The translations under genes and the position numbers were made by a program. 64,000 nucleotides of DNA from an uncultured Dehalococcoidia bacterium (lineage in GTDB: Bacteria; Chloroflexota; Dehalococcoidia; Lucifugimonadales; GCA-2712585): NCBI GenBank assembly GCA_951812825.1, contig OX638324.1:192977-256976 (forward strand), written 5' to 3'. The notes below the pieces were generated by a model. The model searched no databases. It saw nothing but the letters and a program-made list of their open reading frames with translations, and had not been told where the DNA came from. This document shows, in pieces, positions 1 to 64,000 of this stretch (position 1 is its first letter; the number at the start of each line of letters is the position of its first letter).

Positions 1-2
1 TG

Positions 3-377
3 GAGGTTGAGTCGGCTCTCCTGACCCACCCGGCCGTCGCCGAAGCCGGAGTTACGGCGCGCCCTGATGAGATTAGAGGAGAGGTAATTTCCGCCTTCAC
101 CGTACTGAAGGGAGGTTTCCACCCATCCGACGAACTCAGACGCGAGCTGATCCAAACAGTTCGTCGCAACCTGGGTCCTATCGCAGTGATTGGCGAGTTG
201 AACTTCGTGGACATGCTGCCCAAGACGCGCAGCGGAAAGATCATGAGGCGGGTACTGAAGGCTGTCGTTCTTGATCAGGAACCGGGCGACATCACTACTA
301 TTGAAGATGAAGGATCAGTTGAAGACGCCCGTCAGGCATGGCAACAGATGAAAGCCGCTGCAAGAAACCAAGTCTAG
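3..377 (+). CDS. Acyl-CoA synthetase (AMP-forming), C-terminal part
   Basis: The reading frame is open from the window edge, so only about 124 C-terminal residues are seen. They form the mobile C-terminal lid of the ANL superfamily, with an AVAEAGV segment, an RGEVISAFTVLK strand and the terminal PKTRSGKIMRR motif, whose GK lysine is the adenylation lysine. Spacing and motif match acetyl-CoA or propionyl-CoA synthetases best. The enzyme would make an acyl-CoA from a carboxylate, ATP and CoA in the cytoplasm. Substrate cannot be judged because the N-terminal acyl pocket lies outside the window. Confidence 0.9.
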   Translation, partial: EVESALLTHPAVAEAGVTARPDEIRGEVISAFTVLKGGFHPSDELRRELIQTVRRNLGPIAVIGELNFVDMLPKTRSGKIMRRVLKAVVLDQEPGDITTIEDEGSVEDARQAWQQMKAAARNQV

Positions 378-405
378 CGCGTCGTCTTAACCAACCGTCA
401 GCATT

Positions 406-1178
406 TTGGTGATCGGTACCCTGTCGCCACCAGGGGGTCGCGCATTTCGGGCAATGAGCATAGGGATGAAGGAGAAGTGTTCCCAGTTGATTGAATCGGC
501 CAACCTGCGCAAGACCGCACTGGTTCTGGTAATAGGCGGACTGCTCTGGAACATGGTTGAAGCCATCGTTTCGTTGTGGGCGGGAGTACAGGCCGGTAGC
601 GTGGCGATGCTTGCCTTTGGGCTGGATAGCATTGTGGAGCTTCTAGCCGGTGGCGTTCTGGTCTGGCGTTTGAGGGTAGACGGCAATGAATCGGATGTGG
701 AAGCGGCGGAGAGAAGGGCGCAGCGGCTTTTGGGGTTGAGCTTCTTTCTGCTGGCGATATACGTAGCCCTTCATTCCGGGGCCAACCTGCTGGGATGGCT
801 GCCAGAGCCACAGCCCAGCCTTGCAGGCGTCAGCATTGTGGCGGCAAGCGCGGTGGTCATGGCCGTTCTCTATGTCGGCAAGATGCGAATTTCCGTGAGG
901 ATGCAGTCCCGGTCTTTGCGGGCAGAAGCCATGGAGAGCCTGTTCTGCGATCTGTAGGACTTGGGTATTCTGGTAGGGCTTGGGCTAAACGGACTGTTCT
1001 CCTGGTGGTGGGCGGATCCCGTGTCGGCGCTGGCCTCGTGCCTTTCTTCATCAAGGAAGGCTGGGAGAACTTCTTTAATGATGGTCACGAGGATGAAGGT
1101 GGCGGTCCACGGGTCTGCTTTTGCCCGCCTTGCTTCTACGGCTTCCGCACCTGTCGTGCCACGTGTTGTCTAGCCTAG
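406..1178 (+). pseudogene. Cation-efflux (CDF-like) membrane protein, broken
   Basis: The intact part encodes about 180 residues with several transmembrane helices typical of the cation diffusion facilitator N-terminal domain. These include a LAFGLDSIVELLAG helix with the metal-site Asp and an acidic residue two turns on. An in-frame TAG lies at 955-957. The same frame continues with the family-typical LGLGLNGLFSWWWADPVSA. Near 1045 the homology moves to another frame (LVPFFIKEGWENFF), ending in a cysteine-rich tail (about six Cys) at 1178. One nonsense codon plus one frameshift make this a pseudogene. The original start was probably ATG 454 or 466. If working, it would have exported a divalent or heavy metal. 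Confidence 0.8.
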
Positions 1179-1294
1179 CGCAACCTACGTCTTCCGGGTG
1201 CATCTCATCGGTTCTGGCGGCTTACGGGATGCAGGTCGGCGCGCATCAAGACAACTTTATCGCGCTTTTTACAATCTCGACACAGAGTATCAAG

Positions 1295-1323
1295 TTGTTC
1301 ACAAGTTGGACGTAGCCTATTAT
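1295..1323 (+). promoter_or_regulatory. Possible sigma70-type promoter
   Basis: TTGTTC and TATTAT are separated by 17 bp, about 67 bp upstream of the GTG start at 1390. The -10 matches five of six consensus positions; the -35 matches only three. Confidence 0.3.
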
Positions 1324-1389
1324 GCTGGCCCAGCCTGAAATACTCGAAGTAAGGCTATTGAGAAGGCAAAGAAGAGAGGAGGATGACAG

Positions 1390-1692
1390 GTGAACACCAT
1401 CAATACCCTTGACGACAGGTTTGACGATGCAGAAAAGGGCCTGGAATGGTTGGAGAAGCTTGAGGCTCTGCAGGTACGCTCGACATCCGACCAGGCTGCC
1501 TTGGAAGTCGCGGAGTACGTATTGAAGCTGCGGACGGCAGTCACCGAGTTAGCCAGAGACCGCACCCCATCAGAATTGAACGAGACTGTAGGACCTGAGA
1601 CGGCGCGGTTGGTGGAGGAGTTGAGGCGCGAAGAGGCAAATGATTACTGGAGTACAAGGATCCGTCCCGCGCTTTTGAAATTGAACGACTGA
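1390..1692 (+). CDS. Small hypothetical helical protein
   Basis: This 100-residue, charged, probably all-helical protein has no signal peptide or membrane segment. The GTG start is supported by AGGAGG at 1377-1382, seven bases upstream. Heptad-like stretches (EKGLEWLEKLEAL, ARLVEELRREEAND) suggest a coiled coil or helical bundle. I do not recognise a family. It stands alone between a broken transporter gene and a convergent START-domain gene, so the context gives no function. Confidence 0.7.
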   Translation: MNTINTLDDRFDDAEKGLEWLEKLEALQVRSTSDQAALEVAEYVLKLRTAVTELARDRTPSELNETVGPETARLVEELRREEANDYWSTRIRPALLKLND

Positions 1693-1716
1693 GAATCCGG
1701 CAGTCCCGTTCCTGCG

Positions 1717-2358
1717 CTAGTCTGAGTCAAGAGATTCGCCGGTGTAGAAGGCCGTCGTCCGCTTGGCCGCAGCCTCCGCGGCCTCAGGGCTGGTTCCGGC
1801 TGAGATGGAGGCTTCGCCCCATCTTTTGCTGGATTCGGAAATGAACGCCCTGCCGTCTTGAGAGGTAACAAACTCGACCTCGTCAGGCTTTGACATGTCT
1901 GGCCGCGCGATATGTAGTGCGAGTCCCAAAAGCGCCGTCTCCCAGCCAACACCGACTGCGCCAGGACCGTACATGTCCCAATGTTCCGATAGCAGGGCGG
2001 TGTGGATGATAGTGAGCCTGGTTTCACCTGCTTTTGTAGGCGAGAGGCCCACCTCAACCCAGCTGACGTCTCCGCCGAACTCCCATGTGAGCGTGAAATC
2101 CGACAGCTGTTGGCAAGTGGTTATTGTGCCGCCCGCGTTGCCTTCCAACTGATAACGGCCACCCAGGCGGAGATCTCCGCTAATTGGCATAGACCAGTGC
2201 GGGATTCTCTCGATGTTGGTGACTGCATCCCACAGATTCTCGACCGGGGTAGAGTAGATTCGGGAAAGAATGACTGTGCGAGCGGGGCGTCCATCGCGCA
2301 TCAACGACGACACGGAGCGCTCCATAGCGGTTAGATGACCATCTACATCAAAGTTCAT
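1717..2358 (-). CDS. SRPBCC (AHSA1/START-like) domain protein
   Basis: The 213-residue protein shows the AHSA1 pattern: TVILSRIYSTPVENLWDAVT at the first strand and helix, then the IPHW and GDLRLGGRYQLEGNAGG turns, and a TLTWEFGG strand. The family forms a helix-grip fold with a hydrophobic cavity and may bind ligands or act as a co-chaperone-like stress protein; the ligand is unknown. GGAG lies seven bases before the ATG. It lies 80 bp downstream of the Rieske gene on the same strand and could be co-transcribed. The last ~45 residues are an extra charged tail beyond the domain. Confidence 0.8.
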   Translation of the reverse strand: MNFDVDGHLTAMERSVSSLMRDGRPARTVILSRIYSTPVENLWDAVTNIERIPHWSMPISGDLRLGGRYQLEGNAGGTITTCQQLSDFTLTWEFGGDVSWVEVGLSPTKAGETRLTIIHTALLSEHWDMYGPGAVGVGWETALLGLALHIARPDMSKPDEVEFVTSQDGRAFISESSKRWGEASISAGTSPEAAEAAAKRTTAFYTGESLDSD

Positions 2359-2438
2359 AGCTTATCTCCGACCTTCCCTAGGACCGCCCCGGAGTATTTT
2401 GGGGATTATAACCGGTATTATTCCTGGCTGAAAGTACG

Positions 2439-4181
2439 TTAACGGTATATCTCCTCGCCTCGCTGCAGCCGGAGGGCGATCTGGAAGGTCTGGCCTTCAG
2501 CGCGGGGAGTGGGTGAATGGGCCGCCAGAAATCGGGAAAGGCCTATCATCACGTGGCGTGCTGACTCGGCGCATTTCCGGGAAGCAAACTGTTTAAATGC
2601 GGCGTCCAGGATCTGGAACGAATGGAAATCGGCATCCTCTCTCAGCATTATCCTTCCCATGGTGGACATCAGGTTTTCTGAGTGTCCGTCTCCGGCAAGG
2701 TAATCGGAGACGGCCTTGGCAGATTCTTCGACCTGATGGCGCACGTTTACCATGTCCAACAGCCGTCCAAGTATTTCCGTGGAGGATTCGTGGTTTGATG
2801 CTATTGCGGGAAGGGGCATGGGCGGCAGGTTCAGGAAGCGGTCCAGGTAGATGCTCATTGCGACGTCGTAGACGCCGCGAAGAAGCTCCGGGCTGGGGAC
2901 CCGTTTCAAAGCCTGGTGAAGGCCGTTGGCGGCAGTCAAAGTATTATGCACCGTGTCCCAGTCCCGGAATTCGTTGGATGTGTGGAAATGGGCCATGCGA
3001 AGAAAGGCTGCGTGGGCCACGGCCGCTCCCAGCTGTTCTGCGGTGGCTCCCGCTACGATGCTCTCATTGATAGATGAGATTATTGCTTTGGGTGAGTCGT
3101 CCAAGATTGCCAAAGCAAGGGAATCCTCTTCGTGCCAGCCGCCTGAACGACTATGACTTCGGTCCAAAAGGCTGGGGAGTCCCCTCCTCGCTTCCCAAAC
3201 CATTGAGGAGATATCGATGGGACTGCGCCACTGGCTAAGTTCCTCGCTGCGGCGGGCACGGGCCATTCCATGCACCAGGCTGGGAAGCACCTGTCCGGCC
3301 ATGTCCCATCCCAGGTGGTCCAACAACTCAAACGCCTTGTTGGCAAAGTCGACCACGTGGCCGCTGTCAAGGTAGATATGGTCTGTGGCTGCCGTGAAGA
3401 TCATGCGGGCGATGTCTTCTCTGGAGACGCCCACTTCTATGGCGGTAGCCAGACATCGCTCGGCTCCCTCTTCATCTCGCACCTCAATGAAGTTGCGGAA
3501 CCATGCAGAGAACACCTCAGGACGCATTTCCCCCGTGGGGAGCGGGTCGATAGGAAAGCGTGGGGCCTTCCCCGCGCACTCTCTGGCGACATGGAGAAGA
3601 CCTTGGTAGAGAGCTCTTGGTCGGTCCTCTTCGCGCAGCTCCGGCAGAATGTTTGCCGTACACGTCAGGATGCTCATGGCCGCGCTCCATCCATCGGCCG
3701 AATAGGTAGTGCCGAACTCAGCACCTATTTTCAAGGGCACTGTATAGTCGGCACCGGCGGCTTCCAGTCCAAGAACCGCCTTCGCTATGACCAGCCGGAT
3801 GTTGTGCTCCATTCCGTCATTGAGCCGCCGCTGCCAGTGTCGATTCTCGTCACGGGGCGGCGGATACGGGTCTACCCACACCTCTCCATCCACTACGATG
3901 CACGGAAAGGTGCGGACATCGTCAGCGAAAGGATTGAACGTGCCCCCGCCGGCGAGATCAAAGCGGGCGTGATGCCAGTGGCAAGTGAGAATTCCATCCT
4001 TAACGCTGCCTCGATCCAGGGGAAACCCCATGTGAGGGCAGCGATTGTCTACTGCATGGGCCTGACCCTCGTGATAGAACACCGCAATTGTGTGCCCGCC
4101 TCCGGTCACGACTATGCAGCCGCGCTCTTTAACATGTTCCAAGGAACCAACCAGGATATTTTGCTTGACTATGGTAGACAA
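2439..4181 (-). CDS. Rieske [2Fe-2S] protein with long C-terminal helical domain
   Basis: Residues 1-105 are a Rieske domain with ligands CPH (Cys48, His50) and CHWH (Cys67, His70), like the ferredoxin component of oxygenases. The remaining ~450 residues are rich in His and acidic helical segments and do not resemble the non-heme-iron domain of ring-hydroxylating oxygenases. I do not recognise this region, although Rieske proteins of this length are known in soil and marine bacteria. The start is TTG 4181, preceded by GGAAG. The gene follows the GMC oxidoreductase gene by 63 bp on the same strand, so the two may act together in an oxidation pathway, with the Rieske part passing electrons. Confidence 0.8.
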   Translation of the reverse strand: MSTIVKQNILVGSLEHVKERGCIVVTGGGHTIAVFYHEGQAHAVDNRCPHMGFPLDRGSVKDGILTCHWHHARFDLAGGGTFNPFADDVRTFPCIVVDGEVWVDPYPPPRDENRHWQRRLNDGMEHNIRLVIAKAVLGLEAAGADYTVPLKIGAEFGTTYSADGWSAAMSILTCTANILPELREEDRPRALYQGLLHVARECAGKAPRFPIDPLPTGEMRPEVFSAWFRNFIEVRDEEGAERCLATAIEVGVSREDIARMIFTAATDHIYLDSGHVVDFANKAFELLDHLGWDMAGQVLPSLVHGMARARRSEELSQWRSPIDISSMVWEARRGLPSLLDRSHSRSGGWHEEDSLALAILDDSPKAIISSINESIVAGATAEQLGAAVAHAAFLRMAHFHTSNEFRDWDTVHNTLTAANGLHQALKRVPSPELLRGVYDVAMSIYLDRFLNLPPMPLPAIASNHESSTEILGRLLDMVNVRHQVEESAKAVSDYLAGDGHSENLMSTMGRIMLREDADFHSFQILDAAFKQFASRKCAESARHVMIGLSRFLAAHSPTPRAEGQTFQIALRLQRGEEIYR

Positions 4182-4244
4182 ATATACGCTTCCTTCACCT
4201 GATACCCATCACGTATCCTTATTCTACCAGATGCCGATGAGGTT

Positions 4245-5819
4245 CTAACCGTTTGCTATCCAGTCCACTACCCGCTCCCCGATCATAAGGGCCGTGGGAT
4301 GGAGGCCTCCCGACCTGGGTATACGGGGAACCACCGAGGCATCCGCTACCCACAACTTGTTCACTCCCTTGACCCGGCAGTATTGGTCCACTACAGCCAT
4401 TGGGTCAGAATCCGGGCCCATCCTGCACGTGCCGGATACGTGCCTCGCCGTGCTTACGGTCTGGCGAACCCAAAGGTCGAGAGCGCTGTCGTCGGCGAGA
4501 ATTTCATCCGTTGGGCTGATTCGAAATTCAACCACGTCCCTATAGGAGTCGGATTCCAGCAGTGTGGCAGCGAATCGCAAGCCGTCCCGCACTCGTCTGG
4601 CGTCGTTGGGATTTTGCAGATATCTATAGTTGAAGCATGGCTGTACGTTGGGGTCGGCAGAAGCCAGCCTTACGTAGCCCGAACCTTCCGGCAGTCCGAG
4701 AGTGCAAGAGATACGCGCCGCCCGGTTTGGCGGGACATTTTCGGTAAGGTACTTGGTGCGCAGGCCGGGTACACGCTCCTCCCGTTCATCTACCACGGTG
4801 CTCGTCCTCAGACCCATGTCGTTGATCTCGGTAGACCCTTGGGAAGTGTAATGCAGGACGTAATGGGAGCTGTCCAGGCCGGTGGTGAGAGTCTTTCCGT
4901 CTTTGACTTTGAACGTAATGTGGGCGCTCAGGTGGTTCCAAAGACTCCGACCAACGCCGGGAAGTTTGCTCACCAGTGGGATATCGAACTGCTCCAGCAG
5001 GGCTCTGGGGCCGATTCCAGACAGCATGAGCAGTTGCGGGGATCTCAGGGCTCCTGCGCAAAGCACGACACGGTCCGCCCGCAGGTTGAACAACTCTCCA
5101 GCGCTTTGAGCCTCCACCCCGATGGCCTTAGACCCTGAGAACAATACTTTTCGTACGTAAACTCCACCGCGAATGGTTAGGTTCAGTTGGTGACGTATCG
5201 GGTTGAGGTAGGTGATGGCCGAGCTCATCCTGACGCCTTCCAGGTTGTTTGTCGGTGTTACGCCAAGGCCGGATGGGTTGGGGCCATTGGTATCCCCGGT
5301 GACGCCGAATCCTTCACGCAGACACGCCTCATAGAACGCCCTTTGGATATCCGGCCAGGCGACGGATTGACGTCGCCTTACCGGCATGGGCCCGTTGGCT
5401 CCGTGGAAGTCATCCTGGATGTCCAGGTCGGTCTCCATTTTCTTGAAGAAAGGCAGCACCTTGGCGTAGGACCATTCGTCGTTGCCGAGGGAAGCCCAAT
5501 TGTCGTAGTCCTCCGGGAATCCTCTTTGCATGGCTTGGCCGTTAATGGAGGAACCACCCCCTATTACCTTGCCCTGGGCCACGTGAATCTCGCCCTGCTC
5601 CTCGGTTATCGTTCCACGCAACGCCCAGTTGTGTTCGGAGTCCGGCGCCTCAGCATATCTTGTATGGCCGAATTTGACCTCGTCAGGAAGGTAGGCGAAA
5701 TCTGGATAGTCGTTGCCTGCCTCCAGCAACAGGATGGAAAGGTCCAGCCGTTCCGCCAGCCTGCCCGCCAGGACCGAACCGGCTGCTCCTCCGCCTACAA
5801 CGATGATGTCGTATTTCAT
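4245..5819 (-). CDS. GMC-family FAD oxidoreductase (choline dehydrogenase-like)
   Basis: The 524 residues cover a full GMC enzyme. An ADP-binding motif GGGAAGSVLAGRLAE sits at residue ~9. The GMC signature 1 region (GGGSSINGQAMQRG) is near residue 87, and signature 2 (GALRSPQLLMLSGIGP) is mid-protein. The C-terminal ARHVSGTCRMGPDSDP and GGLHPTALMIG carry the catalytic His and the partner His. Such enzymes oxidise alcohols to aldehydes or ketones with FAD; the substrate cannot be read from sequence. No signal peptide is seen. It is the first gene of a possible GMC-Rieske-SRPBCC transcription unit, and the ATG is preceded by a GGGGGA box. Confidence 0.95.
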   Translation of the reverse strand: MKYDIIVVGGGAAGSVLAGRLAERLDLSILLLEAGNDYPDFAYLPDEVKFGHTRYAEAPDSEHNWALRGTITEEQGEIHVAQGKVIGGGSSINGQAMQRGFPEDYDNWASLGNDEWSYAKVLPFFKKMETDLDIQDDFHGANGPMPVRRRQSVAWPDIQRAFYEACLREGFGVTGDTNGPNPSGLGVTPTNNLEGVRMSSAITYLNPIRHQLNLTIRGGVYVRKVLFSGSKAIGVEAQSAGELFNLRADRVVLCAGALRSPQLLMLSGIGPRALLEQFDIPLVSKLPGVGRSLWNHLSAHITFKVKDGKTLTTGLDSSHYVLHYTSQGSTEINDMGLRTSTVVDEREERVPGLRTKYLTENVPPNRAARISCTLGLPEGSGYVRLASADPNVQPCFNYRYLQNPNDARRVRDGLRFAATLLESDSYRDVVEFRISPTDEILADDSALDLWVRQTVSTARHVSGTCRMGPDSDPMAVVDQYCRVKGVNKLWVADASVVPRIPRSGGLHPTALMIGERVVDWIANG

Positions 5820-6078
5820 GAAGTTCCCCCAATCTCCGATTTCACCTGACGAGGCCCATTATAGCGGTTGCCTGCACGGTGTGATTCGAAAGGAAGATAT
5901 GGTGACGATTGCCAAATTGATGTCGGGCAGCTTCCAATACGGTTGCCCAACTCCCGGACTAGCCAAGAGATGCTAAACTTCAGAAGCGTGGTGGGGTTGC
6001 CATGCGATATGAGGACGGCGTCTCCCCCCACCTGCATTTGTAACTCTCTTCCCTACTCTTTGGTGGAGCGATAGGTCT

Positions 6079-7506
6079 TTGGAATCACAGGAACCCTTCG
6101 ACCCTGACGGAAATGTCGAATCTGCACCGCCTCACGCTCCGACGGATGGAGCAATATCAGGTCCTCCGGCCGCCTCCAACGGACCTGTAACCCTGGCGAA
6201 GGATGCTGCACCGGGAAGGTCTATGGCCCGGGAAATGTTAGGGCCTCGCTCCCGCTTCCGACCGGCAAAGCTTCGGATGCGGGTCCGCACCTTCGACTCG
6301 TTCCGTTACCGGCGATTCCTGCGCTTGTGGTTCGCTATGCTGTGCTTTTCTTCAGGATACTGGTTGCAGCAGATTGTTGTCGGTTGGCTGACTTATGACG
6401 TGACAGGATCGCCTCTATGGACGAGCCTTGCCCTAGGCCTCGACGCGCTTCCGATCCTGCTGGTTGGTCCCATTGGAGGGGTTCTGGTTGATAAGTTTAA
6501 CCGTAAGCGGCTGATAGCGTTCATTTACGGATACCAGGCCACTGTAACCACCATCTTTGCTGCTGTTGTGTTGACGGGGAATTTGGAGATCTGGCATATC
6601 TTCGTCTATATCCCCCTAATGGGGGTAGCAATAGTAATCAATGATCCTGCGCGGATGTCCCTTATTGCGAACATCGTGCCCAAGGAGAACCTAGTCAACG
6701 CCTTTGCTCTGAGCTCTCTGTCCTTCTCCCTTCCGAGGTTGATCGTTCCGGCCATGGGTGGACTGGCCATAGTGCTGGCCGGTCCGGGAATCGCCCTGGC
6801 GTTGGAGGCCGGACTACAGCTGGGCGCTCTCTTAATTGTGATGGGCCTTAACACGCCTATAACTACCCGTCGATCGCTTCGTATGACAACCGTCTTTTCG
6901 GATATCTTCGACGGTGTGCGCTACATATCTAGGGATCCGGTGCTCATTGGGCTGTTCGCCCTGATCCCCCTTCCCGCCCTGCTGGTAATGCCTTCAATCC
7001 AGGGACTCATGCCGGTATATGCGGCTGAGGTGTTTCACGTGGACGCCACCGGGCTGGGAGTATTGATGTCTGCAGCCGGTGCAGGATCTATCTTGGGCAC
7101 GCTGTTTCTTGCTTCCAAAGGTGATATCAGTTCAAAGAACGTGGTAGTGCTGGCAAGCATGTTTACCATGGCGATAGCGACAGGCATCTTTTCGATCAAT
7201 GTTTTCTTTCTAACCGCATATGTCAACCTGATTATTGTTAATGCCTCAATGATGATTTACTTCTCCATCAGCAGTGCGATAATTCATGGCAGAGTCTCTG
7301 ACGAGTATCGTGGGAGGGTTGCCGGCCTATATATTTTGCCGTGGGGGCTGCTCCCGCTCGGGGGTCTGGGGACCGGGTTTCTGGCGGAGTGGCTTGGGGC
7401 CCCGCACGCAACTCAGATTGGGTCAGGCGTCATGGTAGTGCTTCTCTGCCTTCTGGTGTGGAGGATCAGGACCTTGCGACAGCCGGTGCCGGTCACCAGT
7501 GATTGA
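6079..7506 (+). CDS. MFS transporter (MFS_3/EntS-like exporter)
   Basis: After ~75 hydrophilic residues come about 12 hydrophobic helices. The loop GPIGGVLVDKFNRKRL matches the conserved MFS loop 2-3 motif (GxxxDRxxRR). Family resemblance is to drug or siderophore exporters of the EntS type. The start is TTG 6079, with GGAG 12-15 bases upstream. The unusually long N-terminal tail could mean that translation starts later, for example at the Met of MAREM. It is monocistronic between two minus-strand genes. The substrate is unknown. Confidence 0.9.
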   Translation: MESQEPFDPDGNVESAPPHAPTDGAISGPPAASNGPVTLAKDAAPGRSMAREMLGPRSRFRPAKLRMRVRTFDSFRYRRFLRLWFAMLCFSSGYWLQQIVVGWLTYDVTGSPLWTSLALGLDALPILLVGPIGGVLVDKFNRKRLIAFIYGYQATVTTIFAAVVLTGNLEIWHIFVYIPLMGVAIVINDPARMSLIANIVPKENLVNAFALSSLSFSLPRLIVPAMGGLAIVLAGPGIALALEAGLQLGALLIVMGLNTPITTRRSLRMTTVFSDIFDGVRYISRDPVLIGLFALIPLPALLVMPSIQGLMPVYAAEVFHVDATGLGVLMSAAGAGSILGTLFLASKGDISSKNVVVLASMFTMAIATGIFSINVFFLTAYVNLIIVNASMMIYFSISSAIIHGRVSDEYRGRVAGLYILPWGLLPLGGLGTGFLAEWLGAPHATQIGSGVMVVLLCLLVWRIRTLRQPVPVTSD

Positions 7507-7568
7507 GCCGGCATAGTCCACATCACGGTTACGTTTGCGGGGATTAGCCCCTTACGGTGGAGGATTTC

Positions 7569-8132
7569 ATGGAAATCGGAGAAACACTCTATGTTTCCCA
7601 CAGAAAGCCCTGGCGAGAATGGCTGGAATCCAACTTCGACTCCGCCAGGGAAATATGGCTGGTTTATCCCAACAAGGCGTCCGACGAACCGCGCATCGTA
7701 TACAACGACGCTGTGGAGGAGGCGCTGTGCTTTGGGTGGATAGACAGCATCATCAAGAAGCTGGATCCCCTTCACGCAGCGCAGCGCTTCACACCCAGGA
7801 ACCCAAAGAGCAGCTACTCCCAGCAGAACAAGGAGAGGCTCCGCTGGCTCGCTTACGCAGGCTTGCTACATCCCTCGGTAATGGAATCGGTCAGGGAGAT
7901 ATTGACGGAGGAGTTTGTGTTTCCAAAGGATATTCTTCAGAGAATCCAGGAGAATGAACAGGCGTGGGCGCACTTCAAGTCTTTCTCCCCTGCCTACCAG
8001 AGAATTCGCGTGGCGTACATCGACATCGCCAGAGCCCGCCCGGAGATTTACGAAAATCGCCTGAAGAACTTTATGAAAGCCACCGAGAAGGGCAAGCAGA
8101 TAGGCTACGGCGGCATTGAGAAGTACTTCTAG
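7569..8132 (+). CDS. YdeI/OmpD-associated family protein
   Basis: The roughly 187-residue protein carries the YdeI family pattern: WREWLESNFDSAREIWLVYPNK, then VEEALCFGWIDSIIKKLD, RFTPRNPKSSYSQQNKERL, and a C-terminal EGYE-like region (GYGGIEKYF). The family is common in bacteria and sometimes linked to peptide or bacteriocin resistance, but its biochemistry is not settled. ATG 7569 is chosen because GGAGG (7559-7563) lies five bases upstream; a GTG at 7557 would overlap that site. It lies 62 bp after the MFS gene and could be in the same transcript. Confidence 0.85.
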   Translation: MEIGETLYVSHRKPWREWLESNFDSAREIWLVYPNKASDEPRIVYNDAVEEALCFGWIDSIIKKLDPLHAAQRFTPRNPKSSYSQQNKERLRWLAYAGLLHPSVMESVREILTEEFVFPKDILQRIQENEQAWAHFKSFSPAYQRIRVAYIDIARARPEIYENRLKNFMKATEKGKQIGYGGIEKYF

Positions 8133-8162
8133 GGTAGGGCACCTGGATTCGGTGGTACCGAT

Positions 8163-10118
8163 CTACAGGTTTTCGATTTCCACCGGCTCGATTTCGTCTG
8201 CCGGCTCAAACCCGAACAATCGCGAATAGAAGTAGAGTTCAGCTTCCAGGGACCTTTTTATGTTGACCGCCTTGCGGAATCCGTGTTGTTCGCCCGGAAA
8301 CGTCAGGTACGCCGTCGGGATGCCCTTCGCCCGAACGGCGTTGAACATCGTCTCCGCTTGGTCAGGCGGCACTATCTTATCCTCCAAACCCTGCAGAAAT
8401 ATGATGGGACTGGATAGCTGGTGGTAGGAGCTGATGGGAGACCGCTCTCTATATGTGGCGGCTTCTTCCGGATTCGGCCCCACCAGGGAATCCAGATAAC
8501 GCGATTCGAACTTGTGGGTGTCCTCGGCCAACGTGGCCAGGTCGCTCACTCCGTAATAGCTGGCTCCTGCAGAAAATACGTCTCGGAAGGTCAGCACGGC
8601 CAGCGTTGTATAGCCACCGGCGCTTCCACCATCGATGTTCAACATGCTTTCATCGACCAGTCCTTGGGCCACCAGATACTTTGCGGCGTTTACGCAATCG
8701 TCCACGTCCACGATGCCCCAGTTCCTCTCCAACCTGAGGCGGTATTCCCGTCCGAACCCCGTGCTTCCCCCATAGTTGACGTCGACTACAGCGAATCCGC
8801 GACTTGTCCAGAACTGGATCTCCATATCCAATGCGTTTGACGCGGCTGCGGTGGGGCCGCCATGGCTCTTCAACAGCAGCGGTGGTTTTTCCTCCTTGGG
8901 CCCGATGAAGTTCCGGTTTTGGGGCAGATACAGGAAAGCGTGGGCCGTAAGACCATCTTCTGTGGGGAACTCTATGGTTTGTGGCACGGAGATGTACCCG
9001 GCGTCCACGGTTGCGCTGCTGGAACGCCTGATGACATCCAGTTTCCGCGAGTCCATGTCCAGACTTAGCAAGGCGCTCGGCTCGGTTGGACCGCCGGCCT
9101 CAAAATAGGCTATATGCCCCGCGATTCGCAGGTCTGAGCGGTCCATGGCCGAGTAGCGGCCAACATCCAACTCAGTCCATTGTCCGGTATTAAGATTAAC
9201 GTCGAGAAGGCCCCAGGTGCCGCTGCGGTTGACGGCGCAGATGGCCCGTTCCGCCGAGACGAAACCGTAGCAATTTGCTCCGAATACCCACGCAGGCTTA
9301 GCGAACTCCGCTTCCATGGGAAGTACGCATTCGATTATTTCGCCATCTGTTTCCTCGTTCCACCGGTAGAGATTCCACCAGCCGCTGCGATCTGACACGA
9401 GATAAAGCTGGCCGTTATGCGACCATTCGGGTTGGCAGATCGACTCTGCGAAGCCTCCGGCCACCAGCGTTCGATTGCTTACGCCGCCGTCGTCGCCCAG
9501 TTCGCTGACCCATAACTCCGTGCCGTCCCAGGGCATGTTTGGGTGATTCCAGCTGAGCCAGCACAGTCTGGACCCGTCCGGACTTAACCGAGGCGAGGAA
9601 AAGAAATCGCTGCCGGATATCAACACCTTCGGGTTGTTAGTGTCGTTGCTACAGGGGTCCATTGGCATAGCGACTATTGAATTAACAGGTTCTCCTTCAC
9701 CGGAGTGATCCTCCTGGACACAGATCAGCCGCGAACGTGACGAGTCGACCTCGTAATCTGCGTGACGAATGTCTCCTTCCGGCGTGACAGGGATAGGGTC
9801 TTGCCCAGGGGATTGACGGTAGGTCCTCTGGTCGGAGAAGTTAGTGAAATAGACCGTGCCCTTGAAGGCTGCGAATGCGCCGCCGCCATATTCGTGTACG
9901 CGGGTACGCACGTTGAACGGAGCCGGGGTGACGTCCGAGACGGCCTCGCCGGGCGAGAGCTTCACCACCGTATGTCGTCCTTCCTCTACGGGGCGCATTT
10001 CCACCCAGTAGACATCTTCGCCGTCCAGAGCAATCTGCCCCAACCCTACCGAGTCGGCCACTATGAAGTCTGTTGTAATCGGCGATGCCCAGGAGCCGTA
10101 GGGGCTGGTGGTTGGCAT
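8163..10118 (-). CDS. S9-family peptidase (acylaminoacyl-peptidase-like)
   Basis: Residues ~1-390 form a beta-propeller with repeated [12 protein letters not shown]-type blades. Residues ~395-640 form the alpha/beta-hydrolase domain. The nucleophile is in GGSAGGYTT, the Asp in [11 protein letters not shown] and the His in PGEQHGFRK, giving a complete triad. The 651-residue length is usual for this prolyl-oligopeptidase clan. It would cleave short peptides or acylated peptides. No signal peptide is visible, so it is probably cytoplasmic. AGGAGG lies six to seven bases before the ATG. It has no operon partners. Confidence 0.95.
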
Positions 10119-10880
10119 ATTTTTCCTCCTTCTGATTCTTGTATGTCAGGGCGGGAACTTAACCTAGGCACTCAACGTGCATACACGTTCATCATCCCAA
10201 GCCTATTGTTCATCGGCTCGTCTTGAAGAGTTACAATCATTTTCGAGAAGGGCTTACACGTTAAAGGAAATAATGAGACACAGTACCGCCAAAAGTAGAA
10301 GAACGTGCTGCACGAATAGCGCCGGATGCTGAACTTGGACATGCCAACGGGCTGTTTGGTTTCAGTGGTTCCGTTCAAGGTAGTGGGGTTGGTCGTCATG
10401 CTTCGCTCTCATACAGGAATGAGGGCATTGTCTCTGCGGATTTACAAAGTTCAGCCCGAGAATCTCTTTTGCATTTGATCAATGTCTTTTTCCGTAGGTG
10501 GGCAATAGGATGTGCGTAATAACCGTGTTGTGAACACCAGAAAATGGCGACTTGAATTTAGCCATCCAGGTATAAGTGGTGTCAAGGCAGGAGACGAGCC
10601 TGAATGTTGCGTAAGTTCAAATTTCGCGCCATCGGAGGGTGAGATCAATTGTGGAAAGGGCCTCTGGAGGAACGTCCGGCTATACTTGAGGCTCTGCTTC
10701 TGGCAAACTATCCGACGTGCAGGTGGCAGCCCAAGTGGGGGTCTTGAAAGACCGTGGCCGGACAAATGCCATTCTGATTCTTAACGCTTGGACCGATGGC
10801 TTCAACTGATAAAGTCTTGGGGCAGGATCAGGATAAGATTTTCTGCTTTTTCTATCAGGTAGCAAGGGAGGGACCGTGCC
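10119..10880 (-). other. Intergenic stretch without a supported gene
   Basis: No convincing gene is seen in about 760 bp. A minus-strand frame from ATG 10399 begins like the N-terminus of an inner-membrane permease (polar, Thr-rich, then a RRY segment). A hydrophobic run follows only in a shifted frame (LFVQHVLLLLAVLCLIIS), so a decayed remnant is possible but not shown. AACGTG and CACGTT form a small inverted repeat at 10174-10189. A GGGAGGG box at 10866-10872 belongs to the next gene. Confidence 0.4.
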
Positions 10881-12542
10881 ATGCCGCTAATGACTGGAAA
10901 ACAGGCGCTTATGGAGATGCTGCGTGCCGAAGGAGTGAGGTACATCTTTGGCAATCCGGGGACGAGCGAAAGCGCCATAATGTCTTCCCTTCCGGCCTAC
11001 CCGGACATCAAATATGTGCTGGTGACCCAGGAAGGAGTGGCGATGGGCATGGCAGACGGCTATAGTTCCGCCACCGGCGTCCCTTCCCTGGTCAACCTGC
11101 ACATCGAGACCGGCCTTGCCAACGGCATCAGTCTCTTGCACCACGCCATGGATGGGGGTATTCCTCTGGTGCTTACGGCCGGCAACAAGGATATCCGCAA
11201 ATTCAACGAAGGTCGCTCAGATCTAGTGGAAATGGTGCGCCAGTTTACCAAGTGGAGTGGAGAAGTCACCCATGTGGAGCAGATGTCCGGCATGGTGCGA
11301 CGGGCATTCAACGAAGCCAAAACGCCGCCTACCGGACCTGCTTTTGTGGACTTCGCTGCCAATGCAATGGAGGACTCCGCAGAGATGGAGATAGTGCCGT
11401 CGTCGAAAGGGTACTTCAGGCTCAATCCGGACCCGGCGGCAGTGCAGGATGCTGCCGGGATGTTGGCCAATTCCGAGCGTCCCATCATGGTGGTGGGTGA
11501 CCGGTTGGCGCAGTCCGGGGGTGTGGATGCGGCAGTCCTGCTGGCGGAGTCAATTGGTGCCCGGGTATATGCCGCTTCCCTGGCGCGGATGAATTTCCCT
11601 TCTGGCCACCCCCAGTTTCTGGGCCGGATAAATCCCGTTCTGCCCTCGTCGCGAGAGCTCTTGTCTACGGGAGATGTAGTGCTAGCCGTGGGTACTAACG
11701 TATTCTCGGGCTTCTTCTACTTCTCCGGACGCAGCTTGGCTGCACCCACTCGATTGATTCACGTGGACTCTGCCTATAGAGAGGTGGGCAAGTCTGAGCC
11801 CACCGACGTAGGGATAGTTGCAGACCCGAAGACCGCTCTCGATCTTCTTACTGATGCAGTCTCGGACGGTATGTCCGGTGAACAACGAGAAACGGCCCGA
11901 CTGCGCGCCGCCGCTGTGGCTGAGGAAAAATCCGATAGCCGAGTCGCCTGGGAGGCGCGATTAAGGCAGCGCTGGAATCAACGACCTATGTCCACAGAGC
12001 GGATGATGGCGGAGCTTGCTCGTGGAATGCCAGCCGACGCCATCATCGTGGATGATGCAATCAGCTCCAAGGACGCGTTGCACGGGGCTGTCGACTTCAT
12101 TGAATTCGACAGCATCTACGGAGAGCGCATCGGAGCCATCGGATGGGGCATGGGCGGCGCAATGGGAGTTAAGCTGGCCCATCCTGAACGTCCGGTTATT
12201 GCTGTGGTTGGGGATGGCAGCGCCATGATGACGGTGCAGGCGCTATGGACTGCTGCCAACGAGAACATTCCGGTGGTCTACCTGATTTGCAACAATCGCT
12301 CCTACCGGGTGCTCAAGGTCAATATGGACGTCTATAAGACACAGTTGTTGGGAGAACCGCGGCCGGACGAATACATTGGCATGGACTTTAACCTGCCTCT
12401 GAACATTGCGGGAATCGCCAATGCCATCGGCGTACATGGACGCACCATCGAGGACCCGGAGGAACTGGCCCCGGCCATAGAGCAGGCAGTGGAGTCAGGC
12501 CGTCCCGCAGTGCTGGACGTGCTTATTGACGGCAGCGTCTAA
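10881..12542 (+). CDS. ThDP-dependent enzyme (benzoylformate decarboxylase/acetolactate synthase-like)
   Basis: The 553 residues have the three-domain layout of the pyruvate-oxidase/decarboxylase family. The N-terminal pyrimidine domain has Glu51 in TQEGVAMGMADGYSSATG. A central domain begins with RPIMVVGDRLAQSGG. The C-terminal domain has the ThDP/Mg motif starting at GDGSAMMT and ending in the NN pair of LICNNRSYRVLK. Resemblance is closest to 2-oxo-acid decarboxylases such as benzoylformate decarboxylase, but benzoylformate specificity cannot be shown. A strong GGGAGGG lies eight bases before the ATG. No FAD-loop or regulatory-subunit gene adjoins, which argues against a biosynthetic acetohydroxyacid synthase. 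Confidence 0.9.
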   Translation: MPLMTGKQALMEMLRAEGVRYIFGNPGTSESAIMSSLPAYPDIKYVLVTQEGVAMGMADGYSSATGVPSLVNLHIETGLANGISLLHHAMDGGIPLVLTAGNKDIRKFNEGRSDLVEMVRQFTKWSGEVTHVEQMSGMVRRAFNEAKTPPTGPAFVDFAANAMEDSAEMEIVPSSKGYFRLNPDPAAVQDAAGMLANSERPIMVVGDRLAQSGGVDAAVLLAESIGARVYAASLARMNFPSGHPQFLGRINPVLPSSRELLSTGDVVLAVGTNVFSGFFYFSGRSLAAPTRLIHVDSAYREVGKSEPTDVGIVADPKTALDLLTDAVSDGMSGEQRETARLRAAAVAEEKSDSRVAWEARLRQRWNQRPMSTERMMAELARGMPADAIIVDDAISSKDALHGAVDFIEFDSIYGERIGAIGWGMGGAMGVKLAHPERPVIAVVGDGSAMMTVQALWTAANENIPVVYLICNNRSYRVLKVNMDVYKTQLLGEPRPDEYIGMDFNLPLNIAGIANAIGVHGRTIEDPEELAPAIEQAVESGRPAVLDVLIDGSV

Positions 12543-13006
12543 CGGTCTCTTGAACAATATTTGACTTCTTCATTCCCCAAAGTGGCTGGATCGGACTTCA
12601 GATTCTTCATCGTTTGTAATCACCAGGTAAGTGAGAGCCGATCTGTTCTGGGATTGTGGGCCTTATGGACAGGGCAAGCTTAGACACAGATATCATGAGA
12701 TTTCCGTTTTGCCTTGTATGGTTTTCTGACGAAATAGACAAGTTGTCCACAAAATATCCTCAGTCTATTAGCATATATGAATCGCCTGTCGGAAATATGT
12801 AGCACCCCCACATGATGGGAGGCGTGGTGGAGGAAAGCTTGCCCTCCAGTATAGTGGAACACAGGGCGGATCTGTTACCCACAATGAGGGTTTAGAGAAG
12901 GTTGTTAGTTGTGGCTTGTGGTACTCAGTCTAAGAGCAACTAGTGGAGCAGTTGGAGTTCAGGCCTTTGGCCGTAGACTCTGCATGCACCTGAATTTCTC
13001 AGTACA
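12543..13006. other. Intergenic stretch, no gene recognised
   Basis: Nothing codes convincingly here. It lies between the convergent decarboxylase and phosphotriesterase-like genes. A palindrome GACAAGTTGTC sits at 12737-12747 inside the inverted-repeat pair listed separately. Confidence 0.5.
12671..12845. repeat. Inverted repeat pair, 11-bp arms
   Basis: AGGGCAAGCTT at 12671-12681 is matched by its exact reverse complement at 12835-12845, enclosing about 150 bp of AT-richer non-coding DNA. It could be the trace of a small non-autonomous element or chance. No flanking target duplication was recognised. Confidence 0.3.
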
Positions 13007-14059
13007 CTATTCCAAGGTGAGGATTCTGGCCGGATTCTCGACGAAAATTTGATGTATGTGATTTTCTCGTATGCCGCGGACACGCATCCGTGGAACGATG
13101 TTCTCAATCAGGTGGCCATAACCGTACCCGCCGTAGGTAAAGGTCCGCGTCTTGGAGAACACGTCCTGGGCCAGAACAATTCTATCCTGATGGCCGTGTT
13201 CCAACAGGAGCTGAACGTAGTCCAGCCTTTGACCATCGTGGATCATGTCATAGGCCTCAAGGGAGTAGTGGGAAGATTCCCAGCCGAAGAGATCGTATTC
13301 AAGCATGGAACCTCTATCGGCGAACTCAAGCAGCGTTTTGGTGTCCAGAATAGTTCGGTCCAGGTGTCCCATTATTACCCGGCTGATATCCGCCCCCGCT
13401 TCTTCCAGCACGTCCAAAATTTCGAACGGCGCTCGCGGGCTGCGTCCAGGATGTATCAGTATTGCGGCGCCGGTCACTCGCTGTGCCTGTGCCCCGGCTC
13501 GCAGCACCTTGCGCTCATTCTTTGTGAGCGGCCACGAGCAGCCCAACTCTCCGATTATCCCTGCCCGAATCGTCGTACCGTCGACGCCCACCGTCACCTC
13601 CTCTATCATCTGAGACGCCAACTGCTTCTCCAACTTGTCATCCATGCCGCCAGGGTGCACCATGTCCACGTAATATCCCGCACCCATGACGATATTTACG
13701 CCCGTAACCTTCGCTACATTAACCAGGGCCTGCGGGTTTCTGCCGATGCCAATGGTGGTCGCATCGACAATGGTCGTGCCGCCGGCGGCTTTGAACAAGC
13801 CTATCTCATAGATGGCCGTCTTTTCGTCGAGTAGTTCCAGGTTGTCCCTGTTTCGGAAGGGGTCGTAGCGCACCCAGCCTAGGTTTTCCAGTCCTACTTT
13901 CGACTCAGCAAGCCGTCTGCTGTGGGCCTCTTCCGGAGGTGCGTACATGCAGACAAAATCGATGAAGACGTGCTCGTGCATGGAGGTCATACCCAGGGTT
14001 GAGGGGTCCACTGTCCCCAGAACGGTTTGGACTTTGCCGGATAGCTGTGACTTTGCCAA
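13007..14059 (-). CDS. Phosphotriesterase-family amidohydrolase (PHP-like)
   Basis: This is a 350-residue TIM-barrel metal hydrolase. The first ligands are MHEHVF (HxH). A Glu in GIIGELG stands where phosphotriesterase has its carboxylated Lys, as in phosphotriesterase homology proteins. His residues occur in LIHPGR and MGHLDRT, and Asp in LAQDVF. Known relatives are lactonases, esterases or of unknown activity, so the substrate is open. The start is TTG 14059, with GAGGTGA upstream. A second amidohydrolase begins just upstream on the same strand (gap ~40 bp), so the two probably act in one catabolic route. Confidence 0.9.
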   Translation of the reverse strand: MAKSQLSGKVQTVLGTVDPSTLGMTSMHEHVFIDFVCMYAPPEEAHSRRLAESKVGLENLGWVRYDPFRNRDNLELLDEKTAIYEIGLFKAAGGTTIVDATTIGIGRNPQALVNVAKVTGVNIVMGAGYYVDMVHPGGMDDKLEKQLASQMIEEVTVGVDGTTIRAGIIGELGCSWPLTKNERKVLRAGAQAQRVTGAAILIHPGRSPRAPFEILDVLEEAGADISRVIMGHLDRTILDTKTLLEFADRGSMLEYDLFGWESSHYSLEAYDMIHDGQRLDYVQLLLEHGHQDRIVLAQDVFSKTRTFTYGGYGYGHLIENIVPRMRVRGIRENHIHQIFVENPARILTLE

Positions 14060-14100
14060 GACTTCACCTCAGTATTTTGACGTCGGAAATTGGCAATTTA

Positions 14101-14949
14101 TTACGGATTGGGCGACCACTTGTATATTCTCGAAAGCGTCCTACCCATTAGAATGGCTCGGTCGGAGTCTGAGAGACTTTCGGTAACTCGAAATGCCTCA
14201 ACGCCTTGCTCGTAGGTCAGTACACGAACGGCCCGCGTCCAGTCCGTGCCCCATAAGCAACGCTCCAACCCGAAGGCGTCGAACACACGGCTAAGCGGCT
14301 CCCAGATGTCTGGATAGGGGAACGGCTGGTGAGAGAGAGTGCAGGCGCCGGAAATTTTGATGGCCACGTTGTCCAGTTGAGAGGCGGCCAGCACGTTTGG
14401 TAGATCTCCGAATGGCTCCGGCGGTGCGGGTGGCACAAAGGGCTGCGCAAGCCCTACGTGGTCAATGATCACCTGTGTGTCGGGGTTGCGACGGGCCAGC
14501 TCCATAAGCAGTGGGAGCTTTTCTGAAGCCATGACGTTTACGGGAAGGCCCTCCCTGCCTGCGGCGGCCAGAATAGCGTTGAGACCGGGATGGTCCGCTT
14601 CGAAATCGTAGGCGTTAAGCATGATGCGAGCCCCGACTACGCCGGGTGTAGTCGCCCACTGTGCCATTTCGTCGGAGATTGAATCGGACGAAGGATCGAA
14701 GGGGCGCACCAGGCCAAACTTATTCGGGTAATGCTCATATACCTGGAGGGCATAGCTGGCATCGTACTGGTACATGGCGAAAGGCGATATGAGGATGGCG
14801 CCGTCCACTCCCACGGAATCCATGGCCGCGATCATGTCATCGCCGGTCATCTCCTCAGGCCCCTCCAGATGACCATGCCAGGGGCGTTCCGGGCTATTGC
14901 GCTCATAGCAGTGAACCTGGCAATCAATGGTTAGTGATTGTGTAGACAT
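14101..14949 (-). CDS. Amidohydrolase-2 family metal hydrolase
   Basis: The 282-residue protein has the amidohydrolase-2 pattern: IDCQVHCYERN at the N-terminus, a GVDGAILISPF strand, PVNVMASEK, VIIDHVGLAQPF with a conserved His, and CLWGTDWTR with the metal Asp. Members hydrolyse lactones (e.g. 2-pyrone-4,6-dicarboxylate) or decarboxylate aromatic acids. The first metal motif is QVHCY rather than HxH, as in some metal-poor members. ATG 14949 is chosen over the upstream 15015 because AGGAGG stands seven bases before it. It likely forms an operon with the phosphotriesterase-like gene. Confidence 0.88.
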   Translation of the reverse strand: MSTQSLTIDCQVHCYERNSPERPWHGHLEGPEEMTGDDMIAAMDSVGVDGAILISPFAMYQYDASYALQVYEHYPNKFGLVRPFDPSSDSISDEMAQWATTPGVVGARIMLNAYDFEADHPGLNAILAAAGREGLPVNVMASEKLPLLMELARRNPDTQVIIDHVGLAQPFVPPAPPEPFGDLPNVLAASQLDNVAIKISGACTLSHQPFPYPDIWEPLSRVFDAFGLERCLWGTDWTRAVRVLTYEQGVEAFRVTESLSDSDRAILMGRTLSRIYKWSPNP

Positions 14950-15143
14950 CCTTTGCCTCCTTAAGCATAGTAACGTTGGCCGGAGGGACCTGGTTCCTGG
15001 GCGTCCGAAGGCCATGCATGCTGTAGGGCATTCTACAACGGAACAGGCCTATCTGTGCATACCGTAACTTGGTCTGACCAAAAAGAGGGCTAGTCTGACG
15101 GTGTAACCGGGAATAACAGGGCTTCTGCGGCTACCGATCCTAT

Positions 15144-16367
15144 CTAGGGCGTGGGCGGATGTCCCAGAATGCGATAACCCAGGTTATCATCGGTTCTTTC
15201 ATGGGCGGGCAAGACCTCGATGAGAACATGCGACACGCCAACGATATCGCCGTTCTCGTCAAAACCAAAGTCGTCACCGATGGCCCCGCTCCAGGTTAGG
15301 TCGTATAGGCAGTCTCTGAATCCATCAGTATCCTGGTCGTCGTTAGTCTGTCGCAGGCATTCTGCGGCAATATCGACCTCGTCGTAGGCGGATCCTTGGA
15401 ACCAGGGCCATGGCGCCGGAACGTCGGATCGGGTTTTGTAGTTGGCAAGAAGGTCCTTGCCGGTGGACGTGGTTAGATCCGGGTTGGATACAACAGCCTT
15501 CGGACCGGTGACAGCGTCGCCGGATATTCTTAGGGTGCCGGGTCCGGTCGGCACCACCTCCGAATAAATCGGACCTTCGTAACCGAGTTCCCTCGCCTGC
15601 TTGACGATAGTGCCCCCAGAGGTCTCCGCTTGAGCACTGAGAAGGAGTGCGTCAGGATCTTCGCCCATCATCCTAGTAAGCGGGCTGCGAAAATCAATGA
15701 CTTCTGACGGGTAACTCTCCGTTGCTACGACAGAGCCGCCAAGTTCTTCGAACTGAGCAACTGCCGTGCGTCGAACGCCCTCCGCGTAGTCTGTGGCCTC
15801 CGTGATGGTGGACAGTTTGCGGACGCCATCGATCCAGAGTGTATTGCCGATGTCCGTGCCTACCTGCAGGGAGTAAATGGCGGTGCGTAAGATATAGTCG
15901 CCCGCGGTGGTTATGTCAGGGCTTCTACAGGATGGCGACAATAGGACCACGCGGTCCTTCTCGGCCAGAGGCGCCACACCCAGGGTGCCGCTGCTGCACG
16001 TGGCGCCCAGGATGATCTTGATGCCTTCTACCTCTGTCAGTCGTCGGTATGCGGTGATTGCATCGTTGGACGTGCACTTGGAGTCCTCTACGACGAGCTT
16101 CAGCATGGGGCCGTTAATTCCGCCGGCAGAGTTTATCTCCTCCACCGCCATAAACTTGGACTGGGACAGGGGGACGCCGTATGACTTGCCAAGCCGGGTG
16201 AGAGAGTCCAACCCGACGACGACGAAAGGTTGACCCTCTTCACCATTCCCAGTAGACGAGGTTGTTTCTGACACGCTCGGATCGGAATCGGCCGCGTCGC
16301 CTGGACCACAGCCAAAACAAAGGAATGAATCGCACTTTACCTCCCCACAGCCCATGGAATAAGACAA
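15144..16367 (-). CDS. Branched-chain amino-acid-type ABC substrate-binding protein, N-terminus damaged
   Basis: From residue ~45 the protein is a complete type I periplasmic binding protein (Peripla_BP_6/LivJ-like), with AVEEINSAGGINGPMLKLV, SSGTLGVAPLAEKDRVVLLS and a QGSAYDEVDI C-terminal region. The N-terminus lacks a normal signal peptide; only a possible lipobox (CFGC) before a Ser/Asp linker is seen. A GGGGAGG box precedes a GTG that opens a different frame starting VRFIPLF, as lipoprotein signals often begin. The original signal was probably shortened and frameshifted. No LivH/M/G/F genes adjoin. Whether the protein is now exported is doubtful. Confidence 0.85.
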   Translation of the reverse strand: MSYSMGCGEVKCDSFLCFGCGPGDAADSDPSVSETTSSTGNGEEGQPFVVVGLDSLTRLGKSYGVPLSQSKFMAVEEINSAGGINGPMLKLVVEDSKCTSNDAITAYRRLTEVEGIKIILGATCSSGTLGVAPLAEKDRVVLLSPSCRSPDITTAGDYILRTAIYSLQVGTDIGNTLWIDGVRKLSTITEATDYAEGVRRTAVAQFEELGGSVVATESYPSEVIDFRSPLTRMMGEDPDALLLSAQAETSGGTIVKQARELGYEGPIYSEVVPTGPGTLRISGDAVTGPKAVVSNPDLTTSTGKDLLANYKTRSDVPAPWPWFQGSAYDEVDIAAECLRQTNDDQDTDGFRDCLYDLTWSGAIGDDFGFDENGDIVGVSHVLIEVLPAHERTDDNLGYRILGHPPTP

Positions 16368-16470
16368 ATTTATACCTAGTCCAGCAAGAGGATGATCACC
16401 CCAATTATGGAATTGTCTGCTTGGACGCGCTTGTCGGTTGTCGCAGGGATTATCACGGCACGGCTTCGAC

Positions 16471-16482
16471 TATAATCTCTCT
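16471..16482 (+). promoter_or_regulatory. -10 element placing transcription start at the EamA start codon
   Basis: A perfect TATAAT (16471-16476) ends six bases before ATG 16483, so transcription would begin at or beside the start codon. No Shine-Dalgarno sequence fits in between, which suggests a leaderless mRNA. The -35 region is weak. Confidence 0.45.
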
Positions 16483-17358
16483 ATGACCGGGTTAGCTGTT
16501 TCGCTGATTCTGCTGTCCGCGCTTTGTCACGCCTCATGGAACCTGCTGCTTAAACGCGCCGACAATCAGGAGGTCTTCGTATGGGCGCTTCTGGCGGTAG
16601 GAGCTGTAATTCTGCTTCCCCTTGGAGTGGTCTTGTTTTGGCTGCACCCTGCCTCGTGGCCGGGATATTGGCTGGTGATTGCTTCTGCGTGCATCCACGT
16701 ATTCTATTTCATCCTGCTGGGACGGGCCTATTCCAAGGATGATTTGTCTCTTGTCTATCCCATTGCCCGAGGAATAGGCCCCATGTTTGTACCAGTTTTG
16801 GCCGTGCTCATTCTTGGCGAGAGGGTAACCCTGTCCGCCGGTATCGGGATTGCCCTGATCGTGGCCGGAATTTTCGTAGTTTCATGGTGGGGCCGTTTCC
16901 GTCTGCTCTGGGCTAATCCGTCTTTTCTGGTACGAGATAGCGGCATGCGCTATGCGGTCCTTACCGGGTTGACCATCACGATCTATAGTCTGGTCGATAA
17001 GGAAGGAGTAGAGCACGTCCATCCCTTCCTTTACATGTATCTGCTAACCGTTGGAGCAGCAATTGTCATTGCTCCTTATATTCTCTTGAAGTACGGCCTG
17101 ACTGTAGTTCGACAGGAGTGGCAATTGCATACTTTGCCTGTTTTGGGATCAAGCATGTTGATGTTTCTCGCCTACGGTCTGGTGCTGACTGCACTTTCCT
17201 TGTCCCAAGTCAGTTACGTTGTCCCAGCTCGGGAAGTTGGTATAGTCCTTGGTGTCCTGATGGGGGTGTTTTTGCTGAAGGAGCAGTTTGGCCAGGGCCG
17301 ACTGCTTGGCTCATTTCTCATAGCGATTGGGTTAGCGCTTATTGCTTTCTTTTCCTGA
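16483..17358 (+). CDS. EamA/DMT-family permease
   Basis: The 291-residue protein has about ten hydrophobic helices in two EamA halves. The first half holds LCHASWNLLLKRA and SLVYPIARGIGPMFVPVLAV, and the second ends in LSQVSYVVPAREVGIVLGVLMGV with a GERV/KEQF pair after helices 4 and 9. The family moves amino acids, nucleosides or other metabolites across the inner membrane. The ATG fits the end of the TATAAT box and the start of hydrophobicity; an upstream ATG at 16438 would add a non-hydrophobic tail. No partner genes adjoin. Confidence 0.9.
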   Translation: MTGLAVSLILLSALCHASWNLLLKRADNQEVFVWALLAVGAVILLPLGVVLFWLHPASWPGYWLVIASACIHVFYFILLGRAYSKDDLSLVYPIARGIGPMFVPVLAVLILGERVTLSAGIGIALIVAGIFVVSWWGRFRLLWANPSFLVRDSGMRYAVLTGLTITIYSLVDKEGVEHVHPFLYMYLLTVGAAIVIAPYILLKYGLTVVRQEWQLHTLPVLGSSMLMFLAYGLVLTALSLSQVSYVVPAREVGIVLGVLMGVFLLKEQFGQGRLLGSFLIAIGLALIAFFS

Positions 17359-17589
17359 GGTTTAGCCCAACAGAGAAAGAGAAAGCTCTGTACCTTCGGC
17401 AGAATCTCCATGATGCCTGATGTGTCGGTGATGTCACTCCGATGCCGTTCGACGAAACTCAAGCCGGGCTCTGAGGATTGAGGGTTGAAATCTATGCGAA
17501 GTGTGGCAGATTGCCAGGTAAAAGAATGCCAGGAGAGCATATGAGGCTTTCGGCGAGTGATGCGATCGCAGGGCCACACGGAGCAGCGG

Positions 17590-18290
17590 CTATTCAGCAT
17601 CTTTCCCTGTGCAATCACCTCCGTCCTGCATCCTGAGAACGCGGCTGTACGCCTCACTGACCCTTGCGTAGTGTGTTACCAGGACAATGGTCTGCCCCAG
17701 TTCGAGATTACACCTATGAAGAAGCTCCAGGACCTCTTCCGGATTCTCCGAATCCAGGTTGACCGTGGGTTCTTCCGCCAGCAATAGAGTCGGATTCGTC
17801 ATAAGGGCCCGTGCAATGGCTACCCGTTGCTGCTGTCAGCCTGAAAGCTCCAATGGTCGATGCTCCATGCGTTCTCCCAACCCCACCCTATTCAGAGCAT
17901 TTACGGCCGCCTGCCTGGCATCGTACCTAAGCCAGCCGGCATATTCGGCAGGGAGCGCAACGTTTCAAGTGCGGTCATGGCAAAAAGCATATTGAAGCCC
18001 TGAAACACGAATCCCATCGGCTTAGCTCTCATCTGAGTGCGCGCCCTGTCCGAAAGGCCCGCCACGTCAATTCCGTCGATCATCAGACTCATCGGAGGGT
18101 AGGTGTTCTTGTCTGGCGAATGGAGCAGCCCCCCAATGTGAATCAACGTGCTCTTGTCGCACGCTGTCCTATATATGCCCACCATTTCGCCCGCTTCTAC
18201 TGACACGTCTACCTCACATAGGGCACGCACCACGTTATGACGACTTAGCCGGTAAGTCTTGTGTAGATTTTGCGCTTCAAGAAATGCCAT
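17590..18290 (-). pseudogene. MacB/LolD-like ABC transporter ATPase, decayed
   Basis: Homology to a MacB-type ATPase runs the whole length, but the gene is broken. The N-terminal frame (AFLEAQNLHKTYRL) has a ruined Walker A: RTACDKST replaces a GxSGxGKST pattern. After TALET the homology shifts frame near 17968 and continues as [20 protein letters not shown]. The ABC signature reads LSG[15 protein letters not shown] because of a TGA at 17836-17838. Walker B is LLLAEEPT, with Glu for the usual Asp. One frameshift, one stop and two damaged motifs show long-term decay. It follows the permease remnant by nine bases, the relic of a former operon. Confidence 0.88.
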
Positions 18291-18299
18291 GTGACGATC

Positions 18300-18680
18300 C
18301 TACCCTTGTCTCAGCGCTTCCACGGGCTCCAATCGGGCGACGCTCCATGCCGGGAACACTCCCGCGACCGCACCAAGTACAGTAGAAAAGGTTACGCCCA
18401 GTACCGCAATCCGGCGCGTAAGGTGGAAGAGCACGGTACTTGTTGATTGACTGGCTTCGTTGGAGAAGTAGATTACAAGCCGGGCCTGCCAACTCACCTA
18501 CGAGGCCAATGAATCCGGCCTCCCAGACCAGCTCCCGCATTATCATGCCTTGCGTCGCGACAATCGCGCGCTTGATGCGATTTCTCGCCTACGTTCCGTG
18601 ACGCTGATGGTCATTGTGTTGATAACCGTAATGCCGCCAACCACAATGCTAACGGTTGTGCCGTTGGTCGTCCGAACAGC
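18300..18680 (-). pseudogene. MacB/FtsX-like ABC permease, truncated and frameshifted
   Basis: Only the C-terminal FtsX-type membrane domain remains. It begins in one frame as SIVVGGITVINTMTISVTER, moves near 18590 to a second frame (IKRAIVATQGMIMRELVWEAG), and near 18480 to a third. That third frame holds RRIAVLGVTFSTVLGAVAGV and the terminal PAWSVARLEPVEALRQG typical of MacB permeases. The periplasmic domain and first helix are missing; the neighbouring STAS gene abuts the break. This indicates a deletion as well as two frameshifts. Confidence 0.85.
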
Positions 18681-18968
18681 TTAGGCCTTGTTTCCGGCGA
18701 AGACGAAAGCCGACTCCACGTCATAATGGAAATCTATTACCCGGTCAAAGCTCAGTAGTTCAAGAACCTGGTTGATGTAGGGTTTGAGATTGCAGATGTA
18801 GAGGGCGTGTCCCTTGTCCTTCAACTTTTTCCACAGACGAATAAAGACCCGCAGGCCGGCGGTGATGTGATTGGTGACCCCGGAAGCCTCAATTACCACA
18901 GTGTGGGACTTCTCATTTGATAACATGTCTCTATAGACTTGATCATGTTTAAAGGACACGAAACGCAC
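18681..18968 (-). CDS. STAS-domain protein (anti-sigma antagonist-like), possibly truncated
   Basis: Ninety-five residues match the STAS core: VVIEASGV, then a helix (RVFIRLWKKLKDKG), the ALYICNL strand, YINQVLELLSFDRV and DFHYDVESAFVF. Anti-sigma antagonists normally have DSSGL with a phosphorylated Ser at the first helix; here the segment is HITAGL, so the phosphosite may be lost. The first beta strands of the domain are missing, and the GTG start is not supported by a clear ribosome-binding site. It may be an N-terminally truncated relic like its neighbours. No anti-sigma kinase gene adjoins. Confidence 0.55.
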   Translation of the reverse strand: MRFVSFKHDQVYRDMLSNEKSHTVVIEASGVTNHITAGLRVFIRLWKKLKDKGHALYICNLKPYINQVLELLSFDRVIDFHYDVESAFVFAGNKA

Positions 18969-19251
18969 CCGCTTTCTGGCATGTTGCTGTTAGATTCTTT
19001 GGGTACTGATATACGTGCCGTATTTAGGAGTAAATTCATCCCCATGCCAAGCAGGCCCTTGGTGGGAAATGGTTGGATCTGCTTCGATGGGGGAAATAGA
19101 GGGAAAGATTTCCGGTTGAAGCAGTTTATATCTTGAATTATCCTTGCCGTGTGGTTGCTGTTCACCAGCAATAAACTTCCTTAAGGAAGCATTAAGGAGT
19201 AGTTTCGGTATAAGACAACCTGGTTTTTCGAACGAATTAGGGAGTTGGAAG

Positions 19252-20565
19252 ATGCGCACGCTAGTCGCAGCAATCCTGGTAATCGGTATTCTCTTGTCGC
19301 TAATAGCCTGTTCGGGCGATACGGGCCCTGTCGGACAAACCGGGCCGGCCGGGCCTCAAGGCCCTATGGGCGCAGTTGGTCCTCAGGGGCCTGCTGGCGA
19401 TTCTGGACCACCCGGTCCGCCTGCTCCGCCGGCGCTTCCTGTTCCCATTGTGGACGCAGTTACGGTCGATGATGCGACTATCGCCTCCATAATTGAGCAG
19501 CTGCAAGAGTTGTTGGAAAGTGGATTGACTGATGCTCGTAGAAAGGATTCCGAGCGGCTGGACAACTTGATCCATCTCATCATCGAGAACACCCGCAACC
19601 CGGCTTTCAAGGAAAGATTGACCGCTTTAGACAGGGAGATCCACAGAGTCTTCGTAAATGCCGCCGCTGCCGCTCCCGACCAGGATACGGAGCAGACCTT
19701 AGATCTCGTGGAAGGGATCGTGGTTCTTGCCAGCATAATGAATTCCATCGCCGAGGTAAGGATTGAAGCCGCAGCAGAGAAGCCAGTTTCGGCACCGCCC
19801 AGGTGGGAACCTGCCCTGCACACTCAGCATCTCGTCAGAGAGGCCATAAATAAATATCAATCAGATGGTCTTGGCGCCACCGTTGCCTACTACAACACTC
19901 AGGAAAGCATGGACGGCCAGTGGTACACATTCATCTTTGACGAAAATGACGTCATGCTGGCCCACGCAGCTAATCCGGGATTCGTTGGCAAGCCTGCCTC
20001 TGAGGTCTACGGGCCCAACAACTTCCCCGTCGGTGAAGCAGTGGTGGCTCTCGCCGACGAGGATGGCGAGTGGTTCAGCTACTCATTCATCAACCCTGCA
20101 ACCAACGGCGTTGAAAAAAAGCACTCTTGGATGGTTGAGGTGGACGGACTGACCTTCGGTTCCGGCTGGTATGAACGGGGCGTCAGCAAGGCCGACGCAC
20201 AAGATTACACCAGAGATTTCGTGAAACGAGCTATAGACCTCTACAATGCAATCGGCCTGGAGGCAACCGTTGCCTACTACAACACAAAGGAAAGTGTGGA
20301 CGGCCAGTGGTACGTATTCATTATTGACGAAAACGGTTACACCATCGGCCACCAGAATCCCATGTTCATCGGCCGCGACCACAGCGAGCGGATTGACTCT
20401 GAGGGCTATTTCTATGGCGATGACTTAATGAGCGCTACCGAGGGCGGTCGTTGGGTGGACTACGTGCTTCTGAATCCTGAGACTGGTGACGAACGCCAGA
20501 AGCACACTTGGGCTGTACGCCACGACGGTCTAATTTTTTCCTCAGGATGGTACGAAAACCGGTAA
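19252..20565 (+). CDS. Lipoprotein with collagen-like repeat and two tandem Cache domains
   Basis: The 437-residue protein starts with a lipoprotein signal ending LIACSG. About twelve Gly-X-Y triplets follow ([12 protein letters not shown] ... GPP GPP), then a Pro hinge and a ~110-residue helical region. Two homologous single-Cache-type domains come last. Each holds [14 protein letters not shown], a DEN turn, and ends KH(S/T)W...DGL.F.SGWYE. Cache domains bind small extracellular ligands, usually in chemoreceptors or kinases, but no transmembrane signalling part is present. The collagen-like stretch probably makes a trimeric stalk that holds the sensors off the membrane. ATG 19252 has GGGAG seven bases upstream. 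Confidence 0.85.
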
Positions 20566-20837
20566 GACGCGTGTTGATGGTCAGCTACTATTTCATCAGT
20601 TACTGCGACTCTGGACTGCTGGGCCATTAGCCCAATGACCGAGCACGGGAGGGACACGTTTGTGGCCTCACGGAAGGGCAGTTGGATGACTCACAGGGAC
20701 GTCAATTCGGAGCTGGTGGAAGAGGAGTCCAAGGACTAGTGGGTTAGGCAGGCCACGGGCAAAATTATGTTCGGGCTCCCTTCAACCAAACTCCAAATAA
20801 CGGTCAACTGATTGGCTGGTCTGACACTGCGGTCCTG

Positions 20838-21718
20838 TCAACGGGCTGCTTGTTCGTTGAACCTTGTACTGAAGTAGTTCACCACTCGGTCCATGTAATC
20901 CTGCGGAAAGTTGTTGAATGCTTCCGCGGGGTCTGCGCCCGGGACCAGCAAAAGTTCGCTGTCTGAATGCGCTGTCTCAAACACTCGTATCCCGTGCCCT
21001 ATAGGAATTCGCGTGTCAGTATCCCCATGTATAACGAGAATTGGGATGTTAACGGACTGGATGGCCCCCTCTGGGGCGAGCTTGCTCAGGTCTATGCCGT
21101 AGAGCACGTTGGCGAGAAACGACGCTCTCGGGATGAAGATCGGCGCTGCCCACTCGGGAACAGGAGTCTTCCGGCAATCTCAAAGGATATGAGGTCGTTT
21201 ACCCTGGCGTAAGTGCTATCAAGGACCATAGCGATAATTCTCGGTTCGGCCTCCGCCGCCAGAACAGCCGCCCCTGCTCCCATTGACCTGCCCAGCACCC
21301 CAATTTGGTCCGCTCTGGCGCCACGAGTTTGGAGATAATCATAGGCTCCCAGCGCGTCTTCAGCTTCGTCAATGCCCTCGGTAATTCATTCGCCGCCGGA
21401 CGTGCCGTGGGCCCTCAGATCGAAGAGCCGGACGTTGAAACATGCCTCAACCAGATGGGCGGCGATCATGGTGGCCTCACGGCTGGAGCGATTTGCGGTA
21501 ATGCTGTGGACGAGGATTAAACTCGTATCGCAGCCCTTAGAGGGCAAGTACCATCCCTCCAGCGTGACGTCCCCTTTCCGGGAGAGGAAATCAACATCTT
21601 TGTAGACGATACCATAGTCGGAAGGATGGTCATCGAATTCTGTGCGTTTGGCCCGCGTCACCCCTGAGACAATAAAATAGGAAACACCTATATACGCCAG
21701 GAAGAAGAACAGGACCAG
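20838..21718 (-). pseudogene. Alpha/beta hydrolase (membrane-anchored, YqkD-like), broken
   Basis: Translated pieces give one hydrolase. A start-less membrane helix (about 21718-21665) leads into TRAKRTEFDDHPSDYGIVYK and a LILVHSI strand, then LFDLRAHGTSGGE followed by TGA (21386-21388). The same frame goes on with ITEGIDEAEDALGAYDYL and the nucleophile elbow GRSMGAGAA. Near 21160 the frame shifts to PEWAAPIFIPRASFLANVLY, ending with LVIHGDTDTRIP (catalytic Asp region). There is no final His in a clear motif. One stop, one frameshift and no start codon for the anchor make it a pseudogene. Confidence 0.85.
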
Positions 21719-22244
21719 CGTTGCTAGACCGAGGACGTATTTCTATGCCTGGCAGCTGCCTAGGGTTCCGCTGCTTTCGGGTCGACTACGACCGAATAAT
21801 TCCGCGCTTTGGCAACTGTATTCCTATGGCCGGCTGTTTCTCAGCCGTTCGACTTGCTAAACCGGCCCGCAAATGTGCCAGTCACAGACAATGCAGACAC
21901 TACCACAAGTTCGGGAAGACTTCATGCATTCGGAGAGTCCCAGAATGCCTCCAGGAAAGCGAGAAAGAATGTCGAGAGGTGACGCCTTATGCAGTGCGAT
22001 AGCCTAGATGCGCAGAATAGGGCCGAAAGACAGCCCCTCAATTTCACTTATCCTGCATAGATAGCGCCGACAAGAACCATGGCACAGCCAATACTCTGCC
22101 GTGGGTAGTTCAAGTGGTTAGCCCGCTGAAAGGACTCGGGACTTCGGGAGGCTCCAACCTGGATCGAACATGTTATGCTTACCTGCTTGGGGCCAGATCA
22201 CTAACCTCTAAGTAAGCTGCGGAATAGGCGGGATCCGTCCTGTG
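21719..22244. other. Intergenic stretch, nothing recognised
   Basis: About 520 bp contain only short chance frames. A section near 22100-22180 has weak D-arm and T-arm-like strings but no anticodon stem or acceptor pairing, so no tRNA is called. Confidence 0.5.
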
Positions 22245-22598
22245 TCAGGAACGAACAAAGAATGAACCTCGATCAGCCTCTCGGTGGATCTCCAGGGTAT
22301 CCAATACTTGTGCCAGTCGGGCGTTCTTCTCTTCGGTTGCAATTTGCTTTGATTCTTCCTCAATTGAGCGAAGAAGACTCATCACCTCCGGCCCATGAAT
22401 GACTGCGATTTCATCGTCGGCGTTCATGATGCGGAGCAGCGGCGAGTTTGGATTCTCTTGCATGAGAATGAATTCGTACTGTCCTACGTCTGCCGTCCAT
22501 TTGTGGTCGCCGGATTGCGACGGCTTTTCCCAGCGCATCTTGTGCTGCCTGGTTGATGTCTTCAGTTCACCGAGTACATTAAGTTCAATCTGTGCCAT
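22245..22598 (-). CDS. Hypothetical protein, 117 residues
   Basis: This is a small soluble protein with an amphipathic N-terminal beta region (AQIELNVLGELKTS, then WTADVGQYEFILMQE) and a C-terminal helix rich in Glu (IEEESKQIATEEKNARLAQV). ATG 22598 has GGAGG six bases upstream, which favours it over the TTG one codon earlier. I do not recognise a family. It stands alone with gaps on both sides. Confidence 0.65.
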   Translation of the reverse strand: MAQIELNVLGELKTSTRQHKMRWEKPSQSGDHKWTADVGQYEFILMQENPNSPLLRIMNADDEIAVIHGPEVMSLLRSIEEESKQIATEEKNARLAQVLDTLEIHREADRGSFFVRS

Positions 22599-23005
22599 CA
22601 ATTACCTCCACAATTTGTGCACATTAGATATTTGATTTGAAGGCCCCCAAGCCGCAGAACTCGTCCAGTGCAAAACCAATCTGGAAATCTGTACCTGGTG
22701 GCTTGATCGATCCCAGCCTGTTCAGAAAGACTTGGCTCTTTCTCCCTGAAGTCCGTTGGTAGGGAAATTGCACCTCGCCCCAAGGCTTAGATCGACACAA
22801 AGTCTACGGCAAGCCGTTTTTCCGTGCCAAGGCTAATGTATGCGGGAAACATCAATTTCGATGTAAACGTGGGTTGATTGAGCCTTCCAGGAAGTTTCGT
22901 AAACCGAGGATTACCGTCGGCAAACCAGGCTGGTCAGGCTGAGGCTGCTGCTTGCAGAGGGAAGGATGACTTTAGGCGCTGAGCGATCCGTATTGGAGGA
23001 TGTGT
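22599..23005. other. Intergenic stretch, nothing recognised
   Basis: About 400 bp without a supported gene, RNA or repeat. The first ~15 bases hold the ribosome-binding site of the minus-strand gene ending at 22598. Confidence 0.5.
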
Positions 23006-24010
23006 TCAGAGGTTAAACTGGGGGTCAACCCAATCGTATTCTTTCTGGTATACCTGTATGCGAGCCCTCTGGTTGTCTGCAACTAACACTTTGCCGTCGT
23101 CCGATATCTGGACGGCGCAGGGCCGGTTGAAACGCCACTCCGGCTCATGGTTCTTCACCCGTAGCCTGGCTTTAATATAGTCCGGATTCGCGTCTACAAA
23201 CTCTCGTGCCCACTTGGAAAGCCGTTCCGCATCACCGCGGAAGCTGGCAATGTGGACTCCCGAAGAATCGTAGACCTCCAGCTTATGGTTCCACCAGTCC
23301 GTGACGTACACGTCACCGTCACTGTCCACTGCCACGTCGCTTGGATGCTTTATCTCGCCGGGACCTTCACCGGAAGTGCCAAAACTCATGATGTAATCGC
23401 CGTTCGGATTAAACTTCTGGATCCGGTCGTTGTGCCAGTCGGCCACATAGACATCGCCGTCATTGTCGATGGAGATGCCCCAAGGGCGACGGAATTCCCC
23501 CTCTGCTTCACCCTCGCTTCCCCAGCCCAGGACATAGTCGCCGTCCTTTGTGAATTTCTGCACTCTGTGGTTTAACTCCTCAGTCACGTAGAAGTGTCCG
23601 TCTCGGTCGAAGACGAGCCCGCCGGGGCTGTTCAGTTCTCCCTTTTCCTTTCCTGGGGTTCCCCATTTGGTGATGAACGTTCCATCCTTATCGAACACGG
23701 AAACTCGGCATAGCCACTCGTCGACAACGTACACCCTGTCGTCATCGTCCAGAGCAACGGCTACGGGCCAAACGAATTCGCCGTCGCCCTCTCCGTAGCC
23801 GCCAAACTCTCCAAGGTAATCTTCGTCCATGGTAGCTATGGTGATGCGTTGGCATTTCTGGAACTCGTCGGTCTGGTTCACCACGTAGATGACGCCGTCC
23901 TTGCCGATTGCCAGGTCCGCTGGATATCTGAAACCGCGCCCCGACAGGGTATTGATGCCAATGGTGTGGCTGTAGTTGTAGACCCGTCCGCGGACCGTCA
24001 CAGTCTGCAT
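23006..24010 (-). CDS. NHL-repeat beta-propeller protein
   Basis: The 334 residues are made of about six NHL blades with repeating units such as FRRPWGISIDNDGDVYVADW, NDRIQKF and the GDY.L.WG turn. NHL propellers bind proteins, nucleic acids or carbohydrates; some are lyases, but no lyase metal site is evident. No signal peptide is seen. It lies 27 bp downstream of the DUF1800 gene and shares its strand, so the two are likely co-transcribed. GGAG lies about eight bases before the ATG. Confidence 0.9.
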   Translation of the reverse strand: MQTVTVRGRVYNYSHTIGINTLSGRGFRYPADLAIGKDGVIYVVNQTDEFQKCQRITIATMDEDYLGEFGGYGEGDGEFVWPVAVALDDDDRVYVVDEWLCRVSVFDKDGTFITKWGTPGKEKGELNSPGGLVFDRDGHFYVTEELNHRVQKFTKDGDYVLGWGSEGEAEGEFRRPWGISIDNDGDVYVADWHNDRIQKFNPNGDYIMSFGTSGEGPGEIKHPSDVAVDSDGDVYVTDWWNHKLEVYDSSGVHIASFRGDAERLSKWAREFVDANPDYIKARLRVKNHEPEWRFNRPCAVQISDDGKVLVADNQRARIQVYQKEYDWVDPQFNL

Positions 24011-24037
24011 GGCGTTGACTCCAAGGGTGAGGTGGAA

Positions 24038-25543
24038 TTAACCAAACTGGTACTCCGGCGAGGAAGCTATCAGACGAAGCATTTCGCCGACACGACGGGC
24101 AAAGGCCGTTCGTTCCTCCTCAGAGACGCCCCTTTTAACAGCGCCCCCTACTTCCGTATGTGCAATGAGCTGTCTGCGTGTATCGTCATGCACGTGAACG
24201 GCGCCCATCAGGTGTGCGCAGCCATCAACAAACTCCTCGGCAGTGAAGCTGTCTTTCACGGAAAGCCTTTGGATGATGTCATTCACGCCTTCCAGAGACA
24301 CGTCGCCCACCCTATCTGCTACGAAGTTGATGCGCCGCACCAGGGCACCTGTGTCAAGCCATTCATGGCCCGTGTGCCAGCCCTCGACGCTTGGGGGGTC
24401 CAAGAGGCTCTGGCCCTGGTACGCAGTTTCCATCCCTATAAGACCAATGCCGGGTTTAGGGGATTGATGGTCTCGTACCAGCCGCATAGTGCCGGCAATC
24501 ACTTCGGCAGGACTCTTCACCTTGGCGAAACGAACGGAAGGGTCCTTAAAGAAGTCTGCCTTGAATAGCATGCTCAACGTGGAGCGAATGTCGTAACCTG
24601 AATCGACGAAAGTTGCGGCAATGCGGTTTATCGCCATGGGGTCCCTCGGCGCCTTGTCCAGCCAGCTGGGCACCTGAACTTCGTCGGCGACAAAGAAATT
24701 ATACAGGTGGCGGGCCATGAAGCGTGCAGTCGCGGGCTGGCGAACCACGATGTCGATAATGTCTTCACCGTTGAACCTGCCCCGGTGTCCCAAGAACTGT
24801 TTCTCGCCGTCATCGTGGTCTTCAGGGCGGTATTCAAACTCCCAGAGATGCCGGAGATAGGGCATCCGAGGAAGCTTTGGGGCAATGGTCCAGCCGGTGA
24901 AGGCACGGGAGCACTCCTTCACGTCTTGCTCAGTGTAGTTCCCCTGTCCCATGGAGAAGAGCTCCAGCAGCTCCCGACCCCAGTTCTCGTTGGGTGTATC
25001 CTTGTGGTTATCGTTGTTGTCCAGCCAGAATATCATGGCTGGGTCCTTGGCCAGCCGCAGCAGCAAATCCCGGTAGTTTCCCATTCCGTGTTGGCGAAAC
25101 ATGGATATCTGGGCTTGCATCTGATTGCAGTTGTCAAGCTTCGAGTGGCCAGTGGCGAAGATCTGATGCCAGAACAGGGCCATCTTCTCTTCCAGAGGCC
25201 TGGGAGTGTTGATCAGCCGGTACATCCAGTGACCCTGGCCGTTGTGAGGAAGGCCACCGGGTATCTCGAAGCCGGGGTTGTGACGGAATATGATGCTTTC
25301 GTCTATGGGCGGAATCCCGTGCTCTTCCGGATAGACCAACTCATCCACCGTGGCCTCGTGGCCTTTGACTAGTCTGGCTTCTAACTCCATTATGGGGGCG
25401 CCGAATCCGGCCCTCCGCATCAGGTGTGCCATTAGTTCGATGTCTTTGTCTACCATCATGTCATCCTGATTCTTGTTGATTCTCATCATAGGTATGCAAA
25501 AAGGGGAAGTCAATTTAGCCGATGATGTACCAATGTCGTCCAT
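24038..25543 (-). CDS. DUF1800 family protein
   Basis: The 501-residue protein has the DUF1800 hallmarks: HLMRRAGFGAP at the N-terminus, EEKMALFWHQIFATG, the PNENWGRELLELFSMGQGNY block, the YTEQDVKE region with FTGW, FLGHRGRFNGEDIIDIVV, and FMARHLYNFFVADE. The function is unknown; family members usually adjoin a DUF1501 (sulfatase-like) gene, suggesting a secreted pair. Here no DUF1501 gene is found and no signal peptide is visible; an NHL gene sits in the partner position. Translation may begin later than ATG 25543, since a short Met-rich stretch precedes the domain. Confidence 0.9.
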   Translation of the reverse strand: MDDIGTSSAKLTSPFCIPMMRINKNQDDMMVDKDIELMAHLMRRAGFGAPIMELEARLVKGHEATVDELVYPEEHGIPPIDESIIFRHNPGFEIPGGLPHNGQGHWMYRLINTPRPLEEKMALFWHQIFATGHSKLDNCNQMQAQISMFRQHGMGNYRDLLLRLAKDPAMIFWLDNNDNHKDTPNENWGRELLELFSMGQGNYTEQDVKECSRAFTGWTIAPKLPRMPYLRHLWEFEYRPEDHDDGEKQFLGHRGRFNGEDIIDIVVRQPATARFMARHLYNFFVADEVQVPSWLDKAPRDPMAINRIAATFVDSGYDIRSTLSMLFKADFFKDPSVRFAKVKSPAEVIAGTMRLVRDHQSPKPGIGLIGMETAYQGQSLLDPPSVEGWHTGHEWLDTGALVRRINFVADRVGDVSLEGVNDIIQRLSVKDSFTAEEFVDGCAHLMGAVHVHDDTRRQLIAHTEVGGAVKRGVSEEERTAFARRVGEMLRLIASSPEYQFG

Positions 25544-25607
25544 GTCTCCATCTAGATTGACAGCTATTGTCTAGCGAGGACTAAGCGAACGACCTAAAAT
25601 ATGAGAA

Positions 25608-26996
25608 ATGGTCACTGGTAACAGTAGGACATCGCAAAAACGTATAGCCATTATAGGTGGGGGAATATCAGGTATGGCAGCGGCGTGGGGGCTGTATCAT
25701 CACCCCGACCGCTTTGATTTCCGTCTGTTTGAGGCCCAGGACAGGATTGGCGGTAATGCCGTCACAGTTGATATGCCGCAGGAAGACGGGACTGCTATTC
25801 CCTTCGACATTTCGGTAACTGCGTGCATTCCTTCGGTTTACCAACATATTGTTCTGCTAATGAAACGTTTTGGCATCAAGCTGGTGGAGACGAAATTCAG
25901 CTACAGCGTTAAGTACCGGGGCCAAGTCTACGCCCACGATTTCGATTCCGAGATCAGAGAACAGCTAAAGCCGGAGATTGAAAAATTCCAACGTCTCCTT
26001 AAGCGGCTTCACCGGTTCGGCAGGCTGAGTCGTTCGCGGTCCAAGTTCGTCAACGCTCTCAATCCCTACAACTACGTCAGCATGGGTACGGTGCTGAATT
26101 TCCACGGCTTTTCGGGAGATTTTCGTTACAAGATTCTTAAGCCCATGTTCGTTAATTTTGTGCTGGCGACGAATGTGTTCGATATGCCAGCGTCCCTCTT
26201 CTCCAGGTACCTCGAGTTCTTCGACATAGAGTCCGCCACTTCCATGCAGACTTGGGACCAGGGAACCCGGCAAATATACGAGAACTTGACTGCGGGCTTT
26301 AGGAACAAGATCTACCTAAGCAGGCCCGTCCGAAAGGTCTATCGGCAGCCATCCGGAGTTGTGGTGGAGGACGAGAACGGCGAGCAGGAAACATTCGACG
26401 AGGTGATCTTCGCGTGCAACGCCAACCAGACGCTAATGATGCTTGACAACCCGACGATGCTGGAGCGTTACCTTCTCTCGTCGATTCGGTACGAGAGCGA
26501 GCTTCACAACCACACGGTAGTACATTCGGACTCATCTGTATTACCGGACAACGAGGTCAGACCCCTTGAAACCAGGAGCAACCACATAGAACAGTATGGG
26601 TCCAGACCGGACAACTATGAAATTACCTACATCATGCATAACCAGCAGCCTTGGGCCAATGGTTCCGACAAACCGTGCCTTGTGACTTACAACCCAATCA
26701 GCAAAATCGATGAAAGAAAGGTCATCCAGAGACATTGGTTTCAACACATCGTTCATGACGTTCGGCACGTTGCATTTCTTATGCACCTGTTCAGGTTCGT
26801 TCAGGGCAAGAGACGGACTTGGTACTGCGGCGCCCATACGCTAATCAACAGCCAGGAGACCTGTTTCGTTAGCGGACTAGCCGCGGCAAGGCAGTTGGGC
26901 GCCGATTATCCTTTCGACGACCACGAAGCAAGGAGAATGTTCAACTACTACGGGAGCATTCTGTATGGTTGGGGCTTTAAAAAAGCGAGGGGTTAA
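25608..26996 (+). CDS. FAD-dependent oxidoreductase (COG2907/amine-oxidase-like)
   Basis: The 462-residue flavoprotein starts with a Rossmann motif IAIIGGGISGMAAAWGL and the RIGGNAVTV FAD-pyrophosphate segment. A central substrate domain and a C-terminal FAD contact (YCGAHTL...SGLAAARQLG) follow. It belongs to the predicted NAD/FAD-binding group near protoporphyrinogen oxidases and phytoene or squalene desaturases. Members often sit beside lipid methyltransferases. The next gene, a P450 fusion, is co-directional 207 bp on, with its own likely promoter. Oxidation or isomerisation of a lipid or isoprenoid is a reasonable guess. No clear ribosome-binding site precedes the ATG. Confidence 0.85.
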   Translation: MVTGNSRTSQKRIAIIGGGISGMAAAWGLYHHPDRFDFRLFEAQDRIGGNAVTVDMPQEDGTAIPFDISVTACIPSVYQHIVLLMKRFGIKLVETKFSYSVKYRGQVYAHDFDSEIREQLKPEIEKFQRLLKRLHRFGRLSRSRSKFVNALNPYNYVSMGTVLNFHGFSGDFRYKILKPMFVNFVLATNVFDMPASLFSRYLEFFDIESATSMQTWDQGTRQIYENLTAGFRNKIYLSRPVRKVYRQPSGVVVEDENGEQETFDEVIFACNANQTLMMLDNPTMLERYLLSSIRYESELHNHTVVHSDSSVLPDNEVRPLETRSNHIEQYGSRPDNYEITYIMHNQQPWANGSDKPCLVTYNPISKIDERKVIQRHWFQHIVHDVRHVAFLMHLFRFVQGKRRTWYCGAHTLINSQETCFVSGLAAARQLGADYPFDDHEARRMFNYYGSILYGWGFKKARG

Positions 26997-27111
26997 ACAG
27001 AGTTCGAAAGCCTGAGTTGTCACAGATCTCACAGGCCCCAGATTTTAAGACTTCAGGAGTTGTCGGCTTCACTTGAGGCCATGTCCTGTGGGGTCATTTT
27101 GGAACACTGAT

Positions 27112-27141
27112 TTGCCTACGCGTAGCCACAAGAAGTATACT
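27112..27141 (+). promoter_or_regulatory. Probable sigma70-type promoter for the P450 gene
   Basis: TTGCCT and TATACT with an 18-bp spacer give a start about 55 bases before ATG 27204. The -35 matches four and the -10 five of six consensus bases. Confidence 0.5.
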
Positions 27142-27203
27142 GGGTATCTTATCTGGTAAGAGTGGTTGAGGTTAGTGCGTGGATTTGACGCAAGGAGACC
27201 TTC

Positions 27204-29231
27204 ATGATTACAGCCACACAGGAAACTACCCTTCACACGCTGACTTTGCCCGAGGAACTCATTCTGATGCTCCTCAACGAGGAGAACGGTTATTTCCACC
27301 AGGTTCCTGGCTGGGATTTAAACTGTGCCATCGTCGGGGCTGTCCTTGGTGAACTCTCCCTTCTATCTCGCATAGACACCGACCTTGAGTCCCTCTTTCT
27401 AGTTGATCCTACGGAAACCGGCGACCCCACACTAGACCCCATATTGAAGGAGATCGCGGAGGAACCTAACAAGCGCGATACCCTCTATTGGATTGAACGG
27501 CTTGCTCCCCACGCCGAGTCCATCATTGACCTGACGCTTGACCGGCTGGTGGAGATGAAGATTCTGGAGCAGCACGCGGGAGAATTCTGGACTCTTGCTC
27601 GCAATGCGCGCATGGGCAAGTTTGCCGGCGGTTTCTCCGAGGGCACCTTGGTAGAGTTCGTCAAAACGCGGATTACCAAGGAGATCTTCGACGACGAGAT
27701 CCCTGATCCGCGGGACGCCATGCTCATTAGCCTGGTTGATGCATGCGACGTCTTTCGCTTCATGTTCCAGCTGAATGAGGAGACGGAAAGGCGAATCCAG
27801 TTTATTCGCCAGACGGCCTTGCTTGGTCGTACCATCGCCGCAGCCGTCGCCGAAAATATCGCAAGTCCGTTGCTCAGGCGGTCGGCGTTAACCAAGAAGA
27901 TTCCGAACGTCTCCCTCCGCAAGCTGCTGTTCAACAAGCACGTGCGCAGCGGGAACATTCCGGCCATCTTCGCTGATCTCGCCAAAGAGTACGGTCCGGT
28001 ATTTGCGATAAAGCCTCCGCTGGCCAAGCCCATGATCTTCCTTGCGGGGCCTGAAACAAATCATTGGGTGCACCGCCGGGGGCGTATGTACCTGAGGGCC
28101 AAGGACTATTTTGCAGACTTCGAAAAGGTCTACGGCGCCAACGGCGTTCTTCCGTCCCTGGACGGAGCAGACCATTTTCGACTTCGCAAGTCTCTGGCGG
28201 CAGCCTATTCTCGCGGCAGGCTTTCGGGGCAGTTGGATGAGGTATATGGAAGTGTCAGGGAATTCCTTGCTTCATGGAAAGTCGGAGAGAAGCACCAGGC
28301 GACATACATGTGCCGACGGATGATAAATGCACAGCTCTCTCCCCTGTTCATCGGGGTTGATTCCCAAGACATCATCGACGACCTTGTCAAGTACAAAGAG
28401 CGGGCGCTGATGGTCCATATTATGAAGATACTGCCCAAGTTTATGTTGAAGACGCCGAGTATGAGGCGGCGTGCGAAGATAGTCGACACGTTGCTTCATC
28501 GGATTCAGAACGTGCACACCCCCGCCCAGAGAGCGGGGAAGCCGAGGAGCCTGGCGGACGACCTGTTGAGCCTCCACGCAAGCGATCCCCAGTTCGTTCC
28601 GGAATCCAATCTGCGTTTCGCGCTATCGGCAGCCCTGATTGCAAGCGTTTACCTTGGGGACGCGTTCAGCTTTGCGTTGTACGCAATGGTATCGCAGCCG
28701 GAACTCTACGAGAAGATCCAGCAGGAGGCCGACGCTCTGTTCGACAAAGGCGATCCCGAGGGCAGGGACTTTAACCTGGAAGCCATCGACGTGACACACC
28801 GCTTCCTCATCGAGTGCCTGCGTATGTACCCGATTGTGCCAATGTCCATCCGAAACGTGATGAATACGTGCGTAGTCGAAGGCTACGAACTACCCGTGGG
28901 CACACGCGTCTTCATAGCGCAGACGGCTTCCCATTTCCTGGAAGAATCCTTCCCGGAGCCTTTCAAGTTTGACATCGATCGTTACAAGGAGCCGCGCAAC
29001 GAGCATCACGGTCCGGGATACGCTCCATACGGACTGGGAACCCACACCTGTCTCGGATCTCGCTGGATGGACCTCCAGTTGACTGTCAACTTGCTGATGG
29101 TGGCCCATTACTTCAACCTCAAGATTTCGCCGTCCAACTACAAGCTGAAGTTCAACGCGCTGCCTTCAATGAAACCCAGCAAGAAGCTGAATTTCCTCGT
29201 AGCCGAACAGAGGCGTGAGATAAACGTCTAA
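27204..29231 (+). CDS. GPP34 (GOLPH3-like) domain fused to cytochrome P450
   Basis: The 675-residue protein has two parts. Residues ~10-220 match GPP34: LTLPEELILMLLNEENGYF, an AIVGAVLGELSLLSRID helix, LFLVDPTETGDPTLD, then LVEMKIL. Residues ~245-670 are a P450 with ECLR (Glu537, Arg540) and the heme loop GLGTHTCLG (Cys616). The I-helix (ALIASVYLGDAFSFALY) lacks the usual acid-Thr pair for oxygen activation. Eukaryotic GOLPH3 binds phosphatidylinositol-4-phosphate at membranes; bacterial GPP34 proteins are often encoded near P450s, but a covalent fusion is unusual. The GPP34 part may place the P450 at a membrane or its lipid substrate. AAGGAG precedes the ATG. Confidence 0.88.
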   Translation: MITATQETTLHTLTLPEELILMLLNEENGYFHQVPGWDLNCAIVGAVLGELSLLSRIDTDLESLFLVDPTETGDPTLDPILKEIAEEPNKRDTLYWIERLAPHAESIIDLTLDRLVEMKILEQHAGEFWTLARNARMGKFAGGFSEGTLVEFVKTRITKEIFDDEIPDPRDAMLISLVDACDVFRFMFQLNEETERRIQFIRQTALLGRTIAAAVAENIASPLLRRSALTKKIPNVSLRKLLFNKHVRSGNIPAIFADLAKEYGPVFAIKPPLAKPMIFLAGPETNHWVHRRGRMYLRAKDYFADFEKVYGANGVLPSLDGADHFRLRKSLAAAYSRGRLSGQLDEVYGSVREFLASWKVGEKHQATYMCRRMINAQLSPLFIGVDSQDIIDDLVKYKERALMVHIMKILPKFMLKTPSMRRRAKIVDTLLHRIQNVHTPAQRAGKPRSLADDLLSLHASDPQFVPESNLRFALSAALIASVYLGDAFSFALYAMVSQPELYEKIQQEADALFDKGDPEGRDFNLEAIDVTHRFLIECLRMYPIVPMSIRNVMNTCVVEGYELPVGTRVFIAQTASHFLEESFPEPFKFDIDRYKEPRNEHHGPGYAPYGLGTHTCLGSRWMDLQLTVNLLMVAHYFNLKISPSNYKLKFNALPSMKPSKKLNFLVAEQRREINV

Positions 29232-29270
29232 TGCGGCATGCGGCGTTCGGAAGGTTGAGAAGAAGACGGG

Positions 29271-30320
29271 CTAGAGGGGCTTGCGGGCCAGGAAACAGTA
29301 CAATGGCGTGAAGATCCCGGCTTTGCCGCCTGCTACGTAGGCATTGGCGGCTTGATTCAGGAGGCGCATGACTTCCGCGGATCCCTTGGGGAATATCCTT
29401 AATGCCTCGGCCAGCCCTGCGGCCCGCACGGCCAGCTTGCGTCCCAGGGGAATCCTGTATAGCGCGTTGCCCGGAATTCCATGTCCGGAATCCATTGGTT
29501 GATACCAGGGCGTACTTGGACCCTTCTCCTGAACGGCCCGGTCCTTCCCTTCGATAACCTGAAATCCCGCTGATTCCAGGGTTTGGTTCACCTCTCCCGT
29601 TGTCGCGATGCCTTTGAGAGCTATTCCGCGCATCAGGTCCTGTTTGACGGCCCTGTGCAGTTTATCGTCGGGGTTGAACCTGTCCGTCATGCACATTTCC
29701 TGGCCCCAGAGTAGGGATCCCGGCTTCAGGACTCGATAGATTTCGGCGAAGGCGCCCGCCTTGTCCGGAGCATGGCACGTGGATTCAATTGCGTAGCCCC
29801 TGTCGAAGGTGTTGTCCGCTATGGCCGTCATGTTCATGAAGCTGCACTCCAGGTAGTCAACCATGTGGTCGATACCCGCCTCTGAGTTCAGTGATCTTGC
29901 CTTATTCAGCTGGAATGCGTTGATATTGACCCCGAGAACATTGACCCCGGCCTCCCGGACGACACGGCGCATTGGCCCGCCGACCCCGCAACCCACATCG
30001 ATAACCTTCATTCCCTCTCGCAACTGCAACTTGGATATCATCAGTCGCTGATGCCGAATTTTGGAGTCCTCCAGGCTTTCGTGGGGAGCCAGTGGCGCGA
30101 AGTGGAGAGAGTCCCCCCATGAGAACACCATGAGCTCGCTGCAAAGGTCGTAGTATTCCAAGACGGTCTTGGCATGGTCGTAGCCTGCCGGGCCGTCATT
30201 CGTCGCAGACGCCCAATTTGTCCAGCTATCGAATTCTCTTGCGCGGTGTTGGGTGTCCGATCCGCGGTTCTCGGCTTTCAGCTGCCTGAAGAGTTTGTAG
30301 AAGTCCAGGAGAGTTTTCAA
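29271..30320 (-). CDS. Sterol C24-methyltransferase-like SAM methyltransferase
   Basis: The 349 residues follow the ERG6/SMT layout. Region I is YYDLCSELMVFSWGDSLHFA (56-75). The SAM motif is VIDVGCGVGGPMRR (~106-119). Region III is YAIESTCHAPD (174-184), nearly the eukaryotic SMT signature. IYRVLKPG follows, and a C-terminal domain ends KAGIFTPLYCFLARKP as in SMTs. Known SMTs methylate C24 of the sterol side chain; homologues occur in some uncultured bacteria. The residues match sterol enzymes better than tocopherol or cyclopropane-lipid methyltransferases, but a different polycyclic substrate is possible. It lies 26 bp downstream of the RND permease gene, probably co-transcribed. Confidence 0.85.
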   Translation of the reverse strand: MKTLLDFYKLFRQLKAENRGSDTQHRAREFDSWTNWASATNDGPAGYDHAKTVLEYYDLCSELMVFSWGDSLHFAPLAPHESLEDSKIRHQRLMISKLQLREGMKVIDVGCGVGGPMRRVVREAGVNVLGVNINAFQLNKARSLNSEAGIDHMVDYLECSFMNMTAIADNTFDRGYAIESTCHAPDKAGAFAEIYRVLKPGSLLWGQEMCMTDRFNPDDKLHRAVKQDLMRGIALKGIATTGEVNQTLESAGFQVIEGKDRAVQEKGPSTPWYQPMDSGHGIPGNALYRIPLGRKLAVRAAGLAEALRIFPKGSAEVMRLLNQAANAYVAGGKAGIFTPLYCFLARKPL

Positions 30321-30346
30321 AGGCGTGTTGTCTCCAAAGAATCCTA

Positions 30347-32809
30347 TTATTGTTCGTGGCGCCGATGTACGGCTTCAATTGCCTCGTCCAGCTCCTCGGA
30401 CCAACGCTGCACCACAGACCGGAGCCGCATGTTCTGGTAGGCGCCCCATACCGTCATCATCGGTGGCACCATGATGATGGATACGATGAGTGAGTATGCG
30501 ATGGTGATGCCGGCGGTGATGCCGAATTGCTGAGACGCGGCCAGAGGCGAGAACACGAGAGCGCCAAGGCCTAGTCCCGTTGTCAGCGCGGAACCAAGGA
30601 GGGCCGAGCCGGTGGTGGAAAGGGTGCGAATAGCCGCTCTTTCCGGGTCGCGAGCAGCGGAATACTCCTCCCGGTAGCGGTGAATCATGTGGATGGTGTA
30701 GTCAACGCCAATACCTATAGAGAGGGCCGTGATGATTGATGTGATGATTGTATAGGGGATGCCCAACAGGGCCATGGTGCCCAGCACTGCGATTAGCACC
30801 AATACGATGGGACCGACAGCTATTATTGCCAGCGCGGGTTGCCGCACCGTTATCCAGAAAAATACGGCGAGAACGGTGAGGGCCGCCAGGATGGTGGAGG
30901 TTATTGCCTCCGTCTGACGTTCCGTGATGGAATCGGTCACGGTTACGGAGATGATGCTCTCGGACGTGGCGGTGATGGTGTCGTCTTCGCCGAACCAGAG
31001 GCCTTCAATCTCCTGCTGTAGCACTTTTGTGAAGGAGGGATCGCTGTTGATGGCGCGGAACTGGAGCAGCATGGCGTCGCGGCCGTTTGGGTCGTTAACG
31101 AGGATGCGGCTGAGGGAGGGATCTCTCGCCTCCAGCTTATCCAGGATTTCTTGCATGAGCGCCGGATCTAATTGGACGCCGGCGGAGGCGTCACGGAAGA
31201 GGGCAGCCAGTTCCGGGTCGTATTTGTCGCCGGGTTCCCCGCTATCGGAAACCCAGTCGCGCAGGGTGAGTTCGTAGGATGCAATGATGGGGCCACCTGC
31301 GGCTTTCGGCCGTCGGGCCTCGTCCGCAAAACCGGACTCCAGGTCCTGCAGGTTGAGGAGGGTGCGGGACTCGGTTGCTTCTCCCTTTACAAGGATGGTG
31401 GCCATCTCGGTTGAACCACCAACGGCGGCCTCCAGCGTGTTCAGGTCATTCATCAGGGTGCCTCCCCGGGGCAGGATGTCCCGAATGTCGAATTCCGATT
31501 CCAGGTTGGTGGCGGCAAAGCCGAGTCCTAAGGTAACTATAACCACTCCGATGATGTAAGGGGCAGGTTTGTGAGTGACGCTGCGTCCCAGCCACGCTGC
31601 TATGCGGCTGACTCCGGGCAGCGCGTTGGCTATGGGACGGGGTGGGGTCAGTCTGCCGCGGGCCTCCCGCCGGCGGTCAATGATGGTCCGGCCGGCCGGC
31701 ATCAGCGTGAGCATGACGATGAGGCTCATGCCAACTCCAAGTCCGGCAATAATGCCGAAATCGCCAACGATCCCAATGGGGGAGAAAAGGTTGGCCGTAA
31801 AGCTGATGATTGTCGTAACGGCAGCCAGGACCAGGGGTATGGTCACGTTTGACAGGCCAGCTCTGGCGGCGCTTAATACGCCCTCACCGGCGGTGCGCTG
31901 TTCACGGTAGTGGGACACTATCTGGATGGCGTAGTCCACCGTCAGTCCGATGACGATTATAGGCACCATGATAGTGAGGGAGTTGGGTGGGCCGGTGAAG
32001 CCCAGACCATTCGGCCCGAGCCAGCCCTCCGCGCCGACAATCCAGATGATGGACATGAGGAGGCCGCCAAGCGTCAAAAAGAGGTCTGAGAAGGTGCGCA
32101 TAAATAGAAGGATCAGAGCCGCAATTAGCAGGAAGGCAAGTCCAATGAGGGGCGCCATTCCCTCCTCGGTGGCCTTGACGTACTCATCCTCGATGACTAT
32201 GGGAGATACGCTGCTGACGTCGAGGGGTCCCTCGTCGGCGACTGCCAAATCTTGAATCAGCCGCTCTGCGACCTGTATTCGTTCGTCGCCGGTGTCTTGT
32301 AGACGTAAGATTGCGATTGACACCGGGGTTCCGTCAGTATCGGTTCCGGTCACAGAGCTAAGGACGGCCTGAATTTCCGGGATGCTGCGAACGGAATCGA
32401 TTTCTGCCTGGGTAACAGACTGGAAGGAGTCCACGTGAAGCAGGGACTTAATGATGAACGAGGGAGCGAAGACGGGATCTTCCTGCTCCAGCAAGGACCC
32501 AACGCTTGGATTGCTGACTATTGAAGAGGCGAGTCTGTCCATCTGCTCAAGACCCTGCGGGGTGAGGGACTCGCCTCGGAATACCAACGTCACTACATTG
32601 GCCTCACCCGAATCTTCAAAAAGCTCATCGATTTCCACCAGGACATCAGCGACGCGACTGTTCTCAGGAAGGGTTGCCGCCGTTTCCGGAGGTGGGGCTC
32701 TCCGTGTGGTACCCGCGCCCAGCACAATGGTAATGAGGACTAGGACGATGATGGTGATGTATGGGCGCCCCGTGATTATTGGGCCCAACCTGCCGGGCAT
32801 ATTGTTCAT
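30347..32809 (-). CDS. RND/MMPL-family membrane transporter
   Basis: The 820-residue protein has two repeats, each with one helix, a large periplasmic loop, and a bundle of five helices. The TM4 proton-relay-like motifs are GLTVDYAIQIVSHYRE and GIGVDYTIHMIHRYREEY. The length and lack of an outer-membrane partner fit the MMPL/HpnN/Patched-like group, which moves lipids, hopanoids or sterols rather than drugs. In Methylococcus an RND protein (BstA) is implicated in sterol transport. The methyltransferase gene follows after 26 bp, so this could move the methylated product. No membrane-fusion protein gene is nearby. Confidence 0.9.
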   Translation of the reverse strand: MNNMPGRLGPIITGRPYITIIVLVLITIVLGAGTTRRAPPPETAATLPENSRVADVLVEIDELFEDSGEANVVTLVFRGESLTPQGLEQMDRLASSIVSNPSVGSLLEQEDPVFAPSFIIKSLLHVDSFQSVTQAEIDSVRSIPEIQAVLSSVTGTDTDGTPVSIAILRLQDTGDERIQVAERLIQDLAVADEGPLDVSSVSPIVIEDEYVKATEEGMAPLIGLAFLLIAALILLFMRTFSDLFLTLGGLLMSIIWIVGAEGWLGPNGLGFTGPPNSLTIMVPIIVIGLTVDYAIQIVSHYREQRTAGEGVLSAARAGLSNVTIPLVLAAVTTIISFTANLFSPIGIVGDFGIIAGLGVGMSLIVMLTLMPAGRTIIDRRREARGRLTPPRPIANALPGVSRIAAWLGRSVTHKPAPYIIGVVIVTLGLGFAATNLESEFDIRDILPRGGTLMNDLNTLEAAVGGSTEMATILVKGEATESRTLLNLQDLESGFADEARRPKAAGGPIIASYELTLRDWVSDSGEPGDKYDPELAALFRDASAGVQLDPALMQEILDKLEARDPSLSRILVNDPNGRDAMLLQFRAINSDPSFTKVLQQEIEGLWFGEDDTITATSESIISVTVTDSITERQTEAITSTILAALTVLAVFFWITVRQPALAIIAVGPIVLVLIAVLGTMALLGIPYTIITSIITALSIGIGVDYTIHMIHRYREEYSAARDPERAAIRTLSTTGSALLGSALTTGLGLGALVFSPLAASQQFGITAGITIAYSLIVSIIMVPPMMTVWGAYQNMRLRSVVQRWSEELDEAIEAVHRRHEQ

Positions 32810-33069
32810 ACTTAATCCTTCCGTCGAAACAAAACGGTGGATGCAGCCCTCCTCGCTTCTTGGCTCAGCGGATGAAGCTTATTGCGTCTAGCCTGTTGCA
32901 GCTGCCGCCTACCATAAATCCGTTCTGCAAACTTTTACCACAGGGGCTAATTCTCAGCAAGGCATATTACTGAATATACCGACATTGCAGAAAATGCTGC
33001 AGCCCGTGGGTAATATGGAGCTACCATGCCGGTCTCAGAACCGGGGCGTTGGTCCGTAGTTTTCAAAGT

Positions 33070-34146
33070 TCAGTGGATAGAGCCGCTGTGAGCAACAGGC
33101 AGAGGGTGAACAGCCTTGTTTGGATTTGGGTAGAATTGGGCGCAGTAGGCTCTGAAGGGCATGATCTCACCGTCAGAGCGAGATAGACGAGGGCGGGACA
33201 CGTACCGCTTGCGGCTCCAGATTATGACATCTTGGAGTACGTCCCTTAGCTGCACGGCCGAGATGAACTTGTTGATGATGGGAGCTCGCAGTCCTACCGA
33301 AAGAAATCTCAGGCCGGAGATTATCTTCTTCGGATTGCGAATTTCCCGTACTTGTGACACCAGCGTCATGTCAATGAGCGTTCCGTCTACGGGCGTTGCG
33401 AGCACCCAGAGGCGCAAATCCATGCCAATGGAATGTTCACGGATCTCCACGAAGGAGTATCCCAGTCCACAAACAAGGGTTTTTGCGGAGATGTTCAACG
33501 TTAAGGTTGGAAACTTGGCGAAAGTAAGGGTTCTGGTAAAATCGAAACGGCTATCCAGATATGGACCCGTTACCGTTGCCTTGCCGACGCGCTTAACGTT
33601 ATCGTAGCCATGAACATATCGCAGGTGGGCCAAGTCTACGGAGTTTTCAGATGTTTCCTGGGGGTGGCCGGGAAATCGGACTGTCCTGATACTGTAGCTG
33701 CACCAACCGGCTTGGTCAGGGTCTTCTGCGGGCAGGCGCCATTGGGGTTTCCGGCCCTCGATCCCCCACCACGCGAATATGAGGCCGTTAATCTCCCGGG
33801 TCTCGAATGCTTTCAGCTTGGCGGTCTTGGGAGGATCTGCATAGGGTGTGGCGACGCATTGGCCTGTGGCATCGTATTCGAATCCATGGAAGGGACAGAC
33901 CAGCCGCCCAGCGCACACGCGTCCACCCGCGGCTGGGCCTAACTGGGAACCCAGGTGAGGACAGTAGGCATCGGCCACGCATACTTGGCCGTTCTCGTCA
34001 CACCAGACGATGATGTTTTCCCCCATCCAGGTCTTCTGGATGAGCTTAACTTTCAGTATTTCCTTGCGGCTTGCGACGAAGTACCAACCCTCGGGAAAAG
34101 GGGAAAGCGATTGGGCATACGCGAGTTTCGCACGTTGAGTTGGCAT
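33070..34146 (-). CDS. Rieske non-heme iron oxygenase (DAF-36/KshA-like)
   Basis: The 358-residue enzyme has a full Rieske centre (Cys62/His64, Cys84/His87) and a mononuclear iron site (Asp171, His174, His179, Asp306, in SENSVDLAHLRYVHG and LRDVLQDVIIWSRK). The C-terminal RAYCAQFYP ends like the QFY motif of 3-ketosteroid 9-alpha-hydroxylase and the cholesterol 7-desaturase DAF-36/Neverland. These relatives act on steroids. It lies upstream of the RND permease and methyltransferase genes on the same strand (260-bp gap). A polycyclic lipid substrate is therefore plausible. The reductase partner is not encoded here. GGGAG precedes the ATG. Confidence 0.88.
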   Translation of the reverse strand: MPTQRAKLAYAQSLSPFPEGWYFVASRKEILKVKLIQKTWMGENIIVWCDENGQVCVADAYCPHLGSQLGPAAGGRVCAGRLVCPFHGFEYDATGQCVATPYADPPKTAKLKAFETREINGLIFAWWGIEGRKPQWRLPAEDPDQAGWCSYSIRTVRFPGHPQETSENSVDLAHLRYVHGYDNVKRVGKATVTGPYLDSRFDFTRTLTFAKFPTLTLNISAKTLVCGLGYSFVEIREHSIGMDLRLWVLATPVDGTLIDMTLVSQVREIRNPKKIISGLRFLSVGLRAPIINKFISAVQLRDVLQDVIIWSRKRYVSRPRLSRSDGEIMPFRAYCAQFYPNPNKAVHPLPVAHSGSIH

Positions 34147-34439
34147 CGTTCAAAACTCCCTCTCAAAGTTCCTGTACCAGCTTCTTCGATGCCGCGAATA
34201 TGACACTAATAGAATATCACAAACTATTGCCTGTCTCACCACGAAATCATGCACGGGAATAAGTTGTGATTCAGATTCTGCACGGAATCCAAAGGTTCAC
34301 AGATCATGCTTGGTATTGCAGAGCACTGCCGTCCAGCCACCTGGATAAGCTGCTTCATTTGTGGTCGACCGCTTCTAACTCAGGCATAGAGAGGGGTCAA
34401 TGAATTTCTCCTACCCAGGCTCAACAAGGCAAGCATGCT

Positions 34440-37400
34440 CTAAGGGACCGGCACTTCGTTCTCCGTTATCTGTTGTAGCCGATCCAGCTGCTCCGCCACC
34501 TCCGCCGAGACCTTATCGAAGACCTGACAGGCCTGGGTTGTGGGTGGGAAGTCTCCGCTGGCCACGACTTCCGAGAGGGAGGCGAGCTTTGTGCCGAGCC
34601 TTGCCGGGGGCGGTTTCTGGGGGTTGGGGCCCAGGATGGGCACGAGCTGCTCTTCGACAGATGATAACGCTTGAATTATGCCGGAGGCGGTGACGGATGA
34701 CGCGTCGATGCCGTTGCGCACCTCGCGAATCTTGGCGACGGCCGCGTTAGTCTGCTCGATTGTGTCGCGAATCCTGATGAGTAGGTCGAACTGGGCCTGG
34801 AGGTCTGCATCTGACACCGGCACCCGCGAATCTTTGTAGATTCGGAAGGGCTGGGTGTGGGACGTATCGCCCACGGTGAGGTTGACCTGGTAGTCGCCGG
34901 GCGGGGCGATAGGTCCTTCCATATTGGTCGCACCTTCCGCGCCCGGGTAGCGCATGTCCCAGACGAAGCGGTTCATCCCCGGCTCAGCCGGGACCCTGAG
35001 TCCGTCTTCGCTCCGACTGGAGAACCGCTTGATGAGGTTGCTGTCGGAGTCCAGGAAGGCGAGCTTGACTTCGTACCGGGGTTCGTCCTTCAGTAGGTAG
35101 GTGACGGACACGCCCCTTGGGGGATTGGCGCCCGCCGCCGGGAAGGTGGGGCGAGGTTGGCCCGTGGGGGTCTCGCCATCATAGAAAGCCGTGATTTCGC
35201 CGCTCACCATTCGGTAGTTCTTACCCTTGCCCGGGCGAAAGCCGAAACCCTGAGGTAGTGCAATGCGTCGGCTGGGCCGGGGTGCGAATAGGAAATCGGA
35301 AGCCGCGTCCACACCGTCCTTCATCTGATGCAGAGGCGTCAGGTCGTCGAGAATCCAAAGCGCCCTGCCATGGGTGGCGATAACCAGGTCGTCGTTCTTC
35401 ACCGTCATGTCGTGGACGGGCACCGCGGGCAGATTCAGGCGCAGGGGCTGCCAATTCTCACCGTCGTCGAAGCTGACGTAGACTGCGGTCTCGGTGCCGG
35501 CGTAAAGAAGCCCCGGTCTGGCGGGGTCCTCACGGATGACGCGGGTAAAGTCGTCTTCGGGGATGCCGTTGGTGATTCGAGTCCAGGTCTTGCCGGAGTC
35601 GTGGGTTTTGAACAGATAGGGAGTTGTGTCGTTCATCCTGTGGCGGGTGGCGGCGAGGTAGGCGGTGGCCGGATAGTGGTGCGAGGGATCGACGACAGTG
35701 ATGATTGACCAGCCAGGGAGGTCGGGAGGCGTCACGTTCTCCCAATTCTCCCCGCCGTCCTTAGTTATGTGGACCAGGCCATCGTCGGAACCGGCCCAGA
35801 GGAGATCCTTCTGGAGGCGCGACTCGTCGAGAGCGAGTACGCTGCCCATGTTGAAGGGGTTCACCACCTGGATGCTGATGGGACCGCCGTGCAGTTCCGT
35901 CATCACTGACACGTCGTTGGTGGTGAGGTCCGGGCTGATGATTTCCCAGCTGTGTCCCTCGTCGGTGGAGCGGAAAACCACGTGGGCCGCTATGTAGAGC
36001 ACGCTCGGATCGTGGGGTGAAAGGAAGGTGGGGAAGTGAAACTGGAAGCGGTACGGATTGTCCTTCCCGGGGACCATCCCCATATTCTCCGGCCAGGCGG
36101 TAATCATGCGGGTCTGCCCGGTGGAATGGTCGTACATGGTGAGGTTTCCGCCGCCGCCGGGGGAGCTCCCGATGGCGCCGGCGAAGACGATGTCCGGGTT
36201 CTCGGGGTGGACGGCTATGTGGCCGCTTTCTGCGGGGCCAGCTATGCGGCAGTGTCGCCACAGGATGGCGTGCTCGTTGGTGCTGCTGGGAACGCACATG
36301 GCTGTGTTGTCCATCTGGGTGGCGAAGACGTGATAGGGGTCACGGCTATCGGTGGTGAGGTGGAAGAAGCTGGCGGTGGGCTGGTTGTACAGGGTGGACC
36401 ACGTGAGTCCGCCGTTCAGCGAAACTACAGCCCCGCCGTCGCTGCCTTCAATCATTCGGTGGGGATTATTGGGGTCGATCCAGAGATCGTGGTTGTCGCC
36501 GTGGGGCATGGGCTGGTTCTCGAAGGTGCGGCCACCGTCGGTGGACTTCCAAAGCTCTACTGAGAGCACGTAGCAGGTGTCGGCCTCCGTGGGGTGGGCG
36601 AAGACGTGGATGTAGTAGGTGCCCCTCCACCAGAGGTTGGCCTGACCGGTGAGCTTCTGCCAGGTCTCGCCCGAGTCTTCGGAGCGGTAGAGGCCGCCGT
36701 CCTCGGCTTCGATGAGGGCCCAAACGCGTTCCGGCATCGCGGGAGAGATGGCGATGCCCATCTTGCCAAGGATGCCCGGTGGCAGACCGGGGTTACGGCT
36801 TATCTCAGTCCACGAATCGCCAGCGTCCTCAGAACGAAAGAGACCGCTGTGGGGGCCGCCGCTCTGGTGGGTCCAGGGGTAGCCGCGCAGCTGGTATAGG
36901 GAGGCGAAGAGGCGCTGGGGATTGTTGGGGTCCATGGAAAGGTCGATGCCGCCGGCCTCCGGCGTGTTGTAGAGGACCTTCTCCCAGCTTTTACCGCCGT
37001 CTTTGGAGCGGAAAATGCCGCGCTCCTCGTTGGCCCCCCAGGTGTTACCGAGGGCGGCCACGTAGACCAGGTCCGGGTTGTCCGGGTGGATGCGGATCTT
37101 GGCAATGTGCCTGGTGTCCTTCAGCCCCATGTTGGTCCAGGTGCGTCCGCCGTCGGTGGACTTGTACACGCCGTCGCCGTGGGACTCGTGGCTCTGGAAG
37201 GTGGACTCGCCGGTTCCCACGTAGATGACATTCGGGTCTGAAGGGGCAACGGCTATGGCGCCGACGGCTGCGGTGTTGAAGAATGGGTCGGAGACGTTTT
37301 CCCAGTGGGCGCCTGCGTCAACGCTCTTCCAGACGCCCCCGCCGGTGGCGCCGAAGTAGAAGACCAGGGGGTTTATCGGGTCAGCGGCGACGGCGACAAC

Positions 37401-37472
37401 CCTGGCGCCGCGGAAGGGGCCGATACATCGCCACTCCATTGCCTGATACTGGGCGGGATTGACGTTAACCAT
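34440..37472 (-). CDS. Sortilin/VPS10-like BNR-repeat protein
   Basis: The roughly 1010-residue protein is built from many BNR/Asp-box repeats (SxDxGxTW), e.g. KSVDAGAHWENV, KSTDGGRTW, RSKDGGKSWEKV, RSTDEGHSWEII. These form one or two ten-bladed propellers. A C-terminal beta domain (SVTYLLKDEPRYEVKLAFLD) and a helical tail follow. Such proteins are common in Bacteroidota and Chloroflexota and are often labelled glycosyl hydrolases, but no sialidase Arg triad is evident, so catalysis is unproven. No signal peptide is seen. ATG 37472 has GGAGG seven bases upstream and is preferred to the longer frame from 37517. Confidence 0.88.
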   Translation of the reverse strand: MVNVNPAQYQAMEWRCIGPFRGARVVAVAADPINPLVFYFGATGGGVWKSVDAGAHWENVSDPFFNTAAVGAIAVAPSDPNVIYVGTGESTFQSHESHGDGVYKSTDGGRTWTNMGLKDTRHIAKIRIHPDNPDLVYVAALGNTWGANEERGIFRSKDGGKSWEKVLYNTPEAGGIDLSMDPNNPQRLFASLYQLRGYPWTHQSGGPHSGLFRSEDAGDSWTEISRNPGLPPGILGKMGIAISPAMPERVWALIEAEDGGLYRSEDSGETWQKLTGQANLWWRGTYYIHVFAHPTEADTCYVLSVELWKSTDGGRTFENQPMPHGDNHDLWIDPNNPHRMIEGSDGGAVVSLNGGLTWSTLYNQPTASFFHLTTDSRDPYHVFATQMDNTAMCVPSSTNEHAILWRHCRIAGPAESGHIAVHPENPDIVFAGAIGSSPGGGGNLTMYDHSTGQTRMITAWPENMGMVPGKDNPYRFQFHFPTFLSPHDPSVLYIAAHVVFRSTDEGHSWEIISPDLTTNDVSVMTELHGGPISIQVVNPFNMGSVLALDESRLQKDLLWAGSDDGLVHITKDGGENWENVTPPDLPGWSIITVVDPSHHYPATAYLAATRHRMNDTTPYLFKTHDSGKTWTRITNGIPEDDFTRVIREDPARPGLLYAGTETAVYVSFDDGENWQPLRLNLPAVPVHDMTVKNDDLVIATHGRALWILDDLTPLHQMKDGVDAASDFLFAPRPSRRIALPQGFGFRPGKGKNYRMVSGEITAFYDGETPTGQPRPTFPAAGANPPRGVSVTYLLKDEPRYEVKLAFLDSDSNLIKRFSSRSEDGLRVPAEPGMNRFVWDMRYPGAEGATNMEGPIAPPGDYQVNLTVGDTSHTQPFRIYKDSRVPVSDADLQAQFDLLIRIRDTIEQTNAAVAKIREVRNGIDASSVTASGIIQALSSVEEQLVPILGPNPQKPPPARLGTKLASLSEVVASGDFPPTTQACQVFDKVSAEVAEQLDRLQQITENEVPVP

Positions 37473-37569
37473 GGGAATACCTCCGTGAAATAGTGTGGGG
37501 GTATTTTGAAGGGTCACAGGGTCTGCTTCTACAGCGCCGTCTCTATAGGACTATTGGGCGCGGCGCGGC

Positions 37570-38004
37570 CTATTCGATCTTGGAGTCGAGGCACTTGAAG
37601 AAGCGGCCAATCTGCTGCTGGGCCACGTTGGTCATGAGCCGCTGTCCGGCCCGTGCCAGCATACCTGTCACCTGAACGTCGCCGTTGAAGGAAAGGGTTG
37701 TGCCATCACCCTCCGCGCGCAGCGTTATCTCGCCCTCCGCGGAGAGGTTGGTCCGGACGCCGGAGCCGCGGACTATCATCCGGTAGGAGTCAGGTGGGGC
37801 CTTGTTTGCCAATTCCAGCGTACCTGCGTAGGTGGCAGACACTATGCCCACCCGCATTGAAACCTCCACCCGGTACTTGTCCGGGGAAAGGGGGGTGAAG
37901 CCCTTGACGCCCGGGATGCACTCCCTGACCAATTCCAGGTCCATCAGCGCGTCCCACAGGCGTTCCGGGGGCGCCTGGAATGGGTAGTCTCCTTGCAATT
38001 TCAT
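37570..38004 (-). CDS. coxG: CoxG-like SRPBCC protein
   Basis: The 144 residues match carbon monoxide dehydrogenase subunit [21 protein letters not shown], then [20 protein letters not shown], and [19 protein letters not shown]. CoxG helps membrane attachment or maturation of Cox enzymes. It is divergent from coxSLM with a 150-bp spacer. ATG 38004 fits the domain start exactly; the longer frame upstream runs into the promoter region of coxS and is rejected. Confidence 0.88.
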
Positions 38005-38065
38005 GGAGTGATTATAGCAGAGGCAGGAGGCCGATTGGAGGGAGCTCTTGCGTGCCGTTTCATCG

Positions 38066-38093
38066 TTGACAAAATAGCCGCATCTGATACACT
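38066..38093 (+). promoter_or_regulatory. Sigma70-type promoter with extended -10 for the cox operon
   Basis: A consensus TTGACA (38066-38071), a 16-bp spacer, and TACACT with an upstream TG at -15/-14 (38085-38093) predict a start about 55 bases before the coxS GTG. Confidence 0.55.
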
Positions 38094-38154
38094 TCGACTC
38101 AATGGTGGCGCCGGGCACGGACGCCCGGATAGGCAGTTTACAGGCAGGTGCAAT

Positions 38155-38628
38155 GTGAAAGTTCCTGTTGAGATTACTATCAATGGAAAGAGCTATAGCG
38201 GCGAGGTAGAAGCGCGGCAGCTTCTGGTCCACTTCATCAGGGAGGAAGTCGGGTTGACGGGAACGAAGGTGGGCTGCGATACAAGCCAGTGCGGTTCCTG
38301 TACGGTGAAGCTGGACGGCGCGGCGACGAAGGCCTGCACCGTGCTGACGGTCCAGGCTTCCGGATCCGAGGTAACAACCATCGAAGGGCTGGCGGACGGT
38401 TCGGACCTACACCCGCTGCAGGAGGCGTTCTGGAACAAGCACGGCCTGCAGTGCGGCTTCTGCACCCCGGGGATGATAATCGCGGCGGACGAGCTCCTTC
38501 GGAAAAACCCATCGCCAAGCCGGTCTGAGATCCGGCACGGCCTGGAAGGCAACATCTGTCGCTGCACCGGCTACCAGAACATCGTGCTTGCCGTCGAAGA
38601 TGCTGCTCGCTCAATGGGAGGCGCTTAG
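38155..38628 (+). CDS. coxS: Cox/xanthine dehydrogenase-type small subunit (2 x [2Fe-2S])
   Basis: The 157-residue iron-sulfur subunit has the plant-ferredoxin cluster motif [12 protein letters not shown] near residue 40, then the second cluster CGFCTPGM and [10 protein letters not shown] near residues 102-141. GTG 38155 gives the usual family length; an upstream frame would add a tail unlike any relative. It passes electrons from the molybdenum subunit to the FAD subunit. The coxL gene follows after three bases. Confidence 0.93.
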
Positions 38629-38631
38629 GCT

Positions 38632-40986
38632 ATGACTACACGCATATTTGGCTCCGGCATCCGACGTAGAGAGGACCCCAGGCTCATCACGGGTCGGGCT
38701 TCCTACACAGACGACATCAAGCTTCCAGGCATGGTCCACGCGGCTATTCTTCGCAGCCCCTACGCCCACGCGACCATAACATCCATAGATACAAGTGAGG
38801 CGGCCGGGCAGCCGGGAGTCATCGCCGTCTATACGGGCGAAGACACCGACGGGGTGCTGAACGGACTTCCCTGCGCCTGGCTGATTCCCAACTCGGACCT
38901 GAAGACGCCTGACCATCCCGCCATCGCCAAGGACAAGGTGCGATACGTGGGCGACGCAGTCGCGGTGGTCGTGGCGGAGAGCCGCTACCAGGCGGAAGAC
39001 GCCCTGGAGTTCATCTCCGTAGAATACGAGCCGCACGACGCTGTGTTGAATCCCAAGGAGGCCACCCAGGACGGCGCACCGCAGCTGCACGACGACGTGC
39101 CCAACAACGTGGCGTTTACCTGGGCCGTGGCGGGAGGCGACGCTGAGGCGGCGTTTGCCGATGCCGACGTTACCGTCAGCGACACCATTACGCTGCAGCG
39201 GCTGATTGCGAACCCCATGGAACCCCGCTCGGCCATAGCCCAGTGGGTGAGCCAGACGGGTGATCTGACCCTGTGGAGTACATCGCAGAATCCCCACATC
39301 GCCCGTTTCCTTACCTCCGTAGTCACCGGCGTGGGGGAGCACAAGATTCGGGTGATCGCGCCCGAGGTTGGGGGCGGATTCGGCAGCAAGATTCCTTTTT
39401 ACGCAGACGAAGCCATTGCCGCCTTCTGTTCCATGCAGCTGGGCGTGCCAGTGAAGTGGACTGAGACCCGCAGCGAGAACTATCTGATTACGACCCAGGG
39501 CCGCGACCACATCGAAGAAGTTGAAATGGCGGCCACATCCGACGGGAAGATAACCGGCCTGCGCACGACGGTGTATGCGGGACTGGGAGCCTATCTCTCG
39601 ACGGCCAGCCCCGGCGTTCCGACGATTCTGCACGGGCTGATGTACTCGGGGTCCTACGACATCCCGAACATCTCCGGCACGGTCTACGGCGTGTTCAACA
39701 ACGGCACGCCGGTGGACGCCTATCGTGGGGCGGGACGTCCTGAGGCTACGATGCTCATCGAGCGGCTGGTGGACCTGATGGCCGCCAAGCTGGGCATGGA
39801 CGCCGTGGAGTTTCGTCGGATGAACCTGATCCCGAAATTCGAAAACGGCCACGACGTTGCCACCGGCCTCACCTACGACAGCGGCGACTATCACGCAACC
39901 CTGGACATCTGCCTGAACGCGGCGGACTACTCCGCCCTTCGCGAAAAGCAGGCGAAGCTGCGAGAGCAGGGTCGGTATATGGGGATTGGAGTTTCCACCT
40001 ACGTTGAAATCTGCGGCCTCGGTCCTTCCCAGGTTGCGGGCGCCGTAGGGTTCCAGGGAGGCCTCTGGGAGAGCGCCATCGTGCGTTTCCACCCCACGGG
40101 CAAGGTCAACGTTATGGTTGGCTCTTCCCCCCACGGTCAGGGCGAGGAGACCACGTTTGCCCAGATTGTTGCTCATGAAGTAGGCGTAGACGTGGACGAC
40201 GTGGAGATCATCCACGGGGACACGGACCTGACGCCGATGGGCTGGGGCACCTATGGCAGCCGCACAACGGCGGTTTCCGGCGCGGCGGTGACGCTGGCGA
40301 CCCGCAAGATCAAGGAAAAGTCCAAAGCCCTCGCCGCGCACCTGCTGGAGGCAGCCGCCGAGGACATCGAGTACGAGGATGGCAAGTTCTTCGTCCGCGG
40401 GTCCCCCGATCAGGCGAAGACTATTCAGGACATCGCCCTCATGGCCAATGTGGCCTGGGATATGCCGGAAGGCATGGAGCCTGGTCTGGAGGCAAGCGCC
40501 TTCTACGACCCGCCCAACTTCACCTACCCCTTTGGAGCGCACCTTGCCGTCGTGGAAGTAGATCCGGCCACCGGCGAGATTGACCTGCAGAAATACTACG
40601 CCGTGGATGACTGTGGTCCGCAGATCAACCCCATGATCGTGGAAGGGCAGGTGCACGGCGGCGTGGTGCAGGGGGTTGGCCCGGCCCTGTGGGAAGGCGT
40701 CGTGTATGACGACGACGGACAGCTTCTGACGGGTACGATGCTCGACTACGCGCTGCCCCGCGCCGACGGCTTCCCCGACATCCACGTGCAGTCCAACGTG
40801 ACGCCCTCCCCTCACCATCCGCTGGGCTTGAAGGGTGTGGGCGAAGCGGGGACTATCGCATCCACTCCCACGGTCTATAACGCAGTGATGGATGCCCTAC
40901 GCCCCTTGGGCGTCACCCGCATAGACATGCCGTTTACACCTGAAAAGGTGTGGCGGGCGATAAATTCCGCGCAGAACGGAGCATAG
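38632..40986 (+). CDS. coxL: Cox-type molybdenum hydroxylase large subunit, form II
   Basis: The 784-residue subunit binds the molybdopterin cofactor. The motif AYRGAGR (363-369) is that of form II, not the AYRCSFR of true aerobic CO dehydrogenase. The active-site Glu738 lies in GEAG near the C-terminus. GGGFGSK and QGGLWE-type cofactor contacts are present. Form II enzymes may oxidise CO poorly or act on aldehydes or N-heterocycles, so a CO role is uncertain. The order S-L-M-D-E with coxG supports a Cox-like maturation machinery. The gap to coxM is two bases. Confidence 0.93.
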   Translation: MTTRIFGSGIRRREDPRLITGRASYTDDIKLPGMVHAAILRSPYAHATITSIDTSEAAGQPGVIAVYTGEDTDGVLNGLPCAWLIPNSDLKTPDHPAIAKDKVRYVGDAVAVVVAESRYQAEDALEFISVEYEPHDAVLNPKEATQDGAPQLHDDVPNNVAFTWAVAGGDAEAAFADADVTVSDTITLQRLIANPMEPRSAIAQWVSQTGDLTLWSTSQNPHIARFLTSVVTGVGEHKIRVIAPEVGGGFGSKIPFYADEAIAAFCSMQLGVPVKWTETRSENYLITTQGRDHIEEVEMAATSDGKITGLRTTVYAGLGAYLSTASPGVPTILHGLMYSGSYDIPNISGTVYGVFNNGTPVDAYRGAGRPEATMLIERLVDLMAAKLGMDAVEFRRMNLIPKFENGHDVATGLTYDSGDYHATLDICLNAADYSALREKQAKLREQGRYMGIGVSTYVEICGLGPSQVAGAVGFQGGLWESAIVRFHPTGKVNVMVGSSPHGQGEETTFAQIVAHEVGVDVDDVEIIHGDTDLTPMGWGTYGSRTTAVSGAAVTLATRKIKEKSKALAAHLLEAAAEDIEYEDGKFFVRGSPDQAKTIQDIALMANVAWDMPEGMEPGLEASAFYDPPNFTYPFGAHLAVVEVDPATGEIDLQKYYAVDDCGPQINPMIVEGQVHGGVVQGVGPALWEGVVYDDDGQLLTGTMLDYALPRADGFPDIHVQSNVTPSPHHPLGLKGVGEAGTIASTPTVYNAVMDALRPLGVTRIDMPFTPEKVWRAINSAQNGA

Positions 40987-40988
40987 CC

Positions 40989-41855
40989 GTGTTTCCAGCA
41001 CAGACAGAATATCATCGTCCCAACTCAGTGACCGAGGCCGTGGACCTGCTTGCCAGCAACGAAGGGGCCAAGGTTCTCGCGGGTGGCCACAGCCTCATCC
41101 CCCTGATGAAGCTCAGGCTGGTCGCGCCTACCGTTCTGGTGGACATCGGCCGCATCGAAGCCTTGAAGGGAATCGAGGCGACGGACGGTGGGCTGTCCAT
41201 CGGCGCGTTGACGACCCAGGCGACCATTGCGGCCAGCGATCTCGTCAACGAACGGGCGCCCCTGCTGGCGGAAGCCGCGGGCATGGTGGGCGACCCCGCG
41301 GTGCGAAACCGAGGCACCATCGGCGGTAACATTTCCCACAGCGACCCGGCCTCCGACCTGCCGGCGGTGCTCACAGCCCTGGGCGCAACGCTGAAAGTCA
41401 CAGGCAAGGGGGGCGACCGGAGCGTAGGCGCGTCGGATTTCGCCACGGGTTTGCTGGAGAATATCCTTGGGGAGGACGAGATTCTGACCAGCGTGTCGGT
41501 GTCGTCAATCCCCTCCGGGGCGGGTTCCGCTTATGTAAAGTTTGCCCATCCCGCGTCGCGGTACGCCGTTATCGGAGTCGCAGCCATCGTCGGCGTGTCC
41601 GACGGCAGATGCTCGTCCGCGAGTGTGGTAGTGGGAGGCGTGGAGACGACGCCCACCCGAGCATCGTCCGTGGAGTCGGCGTTGCTGGGCTCGGACCTGA
41701 GCGACGAAGCCCTAGACAAAGCCGCTGCGGCAGTGGCGGGGGACTTCCAGGGCGACGCCATGAGCGACATCTTCGCGTCCGCCGAATATCGTCAAGCAGT
41801 GGCCGCAGTCTACGTACGACGCGCCCTGGCGGCGGCAGTTTCGCGGGCCGGCTAG
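40989..41855 (+). CDS. coxM: Cox-type FAD-binding medium subunit
   Basis: The 288-residue protein has both FAD motifs, AGGHSLIPLMKLRL near residue 30 and TIGGNISHSDPASDLPA near residue 110, and the C-terminal CO_deh_flav_C domain. GTG 40989 follows the coxL stop by two bases, so it is translationally coupled; the longer frame overlapping coxL is less likely. It passes electrons from the iron-sulfur subunit to the respiratory chain. Confidence 0.93.
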   Translation: MFPAQTEYHRPNSVTEAVDLLASNEGAKVLAGGHSLIPLMKLRLVAPTVLVDIGRIEALKGIEATDGGLSIGALTTQATIAASDLVNERAPLLAEAAGMVGDPAVRNRGTIGGNISHSDPASDLPAVLTALGATLKVTGKGGDRSVGASDFATGLLENILGEDEILTSVSVSSIPSGAGSAYVKFAHPASRYAVIGVAAIVGVSDGRCSSASVVVGGVETTPTRASSVESALLGSDLSDEALDKAAAAVAGDFQGDAMSDIFASAEYRQAVAAVYVRRALAAAVSRAG

Positions 41856-41954
41856 GTCCCCGAGCGTCTCATACGGCTGGAAGGTCGAGCCTGGGTCCCA
41901 TCTCCTTATCATTTCCAAAGGCTCCTATGGGCCAGAAGGACAAGGTAGTTGAAC

Positions 41955-42876
<922 letters not shown>

Positions 42877-42884
<8 letters not shown>

Positions 42885-44181
42885 CGGCGACTCTGGGCAT
42901 TTCCTGAACAATCTTCTCCTGTTCGGCCGCCTGCTAAGGCGTCTGGGGCTGGACGTTCACACGGGACGAATGCTGGACGCCATCCGTGTGCTGGAGGACA
43001 TCGGAATTCGCCGCCGCATGGAGGTGCGGTCGGCGCTGCGAACGCTTATGGTGCATCGACGGGAGGACCTGCCCGTATTCGACGAGGCTTTCGGAGTGTT
43101 CTGGCGTCAGAGGAAGGACCGGCTGTCTTCGCTGGACCTGCGTTCAATGGGTGAGCAGCGTAGGTATCGACGAATTGAGGCGGGGCCGCCTCCGCCGAAC
43201 GGCGCCGAAAGGGGTCAGCCGGAGGACGGATCTGCCGCTGATCGCATCGACCTGTCCAGGACCTTCAGCGCCAGGGAGGTGCTGCAGAAGAAGGACTTTA
43301 CGGAGTTCACTTCTCAAGAGGCCCGCCAGGCGAAGCTGATGCTGGCTTCGTTGCAGTGGGACCCCGGCGTGAGGCGCACCAGGCGCAAGGAGCCGGGCAG
43401 GGGAGGGGAGTTGGACGTTCGGAGGACTTTGCAGCGCAACGTCAAGTTTGGCGGAGAGTTGCTGGAGTTGAGGCGCCGACGCCGGAAGGAGAAGCCCCGC
43501 AGGCTGTTGGTAATCTGCGACGTTAGCGGCTCCATGGAGAGCTACACCCGCATGCTGCTTCACTTCATCCACAGCCTCTACGCCGGGCTGGAAAGCAGGG
43601 TGGAGGCTTTCCTGTTCGCCACTCGTCTGACGCGGGTTACGAAGCAGCTTGCCCAGAGGAACATCGACCAGGCGGTGGATTCTGTTGCCAAGGCCGTCCC
43701 GGACTGGTCGGGTGGGACTCGCATCGGGGCCGCGCTGAAGGAGTTCAACTTCAGATGGGCGCGGAGGACTCTCAGTTGGGGTTCCATCGTCCTGATTGTC
43801 TCCGACGGCTGGGACAGGGGAGAACCGGAAATGTTGAGCGCCGAAATACAGCGGCTTCAGCGCAGTTGTCGACGGCTGATTTGGCTGAATCCGCTGGCGG
43901 GCCGTGAGGGGTACGAGGCGTCGACCCGGGGGATGCAGGCGGCGGAGCCGTTCATCGACGACCTACTGCCGGTGCACAACATGGCGGCGTTGATAGATCT
44001 GGCGCACCATCTCAACGACCTGTCGGACAGCTGGCCGGTCAGGAGACAGATGCCGCCGCGGGGGGTGGAACGGGAGGAGGCGTTGGCAGAGACAGCGCCG
44101 CAGCAACAGCGGTCGTGGTACGGGGGCGCCAATCCAACCTTCCGGCATCCACTGTGGGGACGGGGCCAGCAGCAGAACTAG
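42877..44181 (+). CDS. coxE: VWA-domain protein, CoxE-like
   Basis: The ~434-residue protein has an N-terminal helical region and a C-terminal von Willebrand A fold with a MIDAS motif DVSGSMESY, a conserved Thr in WSGGTRIGAAL and SDGWDRGE. CoxE proteins act with the CoxD ATPase as a MoxR-VWA chaperone pair. GTG 42877 is preferred because GGGAG lies five bases upstream; an upstream GTG at 42865 is also in frame. It overlaps coxD by eight bases. Confidence 0.9.
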
Positions 44182-44197
44182 GCTGCGGGGCCGCAGC
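44182..44197. terminator. GC-rich hairpin between convergent cox and cob operons
   Basis: GCTGCGGGGCCGCAGC is an almost perfect palindrome starting one base after the coxE stop and 20 bases from the cobU stop. No T-run follows, so it may be a bidirectional mRNA 3'-end barrier rather than an intrinsic terminator. Confidence 0.4.
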
Positions 44198-44216
44198 ATT
44201 CCCCGTCCAGGAGTCG

Positions 44217-44777
44217 CTACGTGTCGTCTGAACCGGTGGGACGCTGGCCCTTGATTTGCATCGGAAGTCCGGCGGCCATGAAGTAGACCACGTCTGCCTC
44301 TGCGGCCACGATTTGGTTCACTCTTCCCAGCTCGTCCGCGTAGTTACGGCCGAGGGTGGTGGGTGGAATGACCCCCAAGCCCACCTCGTTGCTGACGACA
44401 ATCCATGAAGCGTTGCCGCTTCGAAACATCTCCAGTAGTTGGTGGACTCTGGAGGGGATGTCGGCTTTGGCGTCTCCAGCCATTGGCGGGGCCAGCATCA
44501 TGTTGCTGATCCAGAGGGTGAGGCATTCCAGGATTACGACGTCGTAGTCGTTCAGGACGGAAGACAGGGAGGTGGCCAGGTCGAGGGGTTCTTCGAGAGT
44601 GTCCCACCCGGCAGGGCGGGCCTCTTTGTGGGCCTGTATGCGCGCCTCCATATCGACGTCGCCTGCTTCGGCGGTGGCGAGGAAAAGCACCCGATCTTGG
44701 TCGGATGCGAGCCTTTGGGCGAACCGACTCTTGCCGGACCTGACGCCGCCCAGGATGAGGGTGAGGCTCTTGCTCAC
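44217..44777 (-). CDS. cobU: Adenosylcobinamide kinase/guanylyltransferase
   Basis: The 186-residue enzyme has a P-loop GGVRSGKS, a central ECLTLWISNMML segment and the family motif VSNEVGLGVIPP. It phosphorylates adenosylcobinamide and adds GMP before nucleotide-loop assembly. GTG 44777 overlaps the cobC stop (GTGA), so translation is coupled; the longer frame has no support. It is the last gene of the riboswitch-controlled minus arm. Confidence 0.93.
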   Translation of the reverse strand: MSKSLTLILGGVRSGKSRFAQRLASDQDRVLFLATAEAGDVDMEARIQAHKEARPAGWDTLEEPLDLATSLSSVLNDYDVVILECLTLWISNMMLAPPMAGDAKADIPSRVHQLLEMFRSGNASWIVVSNEVGLGVIPPTTLGRNYADELGRVNQIVAAEADVVYFMAAGLPMQIKGQRPTGSDDT

Positions 44778-45409
44778 TGTGCGAACCCCGGGATGCCTGC
44801 GTCCGGAGATACGACGTGGTTCCACACCCGAAGCACGCGACCGCCCGCGTGGTTCTCAATTATGGTAAGTCCGGCGCAGTCCACGCGAAAGCGCCAGAAG
44901 TGTTCGACGGGCAGGCCAAGCAGGCACAGCGCAAGTGCACGGATGGAGCCGCCGTGGGCCGCGACCAACACGTTTTCGCCGCCATCGTGGGCTGCGGAGA
45001 CCCTGTCGTAAAACCGCCGGACGCGCCCCACCAACTGTACTGCGCTCTCGCCGCCGGGGGCGGCAAAGTCCACGTCGCGCACGTTGAAACGCTGGGCAAA
45101 GGCGTCGCCGTCGCGGGTCTGCACCTCGGATAGCGTCAGCCCTTCCCACTCGCCGTAGGAGAACTCCCGCAGGTCCCGGTCCTGCTGCACTGAGAGACCG
45201 GTACTGCTGAGGAGAATCTGCGCTGTTTCGACGGTGCGGGACAGGTCGCTTGAGCAGACGGCAGAGAAGGAAATTTCGGCCAGTTCAGGCGCGAGGGCGC
45301 GGACCTGATTACGACCCTTATCGCTGAGAGGGACGTCGGTGTGCCCCTGGATCCGGTTCGCGCGATTCCATTCAGTCTCGCCGTGACGCACCAGGTACCA
45401 AGCGCCCAT
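44774..45409 (-). CDS. cobC: Alpha-ribazole phosphatase-like histidine phosphatase
   Basis: The 211-residue phosphoglycerate-mutase-type phosphatase has the catalytic RHGET near residue 8, SSDLSRTVETA, Glu in REFSYGEWEGL, and the second His in AAHGGSIRA. Its place between cobS and cobU supports removal of phosphate from alpha-ribazole-5'-P or the cobalamin-P product. Without context it would be only a generic histidine phosphatase. Confidence 0.88.
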   Translation of the reverse strand: MGAWYLVRHGETEWNRANRIQGHTDVPLSDKGRNQVRALAPELAEISFSAVCSSDLSRTVETAQILLSSTGLSVQQDRDLREFSYGEWEGLTLSEVQTRDGDAFAQRFNVRDVDFAAPGGESAVQLVGRVRRFYDRVSAAHDGGENVLVAAHGGSIRALALCLLGLPVEHFWRFRVDCAGLTIIENHAGGRVLRVWNHVVSPDAGIPGFAQ

Positions 45410-45453
45410 GCTTCAGCCCGCCGGGGTGTTGAAGGGTTGGGTTGTCGAGACAG

Positions 45454-46224
45454 CTACCACAGCGGCGCCTCGAACAGGCCGCAGATGGCCGGGACCAGGA
45501 AGGCTACCAGGAGAAGAACGGCAACCCCCGCAACCTCGTTGACTGCGCCGTAGGTATCCCCCGTCATGCCGCCGATCAGTCGGGAGACCCACCAACCCAA
45601 GGCCATCGCTGCCGCAACGGAAACGGCAAGCAAGACGAGTCCTCCAACGCCCATGAGGAGGCCTGCGGCGACCGCGGCGATGACGAAACCCACGGCCAAT
45701 TGCCACCGGCTGCGGCCAATCTCGAAGGAGGTACCCAGCCCCTGTTCGCGGGAGTATCTGAATGCGACCATGGTTGCGAGCATACCAAACCTCGACAGGC
45801 ACGGAAACAGCGCAAGCAATTCGATGCGTACGCCGGAGGGGGCGTAGGCGAGCAATGTCCACTTGAGCAGCAACAGGCTCACGCCGCCCACGACGGCGAA
45901 CGCGCCCACTCGGGAGTCCCGCAGTATTTGAAGCCTGTGCTCCCTGTTCCCGCCTCCCAGCAGCCCGTCGCAGCTGTCCAGGAATCCCTCGACGTGGATT
46001 GCCCGGGTTGCTACGAGCAGCGTTGCCAGCAGAATTGCGCCCACCACGGGCAGGGGCAGCACTTCCCGTGCCGCAACATCAAGCCCGGCCAGCATGCCGC
46101 CGAGGGCCAGTCCGACAAGGGGAAAGTAGGCGCTGGCCGACCCGGTTGGGGTCTTGCCAGCCGGCGCGACGGGAAAAATGGTCAGGAATCCGAAGGCGTG
46201 GCGGATGTCCGTTAAGAGTCGCAC
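45454..46224 (-). CDS. cobS: Adenosylcobinamide-GDP ribazoletransferase (cobalamin synthase)
   Basis: The 256-residue membrane enzyme has several hydrophobic helices and the CobS motifs HVEGFLDSCDGLLGG (near residue 77) and GGMTGDTYGAVNE (C-terminal). It joins Ado-GDP-cobinamide to alpha-ribazole. The HVEGF has Glu where most relatives carry Asp, a mild change. GTG 46224 overlaps cobT by 13 bases. Confidence 0.92.
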   Translation of the reverse strand: MRLLTDIRHAFGFLTIFPVAPAGKTPTGSASAYFPLVGLALGGMLAGLDVAAREVLPLPVVGAILLATLLVATRAIHVEGFLDSCDGLLGGGNREHRLQILRDSRVGAFAVVGGVSLLLLKWTLLAYAPSGVRIELLALFPCLSRFGMLATMVAFRYSREQGLGTSFEIGRSRWQLAVGFVIAAVAAGLLMGVGGLVLLAVSVAAAMALGWWVSRLIGGMTGDTYGAVNEVAGVAVLLLVAFLVPAICGLFEAPLW

Positions 46225-47291
46225 GGTGAGTCTGGTTCTGGAGGGCGGTTGGAGACGCTGGCTTCTTCGAAGGTGGCCATGTCGCTGAGGCAGGCTGCGG
46301 CGGCTTCGATGATCGGCATGGCCAACGCAGCCCCGGTACCTTCTCCAAGCCTCATATCCAGGTCCAGGAGCGGCCTTAATCCGAGGTGGGACAACACAAC
46401 ACGATGCCCCGACTCTGCGGATTGATGAGCGGCAATCATGTAGTCCGACGCTGTTGGACAGAGCGTGTGGGCTATGAGCGCCGCCGCCCCGGAGATGAAG
46501 CCGTCCAGCACCACAGGCCGACGAGCAAAGGCGCCGCCAAGCATCACGCCAGCAAGGACGCCGATTTCATAGCCTCCAACCTTGGCCAAGACGTCCAGTC
46601 CGTCGGTTGGATCGGGATTGTTGACGGCCAGAGCCCGTTGGACGACGGCTATCTTCCTATTGAGTTCGTCATCCGTACGCCCAGTGCCGCGGCCTGTGGT
46701 CTCACGGAGTGGCTGTCCGGTGATTGCGGAGGTGATGGCGCTTGATGGTGTGGTGTTTCCTATGCCCATGTCGCCGGTGCCGAGGACGTGGGCGCCTGAC
46801 TCAGCCGCTTCGATGGCCAATTGGACCCCTGCCATGACTGTCGTCTCAGCATTGTTGCGGCTCATGGCGGGCCACCGGCTGATGTCTCTGGTGGGGCGTC
46901 CCTTGCCGATGACCCGCAGGTTGGGATGGGGTGGCAGCGGAGAGCCAACGCCCGCGTCTACAATGACCAGATCCACGCCCGTTGTTTGAGCAATTACGTT
47001 GATGGCCGCGCCACCAGCCAGGAAGTTCAGCACCATCTGAGACGTGACTTCTTGTGGGTAGCCAGTCACGTTCTGGGCCGTGACTCCGTGGTCGCCGGCG
47101 GCAACTATGACGGTTTTTCGCCTAACTGAGGGACGTTCCGTGACGAAGATTCCCGCCAGCCGGATTGATAGCTCTTCCAGACGTCCAAGACTGCCGGGAG
47201 GCTTGGTTAGCTGGTCCTGACGTTCAGCGGCTTGCCGCATGATGTCGGCGTCAATCGGCTTGATGTCGGCAATTACCTCATCCAGGATCAT
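46212..47291 (-). CDS. cobT: Nicotinate-nucleotide:DMB phosphoribosyltransferase
   Basis: The 359-residue enzyme has TKPPGSLGRLEELS, AAGDHGVTAQNVTGYP, GTGDMGIGNTTPSSA and the catalytic Glu in RLGEGTGAALAMP near the end. It activates the lower-ligand base to alpha-ribazole-P. No bluB is seen, so the base is made elsewhere or taken up. It starts two bases after the cobO stop. Confidence 0.96.
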   Translation of the reverse strand: MILDEVIADIKPIDADIMRQAAERQDQLTKPPGSLGRLEELSIRLAGIFVTERPSVRRKTVIVAAGDHGVTAQNVTGYPQEVTSQMVLNFLAGGAAINVIAQTTGVDLVIVDAGVGSPLPPHPNLRVIGKGRPTRDISRWPAMSRNNAETTVMAGVQLAIEAAESGAHVLGTGDMGIGNTTPSSAITSAITGQPLRETTGRGTGRTDDELNRKIAVVQRALAVNNPDPTDGLDVLAKVGGYEIGVLAGVMLGGAFARRPVVLDGFISGAAALIAHTLCPTASDYMIAAHQSAESGHRVVLSHLGLRPLLDLDMRLGEGTGAALAMPIIEAAAACLSDMATFEEASVSNRPPEPDSPCDS

Positions 47292-47293
47292 CG

Positions 47294-47869
47294 TCAGAAC
47301 TCAATCCCTTGTTGTGCCCGGATGCCCTTCTCCTCGTATGGATGTTTGATGAGTTTCATCTCCGTTACGAGGTCGGCGCAGTCGATTAGTTCTTGGGGCG
47401 CGTACCGGCCCGTGATGATGACGTGCAGGTCATCGGGCCGACGCTGGAGAGTATCGACCGCATCGACAACGGGGACCCAGCCGTAGTGTAAGGCGTAAGT
47501 GAACTCGTCTAAGACGATAATGTCTTCCTTGCCTTCCAATATGGCGTCCTTGCACCTGTGCCACTGTTCCACCGCAAGAGCCTCTGTCCTGTCCATGTCC
47601 TTGGATAGCCAGGTAAAACCGTCCCCCAGGGATTCGATGGGAATGTTCAGCTTTTGAGCGGCCCGCTGTTCGCCGAACCGCGCACCGGTGTGTTTGATGA
47701 ACTGGAACATTCTGATTTGAAAGTCCCTTCCCCAGGCGCGAAAAATTACGCCCAGGGCCGCTGTAGTTTTGCCCTTGCCCTCGCCGGTGTTTACTATGAC
47801 TAGCCCGTGCCGCACCCTTGGCCTTCTAGGAATAGGGCGTGATGAACCGCCGTTTTTCGTCTGTGTCAT
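47294..47869 (-). CDS. cobO: Corrinoid adenosyltransferase (CobA/CobO type)
   Basis: The 191-residue enzyme has the P-loop VNTGEGKGKTTAALG, the FQFIKHTGARFGEQ region and VLDEFTYALHYGW. It adenosylates cob(I)alamin or cobinamide. The ATG overlaps the btuD stop (ATGA), and cobT follows two bases after its end. Confidence 0.96.
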   Translation of the reverse strand: MTQTKNGGSSRPIPRRPRVRHGLVIVNTGEGKGKTTAALGVIFRAWGRDFQIRMFQFIKHTGARFGEQRAAQKLNIPIESLGDGFTWLSKDMDRTEALAVEQWHRCKDAILEGKEDIIVLDEFTYALHYGWVPVVDAVDTLQRRPDDLHVIITGRYAPQELIDCADLVTEMKLIKHPYEEKGIRAQQGIEF

Positions 47870-48711
47870 TTCGCACTATTTCTTCCAATTGAGATGTTTC
47901 GTAACGGCGCAACTCCGTTTGCAGGCCCTATGAGACTCACGGTCATGGAGCCGGTTACGGGGTCCCGATAAACCGCAGCCTTCACCTTGAAAACCGTTTC
48001 TATCAGCTCTGGATTAAGTACGTCCTCGGCCGGCCCGGTGGCAATGACTTCCCCTCCGGACATCACCACCAGTCTGTCGCAGTAACGCGCAGCTATTGAG
48101 AGGTCATGGAATGCGGCGACTGCCGTCAATCCCGCGTCCACCAACTGCCGGACCAGGTCCAACACCATGAGCTGGTGCAGCACGTCTAGGTTGGACGTTG
48201 GCTCATCAAGGAGGAGAATGCGGGGCTGCTGTGCAAGAGCGCGGGCAACAAAAACCCGCTGTCTCTCGCCACCAGAAAGAGTATCCAGGGTCCTGTTGGC
48301 GAACTGGTCCGTCTCAGTCATTGCCATGGCGTCTCGGGCGATTTGCTCATCAGAATTGCTCTCCACCTGAAAGCGGCCCAGATGAGGGTAGCGGCCCATC
48401 AGGACCAGCTCCATGGAAGTGAATCCGTGGGTGTATGGCGCAATCTGGGGAACCAGGGCCAGGCCGGCTGCCACGTCCTTGACCGTCATGTTTGCTAGAT
48501 CCTTTCCTTCAAGAGTCACAGCGCCGTCTTGACAGCGTAGGATGCCGGATATGGCGCGTAAGAGCGTCGACTTTCCGGCGCCGTTGGGGCCTATCAGTCC
48601 GACCATCTCGCCTTTGTCAACGCTGAGGTTCACACCATCTAGTAGCCATTGAGCCTCGACCTGATAGGCCAGGTCTTGAGCCGAAACTGCCTGGTTTTTT
48701 TGATTGTTCAC
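47866..48711 (-). CDS. btuD: Cobalamin ABC transporter ATP-binding protein
   Basis: The 281-residue ATPase has Walker A GPNGAGKSTLL, signature LSGGERQRVFVARAL, Walker B ILLLDEPTSNLD and the switch His in FHDLS. It is of the FecE/BtuD iron-cobalamin class. GTG 48711 is chosen because GGAG, inside the btuF stop region, lies nearby upstream; the longer frame lies within btuF. It is coupled to cobO by ATGA. Confidence 0.93.
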   Translation of the reverse strand: MNNQKNQAVSAQDLAYQVEAQWLLDGVNLSVDKGEMVGLIGPNGAGKSTLLRAISGILRCQDGAVTLEGKDLANMTVKDVAAGLALVPQIAPYTHGFTSMELVLMGRYPHLGRFQVESNSDEQIARDAMAMTETDQFANRTLDTLSGGERQRVFVARALAQQPRILLLDEPTSNLDVLHQLMVLDLVRQLVDAGLTAVAAFHDLSIAARYCDRLVVMSGGEVIATGPAEDVLNPELIETVFKVKAAVYRDPVTGSMTVSLIGPANGVAPLRNISIGRNSAK

Positions 48712-48718
48712 GTTGCAA

Positions 48719-50023
48719 CTACTCCGGCAGGCTGAAATTGGGGGAGGGTGCATGGGAAAATGCGTCGGGCCAAAGCATTCTTGCCAAGTCTTCAGCCCCC
48801 CTGATGTTCCAGTATGAGAGGGTGGTGTAGTGCTTGCTTTCAACCACGTGGACCTGGTTGTTCAAGATTGCAGGCACGTTGGCCAGGGCCTCGTTGGAAA
48901 GCAGGCTCGTCTTGAACTCTTCCGCGCCGAATTCCACGGGCTGTGGGATGATTATTGCCTCCGGGTCCATGGCAATGATTCCCTCCAGACTCGTTATCTG
49001 ATTACCGTCTATGCCAGCTTCTTCAGCGGCGTTGATCCCCCCGGCCGCAACTATGACGCCGCCCTCTGTTGAGTCGCCGCCTGCTGTCCACAGGTTATCC
49101 GAATACTGGGTCAGTGCCAACACCCTGGGCTTGGGCTCCGCGGCCGCGGTCACTGTTACAAGCGATTCGTACCGCTCCCGCACCTCCGCTGCAAACTCCA
49201 AAGCCCGTTCTTCTTCGCCGAGGATATAGCCCGTCAGAAGGATGTTGTTTATGCGGGCCTCCGCGTCGTGCTGCAGCTCCGTCTGGACTACGGGAATTCC
49301 CACACGGCCGAGAGCTTCAATTCCATCCGCCGCAAAGAAGGGGCTAGTCACCAGTACGTCCGGGTCCTGCGCAATGATGGTCTCCGGGTCTCGCGTGATT
49401 TCCGGCTTTTCCTGGATCAGCTGATAAACATTGGAGTAGGTTGCGTCCTTGCTGAAGCTACCTACGGCAACCAGCCTCTCAACGGGGACAAGGGCAAGAA
49501 TAACTTCGTCGTGACCAATGGAAGCGCCAATTATGCGTTCGGGCTTGGCAGGAATGGTTACCAGGCCGTTCAATCCCTCGACTTCGCGCGGCCAACCGAA
49601 GTTGGTCGCGTCTACGATGCCGGAGACTTCGGCATAGGCTTCGACGATTGGGGCTGGCGTTGGTTCTGGTATGGGCGTTTCGGTAGGAGCGGCAGTTGGA
49701 GGTGGAGGCGTCGGCGACGGTGTCGCCTGCGTAGGTGTCGGTGTTGCGGTTGTCGCAGGCGTTTGTGTTGATGGAGTAGGCGTGGGTGTCGGAGCTTGTG
49801 TGGAGGGAGAGTGCGGTTGCGTTCGTTCCTGCGTTGGAGTAGACGTTGCCGCCGTGGGCGCCGGCGTAGGCTGTGGAGCCGTTGGCGCCGCGGTGGGCGC
49901 AACTGTGGGGGCAGGCTCGAGGGGAGAGGTAGGTGTAGGCGTCTCGGAGGAGCAGGCTGCGAACCATATGGTTAACAGGATGCCCAATAATACTGGGATG
50001 ACGGAAATTCGACGAATTGACAT
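48719..50023 (-). CDS. btuF: Corrinoid ABC substrate-binding lipoprotein
   Basis: The 434-residue lipoprotein has a signal with lipobox WFAACSS, then ~100 residues of Thr/Pro/Ala linker (about 25-130). A BtuF/FecB-like domain follows, with PKPERIIGASIGHDEVIL at its start and QDPDVLVTS. The linker would lift the binding domain far from the membrane, as in Gram-positive or single-membrane-type cells, and may be glycosylated. AAAGGAG precedes the ATG. Corrinoid specificity is inferred from the riboswitch and operon. Confidence 0.9.
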   Translation of the reverse strand: MSIRRISVIPVLLGILLTIWFAACSSETPTPTSPLEPAPTVAPTAAPTAPQPTPAPTAATSTPTQERTQPHSPSTQAPTPTPTPSTQTPATTATPTPTQATPSPTPPPPTAAPTETPIPEPTPAPIVEAYAEVSGIVDATNFGWPREVEGLNGLVTIPAKPERIIGASIGHDEVILALVPVERLVAVGSFSKDATYSNVYQLIQEKPEITRDPETIIAQDPDVLVTSPFFAADGIEALGRVGIPVVQTELQHDAEARINNILLTGYILGEEERALEFAAEVRERYESLVTVTAAAEPKPRVLALTQYSDNLWTAGGDSTEGGVIVAAGGINAAEEAGIDGNQITSLEGIIAMDPEAIIIPQPVEFGAEEFKTSLLSNEALANVPAILNNQVHVVESKHYTTLSYWNIRGAEDLARMLWPDAFSHAPSPNFSLPE

Positions 50024-50048
50024 GGAGACTCCTTTCAGACGCTTTGTC

Positions 50049-51128
50049 TCATAGCGAGTATGCCTGTCGCTTGTTCTTGATCAGCAGGAATATGAAGAAG
50101 GGAGCGCCAACGAAGGCGGCCAGGACGCCCACCCGGAATTCCGCCGGCTGGATGATGGTCCTGGCTACGGTATCGGCCAGAAGGACGAACACGGCTCCTC
50201 CGACGGCGCTCATGGGCACCAGCACCCGGTGGTCGGGGCCCAACATCAGTCGTAATACATGAGGCGTTACCAAGCCCACAAATGCGATGGTCCCGCTGAC
50301 AGCGACGGCTGCACCGGTGGCCATGGCCGCAGCGGCCAGCAGAATAATCCTGGTGGGACCTACGCGTACGCCCATGGAACGGGCTTCATCGTCGCCGAGC
50401 ATCAGTAGATTTAGGTCTCTGGTCATCAGCAGAATTACGAAGATTCCGACCAGGATGAATGGGCCGGCGATTTGTACGTGCTCCCAGGTCCGGGAATCGA
50501 GTCCACCCGCCAGCCAGAAGAGGATCTCTCTCAGGGCTTCGTTGTCCGGCAGGATGATGATAATGGCGGAAACGACGGCTCCGAGGAACGCGTTGACCGC
50601 CACACCCGCGAGCAGCAGCGTGGCCATGGAAAACCGGCCGCCTACAGCCGCAATGCCGTAAACCAGAAAGCATGCGGCCATGGCTCCCACGAATGCGAAC
50701 ACGGGGAGAGCCAGAAAGAACGCTCCGGTGGCTCCAATGGCTATGGCCGCCACAGCTCCCACCGCGCCGCCCGCCGAAACCCCTATGATGCCGGGGTCTG
50801 CCATAGGGTTGCGAAATAGTCCCTGCATGGTTGCCCCGGCAACTCCAAGGGCCATGCCCACGCATGCCCCGACTACTATTCGGGGGAGACGGATCTGTTC
50901 GATTACCAGCTGTTCAGTCCGTCCAAACTCCCCAAAATCGAGTCTGACGGACGAGAGAATTATGGAAGCAACGTGGCTGACGGGAATCTCAACGGGACCG
51001 AGGCTCAGGGATAGTAGGGCTGCGCCGAGAACCAGCAGGCCCAGAATCCCGGACCCAACCGCAAGCCGCGCGGCAACGCCCGCTTGGCGGTAGGTCTGAA
51101 TCCTGTCGAGCCCAATAGCTCTTAACAA
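50049..51128 (-). CDS. btuC: Cobalamin ABC transporter permease
   Basis: The permease has about ten helices and the FecCD motifs RLPRIVVGACVGMALGVAGA, FRNPMADPGIIGVSAGG and SGTIAFVGLVTPHVLRL. The start is set at TTG 51128 because GGAGG (51134-51138) lies five bases upstream and the upstream frame runs through the riboswitch and terminator. This gives a normal ~359 residues. The ribosome-binding site lies in the 3' arm of the attenuator hairpin, so initiation is also controlled by it. It is the first gene of the minus-arm operon, 25 bp before btuF. Confidence 0.92.
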   Translation of the reverse strand: MLRAIGLDRIQTYRQAGVAARLAVGSGILGLLVLGAALLSLSLGPVEIPVSHVASIILSSVRLDFGEFGRTEQLVIEQIRLPRIVVGACVGMALGVAGATMQGLFRNPMADPGIIGVSAGGAVGAVAAIAIGATGAFFLALPVFAFVGAMAACFLVYGIAAVGGRFSMATLLLAGVAVNAFLGAVVSAIIIILPDNEALREILFWLAGGLDSRTWEHVQIAGPFILVGIFVILLMTRDLNLLMLGDDEARSMGVRVGPTRIILLAAAAMATGAAVAVSGTIAFVGLVTPHVLRLMLGPDHRVLVPMSAVGGAVFVLLADTVARTIIQPAEFRVGVLAAFVGAPFFIFLLIKNKRQAYSL

Positions 51129-51159
51129 AAACACCTCCGGCTTCTCTCCGCCGGAGGCT
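51127..51159 (-). terminator. Riboswitch attenuator hairpin covering the btuC ribosome-binding site
   Basis: On the minus strand a GC-rich stem (GCCTCCGGC with GCCGGAGG, eight pairs plus a G-U) with an 8-base loop is followed by GTTTTTG. This is an intrinsic terminator. Its 3' arm contains the GGAGG and the T-run touches the TTG start of btuC, so folding would stop both transcription and translation. Confidence 0.88.
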
Positions 51160-51230
51160 TTAGTGTCGCTCTTGTCGGGCCTATCCCCGAAACTTGAGGG
51201 ACCCTCTCTTATGCGGAGAGTGGTCACCTT

Positions 51231-51392
51231 CCGTTCAGGCAGGTCTCCTGGCTTGCGGGTTAATTTACCTGGCCTCACCCTTCCCATCAGAATGCCGATA
51301 GTGGGTTTCGACCCTCAACCCCGCTTACAGTGGCGCTACCACGGCGGATTTTCACCGCCTTCCCTATTCTCCCTAGGTGGGCACCTGAACGG
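51231..51392 (-). promoter_or_regulatory. Cobalamin (B12) riboswitch
   Basis: The minus-strand RNA shows the conserved AATAGGGAA, the GGTGAAAATCCGCC segment, GCGCCACTGTAA, and the B12 box AGCCAGGAGACCTGCC. P1 is a perfect nine-base pairing of CCGTTCAGG (51384-51392) with CCTGAACGG (51231-51239). It lies between a consensus promoter and the attenuator, and controls the eight-gene minus arm. Cobalamin binding should favour the terminator. Confidence 0.96.
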
Positions 51393-51421
51393 GCAGTGGC
51401 TCTATATCTATTCTATCGGTG

Positions 51422-51450
51422 ATGATATGCCGCCCATTGGGGGCTGTCAA
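51422..51450 (-). promoter_or_regulatory. Sigma70-type promoter of the B12 operon
   Basis: On the minus strand TTGACA (51445-51450), a 17-bp spacer and TATCAT (51422-51427) place the start about 20-25 bases before riboswitch P1. This is the best promoter in the window. Confidence 0.8.
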
Positions 51451-51657
51451 GAGGTGATGTCCACTCGTAGAGTGCATAGGCAATGGGCGCATCACGTCGT
51501 GAGGTTTTACTTCACCACTTGCGGAGAGACGCTCTTTATCCGACTATTGGCGGGTTGTGAATGAAGTCAGACAGCTCTGCATAGGTTCGTTTCGGCGCCT
51601 TGAAAGCTCAGATGTAGACCGATCCGTTCCAAGTGATTTGCCGGTGAGCGACTGTTT

Positions 51658-52620
51658 ATGTTTACTACGTGGCTGGACGGTCTATCTCTGAACGCCCTCA
51701 TGTTGCTTTTGGCGGTATTGCTGGATCTGCTTCTTCCGGAACCCCCCTCAAAGGTGCACCCTGTGGTCTGGATGGGGCTCACCATTGATTTGCTGAAGCG
51801 TCTTACCCCACAGAAGCCCATTCTGACCTTTCTCTACGGCTGCATCATCGGCGTTGTTGTCGTGGCCTTGTGTACTGCAATCGCCTACGTGGTCGCAGAT
51901 CTATTTAGGGCAGCCGGTGCGGCTGTTTACGTGGTGGGTGGAGCTTTGATCCTTCGAACAACGTTCACCGTGAGGGGGCTGACATCGGCTGCCAACGGTG
52001 TTCGTCATGCTCTGAAGCAAGACCGTTTGGATGAAGCTCGCGAAGGTTTGAAACACCTGGTGAGTCGAGATGCATCCATCCTATCCACCCCGCTGGTGGC
52101 CGCCGCGGCCATAGAATCGGTGGCCGAAAATACCACCGACAGCTACGTTGCTCCGTGGCTGGCATTCGCCATCTTCGGCATACCGGGGGCTATGGCTTAT
52201 CGGGCAATCAACACTCTGGACAGCATGCTGGGGCATCGTGGCAAGTATGAATATCTGGGTAAGGCGTCCGCTCGTCTCGACGACGTGGCGAACTTGATTC
52301 CGGCGCGAATTAGTGCGCTGCTTACTCTGGCAGCCGGCGCACTTTCTCGCCTTCCTGTCGCCTTGGGGTGGAAGATTCTCTTGAGAGACCGTAATCTGAC
52401 TGCCAGTCCAAACGCGGGATGGACCATGAGCGCTATGGCCGGTCTGTTGGGAAGCCGATTGGAAAAGGTTGGCCACTATTGCCTGGGTTGGGGAATGCCG
52501 GAGCCGAAAGTCGAGGACATCAGCAAAGCCGTGCGCGTAGCGAAGATTACGGCCATTCTAGGACTTGTGACCGCCTTGGGGCTGCTTGTCGCGCGTCATG
52601 CTATAGTTGCGCTGACTTGA
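51658..52620 (+). CDS. cbiB: Adenosylcobinamide-phosphate synthase
   Basis: The 320-residue membrane enzyme has LLLPEPPSKVHPVVWMG, AIESVAENTTDSYVAPWLA, YRAINTLDSMLGHRGKYEYL and SPNAGWTMSAMAG, all CbiB/CobD hallmarks. It attaches aminopropanol phosphate to cobyric acid. It is the first gene of the plus arm, diverging from the riboswitch operon. No clear riboswitch is seen on this strand. cobD follows after 13 bases. Confidence 0.95.
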   Translation: MFTTWLDGLSLNALMLLLAVLLDLLLPEPPSKVHPVVWMGLTIDLLKRLTPQKPILTFLYGCIIGVVVVALCTAIAYVVADLFRAAGAAVYVVGGALILRTTFTVRGLTSAANGVRHALKQDRLDEAREGLKHLVSRDASILSTPLVAAAAIESVAENTTDSYVAPWLAFAIFGIPGAMAYRAINTLDSMLGHRGKYEYLGKASARLDDVANLIPARISALLTLAAGALSRLPVALGWKILLRDRNLTASPNAGWTMSAMAGLLGSRLEKVGHYCLGWGMPEPKVEDISKAVRVAKITAILGLVTALGLLVARHAIVALT

Positions 52621-52633
52621 GCCGGAGGTGAAT

Positions 52634-53692
52634 GTGACTACGGTACACGGTGGCTTGGACACGGCGGAGCTGCGAGGCTTGGGCCTCATGCCCGAGCAGT
52701 TGCTGGACTTCAGCTCCAACATCAACCCCTTGGGAATCTCCCGGCGGGTTCGGGAGGCCGCTTCCCGGGCCAACTTGTCCGCTTATCCGGACCGCCATTG
52801 CCTTGAGCTGCGAGAGGCTTTGGCAGCGCGTTTGGACGTCAGCATTGACAATATCCTGGTGGGCAACGGCTCCGTGCAGCTTATACATCTTCTAGCCCGC
52901 GCCCGCCTGAGCCCCGTTCAGTCGTGCCTCATCTTTGCCCCAACATTCGGCGAATACGAAGAGGCGGCAACCCTCGCTGGCGGGGGAGTGCATACTGTTC
53001 AGGCTAAAGAAGCTGATGGATTCCGCTGGTCCATCGATACTGCCACTCGTGCCATTAAGCGCATCCGTCCCAGCCTGGTGTTCCTCTGTAACCCCAACAA
53101 TCCCACGGGCGTATTCCTTGACTGTGAGGAAGTGAAGAGAATTCGTGATGCTATGGGAAGAAACGGACTGCTGGTTCTTGACGACTCTTATTCGGCACTG
53201 GCGGACCGCCCGTGGAACGCCATTCCTCTCCTCGACCTTGGCAGCGTAACAATTCTGCGCTCTATGACCAAGGAACACGCCCTTGCGGGTGTAAGACTGG
53301 GCTATATGATCGCCAAGGCAAATGTTATCTCTGCAACAGCGAGACTTCAACCGGCGTGGAGCGTGAACGACGTGGCACAAGCCGCCGGACTAGCGGCTCT
53401 CAGGGATGATGACCACATCGAAGCCGCAAGAAAAGTTGTCGCTGAATCCAAGGCATATCTATACCATGAATTGAATGCGCTGGGCCTTCCGGTATGGCCT
53501 TCCGCCGCCAACTTTCTGTTGGTGCGGGTTGGTAAAGGGGCCAAGGTCAGGAGCGCCTTACTGAAGAAGCGCGTAGTGGTACGCGATTGCACTTCATTCG
53601 GACTGCCAGAGCACATTCGGATTGCGGTCCGGCGACCTGAGGAGTGCCAGAGACTCATACAGTCGCTGAGGGAAGTGTTGGGCAATGAATAA
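52634..53692 (+). CDS. cobD: Threonine-phosphate decarboxylase (PLP)
   Basis: The 352-residue class I aminotransferase-fold enzyme has HGGLDTAELRGLG, DFSSNINPLG at the N-terminus, CNPNNPTG, LDDSYSALA and the PLP lysine in RSMTKEHALAGVRLGY. It makes aminopropanol phosphate from L-threonine phosphate for the cobamide side chain. A histidinol-phosphate aminotransferase role is less likely given the neighbours. GTG 52634 has GGAGG five bases upstream; GTG 52628 would overlap that box. Its end overlaps cobQ by eight bases. Confidence 0.92.
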   Translation: MTTVHGGLDTAELRGLGLMPEQLLDFSSNINPLGISRRVREAASRANLSAYPDRHCLELREALAARLDVSIDNILVGNGSVQLIHLLARARLSPVQSCLIFAPTFGEYEEAATLAGGGVHTVQAKEADGFRWSIDTATRAIKRIRPSLVFLCNPNNPTGVFLDCEEVKRIRDAMGRNGLLVLDDSYSALADRPWNAIPLLDLGSVTILRSMTKEHALAGVRLGYMIAKANVISATARLQPAWSVNDVAQAAGLAALRDDDHIEAARKVVAESKAYLYHELNALGLPVWPSAANFLLVRVGKGAKVRSALLKKRVVVRDCTSFGLPEHIRIAVRRPEECQRLIQSLREVLGNE

Positions 53693-55214
53693 CGGCAGCC
53701 CTGCAAAGATCATCATGGTCCAGGGCACCTCGTCCCACGCGGGAAAGTCCATCTTGGCTACGGCTCTTTGCCGCATCTTCGCCCGGGACGGACTGCAAGT
53801 CGCCCCGTTCAAGGCCCAAAACATGTCCCTGAACTCGTTTGCAACCCCGGACGGTGGGGAGATTGGCCGTTCCCAGGCGGTCCAGTCAGCGGCGGCCATG
53901 ACGGCGCCCAGGGTTGAGATGAACCCCCTACTGCTCAAGCCAGAGGGGGACAATCGCTCCCAGGTGGTACTCATGGGCAGGCCCCATGCCGTCAAGTCGG
54001 CTCGAGACTACTACAAGATGAAACCCCGCATATGGAATACGGTGACTGCCGCCCTGGACCGTTTGCGCGCGGAGTATGACGTGATCGTAATCGAAGGGGC
54101 AGGAAGTCCTGCCGAGGTCAACCTGAAGCAGCACGACATTGTCAATATGAGGGTTGCCCTTCATTCAGGCGCCCCCGTCCTGCTGGTTGGCGACATCGAC
54201 CGGGGCGGTGTGTTCGCGCAGCTGGTCGGCACCATGGTCCTGCTGGAGCCAGAGGAGAGAGCGCTGGTGAAGGGTCTCGTCATCAACAAGTTTCGGGGCG
54301 ACTCGTCCCTGCTCACCGATGGCCTCGACTTCCTTGAGAGACACACCGGGACTCCGGTTGCCGGTGTTATTCCTTACTTTACGGACATCCACATTGCCGA
54401 GGAGGACTCTCTGGGGCTCGTTTCCGAAGGTGGCATCGCGGAAGAGGCAGCAGTGGACGTGGCCGTTATCCGATTACCCCACATCGCAAACTTCGACGAT
54501 TTTGACCCGCTTGTTCATGAGCCTTCGGTCCACGTTCGCTACGCGGGGCGGGTGGAGGATTACGGAGACCCTGACCTTGTGATTATCCCAGGAAGTAAGA
54601 CCACAGTGGCAGATCTGGACTGGCTACGCTCCATGAGACTAGACGAGAGTATTCTGGCTTCGCACCGCAAGGGGGTCCCTGTAGTCGGCATCTGCGCGGG
54701 GTATCAGATTCTTGGCAATAGGCTCTTTGACCCTGACGGAGTTGAATCTCCCCGGTCCGAAACGGCAGGACTGGGGCTGCTACCAACGTCGACCACGTTC
54801 CTGAGCCAAAAATCAGCCCATCAGGTGAAAGGTAGAGTGGCTGCGGGCAAGGGAATGCTGAGCGGCTGCGAAGGCTCTGAAGTTATCGCCTACGAGATTC
54901 ACATGGGTTCCACCGCGTCCCACGGACTGGCTAGTCCATTCAACATTGAATCTCGATCAGGCCGCACTGTGAGTTTGCCAGACGGCTCTATGGACCCGGA
55001 GGGTATGACCGTGGGCACGTACCTTCACGGACTCTTCCACAACCGAGCAGTCCGACGGTCAATTCTTGAATGTGCGGCCCGGCAAAAAGGAGTGGCTCTC
55101 CCCCCTTCCAACACAAATATCGAGCCAAGCGTGGAATACGACAAACTGGCGGCATTGGTGAGTGAACACTTGGACATGGACCTGGTCTATCGGGTCACAG
55201 GCTTGGCTCGATAA
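53685..55214 (+). CDS. cobQ: Cobyric acid synthase
   Basis: The 509-residue enzyme starts with a dethiobiotin-synthetase-like ATPase (VQGTSSHAGKS, PFKAQNMSLNS, VIEGAGSPAEVNL). It ends in a triad glutamine amidotransferase domain with Cys in VGICAGYQILG and His in YLHGLFHN. It amidates cobyrinic acid a,c-diamide to cobyric acid. That de novo-type step here may serve salvage of less amidated precursors, because no earlier ring genes are in the window. Confidence 0.96.
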   Translation: MNNGSPAKIIMVQGTSSHAGKSILATALCRIFARDGLQVAPFKAQNMSLNSFATPDGGEIGRSQAVQSAAAMTAPRVEMNPLLLKPEGDNRSQVVLMGRPHAVKSARDYYKMKPRIWNTVTAALDRLRAEYDVIVIEGAGSPAEVNLKQHDIVNMRVALHSGAPVLLVGDIDRGGVFAQLVGTMVLLEPEERALVKGLVINKFRGDSSLLTDGLDFLERHTGTPVAGVIPYFTDIHIAEEDSLGLVSEGGIAEEAAVDVAVIRLPHIANFDDFDPLVHEPSVHVRYAGRVEDYGDPDLVIIPGSKTTVADLDWLRSMRLDESILASHRKGVPVVGICAGYQILGNRLFDPDGVESPRSETAGLGLLPTSTTFLSQKSAHQVKGRVAAGKGMLSGCEGSEVIAYEIHMGSTASHGLASPFNIESRSGRTVSLPDGSMDPEGMTVGTYLHGLFHNRAVRRSILECAARQKGVALPPSNTNIEPSVEYDKLAALVSEHLDMDLVYRVTGLAR

Positions 55215-55239
55215 GGGTTTGCTCAGCCTACCACTCCGT

Positions 55240-56817
55240 CTATGTTTCGAATCTGCCCCGCCTCAAGGCCCTACCGGCCAGAGCGCCTGTGTGCTGCCCA
55301 TCCGCCACCACCACTTTGCCATTGACCACCACGTAGCTGATTCCTATGGGAAACTGCTTGGGTTGGTTTCGGGTAGCAGGAGAATCAACCGTATTGGGGT
55401 CGAACACCACCAGGTCGGCCTTGAATCCATCCCGCAGAAGTCCCCGGTCAGGTATGCCTAACCGCTGGGCAGGGAAGGAAGTCATCTTGCGAACGGCGTC
55501 CGGCAGGGACATCCCGCCTTCCTCCCTCACGAACTTCCCCAGCACGGTTGGGAAGGTGCCGTAGGTGCGGGGGCTTGGAAAGTCCCCCAACAACACACCG
55601 TCACTTCCAATCATGGAGAGGGGATGGTTGATGAACTTAGGCAGTGTCATGCCGTTCGTCCCCGCCATTACGTAGCACACTTGCAGATCTTCCTCCAGCA
55701 GCAGGTCACACATCGCGTCCAAGGGGTCTTTTCCCATGAGGGACGCTGTTTCGGATATGGTCTTTCCTTCGAACCTGTGATTGTGGGGCCTCTTGAAATA
55801 GGTAAGCCACATCTCATCGTAGGAAACCACGCCGGGCTTGATCTCCTCCTTCAAGCGGTCTCGGCCTTCACGGGAGGCGAGCACCTGCTTCTGACGCTCC
55901 GGCCCACCGTCCATGGTCCACTGGGGAAACAGGATGGTGAGCCGCGTGCTGCCGTATAGGGATGGGAACATGTCAAAGGTTACGTCTACGCCATCGTCGC
56001 GACTCCTTTCCACCAGTTCGAGAATCTCCTCCGCTCCGCCGGGATGCCGCTTCTGCTGGGACAGATGGGTAATGTGGCTCGGAATCTCCCCGTAACGACC
56101 AATGTCTATGGCTTCCCGCAAGGGGTCCAGATACTGGTCGCCCAACGTATTCCTCACGTGGGTGTGGTATATGCCGCCCAGTCGAGCCGCTTCTTTGGAA
56201 AGCTCAATCAGTTCCTGGGTGGTAGCGTAGCTTCCGGGAGGATAGTCCAAGCCTGTCGAGATCCCGTAGGCTCCTTCCTCCATACCCTCCCTGAGGATGG
56301 CTTTCATGTTCTCCAGGTCTGCTCCGGAGGCCGGTTTGTCCTTCCAACCAGTGGTTGCGATGCGCAGAGGCGAGTTCCCGATTATGTATGCCACGTTCAC
56401 CGCTACCTTGTTGTCGAACATCGCGAGATATTCCGCCACGGTAGACCATCTGCCCGGGAGAGGCGGGTCGCCGTCCAGGCCGGAGTTGAGTTCAACGAAG
56501 CGAAGGAAGTCCTGGTGGCTGCGGAACGGGGCGTAGGAGTTACCATCGATGCCAATTAGCTCCGTGGTAACGCCCTGCATTACTTTAGGCTCGTGCTGCG
56601 GCTGGCTCAACATCACCAGACCGGAATGGGCGTGCATGTCGACAAAACCGGGGCATACCACTTTCCCCGAAGCGTCAATTCGCCCTATGGCCTCTACCTG
56701 CGAAACATCGCCCCTAAGGACGCGCACCTTCTCTCCCTCTATTCCCACGGCGCCGTAGAAGCCGGGACTGCCCGTCCCGTCGATTATCATCCCCTTCTCA
56801 ACTATCAGATCCAGCAT
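55240..56817 (-). CDS. D-aminoacylase/N-acyl-D-amino-acid deacylase family
   Basis: The 525-residue amidohydrolase has the N-terminal VVCPGFVDMHAHSG (HxH), HTHVRN, HITHLSQQ, and a metal Asp in MIGSDGVLLGDF. The Cys ligand of classical D-aminoacylases (GNCGFS) is replaced by an Asp in IGIDGNSYAP, typical of a large environmental subgroup. It may hydrolyse N-acyl amino acids or imides rather than D-amino acid derivatives. GGAGG precedes the ATG. It is a single gene, convergent to cobQ. Confidence 0.88.
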   Translation of the reverse strand: MLDLIVEKGMIIDGTGSPGFYGAVGIEGEKVRVLRGDVSQVEAIGRIDASGKVVCPGFVDMHAHSGLVMLSQPQHEPKVMQGVTTELIGIDGNSYAPFRSHQDFLRFVELNSGLDGDPPLPGRWSTVAEYLAMFDNKVAVNVAYIIGNSPLRIATTGWKDKPASGADLENMKAILREGMEEGAYGISTGLDYPPGSYATTQELIELSKEAARLGGIYHTHVRNTLGDQYLDPLREAIDIGRYGEIPSHITHLSQQKRHPGGAEEILELVERSRDDGVDVTFDMFPSLYGSTRLTILFPQWTMDGGPERQKQVLASREGRDRLKEEIKPGVVSYDEMWLTYFKRPHNHRFEGKTISETASLMGKDPLDAMCDLLLEEDLQVCYVMAGTNGMTLPKFINHPLSMIGSDGVLLGDFPSPRTYGTFPTVLGKFVREEGGMSLPDAVRKMTSFPAQRLGIPDRGLLRDGFKADLVVFDPNTVDSPATRNQPKQFPIGISYVVVNGKVVVADGQHTGALAGRALRRGRFET

Positions 56818-56871
56818 GCATCCTCCTGCTTCAAAGCATTGTTGACCGATGTACTGACTGTTCTCCAGGCA

Positions 56872-58290
56872 TCACATATAGGCTCCCATCCGCAGCACCT
56901 TCAGAAAGTTTGTAGGAACTCGCGCTGCCAGAGGGGAAGAACCTACCACGATTATCTTGTCGTCGAGATTAGCGAGGCCCTTCTCCAAAAGCACTCTTTC
57001 TATGACTCCGTAGGAGTCCACCGTAACCTGGGGCAGGTCCGCCAGTACCGGCACCACTCCCCACCACAACTTCAGTCTCCGCGCTATTCGCTCGTTCTTA
57101 GTCAGTGCCAGAATCGGTACGGCGGGCCTGGATTTGGAAACCCGATGAGCGGTCACGCCCGAACGAGTAAGAACCGCAATGGCGTGGGCCTTCAGGCCGT
57201 CGGCCAGGCTGCAAGCGGCTCGCGCCACGGCTTCGGATTCCTGGACTGATCTGCCGGTTACGTCCGTTTCCTCCGGTACGTACACCTCCAGGGTCTTATC
57301 GATTATCCGCGACATTACCATCGCAGCCTCAACAGGGTGCGAGCCGATGGCCGTCTCTCCGCTTAGCATTACGGCGTCGGCGCCTTCCCACACGGCGTTC
57401 GCCACGTCTGAGACCTCCGCCCTCGTTGGCCGAGTGTCATTGATCATTGACTCCAACATCTGAGTGGCGACTATTGAAATCTTGCCCTTCTGCCTGGCCC
57501 TGCTGATGATGGTCTTCTGCCAGACCGGCACCTCCTCCGGTGGAAGCTCCACGCCCATATCGCCTCGTGCTACCATCACCCCGTCGAAGGAGCTAAGAAT
57601 ACCTTCCAGGTTTTGGAGTGCCCTCGCCCTCTCAACCTTCGCAATAATGGGCACGCGCACTCGTTTTTCTCGCATGAGTTCTCGCAGAGGATTCGCATCA
57701 TCCCCGCTCCTCACAAAGCTCATTGCCACCCAATCGACTCCCATCTGCAGGCCGGCTTCGAGATCATTCCTGTCCTTCGCGGTAAACGTGGGAATGTCCA
57801 GGAAAACGCCGGGCAGGTTGATTCCCTGGTATGCGCCAAGCAGCCCGCCCTTCACCACGCGGCATCTAATGTCCTGCCCCTCGATGGATAGTACCTGGGC
57901 TTCCAGCCGACCGTCATCCAGCAGTACCCGGTTTCCCGGCGCGACAAAGCGGTGGATGTGAGGACTGGTGCTGCCGATTCTTCCTTCTTCGCTGGGTACC
58001 GGGTCGTGGGCGATTACAAAGTCAGAACCCGGCTCCAGTCCTAGAGGACCGCCCTCCCCCAAAGGGCCGGTGCGGATTCGGGGACCTTGAAGGTCCTGAA
58101 GCACAGCGACGTGCCGGTCCAGTGGATCGGCCGCTTCGCGCACCGTCCGAACGACATTGGCGTGGTCTTCGTGAGAGCCGTGGGAGAAATTGAGGCGGAC
58201 CACGTCCACGCCTGCCTCAACTAACTTGCCTATCTGCTCCGGGGAAGATGAGGCGGGGCCTATGGTAGCGACTATTTTTGTGGCGCGCAT
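56872..58290 (-). CDS. pyk: Pyruvate kinase
   Basis: The 472-residue enzyme has TKIVATIGPASSSPEQI and VVRLNFSHGSHEDH at the N-terminus, IIAKVERARAL with the catalytic Lys, MVARGDMGVELP, and ATQMLESMINDTRPTRAEVS. The C-terminal regulatory domain has VLTRSGVTAHRVSKSRP. It catalyses the last step of glycolysis. No Shine-Dalgarno sequence is seen; a TACAAT box ends about 11 bases before the ATG, so a nearly leaderless mRNA is possible. Confidence 0.96.
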   Translation of the reverse strand: MRATKIVATIGPASSSPEQIGKLVEAGVDVVRLNFSHGSHEDHANVVRTVREAADPLDRHVAVLQDLQGPRIRTGPLGEGGPLGLEPGSDFVIAHDPVPSEEGRIGSTSPHIHRFVAPGNRVLLDDGRLEAQVLSIEGQDIRCRVVKGGLLGAYQGINLPGVFLDIPTFTAKDRNDLEAGLQMGVDWVAMSFVRSGDDANPLRELMREKRVRVPIIAKVERARALQNLEGILSSFDGVMVARGDMGVELPPEEVPVWQKTIISRARQKGKISIVATQMLESMINDTRPTRAEVSDVANAVWEGADAVMLSGETAIGSHPVEAAMVMSRIIDKTLEVYVPEETDVTGRSVQESEAVARAACSLADGLKAHAIAVLTRSGVTAHRVSKSRPAVPILALTKNERIARRLKLWWGVVPVLADLPQVTVDSYGVIERVLLEKGLANLDDKIIVVGSSPLAARVPTNFLKVLRMGAYM

Positions 58291-58301
58291 AATGGAGCGT
58301 T

Positions 58302-58307
58302 ATTGTA
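58302..58307 (-). promoter_or_regulatory. -10 element close to the pyk start codon
   Basis: TACAAT on the minus strand predicts transcription start near 58295, five bases before the ATG at 58290. The -35 is weak, so the call is tentative. Confidence 0.35.
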
Positions 58308-58524
58308 GTCTCTTCTATAAATTTGTGACTGAATCGCTCGTGGTACCAACTGGAACTCTCCAGTTTCTTTCTATTCTGCTTCTATAGTGTCGCACACTGC
58401 AAGTCTCAAATATAGCGGCTCCAGACCTCCCGTGAACTCGCAAGCAGGGCTCGCCCGGGATTCAATTGACATGTCGATATGCGCGCTATCCCTTCGCCCA
58501 TAGGCAAACGAACGGAGTTATCTG

Positions 58525-58940
58525 ATGCCTGCGCTTTTTCTAACGGTTGCGGCAATTGCCGTCCTCATGCTGGGCCTGTGCCTTGGCAGTGAATAGTTTG
58601 CTTGCCCTGAAGGCTCCGACCACTTTGTGGAATACCAACTCTTCATGGACAAAAGCAATGCATCTGGAGAAATTGTAGACAATGCGGCGCGGGCCGTATT
58701 TCTGTAAGACACGGTAATTCCCCGATTTCCCGACGGGCTAACCGTTCTTGACGGTCAGGGCCATTGGAGGTGCTCCCAAGGCGTCGCCAGCAGGAGCGGT
58801 CCAAACTGCTGGCAATCCTGGCGCCACCCGGAGAAGGTCCGATGCGATTGACCGTCGAAATCTCCGACCAGTATAAGCGCAGGTTCGGTCAGGAGTCCGT
58901 CCTCCGCGTCGTTAGTGATACGTGCGTATCCTTCACTTGA
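58525..58940 (+). pseudogene. DUF3574 secreted protein, broken
   Basis: A signal-like N-terminus (MPALFLTVAAIAVLMLGLCL) is followed by TAG at 58594. The same frame continues as FACPEGSDHFVEYQLFMDKS, has a second stop TAA at 58705, and then DTVIPRFPDGLTVLDGQGHW, the DUF3574 signature. Near 58767 the homology moves to another frame (QERSKLLAILAPPGEGPMRL) and ends RFGQESVLRVVSDTCVSFT. Two stops plus a frameshift make it a pseudogene. DUF3574 proteins are small exported proteins of unknown function. The decayed 3' part overlaps a spurious upstream extension of the next gene. Confidence 0.85.
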
Positions 58941-59061
58941 TGAAGATCCCTGCCCTTGCCGCTCAAACGCAATACGTGATAAAACTATGGAGAACCAATC
59001 ACGAATTTGCGGTTGTACTGATAAACCGGCAGATGGGGAAAGTGATAGAAACGGGAGGTCA

Positions 59062-59679
59062 TCAACTATGCCGATGAACAAGGTTTCCCAGGCTTTTGAG
59101 ATAGAGCAGGCGCAATTGGACTGGCTCGGGCAGGTGGCCGAGCAGTACGGACTGGCCGACGAAGCAAAGTCCTTGCGGGTCCTCCTGGACTTCGCCATTC
59201 AAGACGCAGACAACGATCTCATCTTCGCCCCACAAAACGCTCGGTGCCGTTTCTGCGGCTAACGGGCAGTGAATGACTCGGGCGGGGACTTCTACCCAAT
59301 CCCGCCAATTAGAGTCGGTGGAACCATCAGGAATTAGATCCGGAGGCGGCTTGACCAATACCAGGAGTATGTCCACATTGGACGGATTGCCGCCGGTAAT
59401 TACGTCGTGGGCAGTTTCGTTGGTGAAGGCGAGACGGCCGTCAGCCTCAATGATGTCGGCGCTGATTGAATAGGTATTGCGAGGATCTATGTCGTCGCGA
59501 TTATATTTGACCTTGAGTTTGATTGGCGTCTGCCTGGAACAGGAGATGGTCTGACGGACGATGAGGGGAGTCGCCGCATCGGCGTGGCTCGTGTCCCGAA
59601 TCTCCACTACTAGAATCGCGCCCTCTGTGAGTGCCAATCATTCTCGATAGGTTACGGTGCGGCTAACGGATGCGTTGAA
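59062..59679 (-). pseudogene. YbaY-type lipoprotein domain, degraded
   Basis: The frame shows a YbaY domain: VTYRE, stop (TGA 59638-59640), LALTEGAILVVEIRDTSHAD, then DIDPRNTYSISADIIEADGR and VDILLVLVKPP. The TGA replaces what is usually an Arg codon between VTYRE and LALP-like text. A TTG next to the stop might restart translation, but no signal peptide would result. Past about 59280 the frame runs through the antisense of the small RHH-like gene, so its own stop was probably lost. The function of intact YbaY-type proteins is unknown; they are outer-surface or periplasmic. Confidence 0.7.
59068..59262 (+). CDS. Small protein with C-terminal CxxC (ribbon-helix-helix-like)
   Basis: The 64-residue protein starts at ATG 59068, with GGGAGG nine bases upstream. 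A longer frame from 58915 only reads through the DUF3574 relic. It has a short strand (SQAFEIEQ), a helix (LDWLGQVAEQYG), a second helix (ADEAKSLRVLLDFAIQD) and ends CRFCG. The layout suggests a ribbon-helix-helix-like fold, perhaps with a metal-binding end; similar small proteins occur in related genomes but I know no function. The YbaY relic reads through it on the other strand. Confidence 0.7.
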   Translation: MPMNKVSQAFEIEQAQLDWLGQVAEQYGLADEAKSLRVLLDFAIQDADNDLIFAPQNARCRFCG

Positions 59680-59983
59680 GTACTTACCAGAAGTAATCTC
59701 AAGCATTTAGCTGGATAGGACAGGCTCATTCTAACAGGCGACAAATGCTACTAGAAAGGTCATGATTGCTGTAACGGAAAGCAGGGAGTTCGTCAACTAA
59801 GTCTTCATCGGTTCACGTCTGCAACAGAGTTCAATATCGCCCACACACATAAATACGCAATCCGATGTAGTTTGGTTCCCGAATTCCCGTTATTTAAGTT
59901 TGAAGACGCAAGAGACTTCAGCGCTTTTCAGAGCTGTGTGGGCGTACTGGCCCATTTTGCATTCGTCAGAAGGAAACAGCGGC
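59680..59983. other. Intergenic stretch, nothing recognised
   Basis: About 300 AT-richer bases with no gene, RNA or repeat that I can support. It separates the decayed YbaY gene from the SDR gene end. Confidence 0.5.
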
Positions 59984-60814
59984 CTATTCCACGCGACGGA
60001 TAAGATAGGCCTCCGATGACATGATCCTATCGATATGCGAAGGAAAGTCCTCAAACTTGTCGGTCACCGCTCGCACCAACCGCCCTGAAAGCTTCCCGCA
60101 AGAATCGCTTCCGAGGAAGACCGCCAACTCGGCCGCTCTTTCGATTGATGCACCCTGGCCGGAGGTAACCTGAACTCCTTGGTGGTACATTGCAGTATCG
60201 CCAATCGCCAGGGCAATGTCCCGCGTCTTTTCCCACATGCGGGTGTGAATGGAGCCGGGACTCATTGCATTCACCGTGATGCTCGTATCGGCTAGCTCCA
60301 GAGCCAGATTCTCGGTGAGATTAACTATGGCGGTCTTCGCTGCATCGTAGGCAGTGACATTTGGGCCGCCAACCCCCGCCAGATTTACAATGCGACCGGA
60401 ACCACGCTTTAGCATGTGCGGAATCGCGGCCTTACATCCGTAGTATGTTCCGAACAAGTGGATGCCTATTGTGCGAGTCCATTCGTCCGAGTCATTCTCC
60501 CAAAGCCGCCCCATTGGTCCAAGATTGCCGGCGTTGTTGACCAGAACGTCAATAGAGCCGAAACGCTCCAGCGTCCTTGCTACCATCGAATCAATCTGCT
60601 GTCTACAGCTGACGTCGGCGACGATTGTAAGGACTTCCGTCCCGTGCCGTGCCCTTGCGATGTCGGACGTTCCCTTCAACTCTGCCGCCGTCCTGGCCGC
60701 CAGCGCCAGTTTAGCCCCTTCCGCAGCATAAGCCAGCGCGATGGCCCGGCCAATCCCGCGACCGCCCCCCGTAATCAAGGCAACGCGTCCCTCCAACCGG
60801 CGCTCATTCGTCAT
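59984..60814 (-). CDS. Short-chain dehydrogenase/reductase, catalytic Ser missing
   Basis: The 276-residue SDR has the cofactor motif TGGGRGIGRAIA, DVLVNNAGNLGPMG, and YDAAK as the YxxxK motif. The strand that normally holds the catalytic Ser reads VNLAGVGGPN, with Ala at the expected site and a shorter loop than relatives. Activity may be lost or altered. ATG 60814 begins the fold; the preceding frame is dispensable. The gene lies 26 bp after the alpha/beta hydrolase gene on the same strand, a likely operon. Confidence 0.88.
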   Translation of the reverse strand: MTNERRLEGRVALITGGGRGIGRAIALAYAAEGAKLALAARTAAELKGTSDIARARHGTEVLTIVADVSCRQQIDSMVARTLERFGSIDVLVNNAGNLGPMGRLWENDSDEWTRTIGIHLFGTYYGCKAAIPHMLKRGSGRIVNLAGVGGPNVTAYDAAKTAIVNLTENLALELADTSITVNAMSPGSIHTRMWEKTRDIALAIGDTAMYHQGVQVTSGQGASIERAAELAVFLGSDSCGKLSGRLVRAVTDKFEDFPSHIDRIMSSEAYLIRRVE

Positions 60815-60840
60815 GGACTGGGAATTCGTACCCTCTGCCC

Positions 60841-61599
60841 TCAAACGGCGACGTTTACCTGCGTGTGGGCCTTGAGAAACTCCCGCACCTGGCTGATGGT
60901 CTTGTCGTAGATGTCTGGCGATTCCTTCCAGGGGTATTCCGTCACCTCGGCCCTGGGAGCCAACTCCACCAGGTCCATCGCGGGCTGGTAGGGATGGGTA
61001 GGGGTGTCGTCGGGCATGATCAGCAACGGCGTCTGGCAGGCCCGGGCGAAATCCCGCGTGACGCTGTACATGAAGTCGGGATTAACGCGGTACAGGCTGT
61101 GGAGGTACGCTTCTACCGTTTCCATGGAAACGTCGGGCCGGCTGGCGCGAAGCTTGGGAGCCCACACGTCCTTACCGGAATCGTACATGGCGTCGGGGAA
61201 CTCCGGATGATGACCAACGGGCTGGCACAGCACGGCAGCGGCGACCCTGTCCGGCGCCCGCTCAATGAGCTTCATAGCGAAGGGTCCGCCTATGCAGTAT
61301 CCGATGAAGAGAAACCTGTCGATTCCGAGATGGTCCATCAGCCCCAGCTGGTCGTCGGCGAAAGCTCCCCAGCCGTCGTCAGTCGGGACGGGGCCGGTTG
61401 AGCCGCCGCCGTTGGCGTTCCGCTGATCCAAGGTGATGCAGCGGAAGTCGTCCTTGAACACGTCCATGGCGTCGAAGACCTGGTCTGGCCAGCCGGCCAT
61501 GACGGAATCCAGGCCGCCCCCCGGCGTCGCGAGAAGCGGGAACCCGGAGCCGACCTCCTCATACTGAATACGTACGTCGCCCCTGGTGTAGAACGGCAT
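60841..61599 (-). CDS. Alpha/beta hydrolase with Cys at the nucleophile site
   Basis: The 252-residue hydrolase has the oxyanion region TPGGGLDSVMAGW, the elbow FIGYCIGGPFAM, and the acid-loop LIMPDDTPTHPY. The usual GxSxG Ser is Cys here. Dienelactone hydrolase also uses Cys, but its other motifs are absent. A clear catalytic His near the C-terminus (usually GH) is not seen. It could be a C-C hydrolase-like or non-catalytic protein. The following SDR also lacks a key residue, an odd coincidence in one operon. Confidence 0.85.
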   Translation of the reverse strand: MPFYTRGDVRIQYEEVGSGFPLLATPGGGLDSVMAGWPDQVFDAMDVFKDDFRCITLDQRNANGGGSTGPVPTDDGWGAFADDQLGLMDHLGIDRFLFIGYCIGGPFAMKLIERAPDRVAAAVLCQPVGHHPEFPDAMYDSGKDVWAPKLRASRPDVSMETVEAYLHSLYRVNPDFMYSVTRDFARACQTPLLIMPDDTPTHPYQPAMDLVELAPRAEVTEYPWKESPDIYDKTISQVREFLKAHTQVNVAV

Positions 61600-61771
61600 A
61601 GTTGTTCCTCCTCTCGTCTTTGGCGTCTAGTCCTGCTGTCGATTCTAGCTTGGTGGGCGGGAGTGTCAAGGCGGCGCAGTCCCACCTTGTCATGCCGGTG
61701 CGGCTGTAGTACAAAGGACTGCGGATGAAGTTACACCGAGACTTTCCGCCTGAATCGAGGGTTGAAAACAC

Positions 61772-62440
61772 ATGAACATCAGGCTTATCAGGCACGCCGA
61801 GAGCACGGGCAACGTGGAAAATCGCTGGGTAGGCAGGGTGGATGCCCCGTTGTCCGAAGCAGGGCGTCGGCAGGCAGCCCGGCTGCGTTCCAGCCTGGAG
61901 CGGGAGGGTTACGTTCCCACCCACGTCTACGCGAGTCCCCTGAGCCGGGCCTTCGAGACCGCCCGAATCGTGGCCGCCAACTGGGATTGCCCCGTGGAGC
62001 CGTGGGCCGACCTGGTTGAATTGAGGGTCGGCGTCTTCTCCAATATGACGGCTGAGGAGATAGAAAAGGCGTTCCCGAAGCTGGCCCGCGAGTTCGCCGA
62101 AACCCGCAACTTCGACATCATCGAGGGAGCCGAAACCCACCGGGAATGCTACGACCGCGCGCAGCGGGTGGTGGACCGGCTTGGCAGCGCCCACAAAAAC
62201 ACCGATCGCGTAATGCTCTTCTCCCACGGCGGCATACTCCGCCATATTGTCTCCCGACTGCTGGGCACCGACCAGGTCTGGGCGCTGGACATCGACAATA
62301 CGTCGATATTCGAGTTCACGGTTGACGTGGACAGCTGGCATCTGGACCCGAAGTCCCGCACCAACGTGAAGCTCTGGCGCATAGACAGGTTCAACGACGT
62401 GAGCCACCTGGAAGGCGACGCGGCCGTTGGTGCGGTCTAG
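61772..62440 (+). CDS. Histidine phosphatase (phosphoglycerate-mutase-like)
   Basis: The 222-residue protein has the catalytic RHAESTGN near residue 7, YASPLSRAFETARI, ELRVGVFSNM and the second His in FSHGGILRHI. It is a branch 1 phosphatase of unknown substrate. Its end overlaps the convergent agmatinase gene by four bases. It is separate from the cobC gene at 44.8 kb, and no cobamide genes are near. Confidence 0.88.
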   Translation: MNIRLIRHAESTGNVENRWVGRVDAPLSEAGRRQAARLRSSLEREGYVPTHVYASPLSRAFETARIVAANWDCPVEPWADLVELRVGVFSNMTAEEIEKAFPKLAREFAETRNFDIIEGAETHRECYDRAQRVVDRLGSAHKNTDRVMLFSHGGILRHIVSRLLGTDQVWALDIDNTSIFEFTVDVDSWHLDPKSRTNVKLWRIDRFNDVSHLEGDAAVGAV

Positions 62441-63432
62441 TCTTCCTTGGAAGGAAAAAGCTCGGCCAGCAGGTCCAGGATGAGTTTGGCGGTGCACATG
62501 GTCGAAGTTTCGGCGTGGTCGTAGGGCGGCGCCATCTCCACAAAGTCGCACCCAACGATGTTCACCCGCTTTGACAGGGCTATCAGGGCATCCCGCATTT
62601 CGTAGTAGAAGAAGCCGCCCGGCTCGGGGGAGCCGGTGCCGGGCACCTGCATCGGGTCCATAACGTCCACGTCCACCGTCAGGTAGACGTTGCTGCCGGC
62701 GGGTACGTGGGCAACCGCCCCCTCTGGCCCCATTTCCCGGAACTGCTCCGTGGTTATCAGCTTCACGCCCTTGGAAACGGCGTCGTCGAAGATCTCCTTA
62801 GTAGCCTTGCGGATGCCGATGGAAGTGACGTTTCGGACGTTCGGCAGGTCGAAACACCGGCGGATGGGACAGCCGTGATGGTAGTATGTGCCCTGAAGCT
62901 CGTGGCTGAAGTCCATGTGGGCGTCGAAGTGGACCACGTCCAGGTCCGCAAAGCTGTCGAAGCCCCGCGCCGCCGGGAAGGTGATGGAGTGGTCCCCGCC
63001 GACGATGACGGGGAAGGAACCCTTGGCAATAATCTTTCTAACGGCGTGGGTGATCTTGGCGAAGTTGCTCTCAACGTCGGACGGAATGATGGTCACGTCG
63101 CCGCAGTCCGCCATAGTGACGCCTTTAAGAAACGTCTGCTGCCTGTCAATGTCAAAGTAACCCTCGGCCTGCCCCTCGCTCCTGAAAGAGTCGTAGCTGT
63201 AGACGCCTCTGACGTAGCGGATGCCGTTGGGCCCGTATCGGGCGCCGGGCCGCGCAAAGGTCCCCTGATCGTAGGGAACGCCGATGAAGGCGACGTCCGC
63301 GTCAAGTTTGTCCAGGTCGTCCACCAGCGGAGCGGCGAAGAATGAGAGGGGCACGGCCCTGGTGGCGGGCCAGGGCCCGTCCCACGTGTCTTTGAGGGAT
63401 AGGGACCTGTTGATTTCCGGCTCCGAATTCAT
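62437..63432 (-). CDS. Agmatinase/arginase-family ureohydrolase
   Basis: The 331-residue enzyme has the metal motifs GGDHSI, VHFDAHMDF and LTVDVDVMDPMQVPGTG, all intact. A conserved GVPYDQGTFARPGARYGP N-terminal region is agmatinase-like. It would cleave a guanidino compound to urea. Substrate may be agmatine or guanidinobutyrate. The gene end overlaps the histidine phosphatase gene tail to tail. Confidence 0.92.
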   Translation of the reverse strand: MNSEPEINRSLSLKDTWDGPWPATRAVPLSFFAAPLVDDLDKLDADVAFIGVPYDQGTFARPGARYGPNGIRYVRGVYSYDSFRSEGQAEGYFDIDRQQTFLKGVTMADCGDVTIIPSDVESNFAKITHAVRKIIAKGSFPVIVGGDHSITFPAARGFDSFADLDVVHFDAHMDFSHELQGTYYHHGCPIRRCFDLPNVRNVTSIGIRKATKEIFDDAVSKGVKLITTEQFREMGPEGAVAHVPAGSNVYLTVDVDVMDPMQVPGTGSPEPGGFFYYEMRDALIALSKRVNIVGCDFVEMAPPYDHAETSTMCTAKLILDLLAELFPSKED

Positions 63433-63511
63433 AGCTGTCCGTCCAATCGTTTCAGAAAGGTGTATGGGCCATTATACCCCATGCCCGCGGATGGTTTTCG
63501 GAGAGCTTGAA

Positions 63512-63931
63512 TCACGCCTCAGCGTTGGCCCTGCTGTGCTCAAAAGACCGCTGGATGAGTTCGCGGAGCACGTCCATGTCCACGTCTGCCAGCTTGTTTA
63601 TGTAGAGGCACGAAACGCTCTTGCGATGCTTTCCCAGCCGGGCGAGGAGGTCGTCGCGGCCCTCGAATTCGTCCATGACGTACAGCGACAGGTTCTGCTT
63701 TCTTGGCGAGAAGCCGGTTAGAAACATGTCCCCTTCTCTGCCGGAGGCGTACTTGTAGTGGTAGTCTCCGAAGCCGATGATGGTCGGCCCCCACATCTCC
63801 GGCTCCATCCCCGTAATCTGCTTCATCATCTCCAGGATGGTGCTGCCGTCTTCCCGGCGGCGCTTGTTCTCGACGGACGCTAGAAAGTCCTCAACGCTCG
63901 CGCCGGTCTTGCGGGTCTTGTTCTCAGCCAT
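63512..63931 (-). CDS. DUF1801-domain protein
   Basis: The 139-residue protein has the DUF1801 pattern: SVEDFLASVENKRRREDG, MKQITGMEPEMWGPTIIGFG, YKYASGREGDMFLTGFSPRK, LSLYV, then LARLGKHRKSVSCLYINKL. The family resembles iron-chaperone frataxin-like and YdhG proteins; its function is not settled. ATG 63931 has GGAGG seven bases upstream. It is a single gene with 80 bp to the agmatinase gene on the same strand. Confidence 0.9.
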   Translation of the reverse strand: MAENKTRKTGASVEDFLASVENKRRREDGSTILEMMKQITGMEPEMWGPTIIGFGDYHYKYASGREGDMFLTGFSPRKQNLSLYVMDEFEGRDDLLARLGKHRKSVSCLYINKLADVDMDVLRELIQRSFEHSRANAEA

Positions 63932-64000
63932 TGCCTGTCCTCCCGATTGAATCCTCAACTTAGACCTGGATGTCTATATGATATATGCTTTAGGCCACCG

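Follow-up and report, generated by a model that had tools for sequence, protein, structure and literature searches.

The question raised by this locus is whether five adjacent genes of an uncultured Dehalococcoidia bacterium act together on sterols or related lipids, as the original prediction had proposed from the DNA alone. They occupy positions 25608-34146 of the window, by which we mean the whole stretch of 64,000 nucleotides analysed (positions 192977-256976 of a genome assembled as one contig of 2.47 Mb, with 95.7% completeness), and all five ORFs were present where they had been predicted. A flavoprotein gene and a GPP34-P450 fusion gene lie on the plus strand, and the minus strand carries, in order, a Rieske oxygenase, a permease and a methyltransferase gene separated by gaps of 260 and 26 bp. 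We suggest that the locus is a horizontally shared module for sterol tailoring and transport, here acting on sterols from outside, and hold this reading to be likely. The common sterol/lipid theme is supported by the evidence below; the sterol substrate, the reaction sequence and the way in which transport runs are inferred. Promoter and terminator scans at the locus gave no more than would be expected by chance and were left out of the argument.

Pfam backed the family assignments proposed for all five products, with the reservation that the COG2907 label itself was not subjected to a profile test. The first plus-strand gene (25608-26996) encodes a COG2907-type FAD oxidoreductase of 462 aa (Amino_oxidase, 73 bits), whose nearest solved chains are LkcE and 2b9w (a putative aminooxidase). 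Both are presumably FAD enzymes that move hydride, and 2b9w is one that we take to be a fatty-acid double-bond isomerase; by hydride transfer the COG2907-type protein could thus carry out a dehydrogenation or a double-bond isomerisation. The second gene (27204-29231, plus strand) encodes a single chain of 675 aa in which a GPP34 (GOLPH3-like) domain (aa 15-216, 27246-27851; PF05719, 97.8 bits) precedes a p450 domain (aa 249-661; 128 bits). The GPP34 domain is a possible membrane adaptor and in sequence resembles solved GOLPH3/Vps74 only marginally. The P450 fold is backed by AlphaFold and Foldseek, and the P450 signature is satisfied, as the haem-ligand Cys616 (29049-29051), its motif and the ExxR motif are kept in 57/57 homologues. 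The I-helix (28641-28661) reads A-S-V-Y-L-G-D where 7f3h has AGHETT: the usual acid-alcohol (E/D-T) pair for O2 activation is absent, this part of the signature is not met, and Tyr483 is found there in all 57 homologues. A literature search for GPP34-P450 fusions, with subscription journals and preprints outside its scope, found nothing describing this set of genes.

The methyltransferase gene (29271-30320, minus strand, TTG start codon, 349 aa) meets the domain criterion for SMT/ERG6, with Sterol_MT_C at 66 bits against a cut-off of 21.7 (PF08498, 29277-29447) in addition to Methyltransf_11. Sterol_MT_C was found in all 23 SMT relatives scanned (23/23 members of A1), the predicted YAIESTCHAP signature is present, and the AlphaFold model has a class I methyltransferase fold. 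The original prediction would have fallen had the enzyme branched with non-sterol methyltransferases; in our tree it groups with sterol methyltransferases (SMTs), away from RebM/MitM-type enzymes. We regard this placement as good but not final, because the Erg6 and Arabidopsis SMT1 reference sequences were approximate and the outgroup was partial. Region I (30093-30143, minus strand) reads CSELMVFSWGDSLHFAP in place of the canonical FYEYGWGxSFHFAP, and the module clade (FMVFGWGESLHF, compared with FYEYGWGxSFHF) is of the FMVFGWG type, failing the substrate motif [FY]YE[YF]GWG; we therefore call the enzyme SMT-like. Three substitutions are fixed: Leu stands at Erg6 positions 89, 94 and 360 in all 103 module SMTs, whereas Phe, Arg and Met stand there in all 15 canonical SMTs. 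Given the altered Region I, the enzyme may act on something other than a standard sterol, and sterol side-chain methylation by the enzyme is inferred, without an enzyme assay.

The remaining minus-strand genes encode a permease and an oxygenase. The MMPL/HAE3-type RND permease (30347-32809, 820 aa; MMPL, 151 bits) also has Sterol-sensing and Patched matches, and its nearest solved structures are MmpL4/5, HpnN and Patched. It shares with HpnN, MmpL and BstA the RND superfamily and a Patched/sterol-sensing-like segment; it does not qualify as HpnN (126 bits against a curated cut-off of 752), nor does it reach the curated cut-off of BstA. The KshA/DAF-36-type Rieske oxygenase (33070-34146, minus strand, 358 aa) matches Rieske (66 bits) and KshA_C (78 bits). 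Its four predicted [2Fe-2S] ligands, C62, H64, C84 and H87 (33886-33963), are invariant in 54/54 homologues, as is the His/His/Asp set of the mononuclear iron site (N168, D171, H174 and H179 at 33610-33645, completed by D306), so that membership of the KshA/DAF-36 group, judged by ligands and KshA_C, is met.

Elsewhere in the window, a Rieske-domain protein (580 aa) is followed by a GMC oxidoreductase (2439-5819, minus strand); the latter scores 380 bits against the MftG cut-off of 387 and stands at the level of choline dehydrogenase, not cholesterol oxidase. The window also holds a molybdenum hydroxylase (CoxL/XDH-like) operon with a CoxE-like VWA protein (38080-44181, plus strand) and genes for cobalamin synthesis and uptake (46212-51287, minus strand, and 51658-55214, plus strand), including CbiB, an aminotransferase, CobQ-type and CobT-type proteins, FecCD and a binding protein.

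The five genes stay together in relatives, as the original prediction demanded: all five occur in 33 loci spanning 7.9-10.5 kb (30 distinct, as three are the same contigs in two collections). The originally proposed check of five-gene order showed that the set is kept and the order shuffled, into eight arrangements of order and orientation. That the set has survived so many rearrangements points to a shared function. In an unbiased count at 119 SMT loci, the five commonest families were the module's own (119, 62, 57, 41 and 40 loci, the GPP34-P450 fusion being retained at 62), and the next reached 18. Among 294 genomes of the class, the P450 fusion and the SMT are each present in 32 and together in 31; the Rieske gene is present in 29, 28 of them shared with the module set; an ERG24-like reductase is present in 34, 31 of them shared with the P450 fusion; and the COG2907-type orthologue (71-85% identity) is present in 24, every one with the P450 fusion. 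Fisher values between module genes are 1e-26 or lower, which overstates independence because the genomes are related. A chance neighbourhood is ruled out by the family counts, the class-wide co-occurrence and the 33 five-gene loci, so that the gene set, its conservation and its co-occurrence are established computationally.

The module is not confined to one lineage. Carriers within the class belong to several families and 10 genera, and among named bacterial genomes a scan recovered 80 loci with 63-74% identity, in Chloroflexota, Dadabacteria, Acidimicrobiia, Nitrospirales, Nitrospinota, Gemmatimonadota and Pseudomonadota MAGs. These groups are interleaved in the SMT tree (15 changes of group where 7 groups need at least 6), which fits horizontal transfer. 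Tree congruence between module genes is only moderate (Mantel r of 0.24-0.66 between gene distances), so that parts of the module have also moved separately, and in some phyla the set around the SMT is incomplete. In other phyla, the transporter slot is occupied by non-orthologous RND families; its refilling by different families points to transport as part of what the module does. A binning artefact is an unlikely source of the cross-phylum spread, as members lie on whole-chromosome records, among them OX638332.1 (1.59 Mb) and OX638327.1 (2.35 Mb). Roughly half of the records have name prefixes matched to sponge studies (COS, RHO, IRC and APA fit sponge hosts listed in PMC8163846, and jk18x denotes Ircinia, PMC9531527), with the origin of the others unconfirmed; a sponge habitat for the window's strain is an inference. 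Two partial arrangements were also seen. One genome (G239) has a module-type Rieske gene (66%) and an ERG24-like reductase (80%) without SMT, P450 fusion or COG2907-type orthologue, possibly a remnant or minimal version of the module. At three loci (L073, L074 and L075), a third SMT-like group (~35% identity) is directly paired with a divergent Rieske gene (23-29% to the module's), possibly a parallel pathway.

The connection to sterols is a physical one. In Nitrospira contigs and in the Dehalococcoidia genus g37, the module adjoins a bacterial sterol cluster with genes for a squalene epoxidase-oxidosqualene cyclase (SE-OSC) fusion, SdmA-like and SdmB-like proteins, ERG4/ERG24, a P450 and a canonical SMT, an adjacency that is new here. 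Genes of the module and of sterol synthesis are found together on a single stretch of 14-21 kb at five Nitrospira loci (L117, L124, L125, L129 and L150) and lie within ~20 kb (G128:C10, G205:C58) or ~40 kb (G117:C38) in g37. The SE-OSC fusion combines PF08491 with SQHop_cyclase (NCBIfam osq_cycl, 737 bits); the SdmA-like (405 bits, E 3e-121) and SdmB-like (294 bits, E 2e-87) proteins both fall under cut-offs of 600. Since the Pfam squalene epoxidase profile is unspecific and matches E. coli too, we used the SE-OSC fusion protein as the query: it is present in 18 of the 294 class genomes, none of which lacks both the SMT and the P450 fusion, and is missing from 15 module carriers, the window's genome among them. 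Three SE-OSC fusion genes of genus g95 (L160, L161, L163) each contain one in-frame TGA, which may reflect assembly error or decay.

This link bears on the possibility that the substrate is another lipid altogether, such as a polyprenoid, carotenoid, quinone or fatty acid (COG2907-type and CFA-like enzymes are reminiscent of loci for branched or furan fatty acids). COG2907-type proteins accompany fatty-acid methyltransferases in other bacteria, and these neighbourhoods, together with the Pfam CMAS profile that likewise matches the SMT-like enzyme and the presumed isomerase activity of 2b9w on fatty acids, lend this possibility some weight. However, all scanned SMTs contain Sterol_MT_C and group with SMTs rather than RebM/MitM-type enzymes, and the genes to which the module is linked (SE-OSC, SdmA/B and ERG24) are sterol-specific; we consider another lipid improbable.

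The window's own genome was searched family by family. It has no PF08491 match for squalene epoxidase and no oxidosqualene cyclase, its only cyclase being a squalene-hopene cyclase (SHC) ~29% identical to OSC, and thus does not qualify as holding a cluster of steroid genes (CSG). The whole-genome check asked for originally therefore found neither enzyme, which fits the earlier suggestion that the substrate comes from other organisms. It does have a homologue of the ERG4/ERG24 sterol reductases (C1:1534616-1535755; L165:9616-10755), found in 0/14 control genomes and 63-80% identical to the reductases of most other module carriers; relatives of it adjoin the module in two Dadabacteria loci (L085 and L092), and it probably belongs to the same pathway. 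A complete-looking hopanoid cluster is also present (L039, C1:1972000-1991000), with SHC (its sequence shows the DxDD motif), HpnC, HpnD, HpnE, HpnH, HpnG-like and HpnA-like genes; apart from SHC and the SQS_PSY pair, the Hpn names rest on a reading of the sequences. Modification of the bacterium's own hopanoids, or of other squalene-derived triterpenes, would make use of this cluster and agree with the weak HpnN similarity of the permease. Against it, a hopanoid modification locus should occur only with a squalene-hopene cyclase, and five module carriers (G006, G064, G121, G132 and G261) lack the triterpene cyclase family altogether; SHC is present in many module-free genomes, including one (G264) of a carrier genus; and hopanoid genes adjoin the module in no mapped locus, whereas sterol genes do. 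The cyclase-free carriers and the module-free genomes with SHC led us to reject hopanoids as the main reading, and we regard them as a quite improbable substrate. The lack of squalene epoxidase in the window's genome and of any triterpene cyclase in the five other carriers indicates instead that a sterol substrate is probably acquired.

The Rieske enzyme aligns with KshA (4qdc) over nearly its full length (E 1.7e-27) and shares all its ligands, yet the similarity is moderate and the module gene has no conserved KstD neighbour and is paired with an SMT (the DAF-36 sequence was not compared). Steroid catabolism, in which KshA-type ring opening would serve growth on sterols, might be read from this KshA_C-type enzyme and from the general proposal of sterol oxidation for SAR202 relatives (PMC5395668), but is very improbable. 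Known degradation routes have no use for a methyltransferase or an ERG24-type reductase, the set is found together with genes of sterol synthesis, and the 119 SMT loci show no further ring-cleavage gene conserved next to the module (a neighbourhood result, without a genome-wide search for KstD or HsaC).

We thus return to sterol tailoring and transport. As a model built from family membership, the KshA/DAF-36-type oxygenase would oxidise the ring system, the FAD enzyme would dehydrogenate the substrate or shift a double bond, the membrane-adapted GPP34-P450 may perform a further, perhaps non-standard, step, the SMT-like enzyme would add a methyl group onto a double bond of the substrate, and the permease would transport either the substrate or the product between the membrane and the outside. 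Where bacteria hold both, the module would act downstream of the de novo sterol cluster; the window's bacterium most likely acquires its sterols from a sponge host or co-symbionts. Substrate, step order, transport direction and the sponge life of the strain are all inferred, with no chemistry measured, and the P450 without its usual oxygen-activating pair and the altered SMT Region I count against this reading, as do the incomplete sets of some phyla and the merely partial agreement of gene distances.

De novo sterol clusters and their horizontal transfer have been described for sponge symbionts: the CSGs of Ircinia symbionts comprise ERG24, CYP51 and LSS/ERG7, often with SMT or FDFT1 (PMC9531527), and the msb cluster of a Melophlus symbiont contains a fused SE-cyclase, ERG24, CYP, SdmA/B-like and SMT genes (PMC7074536). 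The module is similar in its sterol enzymes, its horizontal transfer and its occurrence in sponge symbionts of many phyla, and in some genomes adjoins such a cluster. Unlike them, it has no epoxidase, cyclase or CYP51 of its own and adds the KshA-type Rieske oxygenase, the GPP34-P450 fusion, the COG2907-type flavoprotein and the RND pump; the window's genome, unlike CSG genomes, carries it without any sterol synthesis. A term search of PMC9531527 did not find Rieske, RND or GPP34, and searches on sponge-symbiont sterol clusters with Rieske/P450 and on C-26 SMTs, excluding subscription journals and preprints, found no published description of the module.

Whether the unusual sterols of sponges originate from host or symbionts is a long-standing question that bears on the oldest animal chemical fossils (PMC10070321). 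The same study assayed 24 bacterial SMTs, found active C-24 SMTs in uncultured and sponge-associated bacteria, and stated C-26 SMTs to be undiscovered. Module SMTs share with those C-24 SMTs Sterol_MT_C, the SAM motif and a YAIE[AS]TCHAP-type motif, but form a separate clade (103 rows), in which tree the 24 assayed enzymes were not placed. It is conceivable, though doubtful, that the enzymes of this clade methylate sterols with a new regiochemistry, at C-26 for instance, as the undiscovered enzyme would, and that 'unconventional' sponge sterols, aplysterol among them, come from bacteria by way of the module; if true, this would matter for 26-methylstigmastane as a fossil marker of early sponges.

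Beyond what the window alone had suggested, the genome-wide view adds the hopanoid cluster, the distant sterol reductase, the multi-phylum spread and the link to de novo sterol clusters. Two of its enzyme subfamilies are atypical, the SMT with its altered Region I and the GPP34-fused P450 that lacks the usual I-helix pair, and the module as a whole is a concrete, expressible gene set. The presence of the module in several phyla, even where no sterol can be made, predicts that bacteria remodel acquired sterols, and the module may show how symbionts remodel those of sponges.
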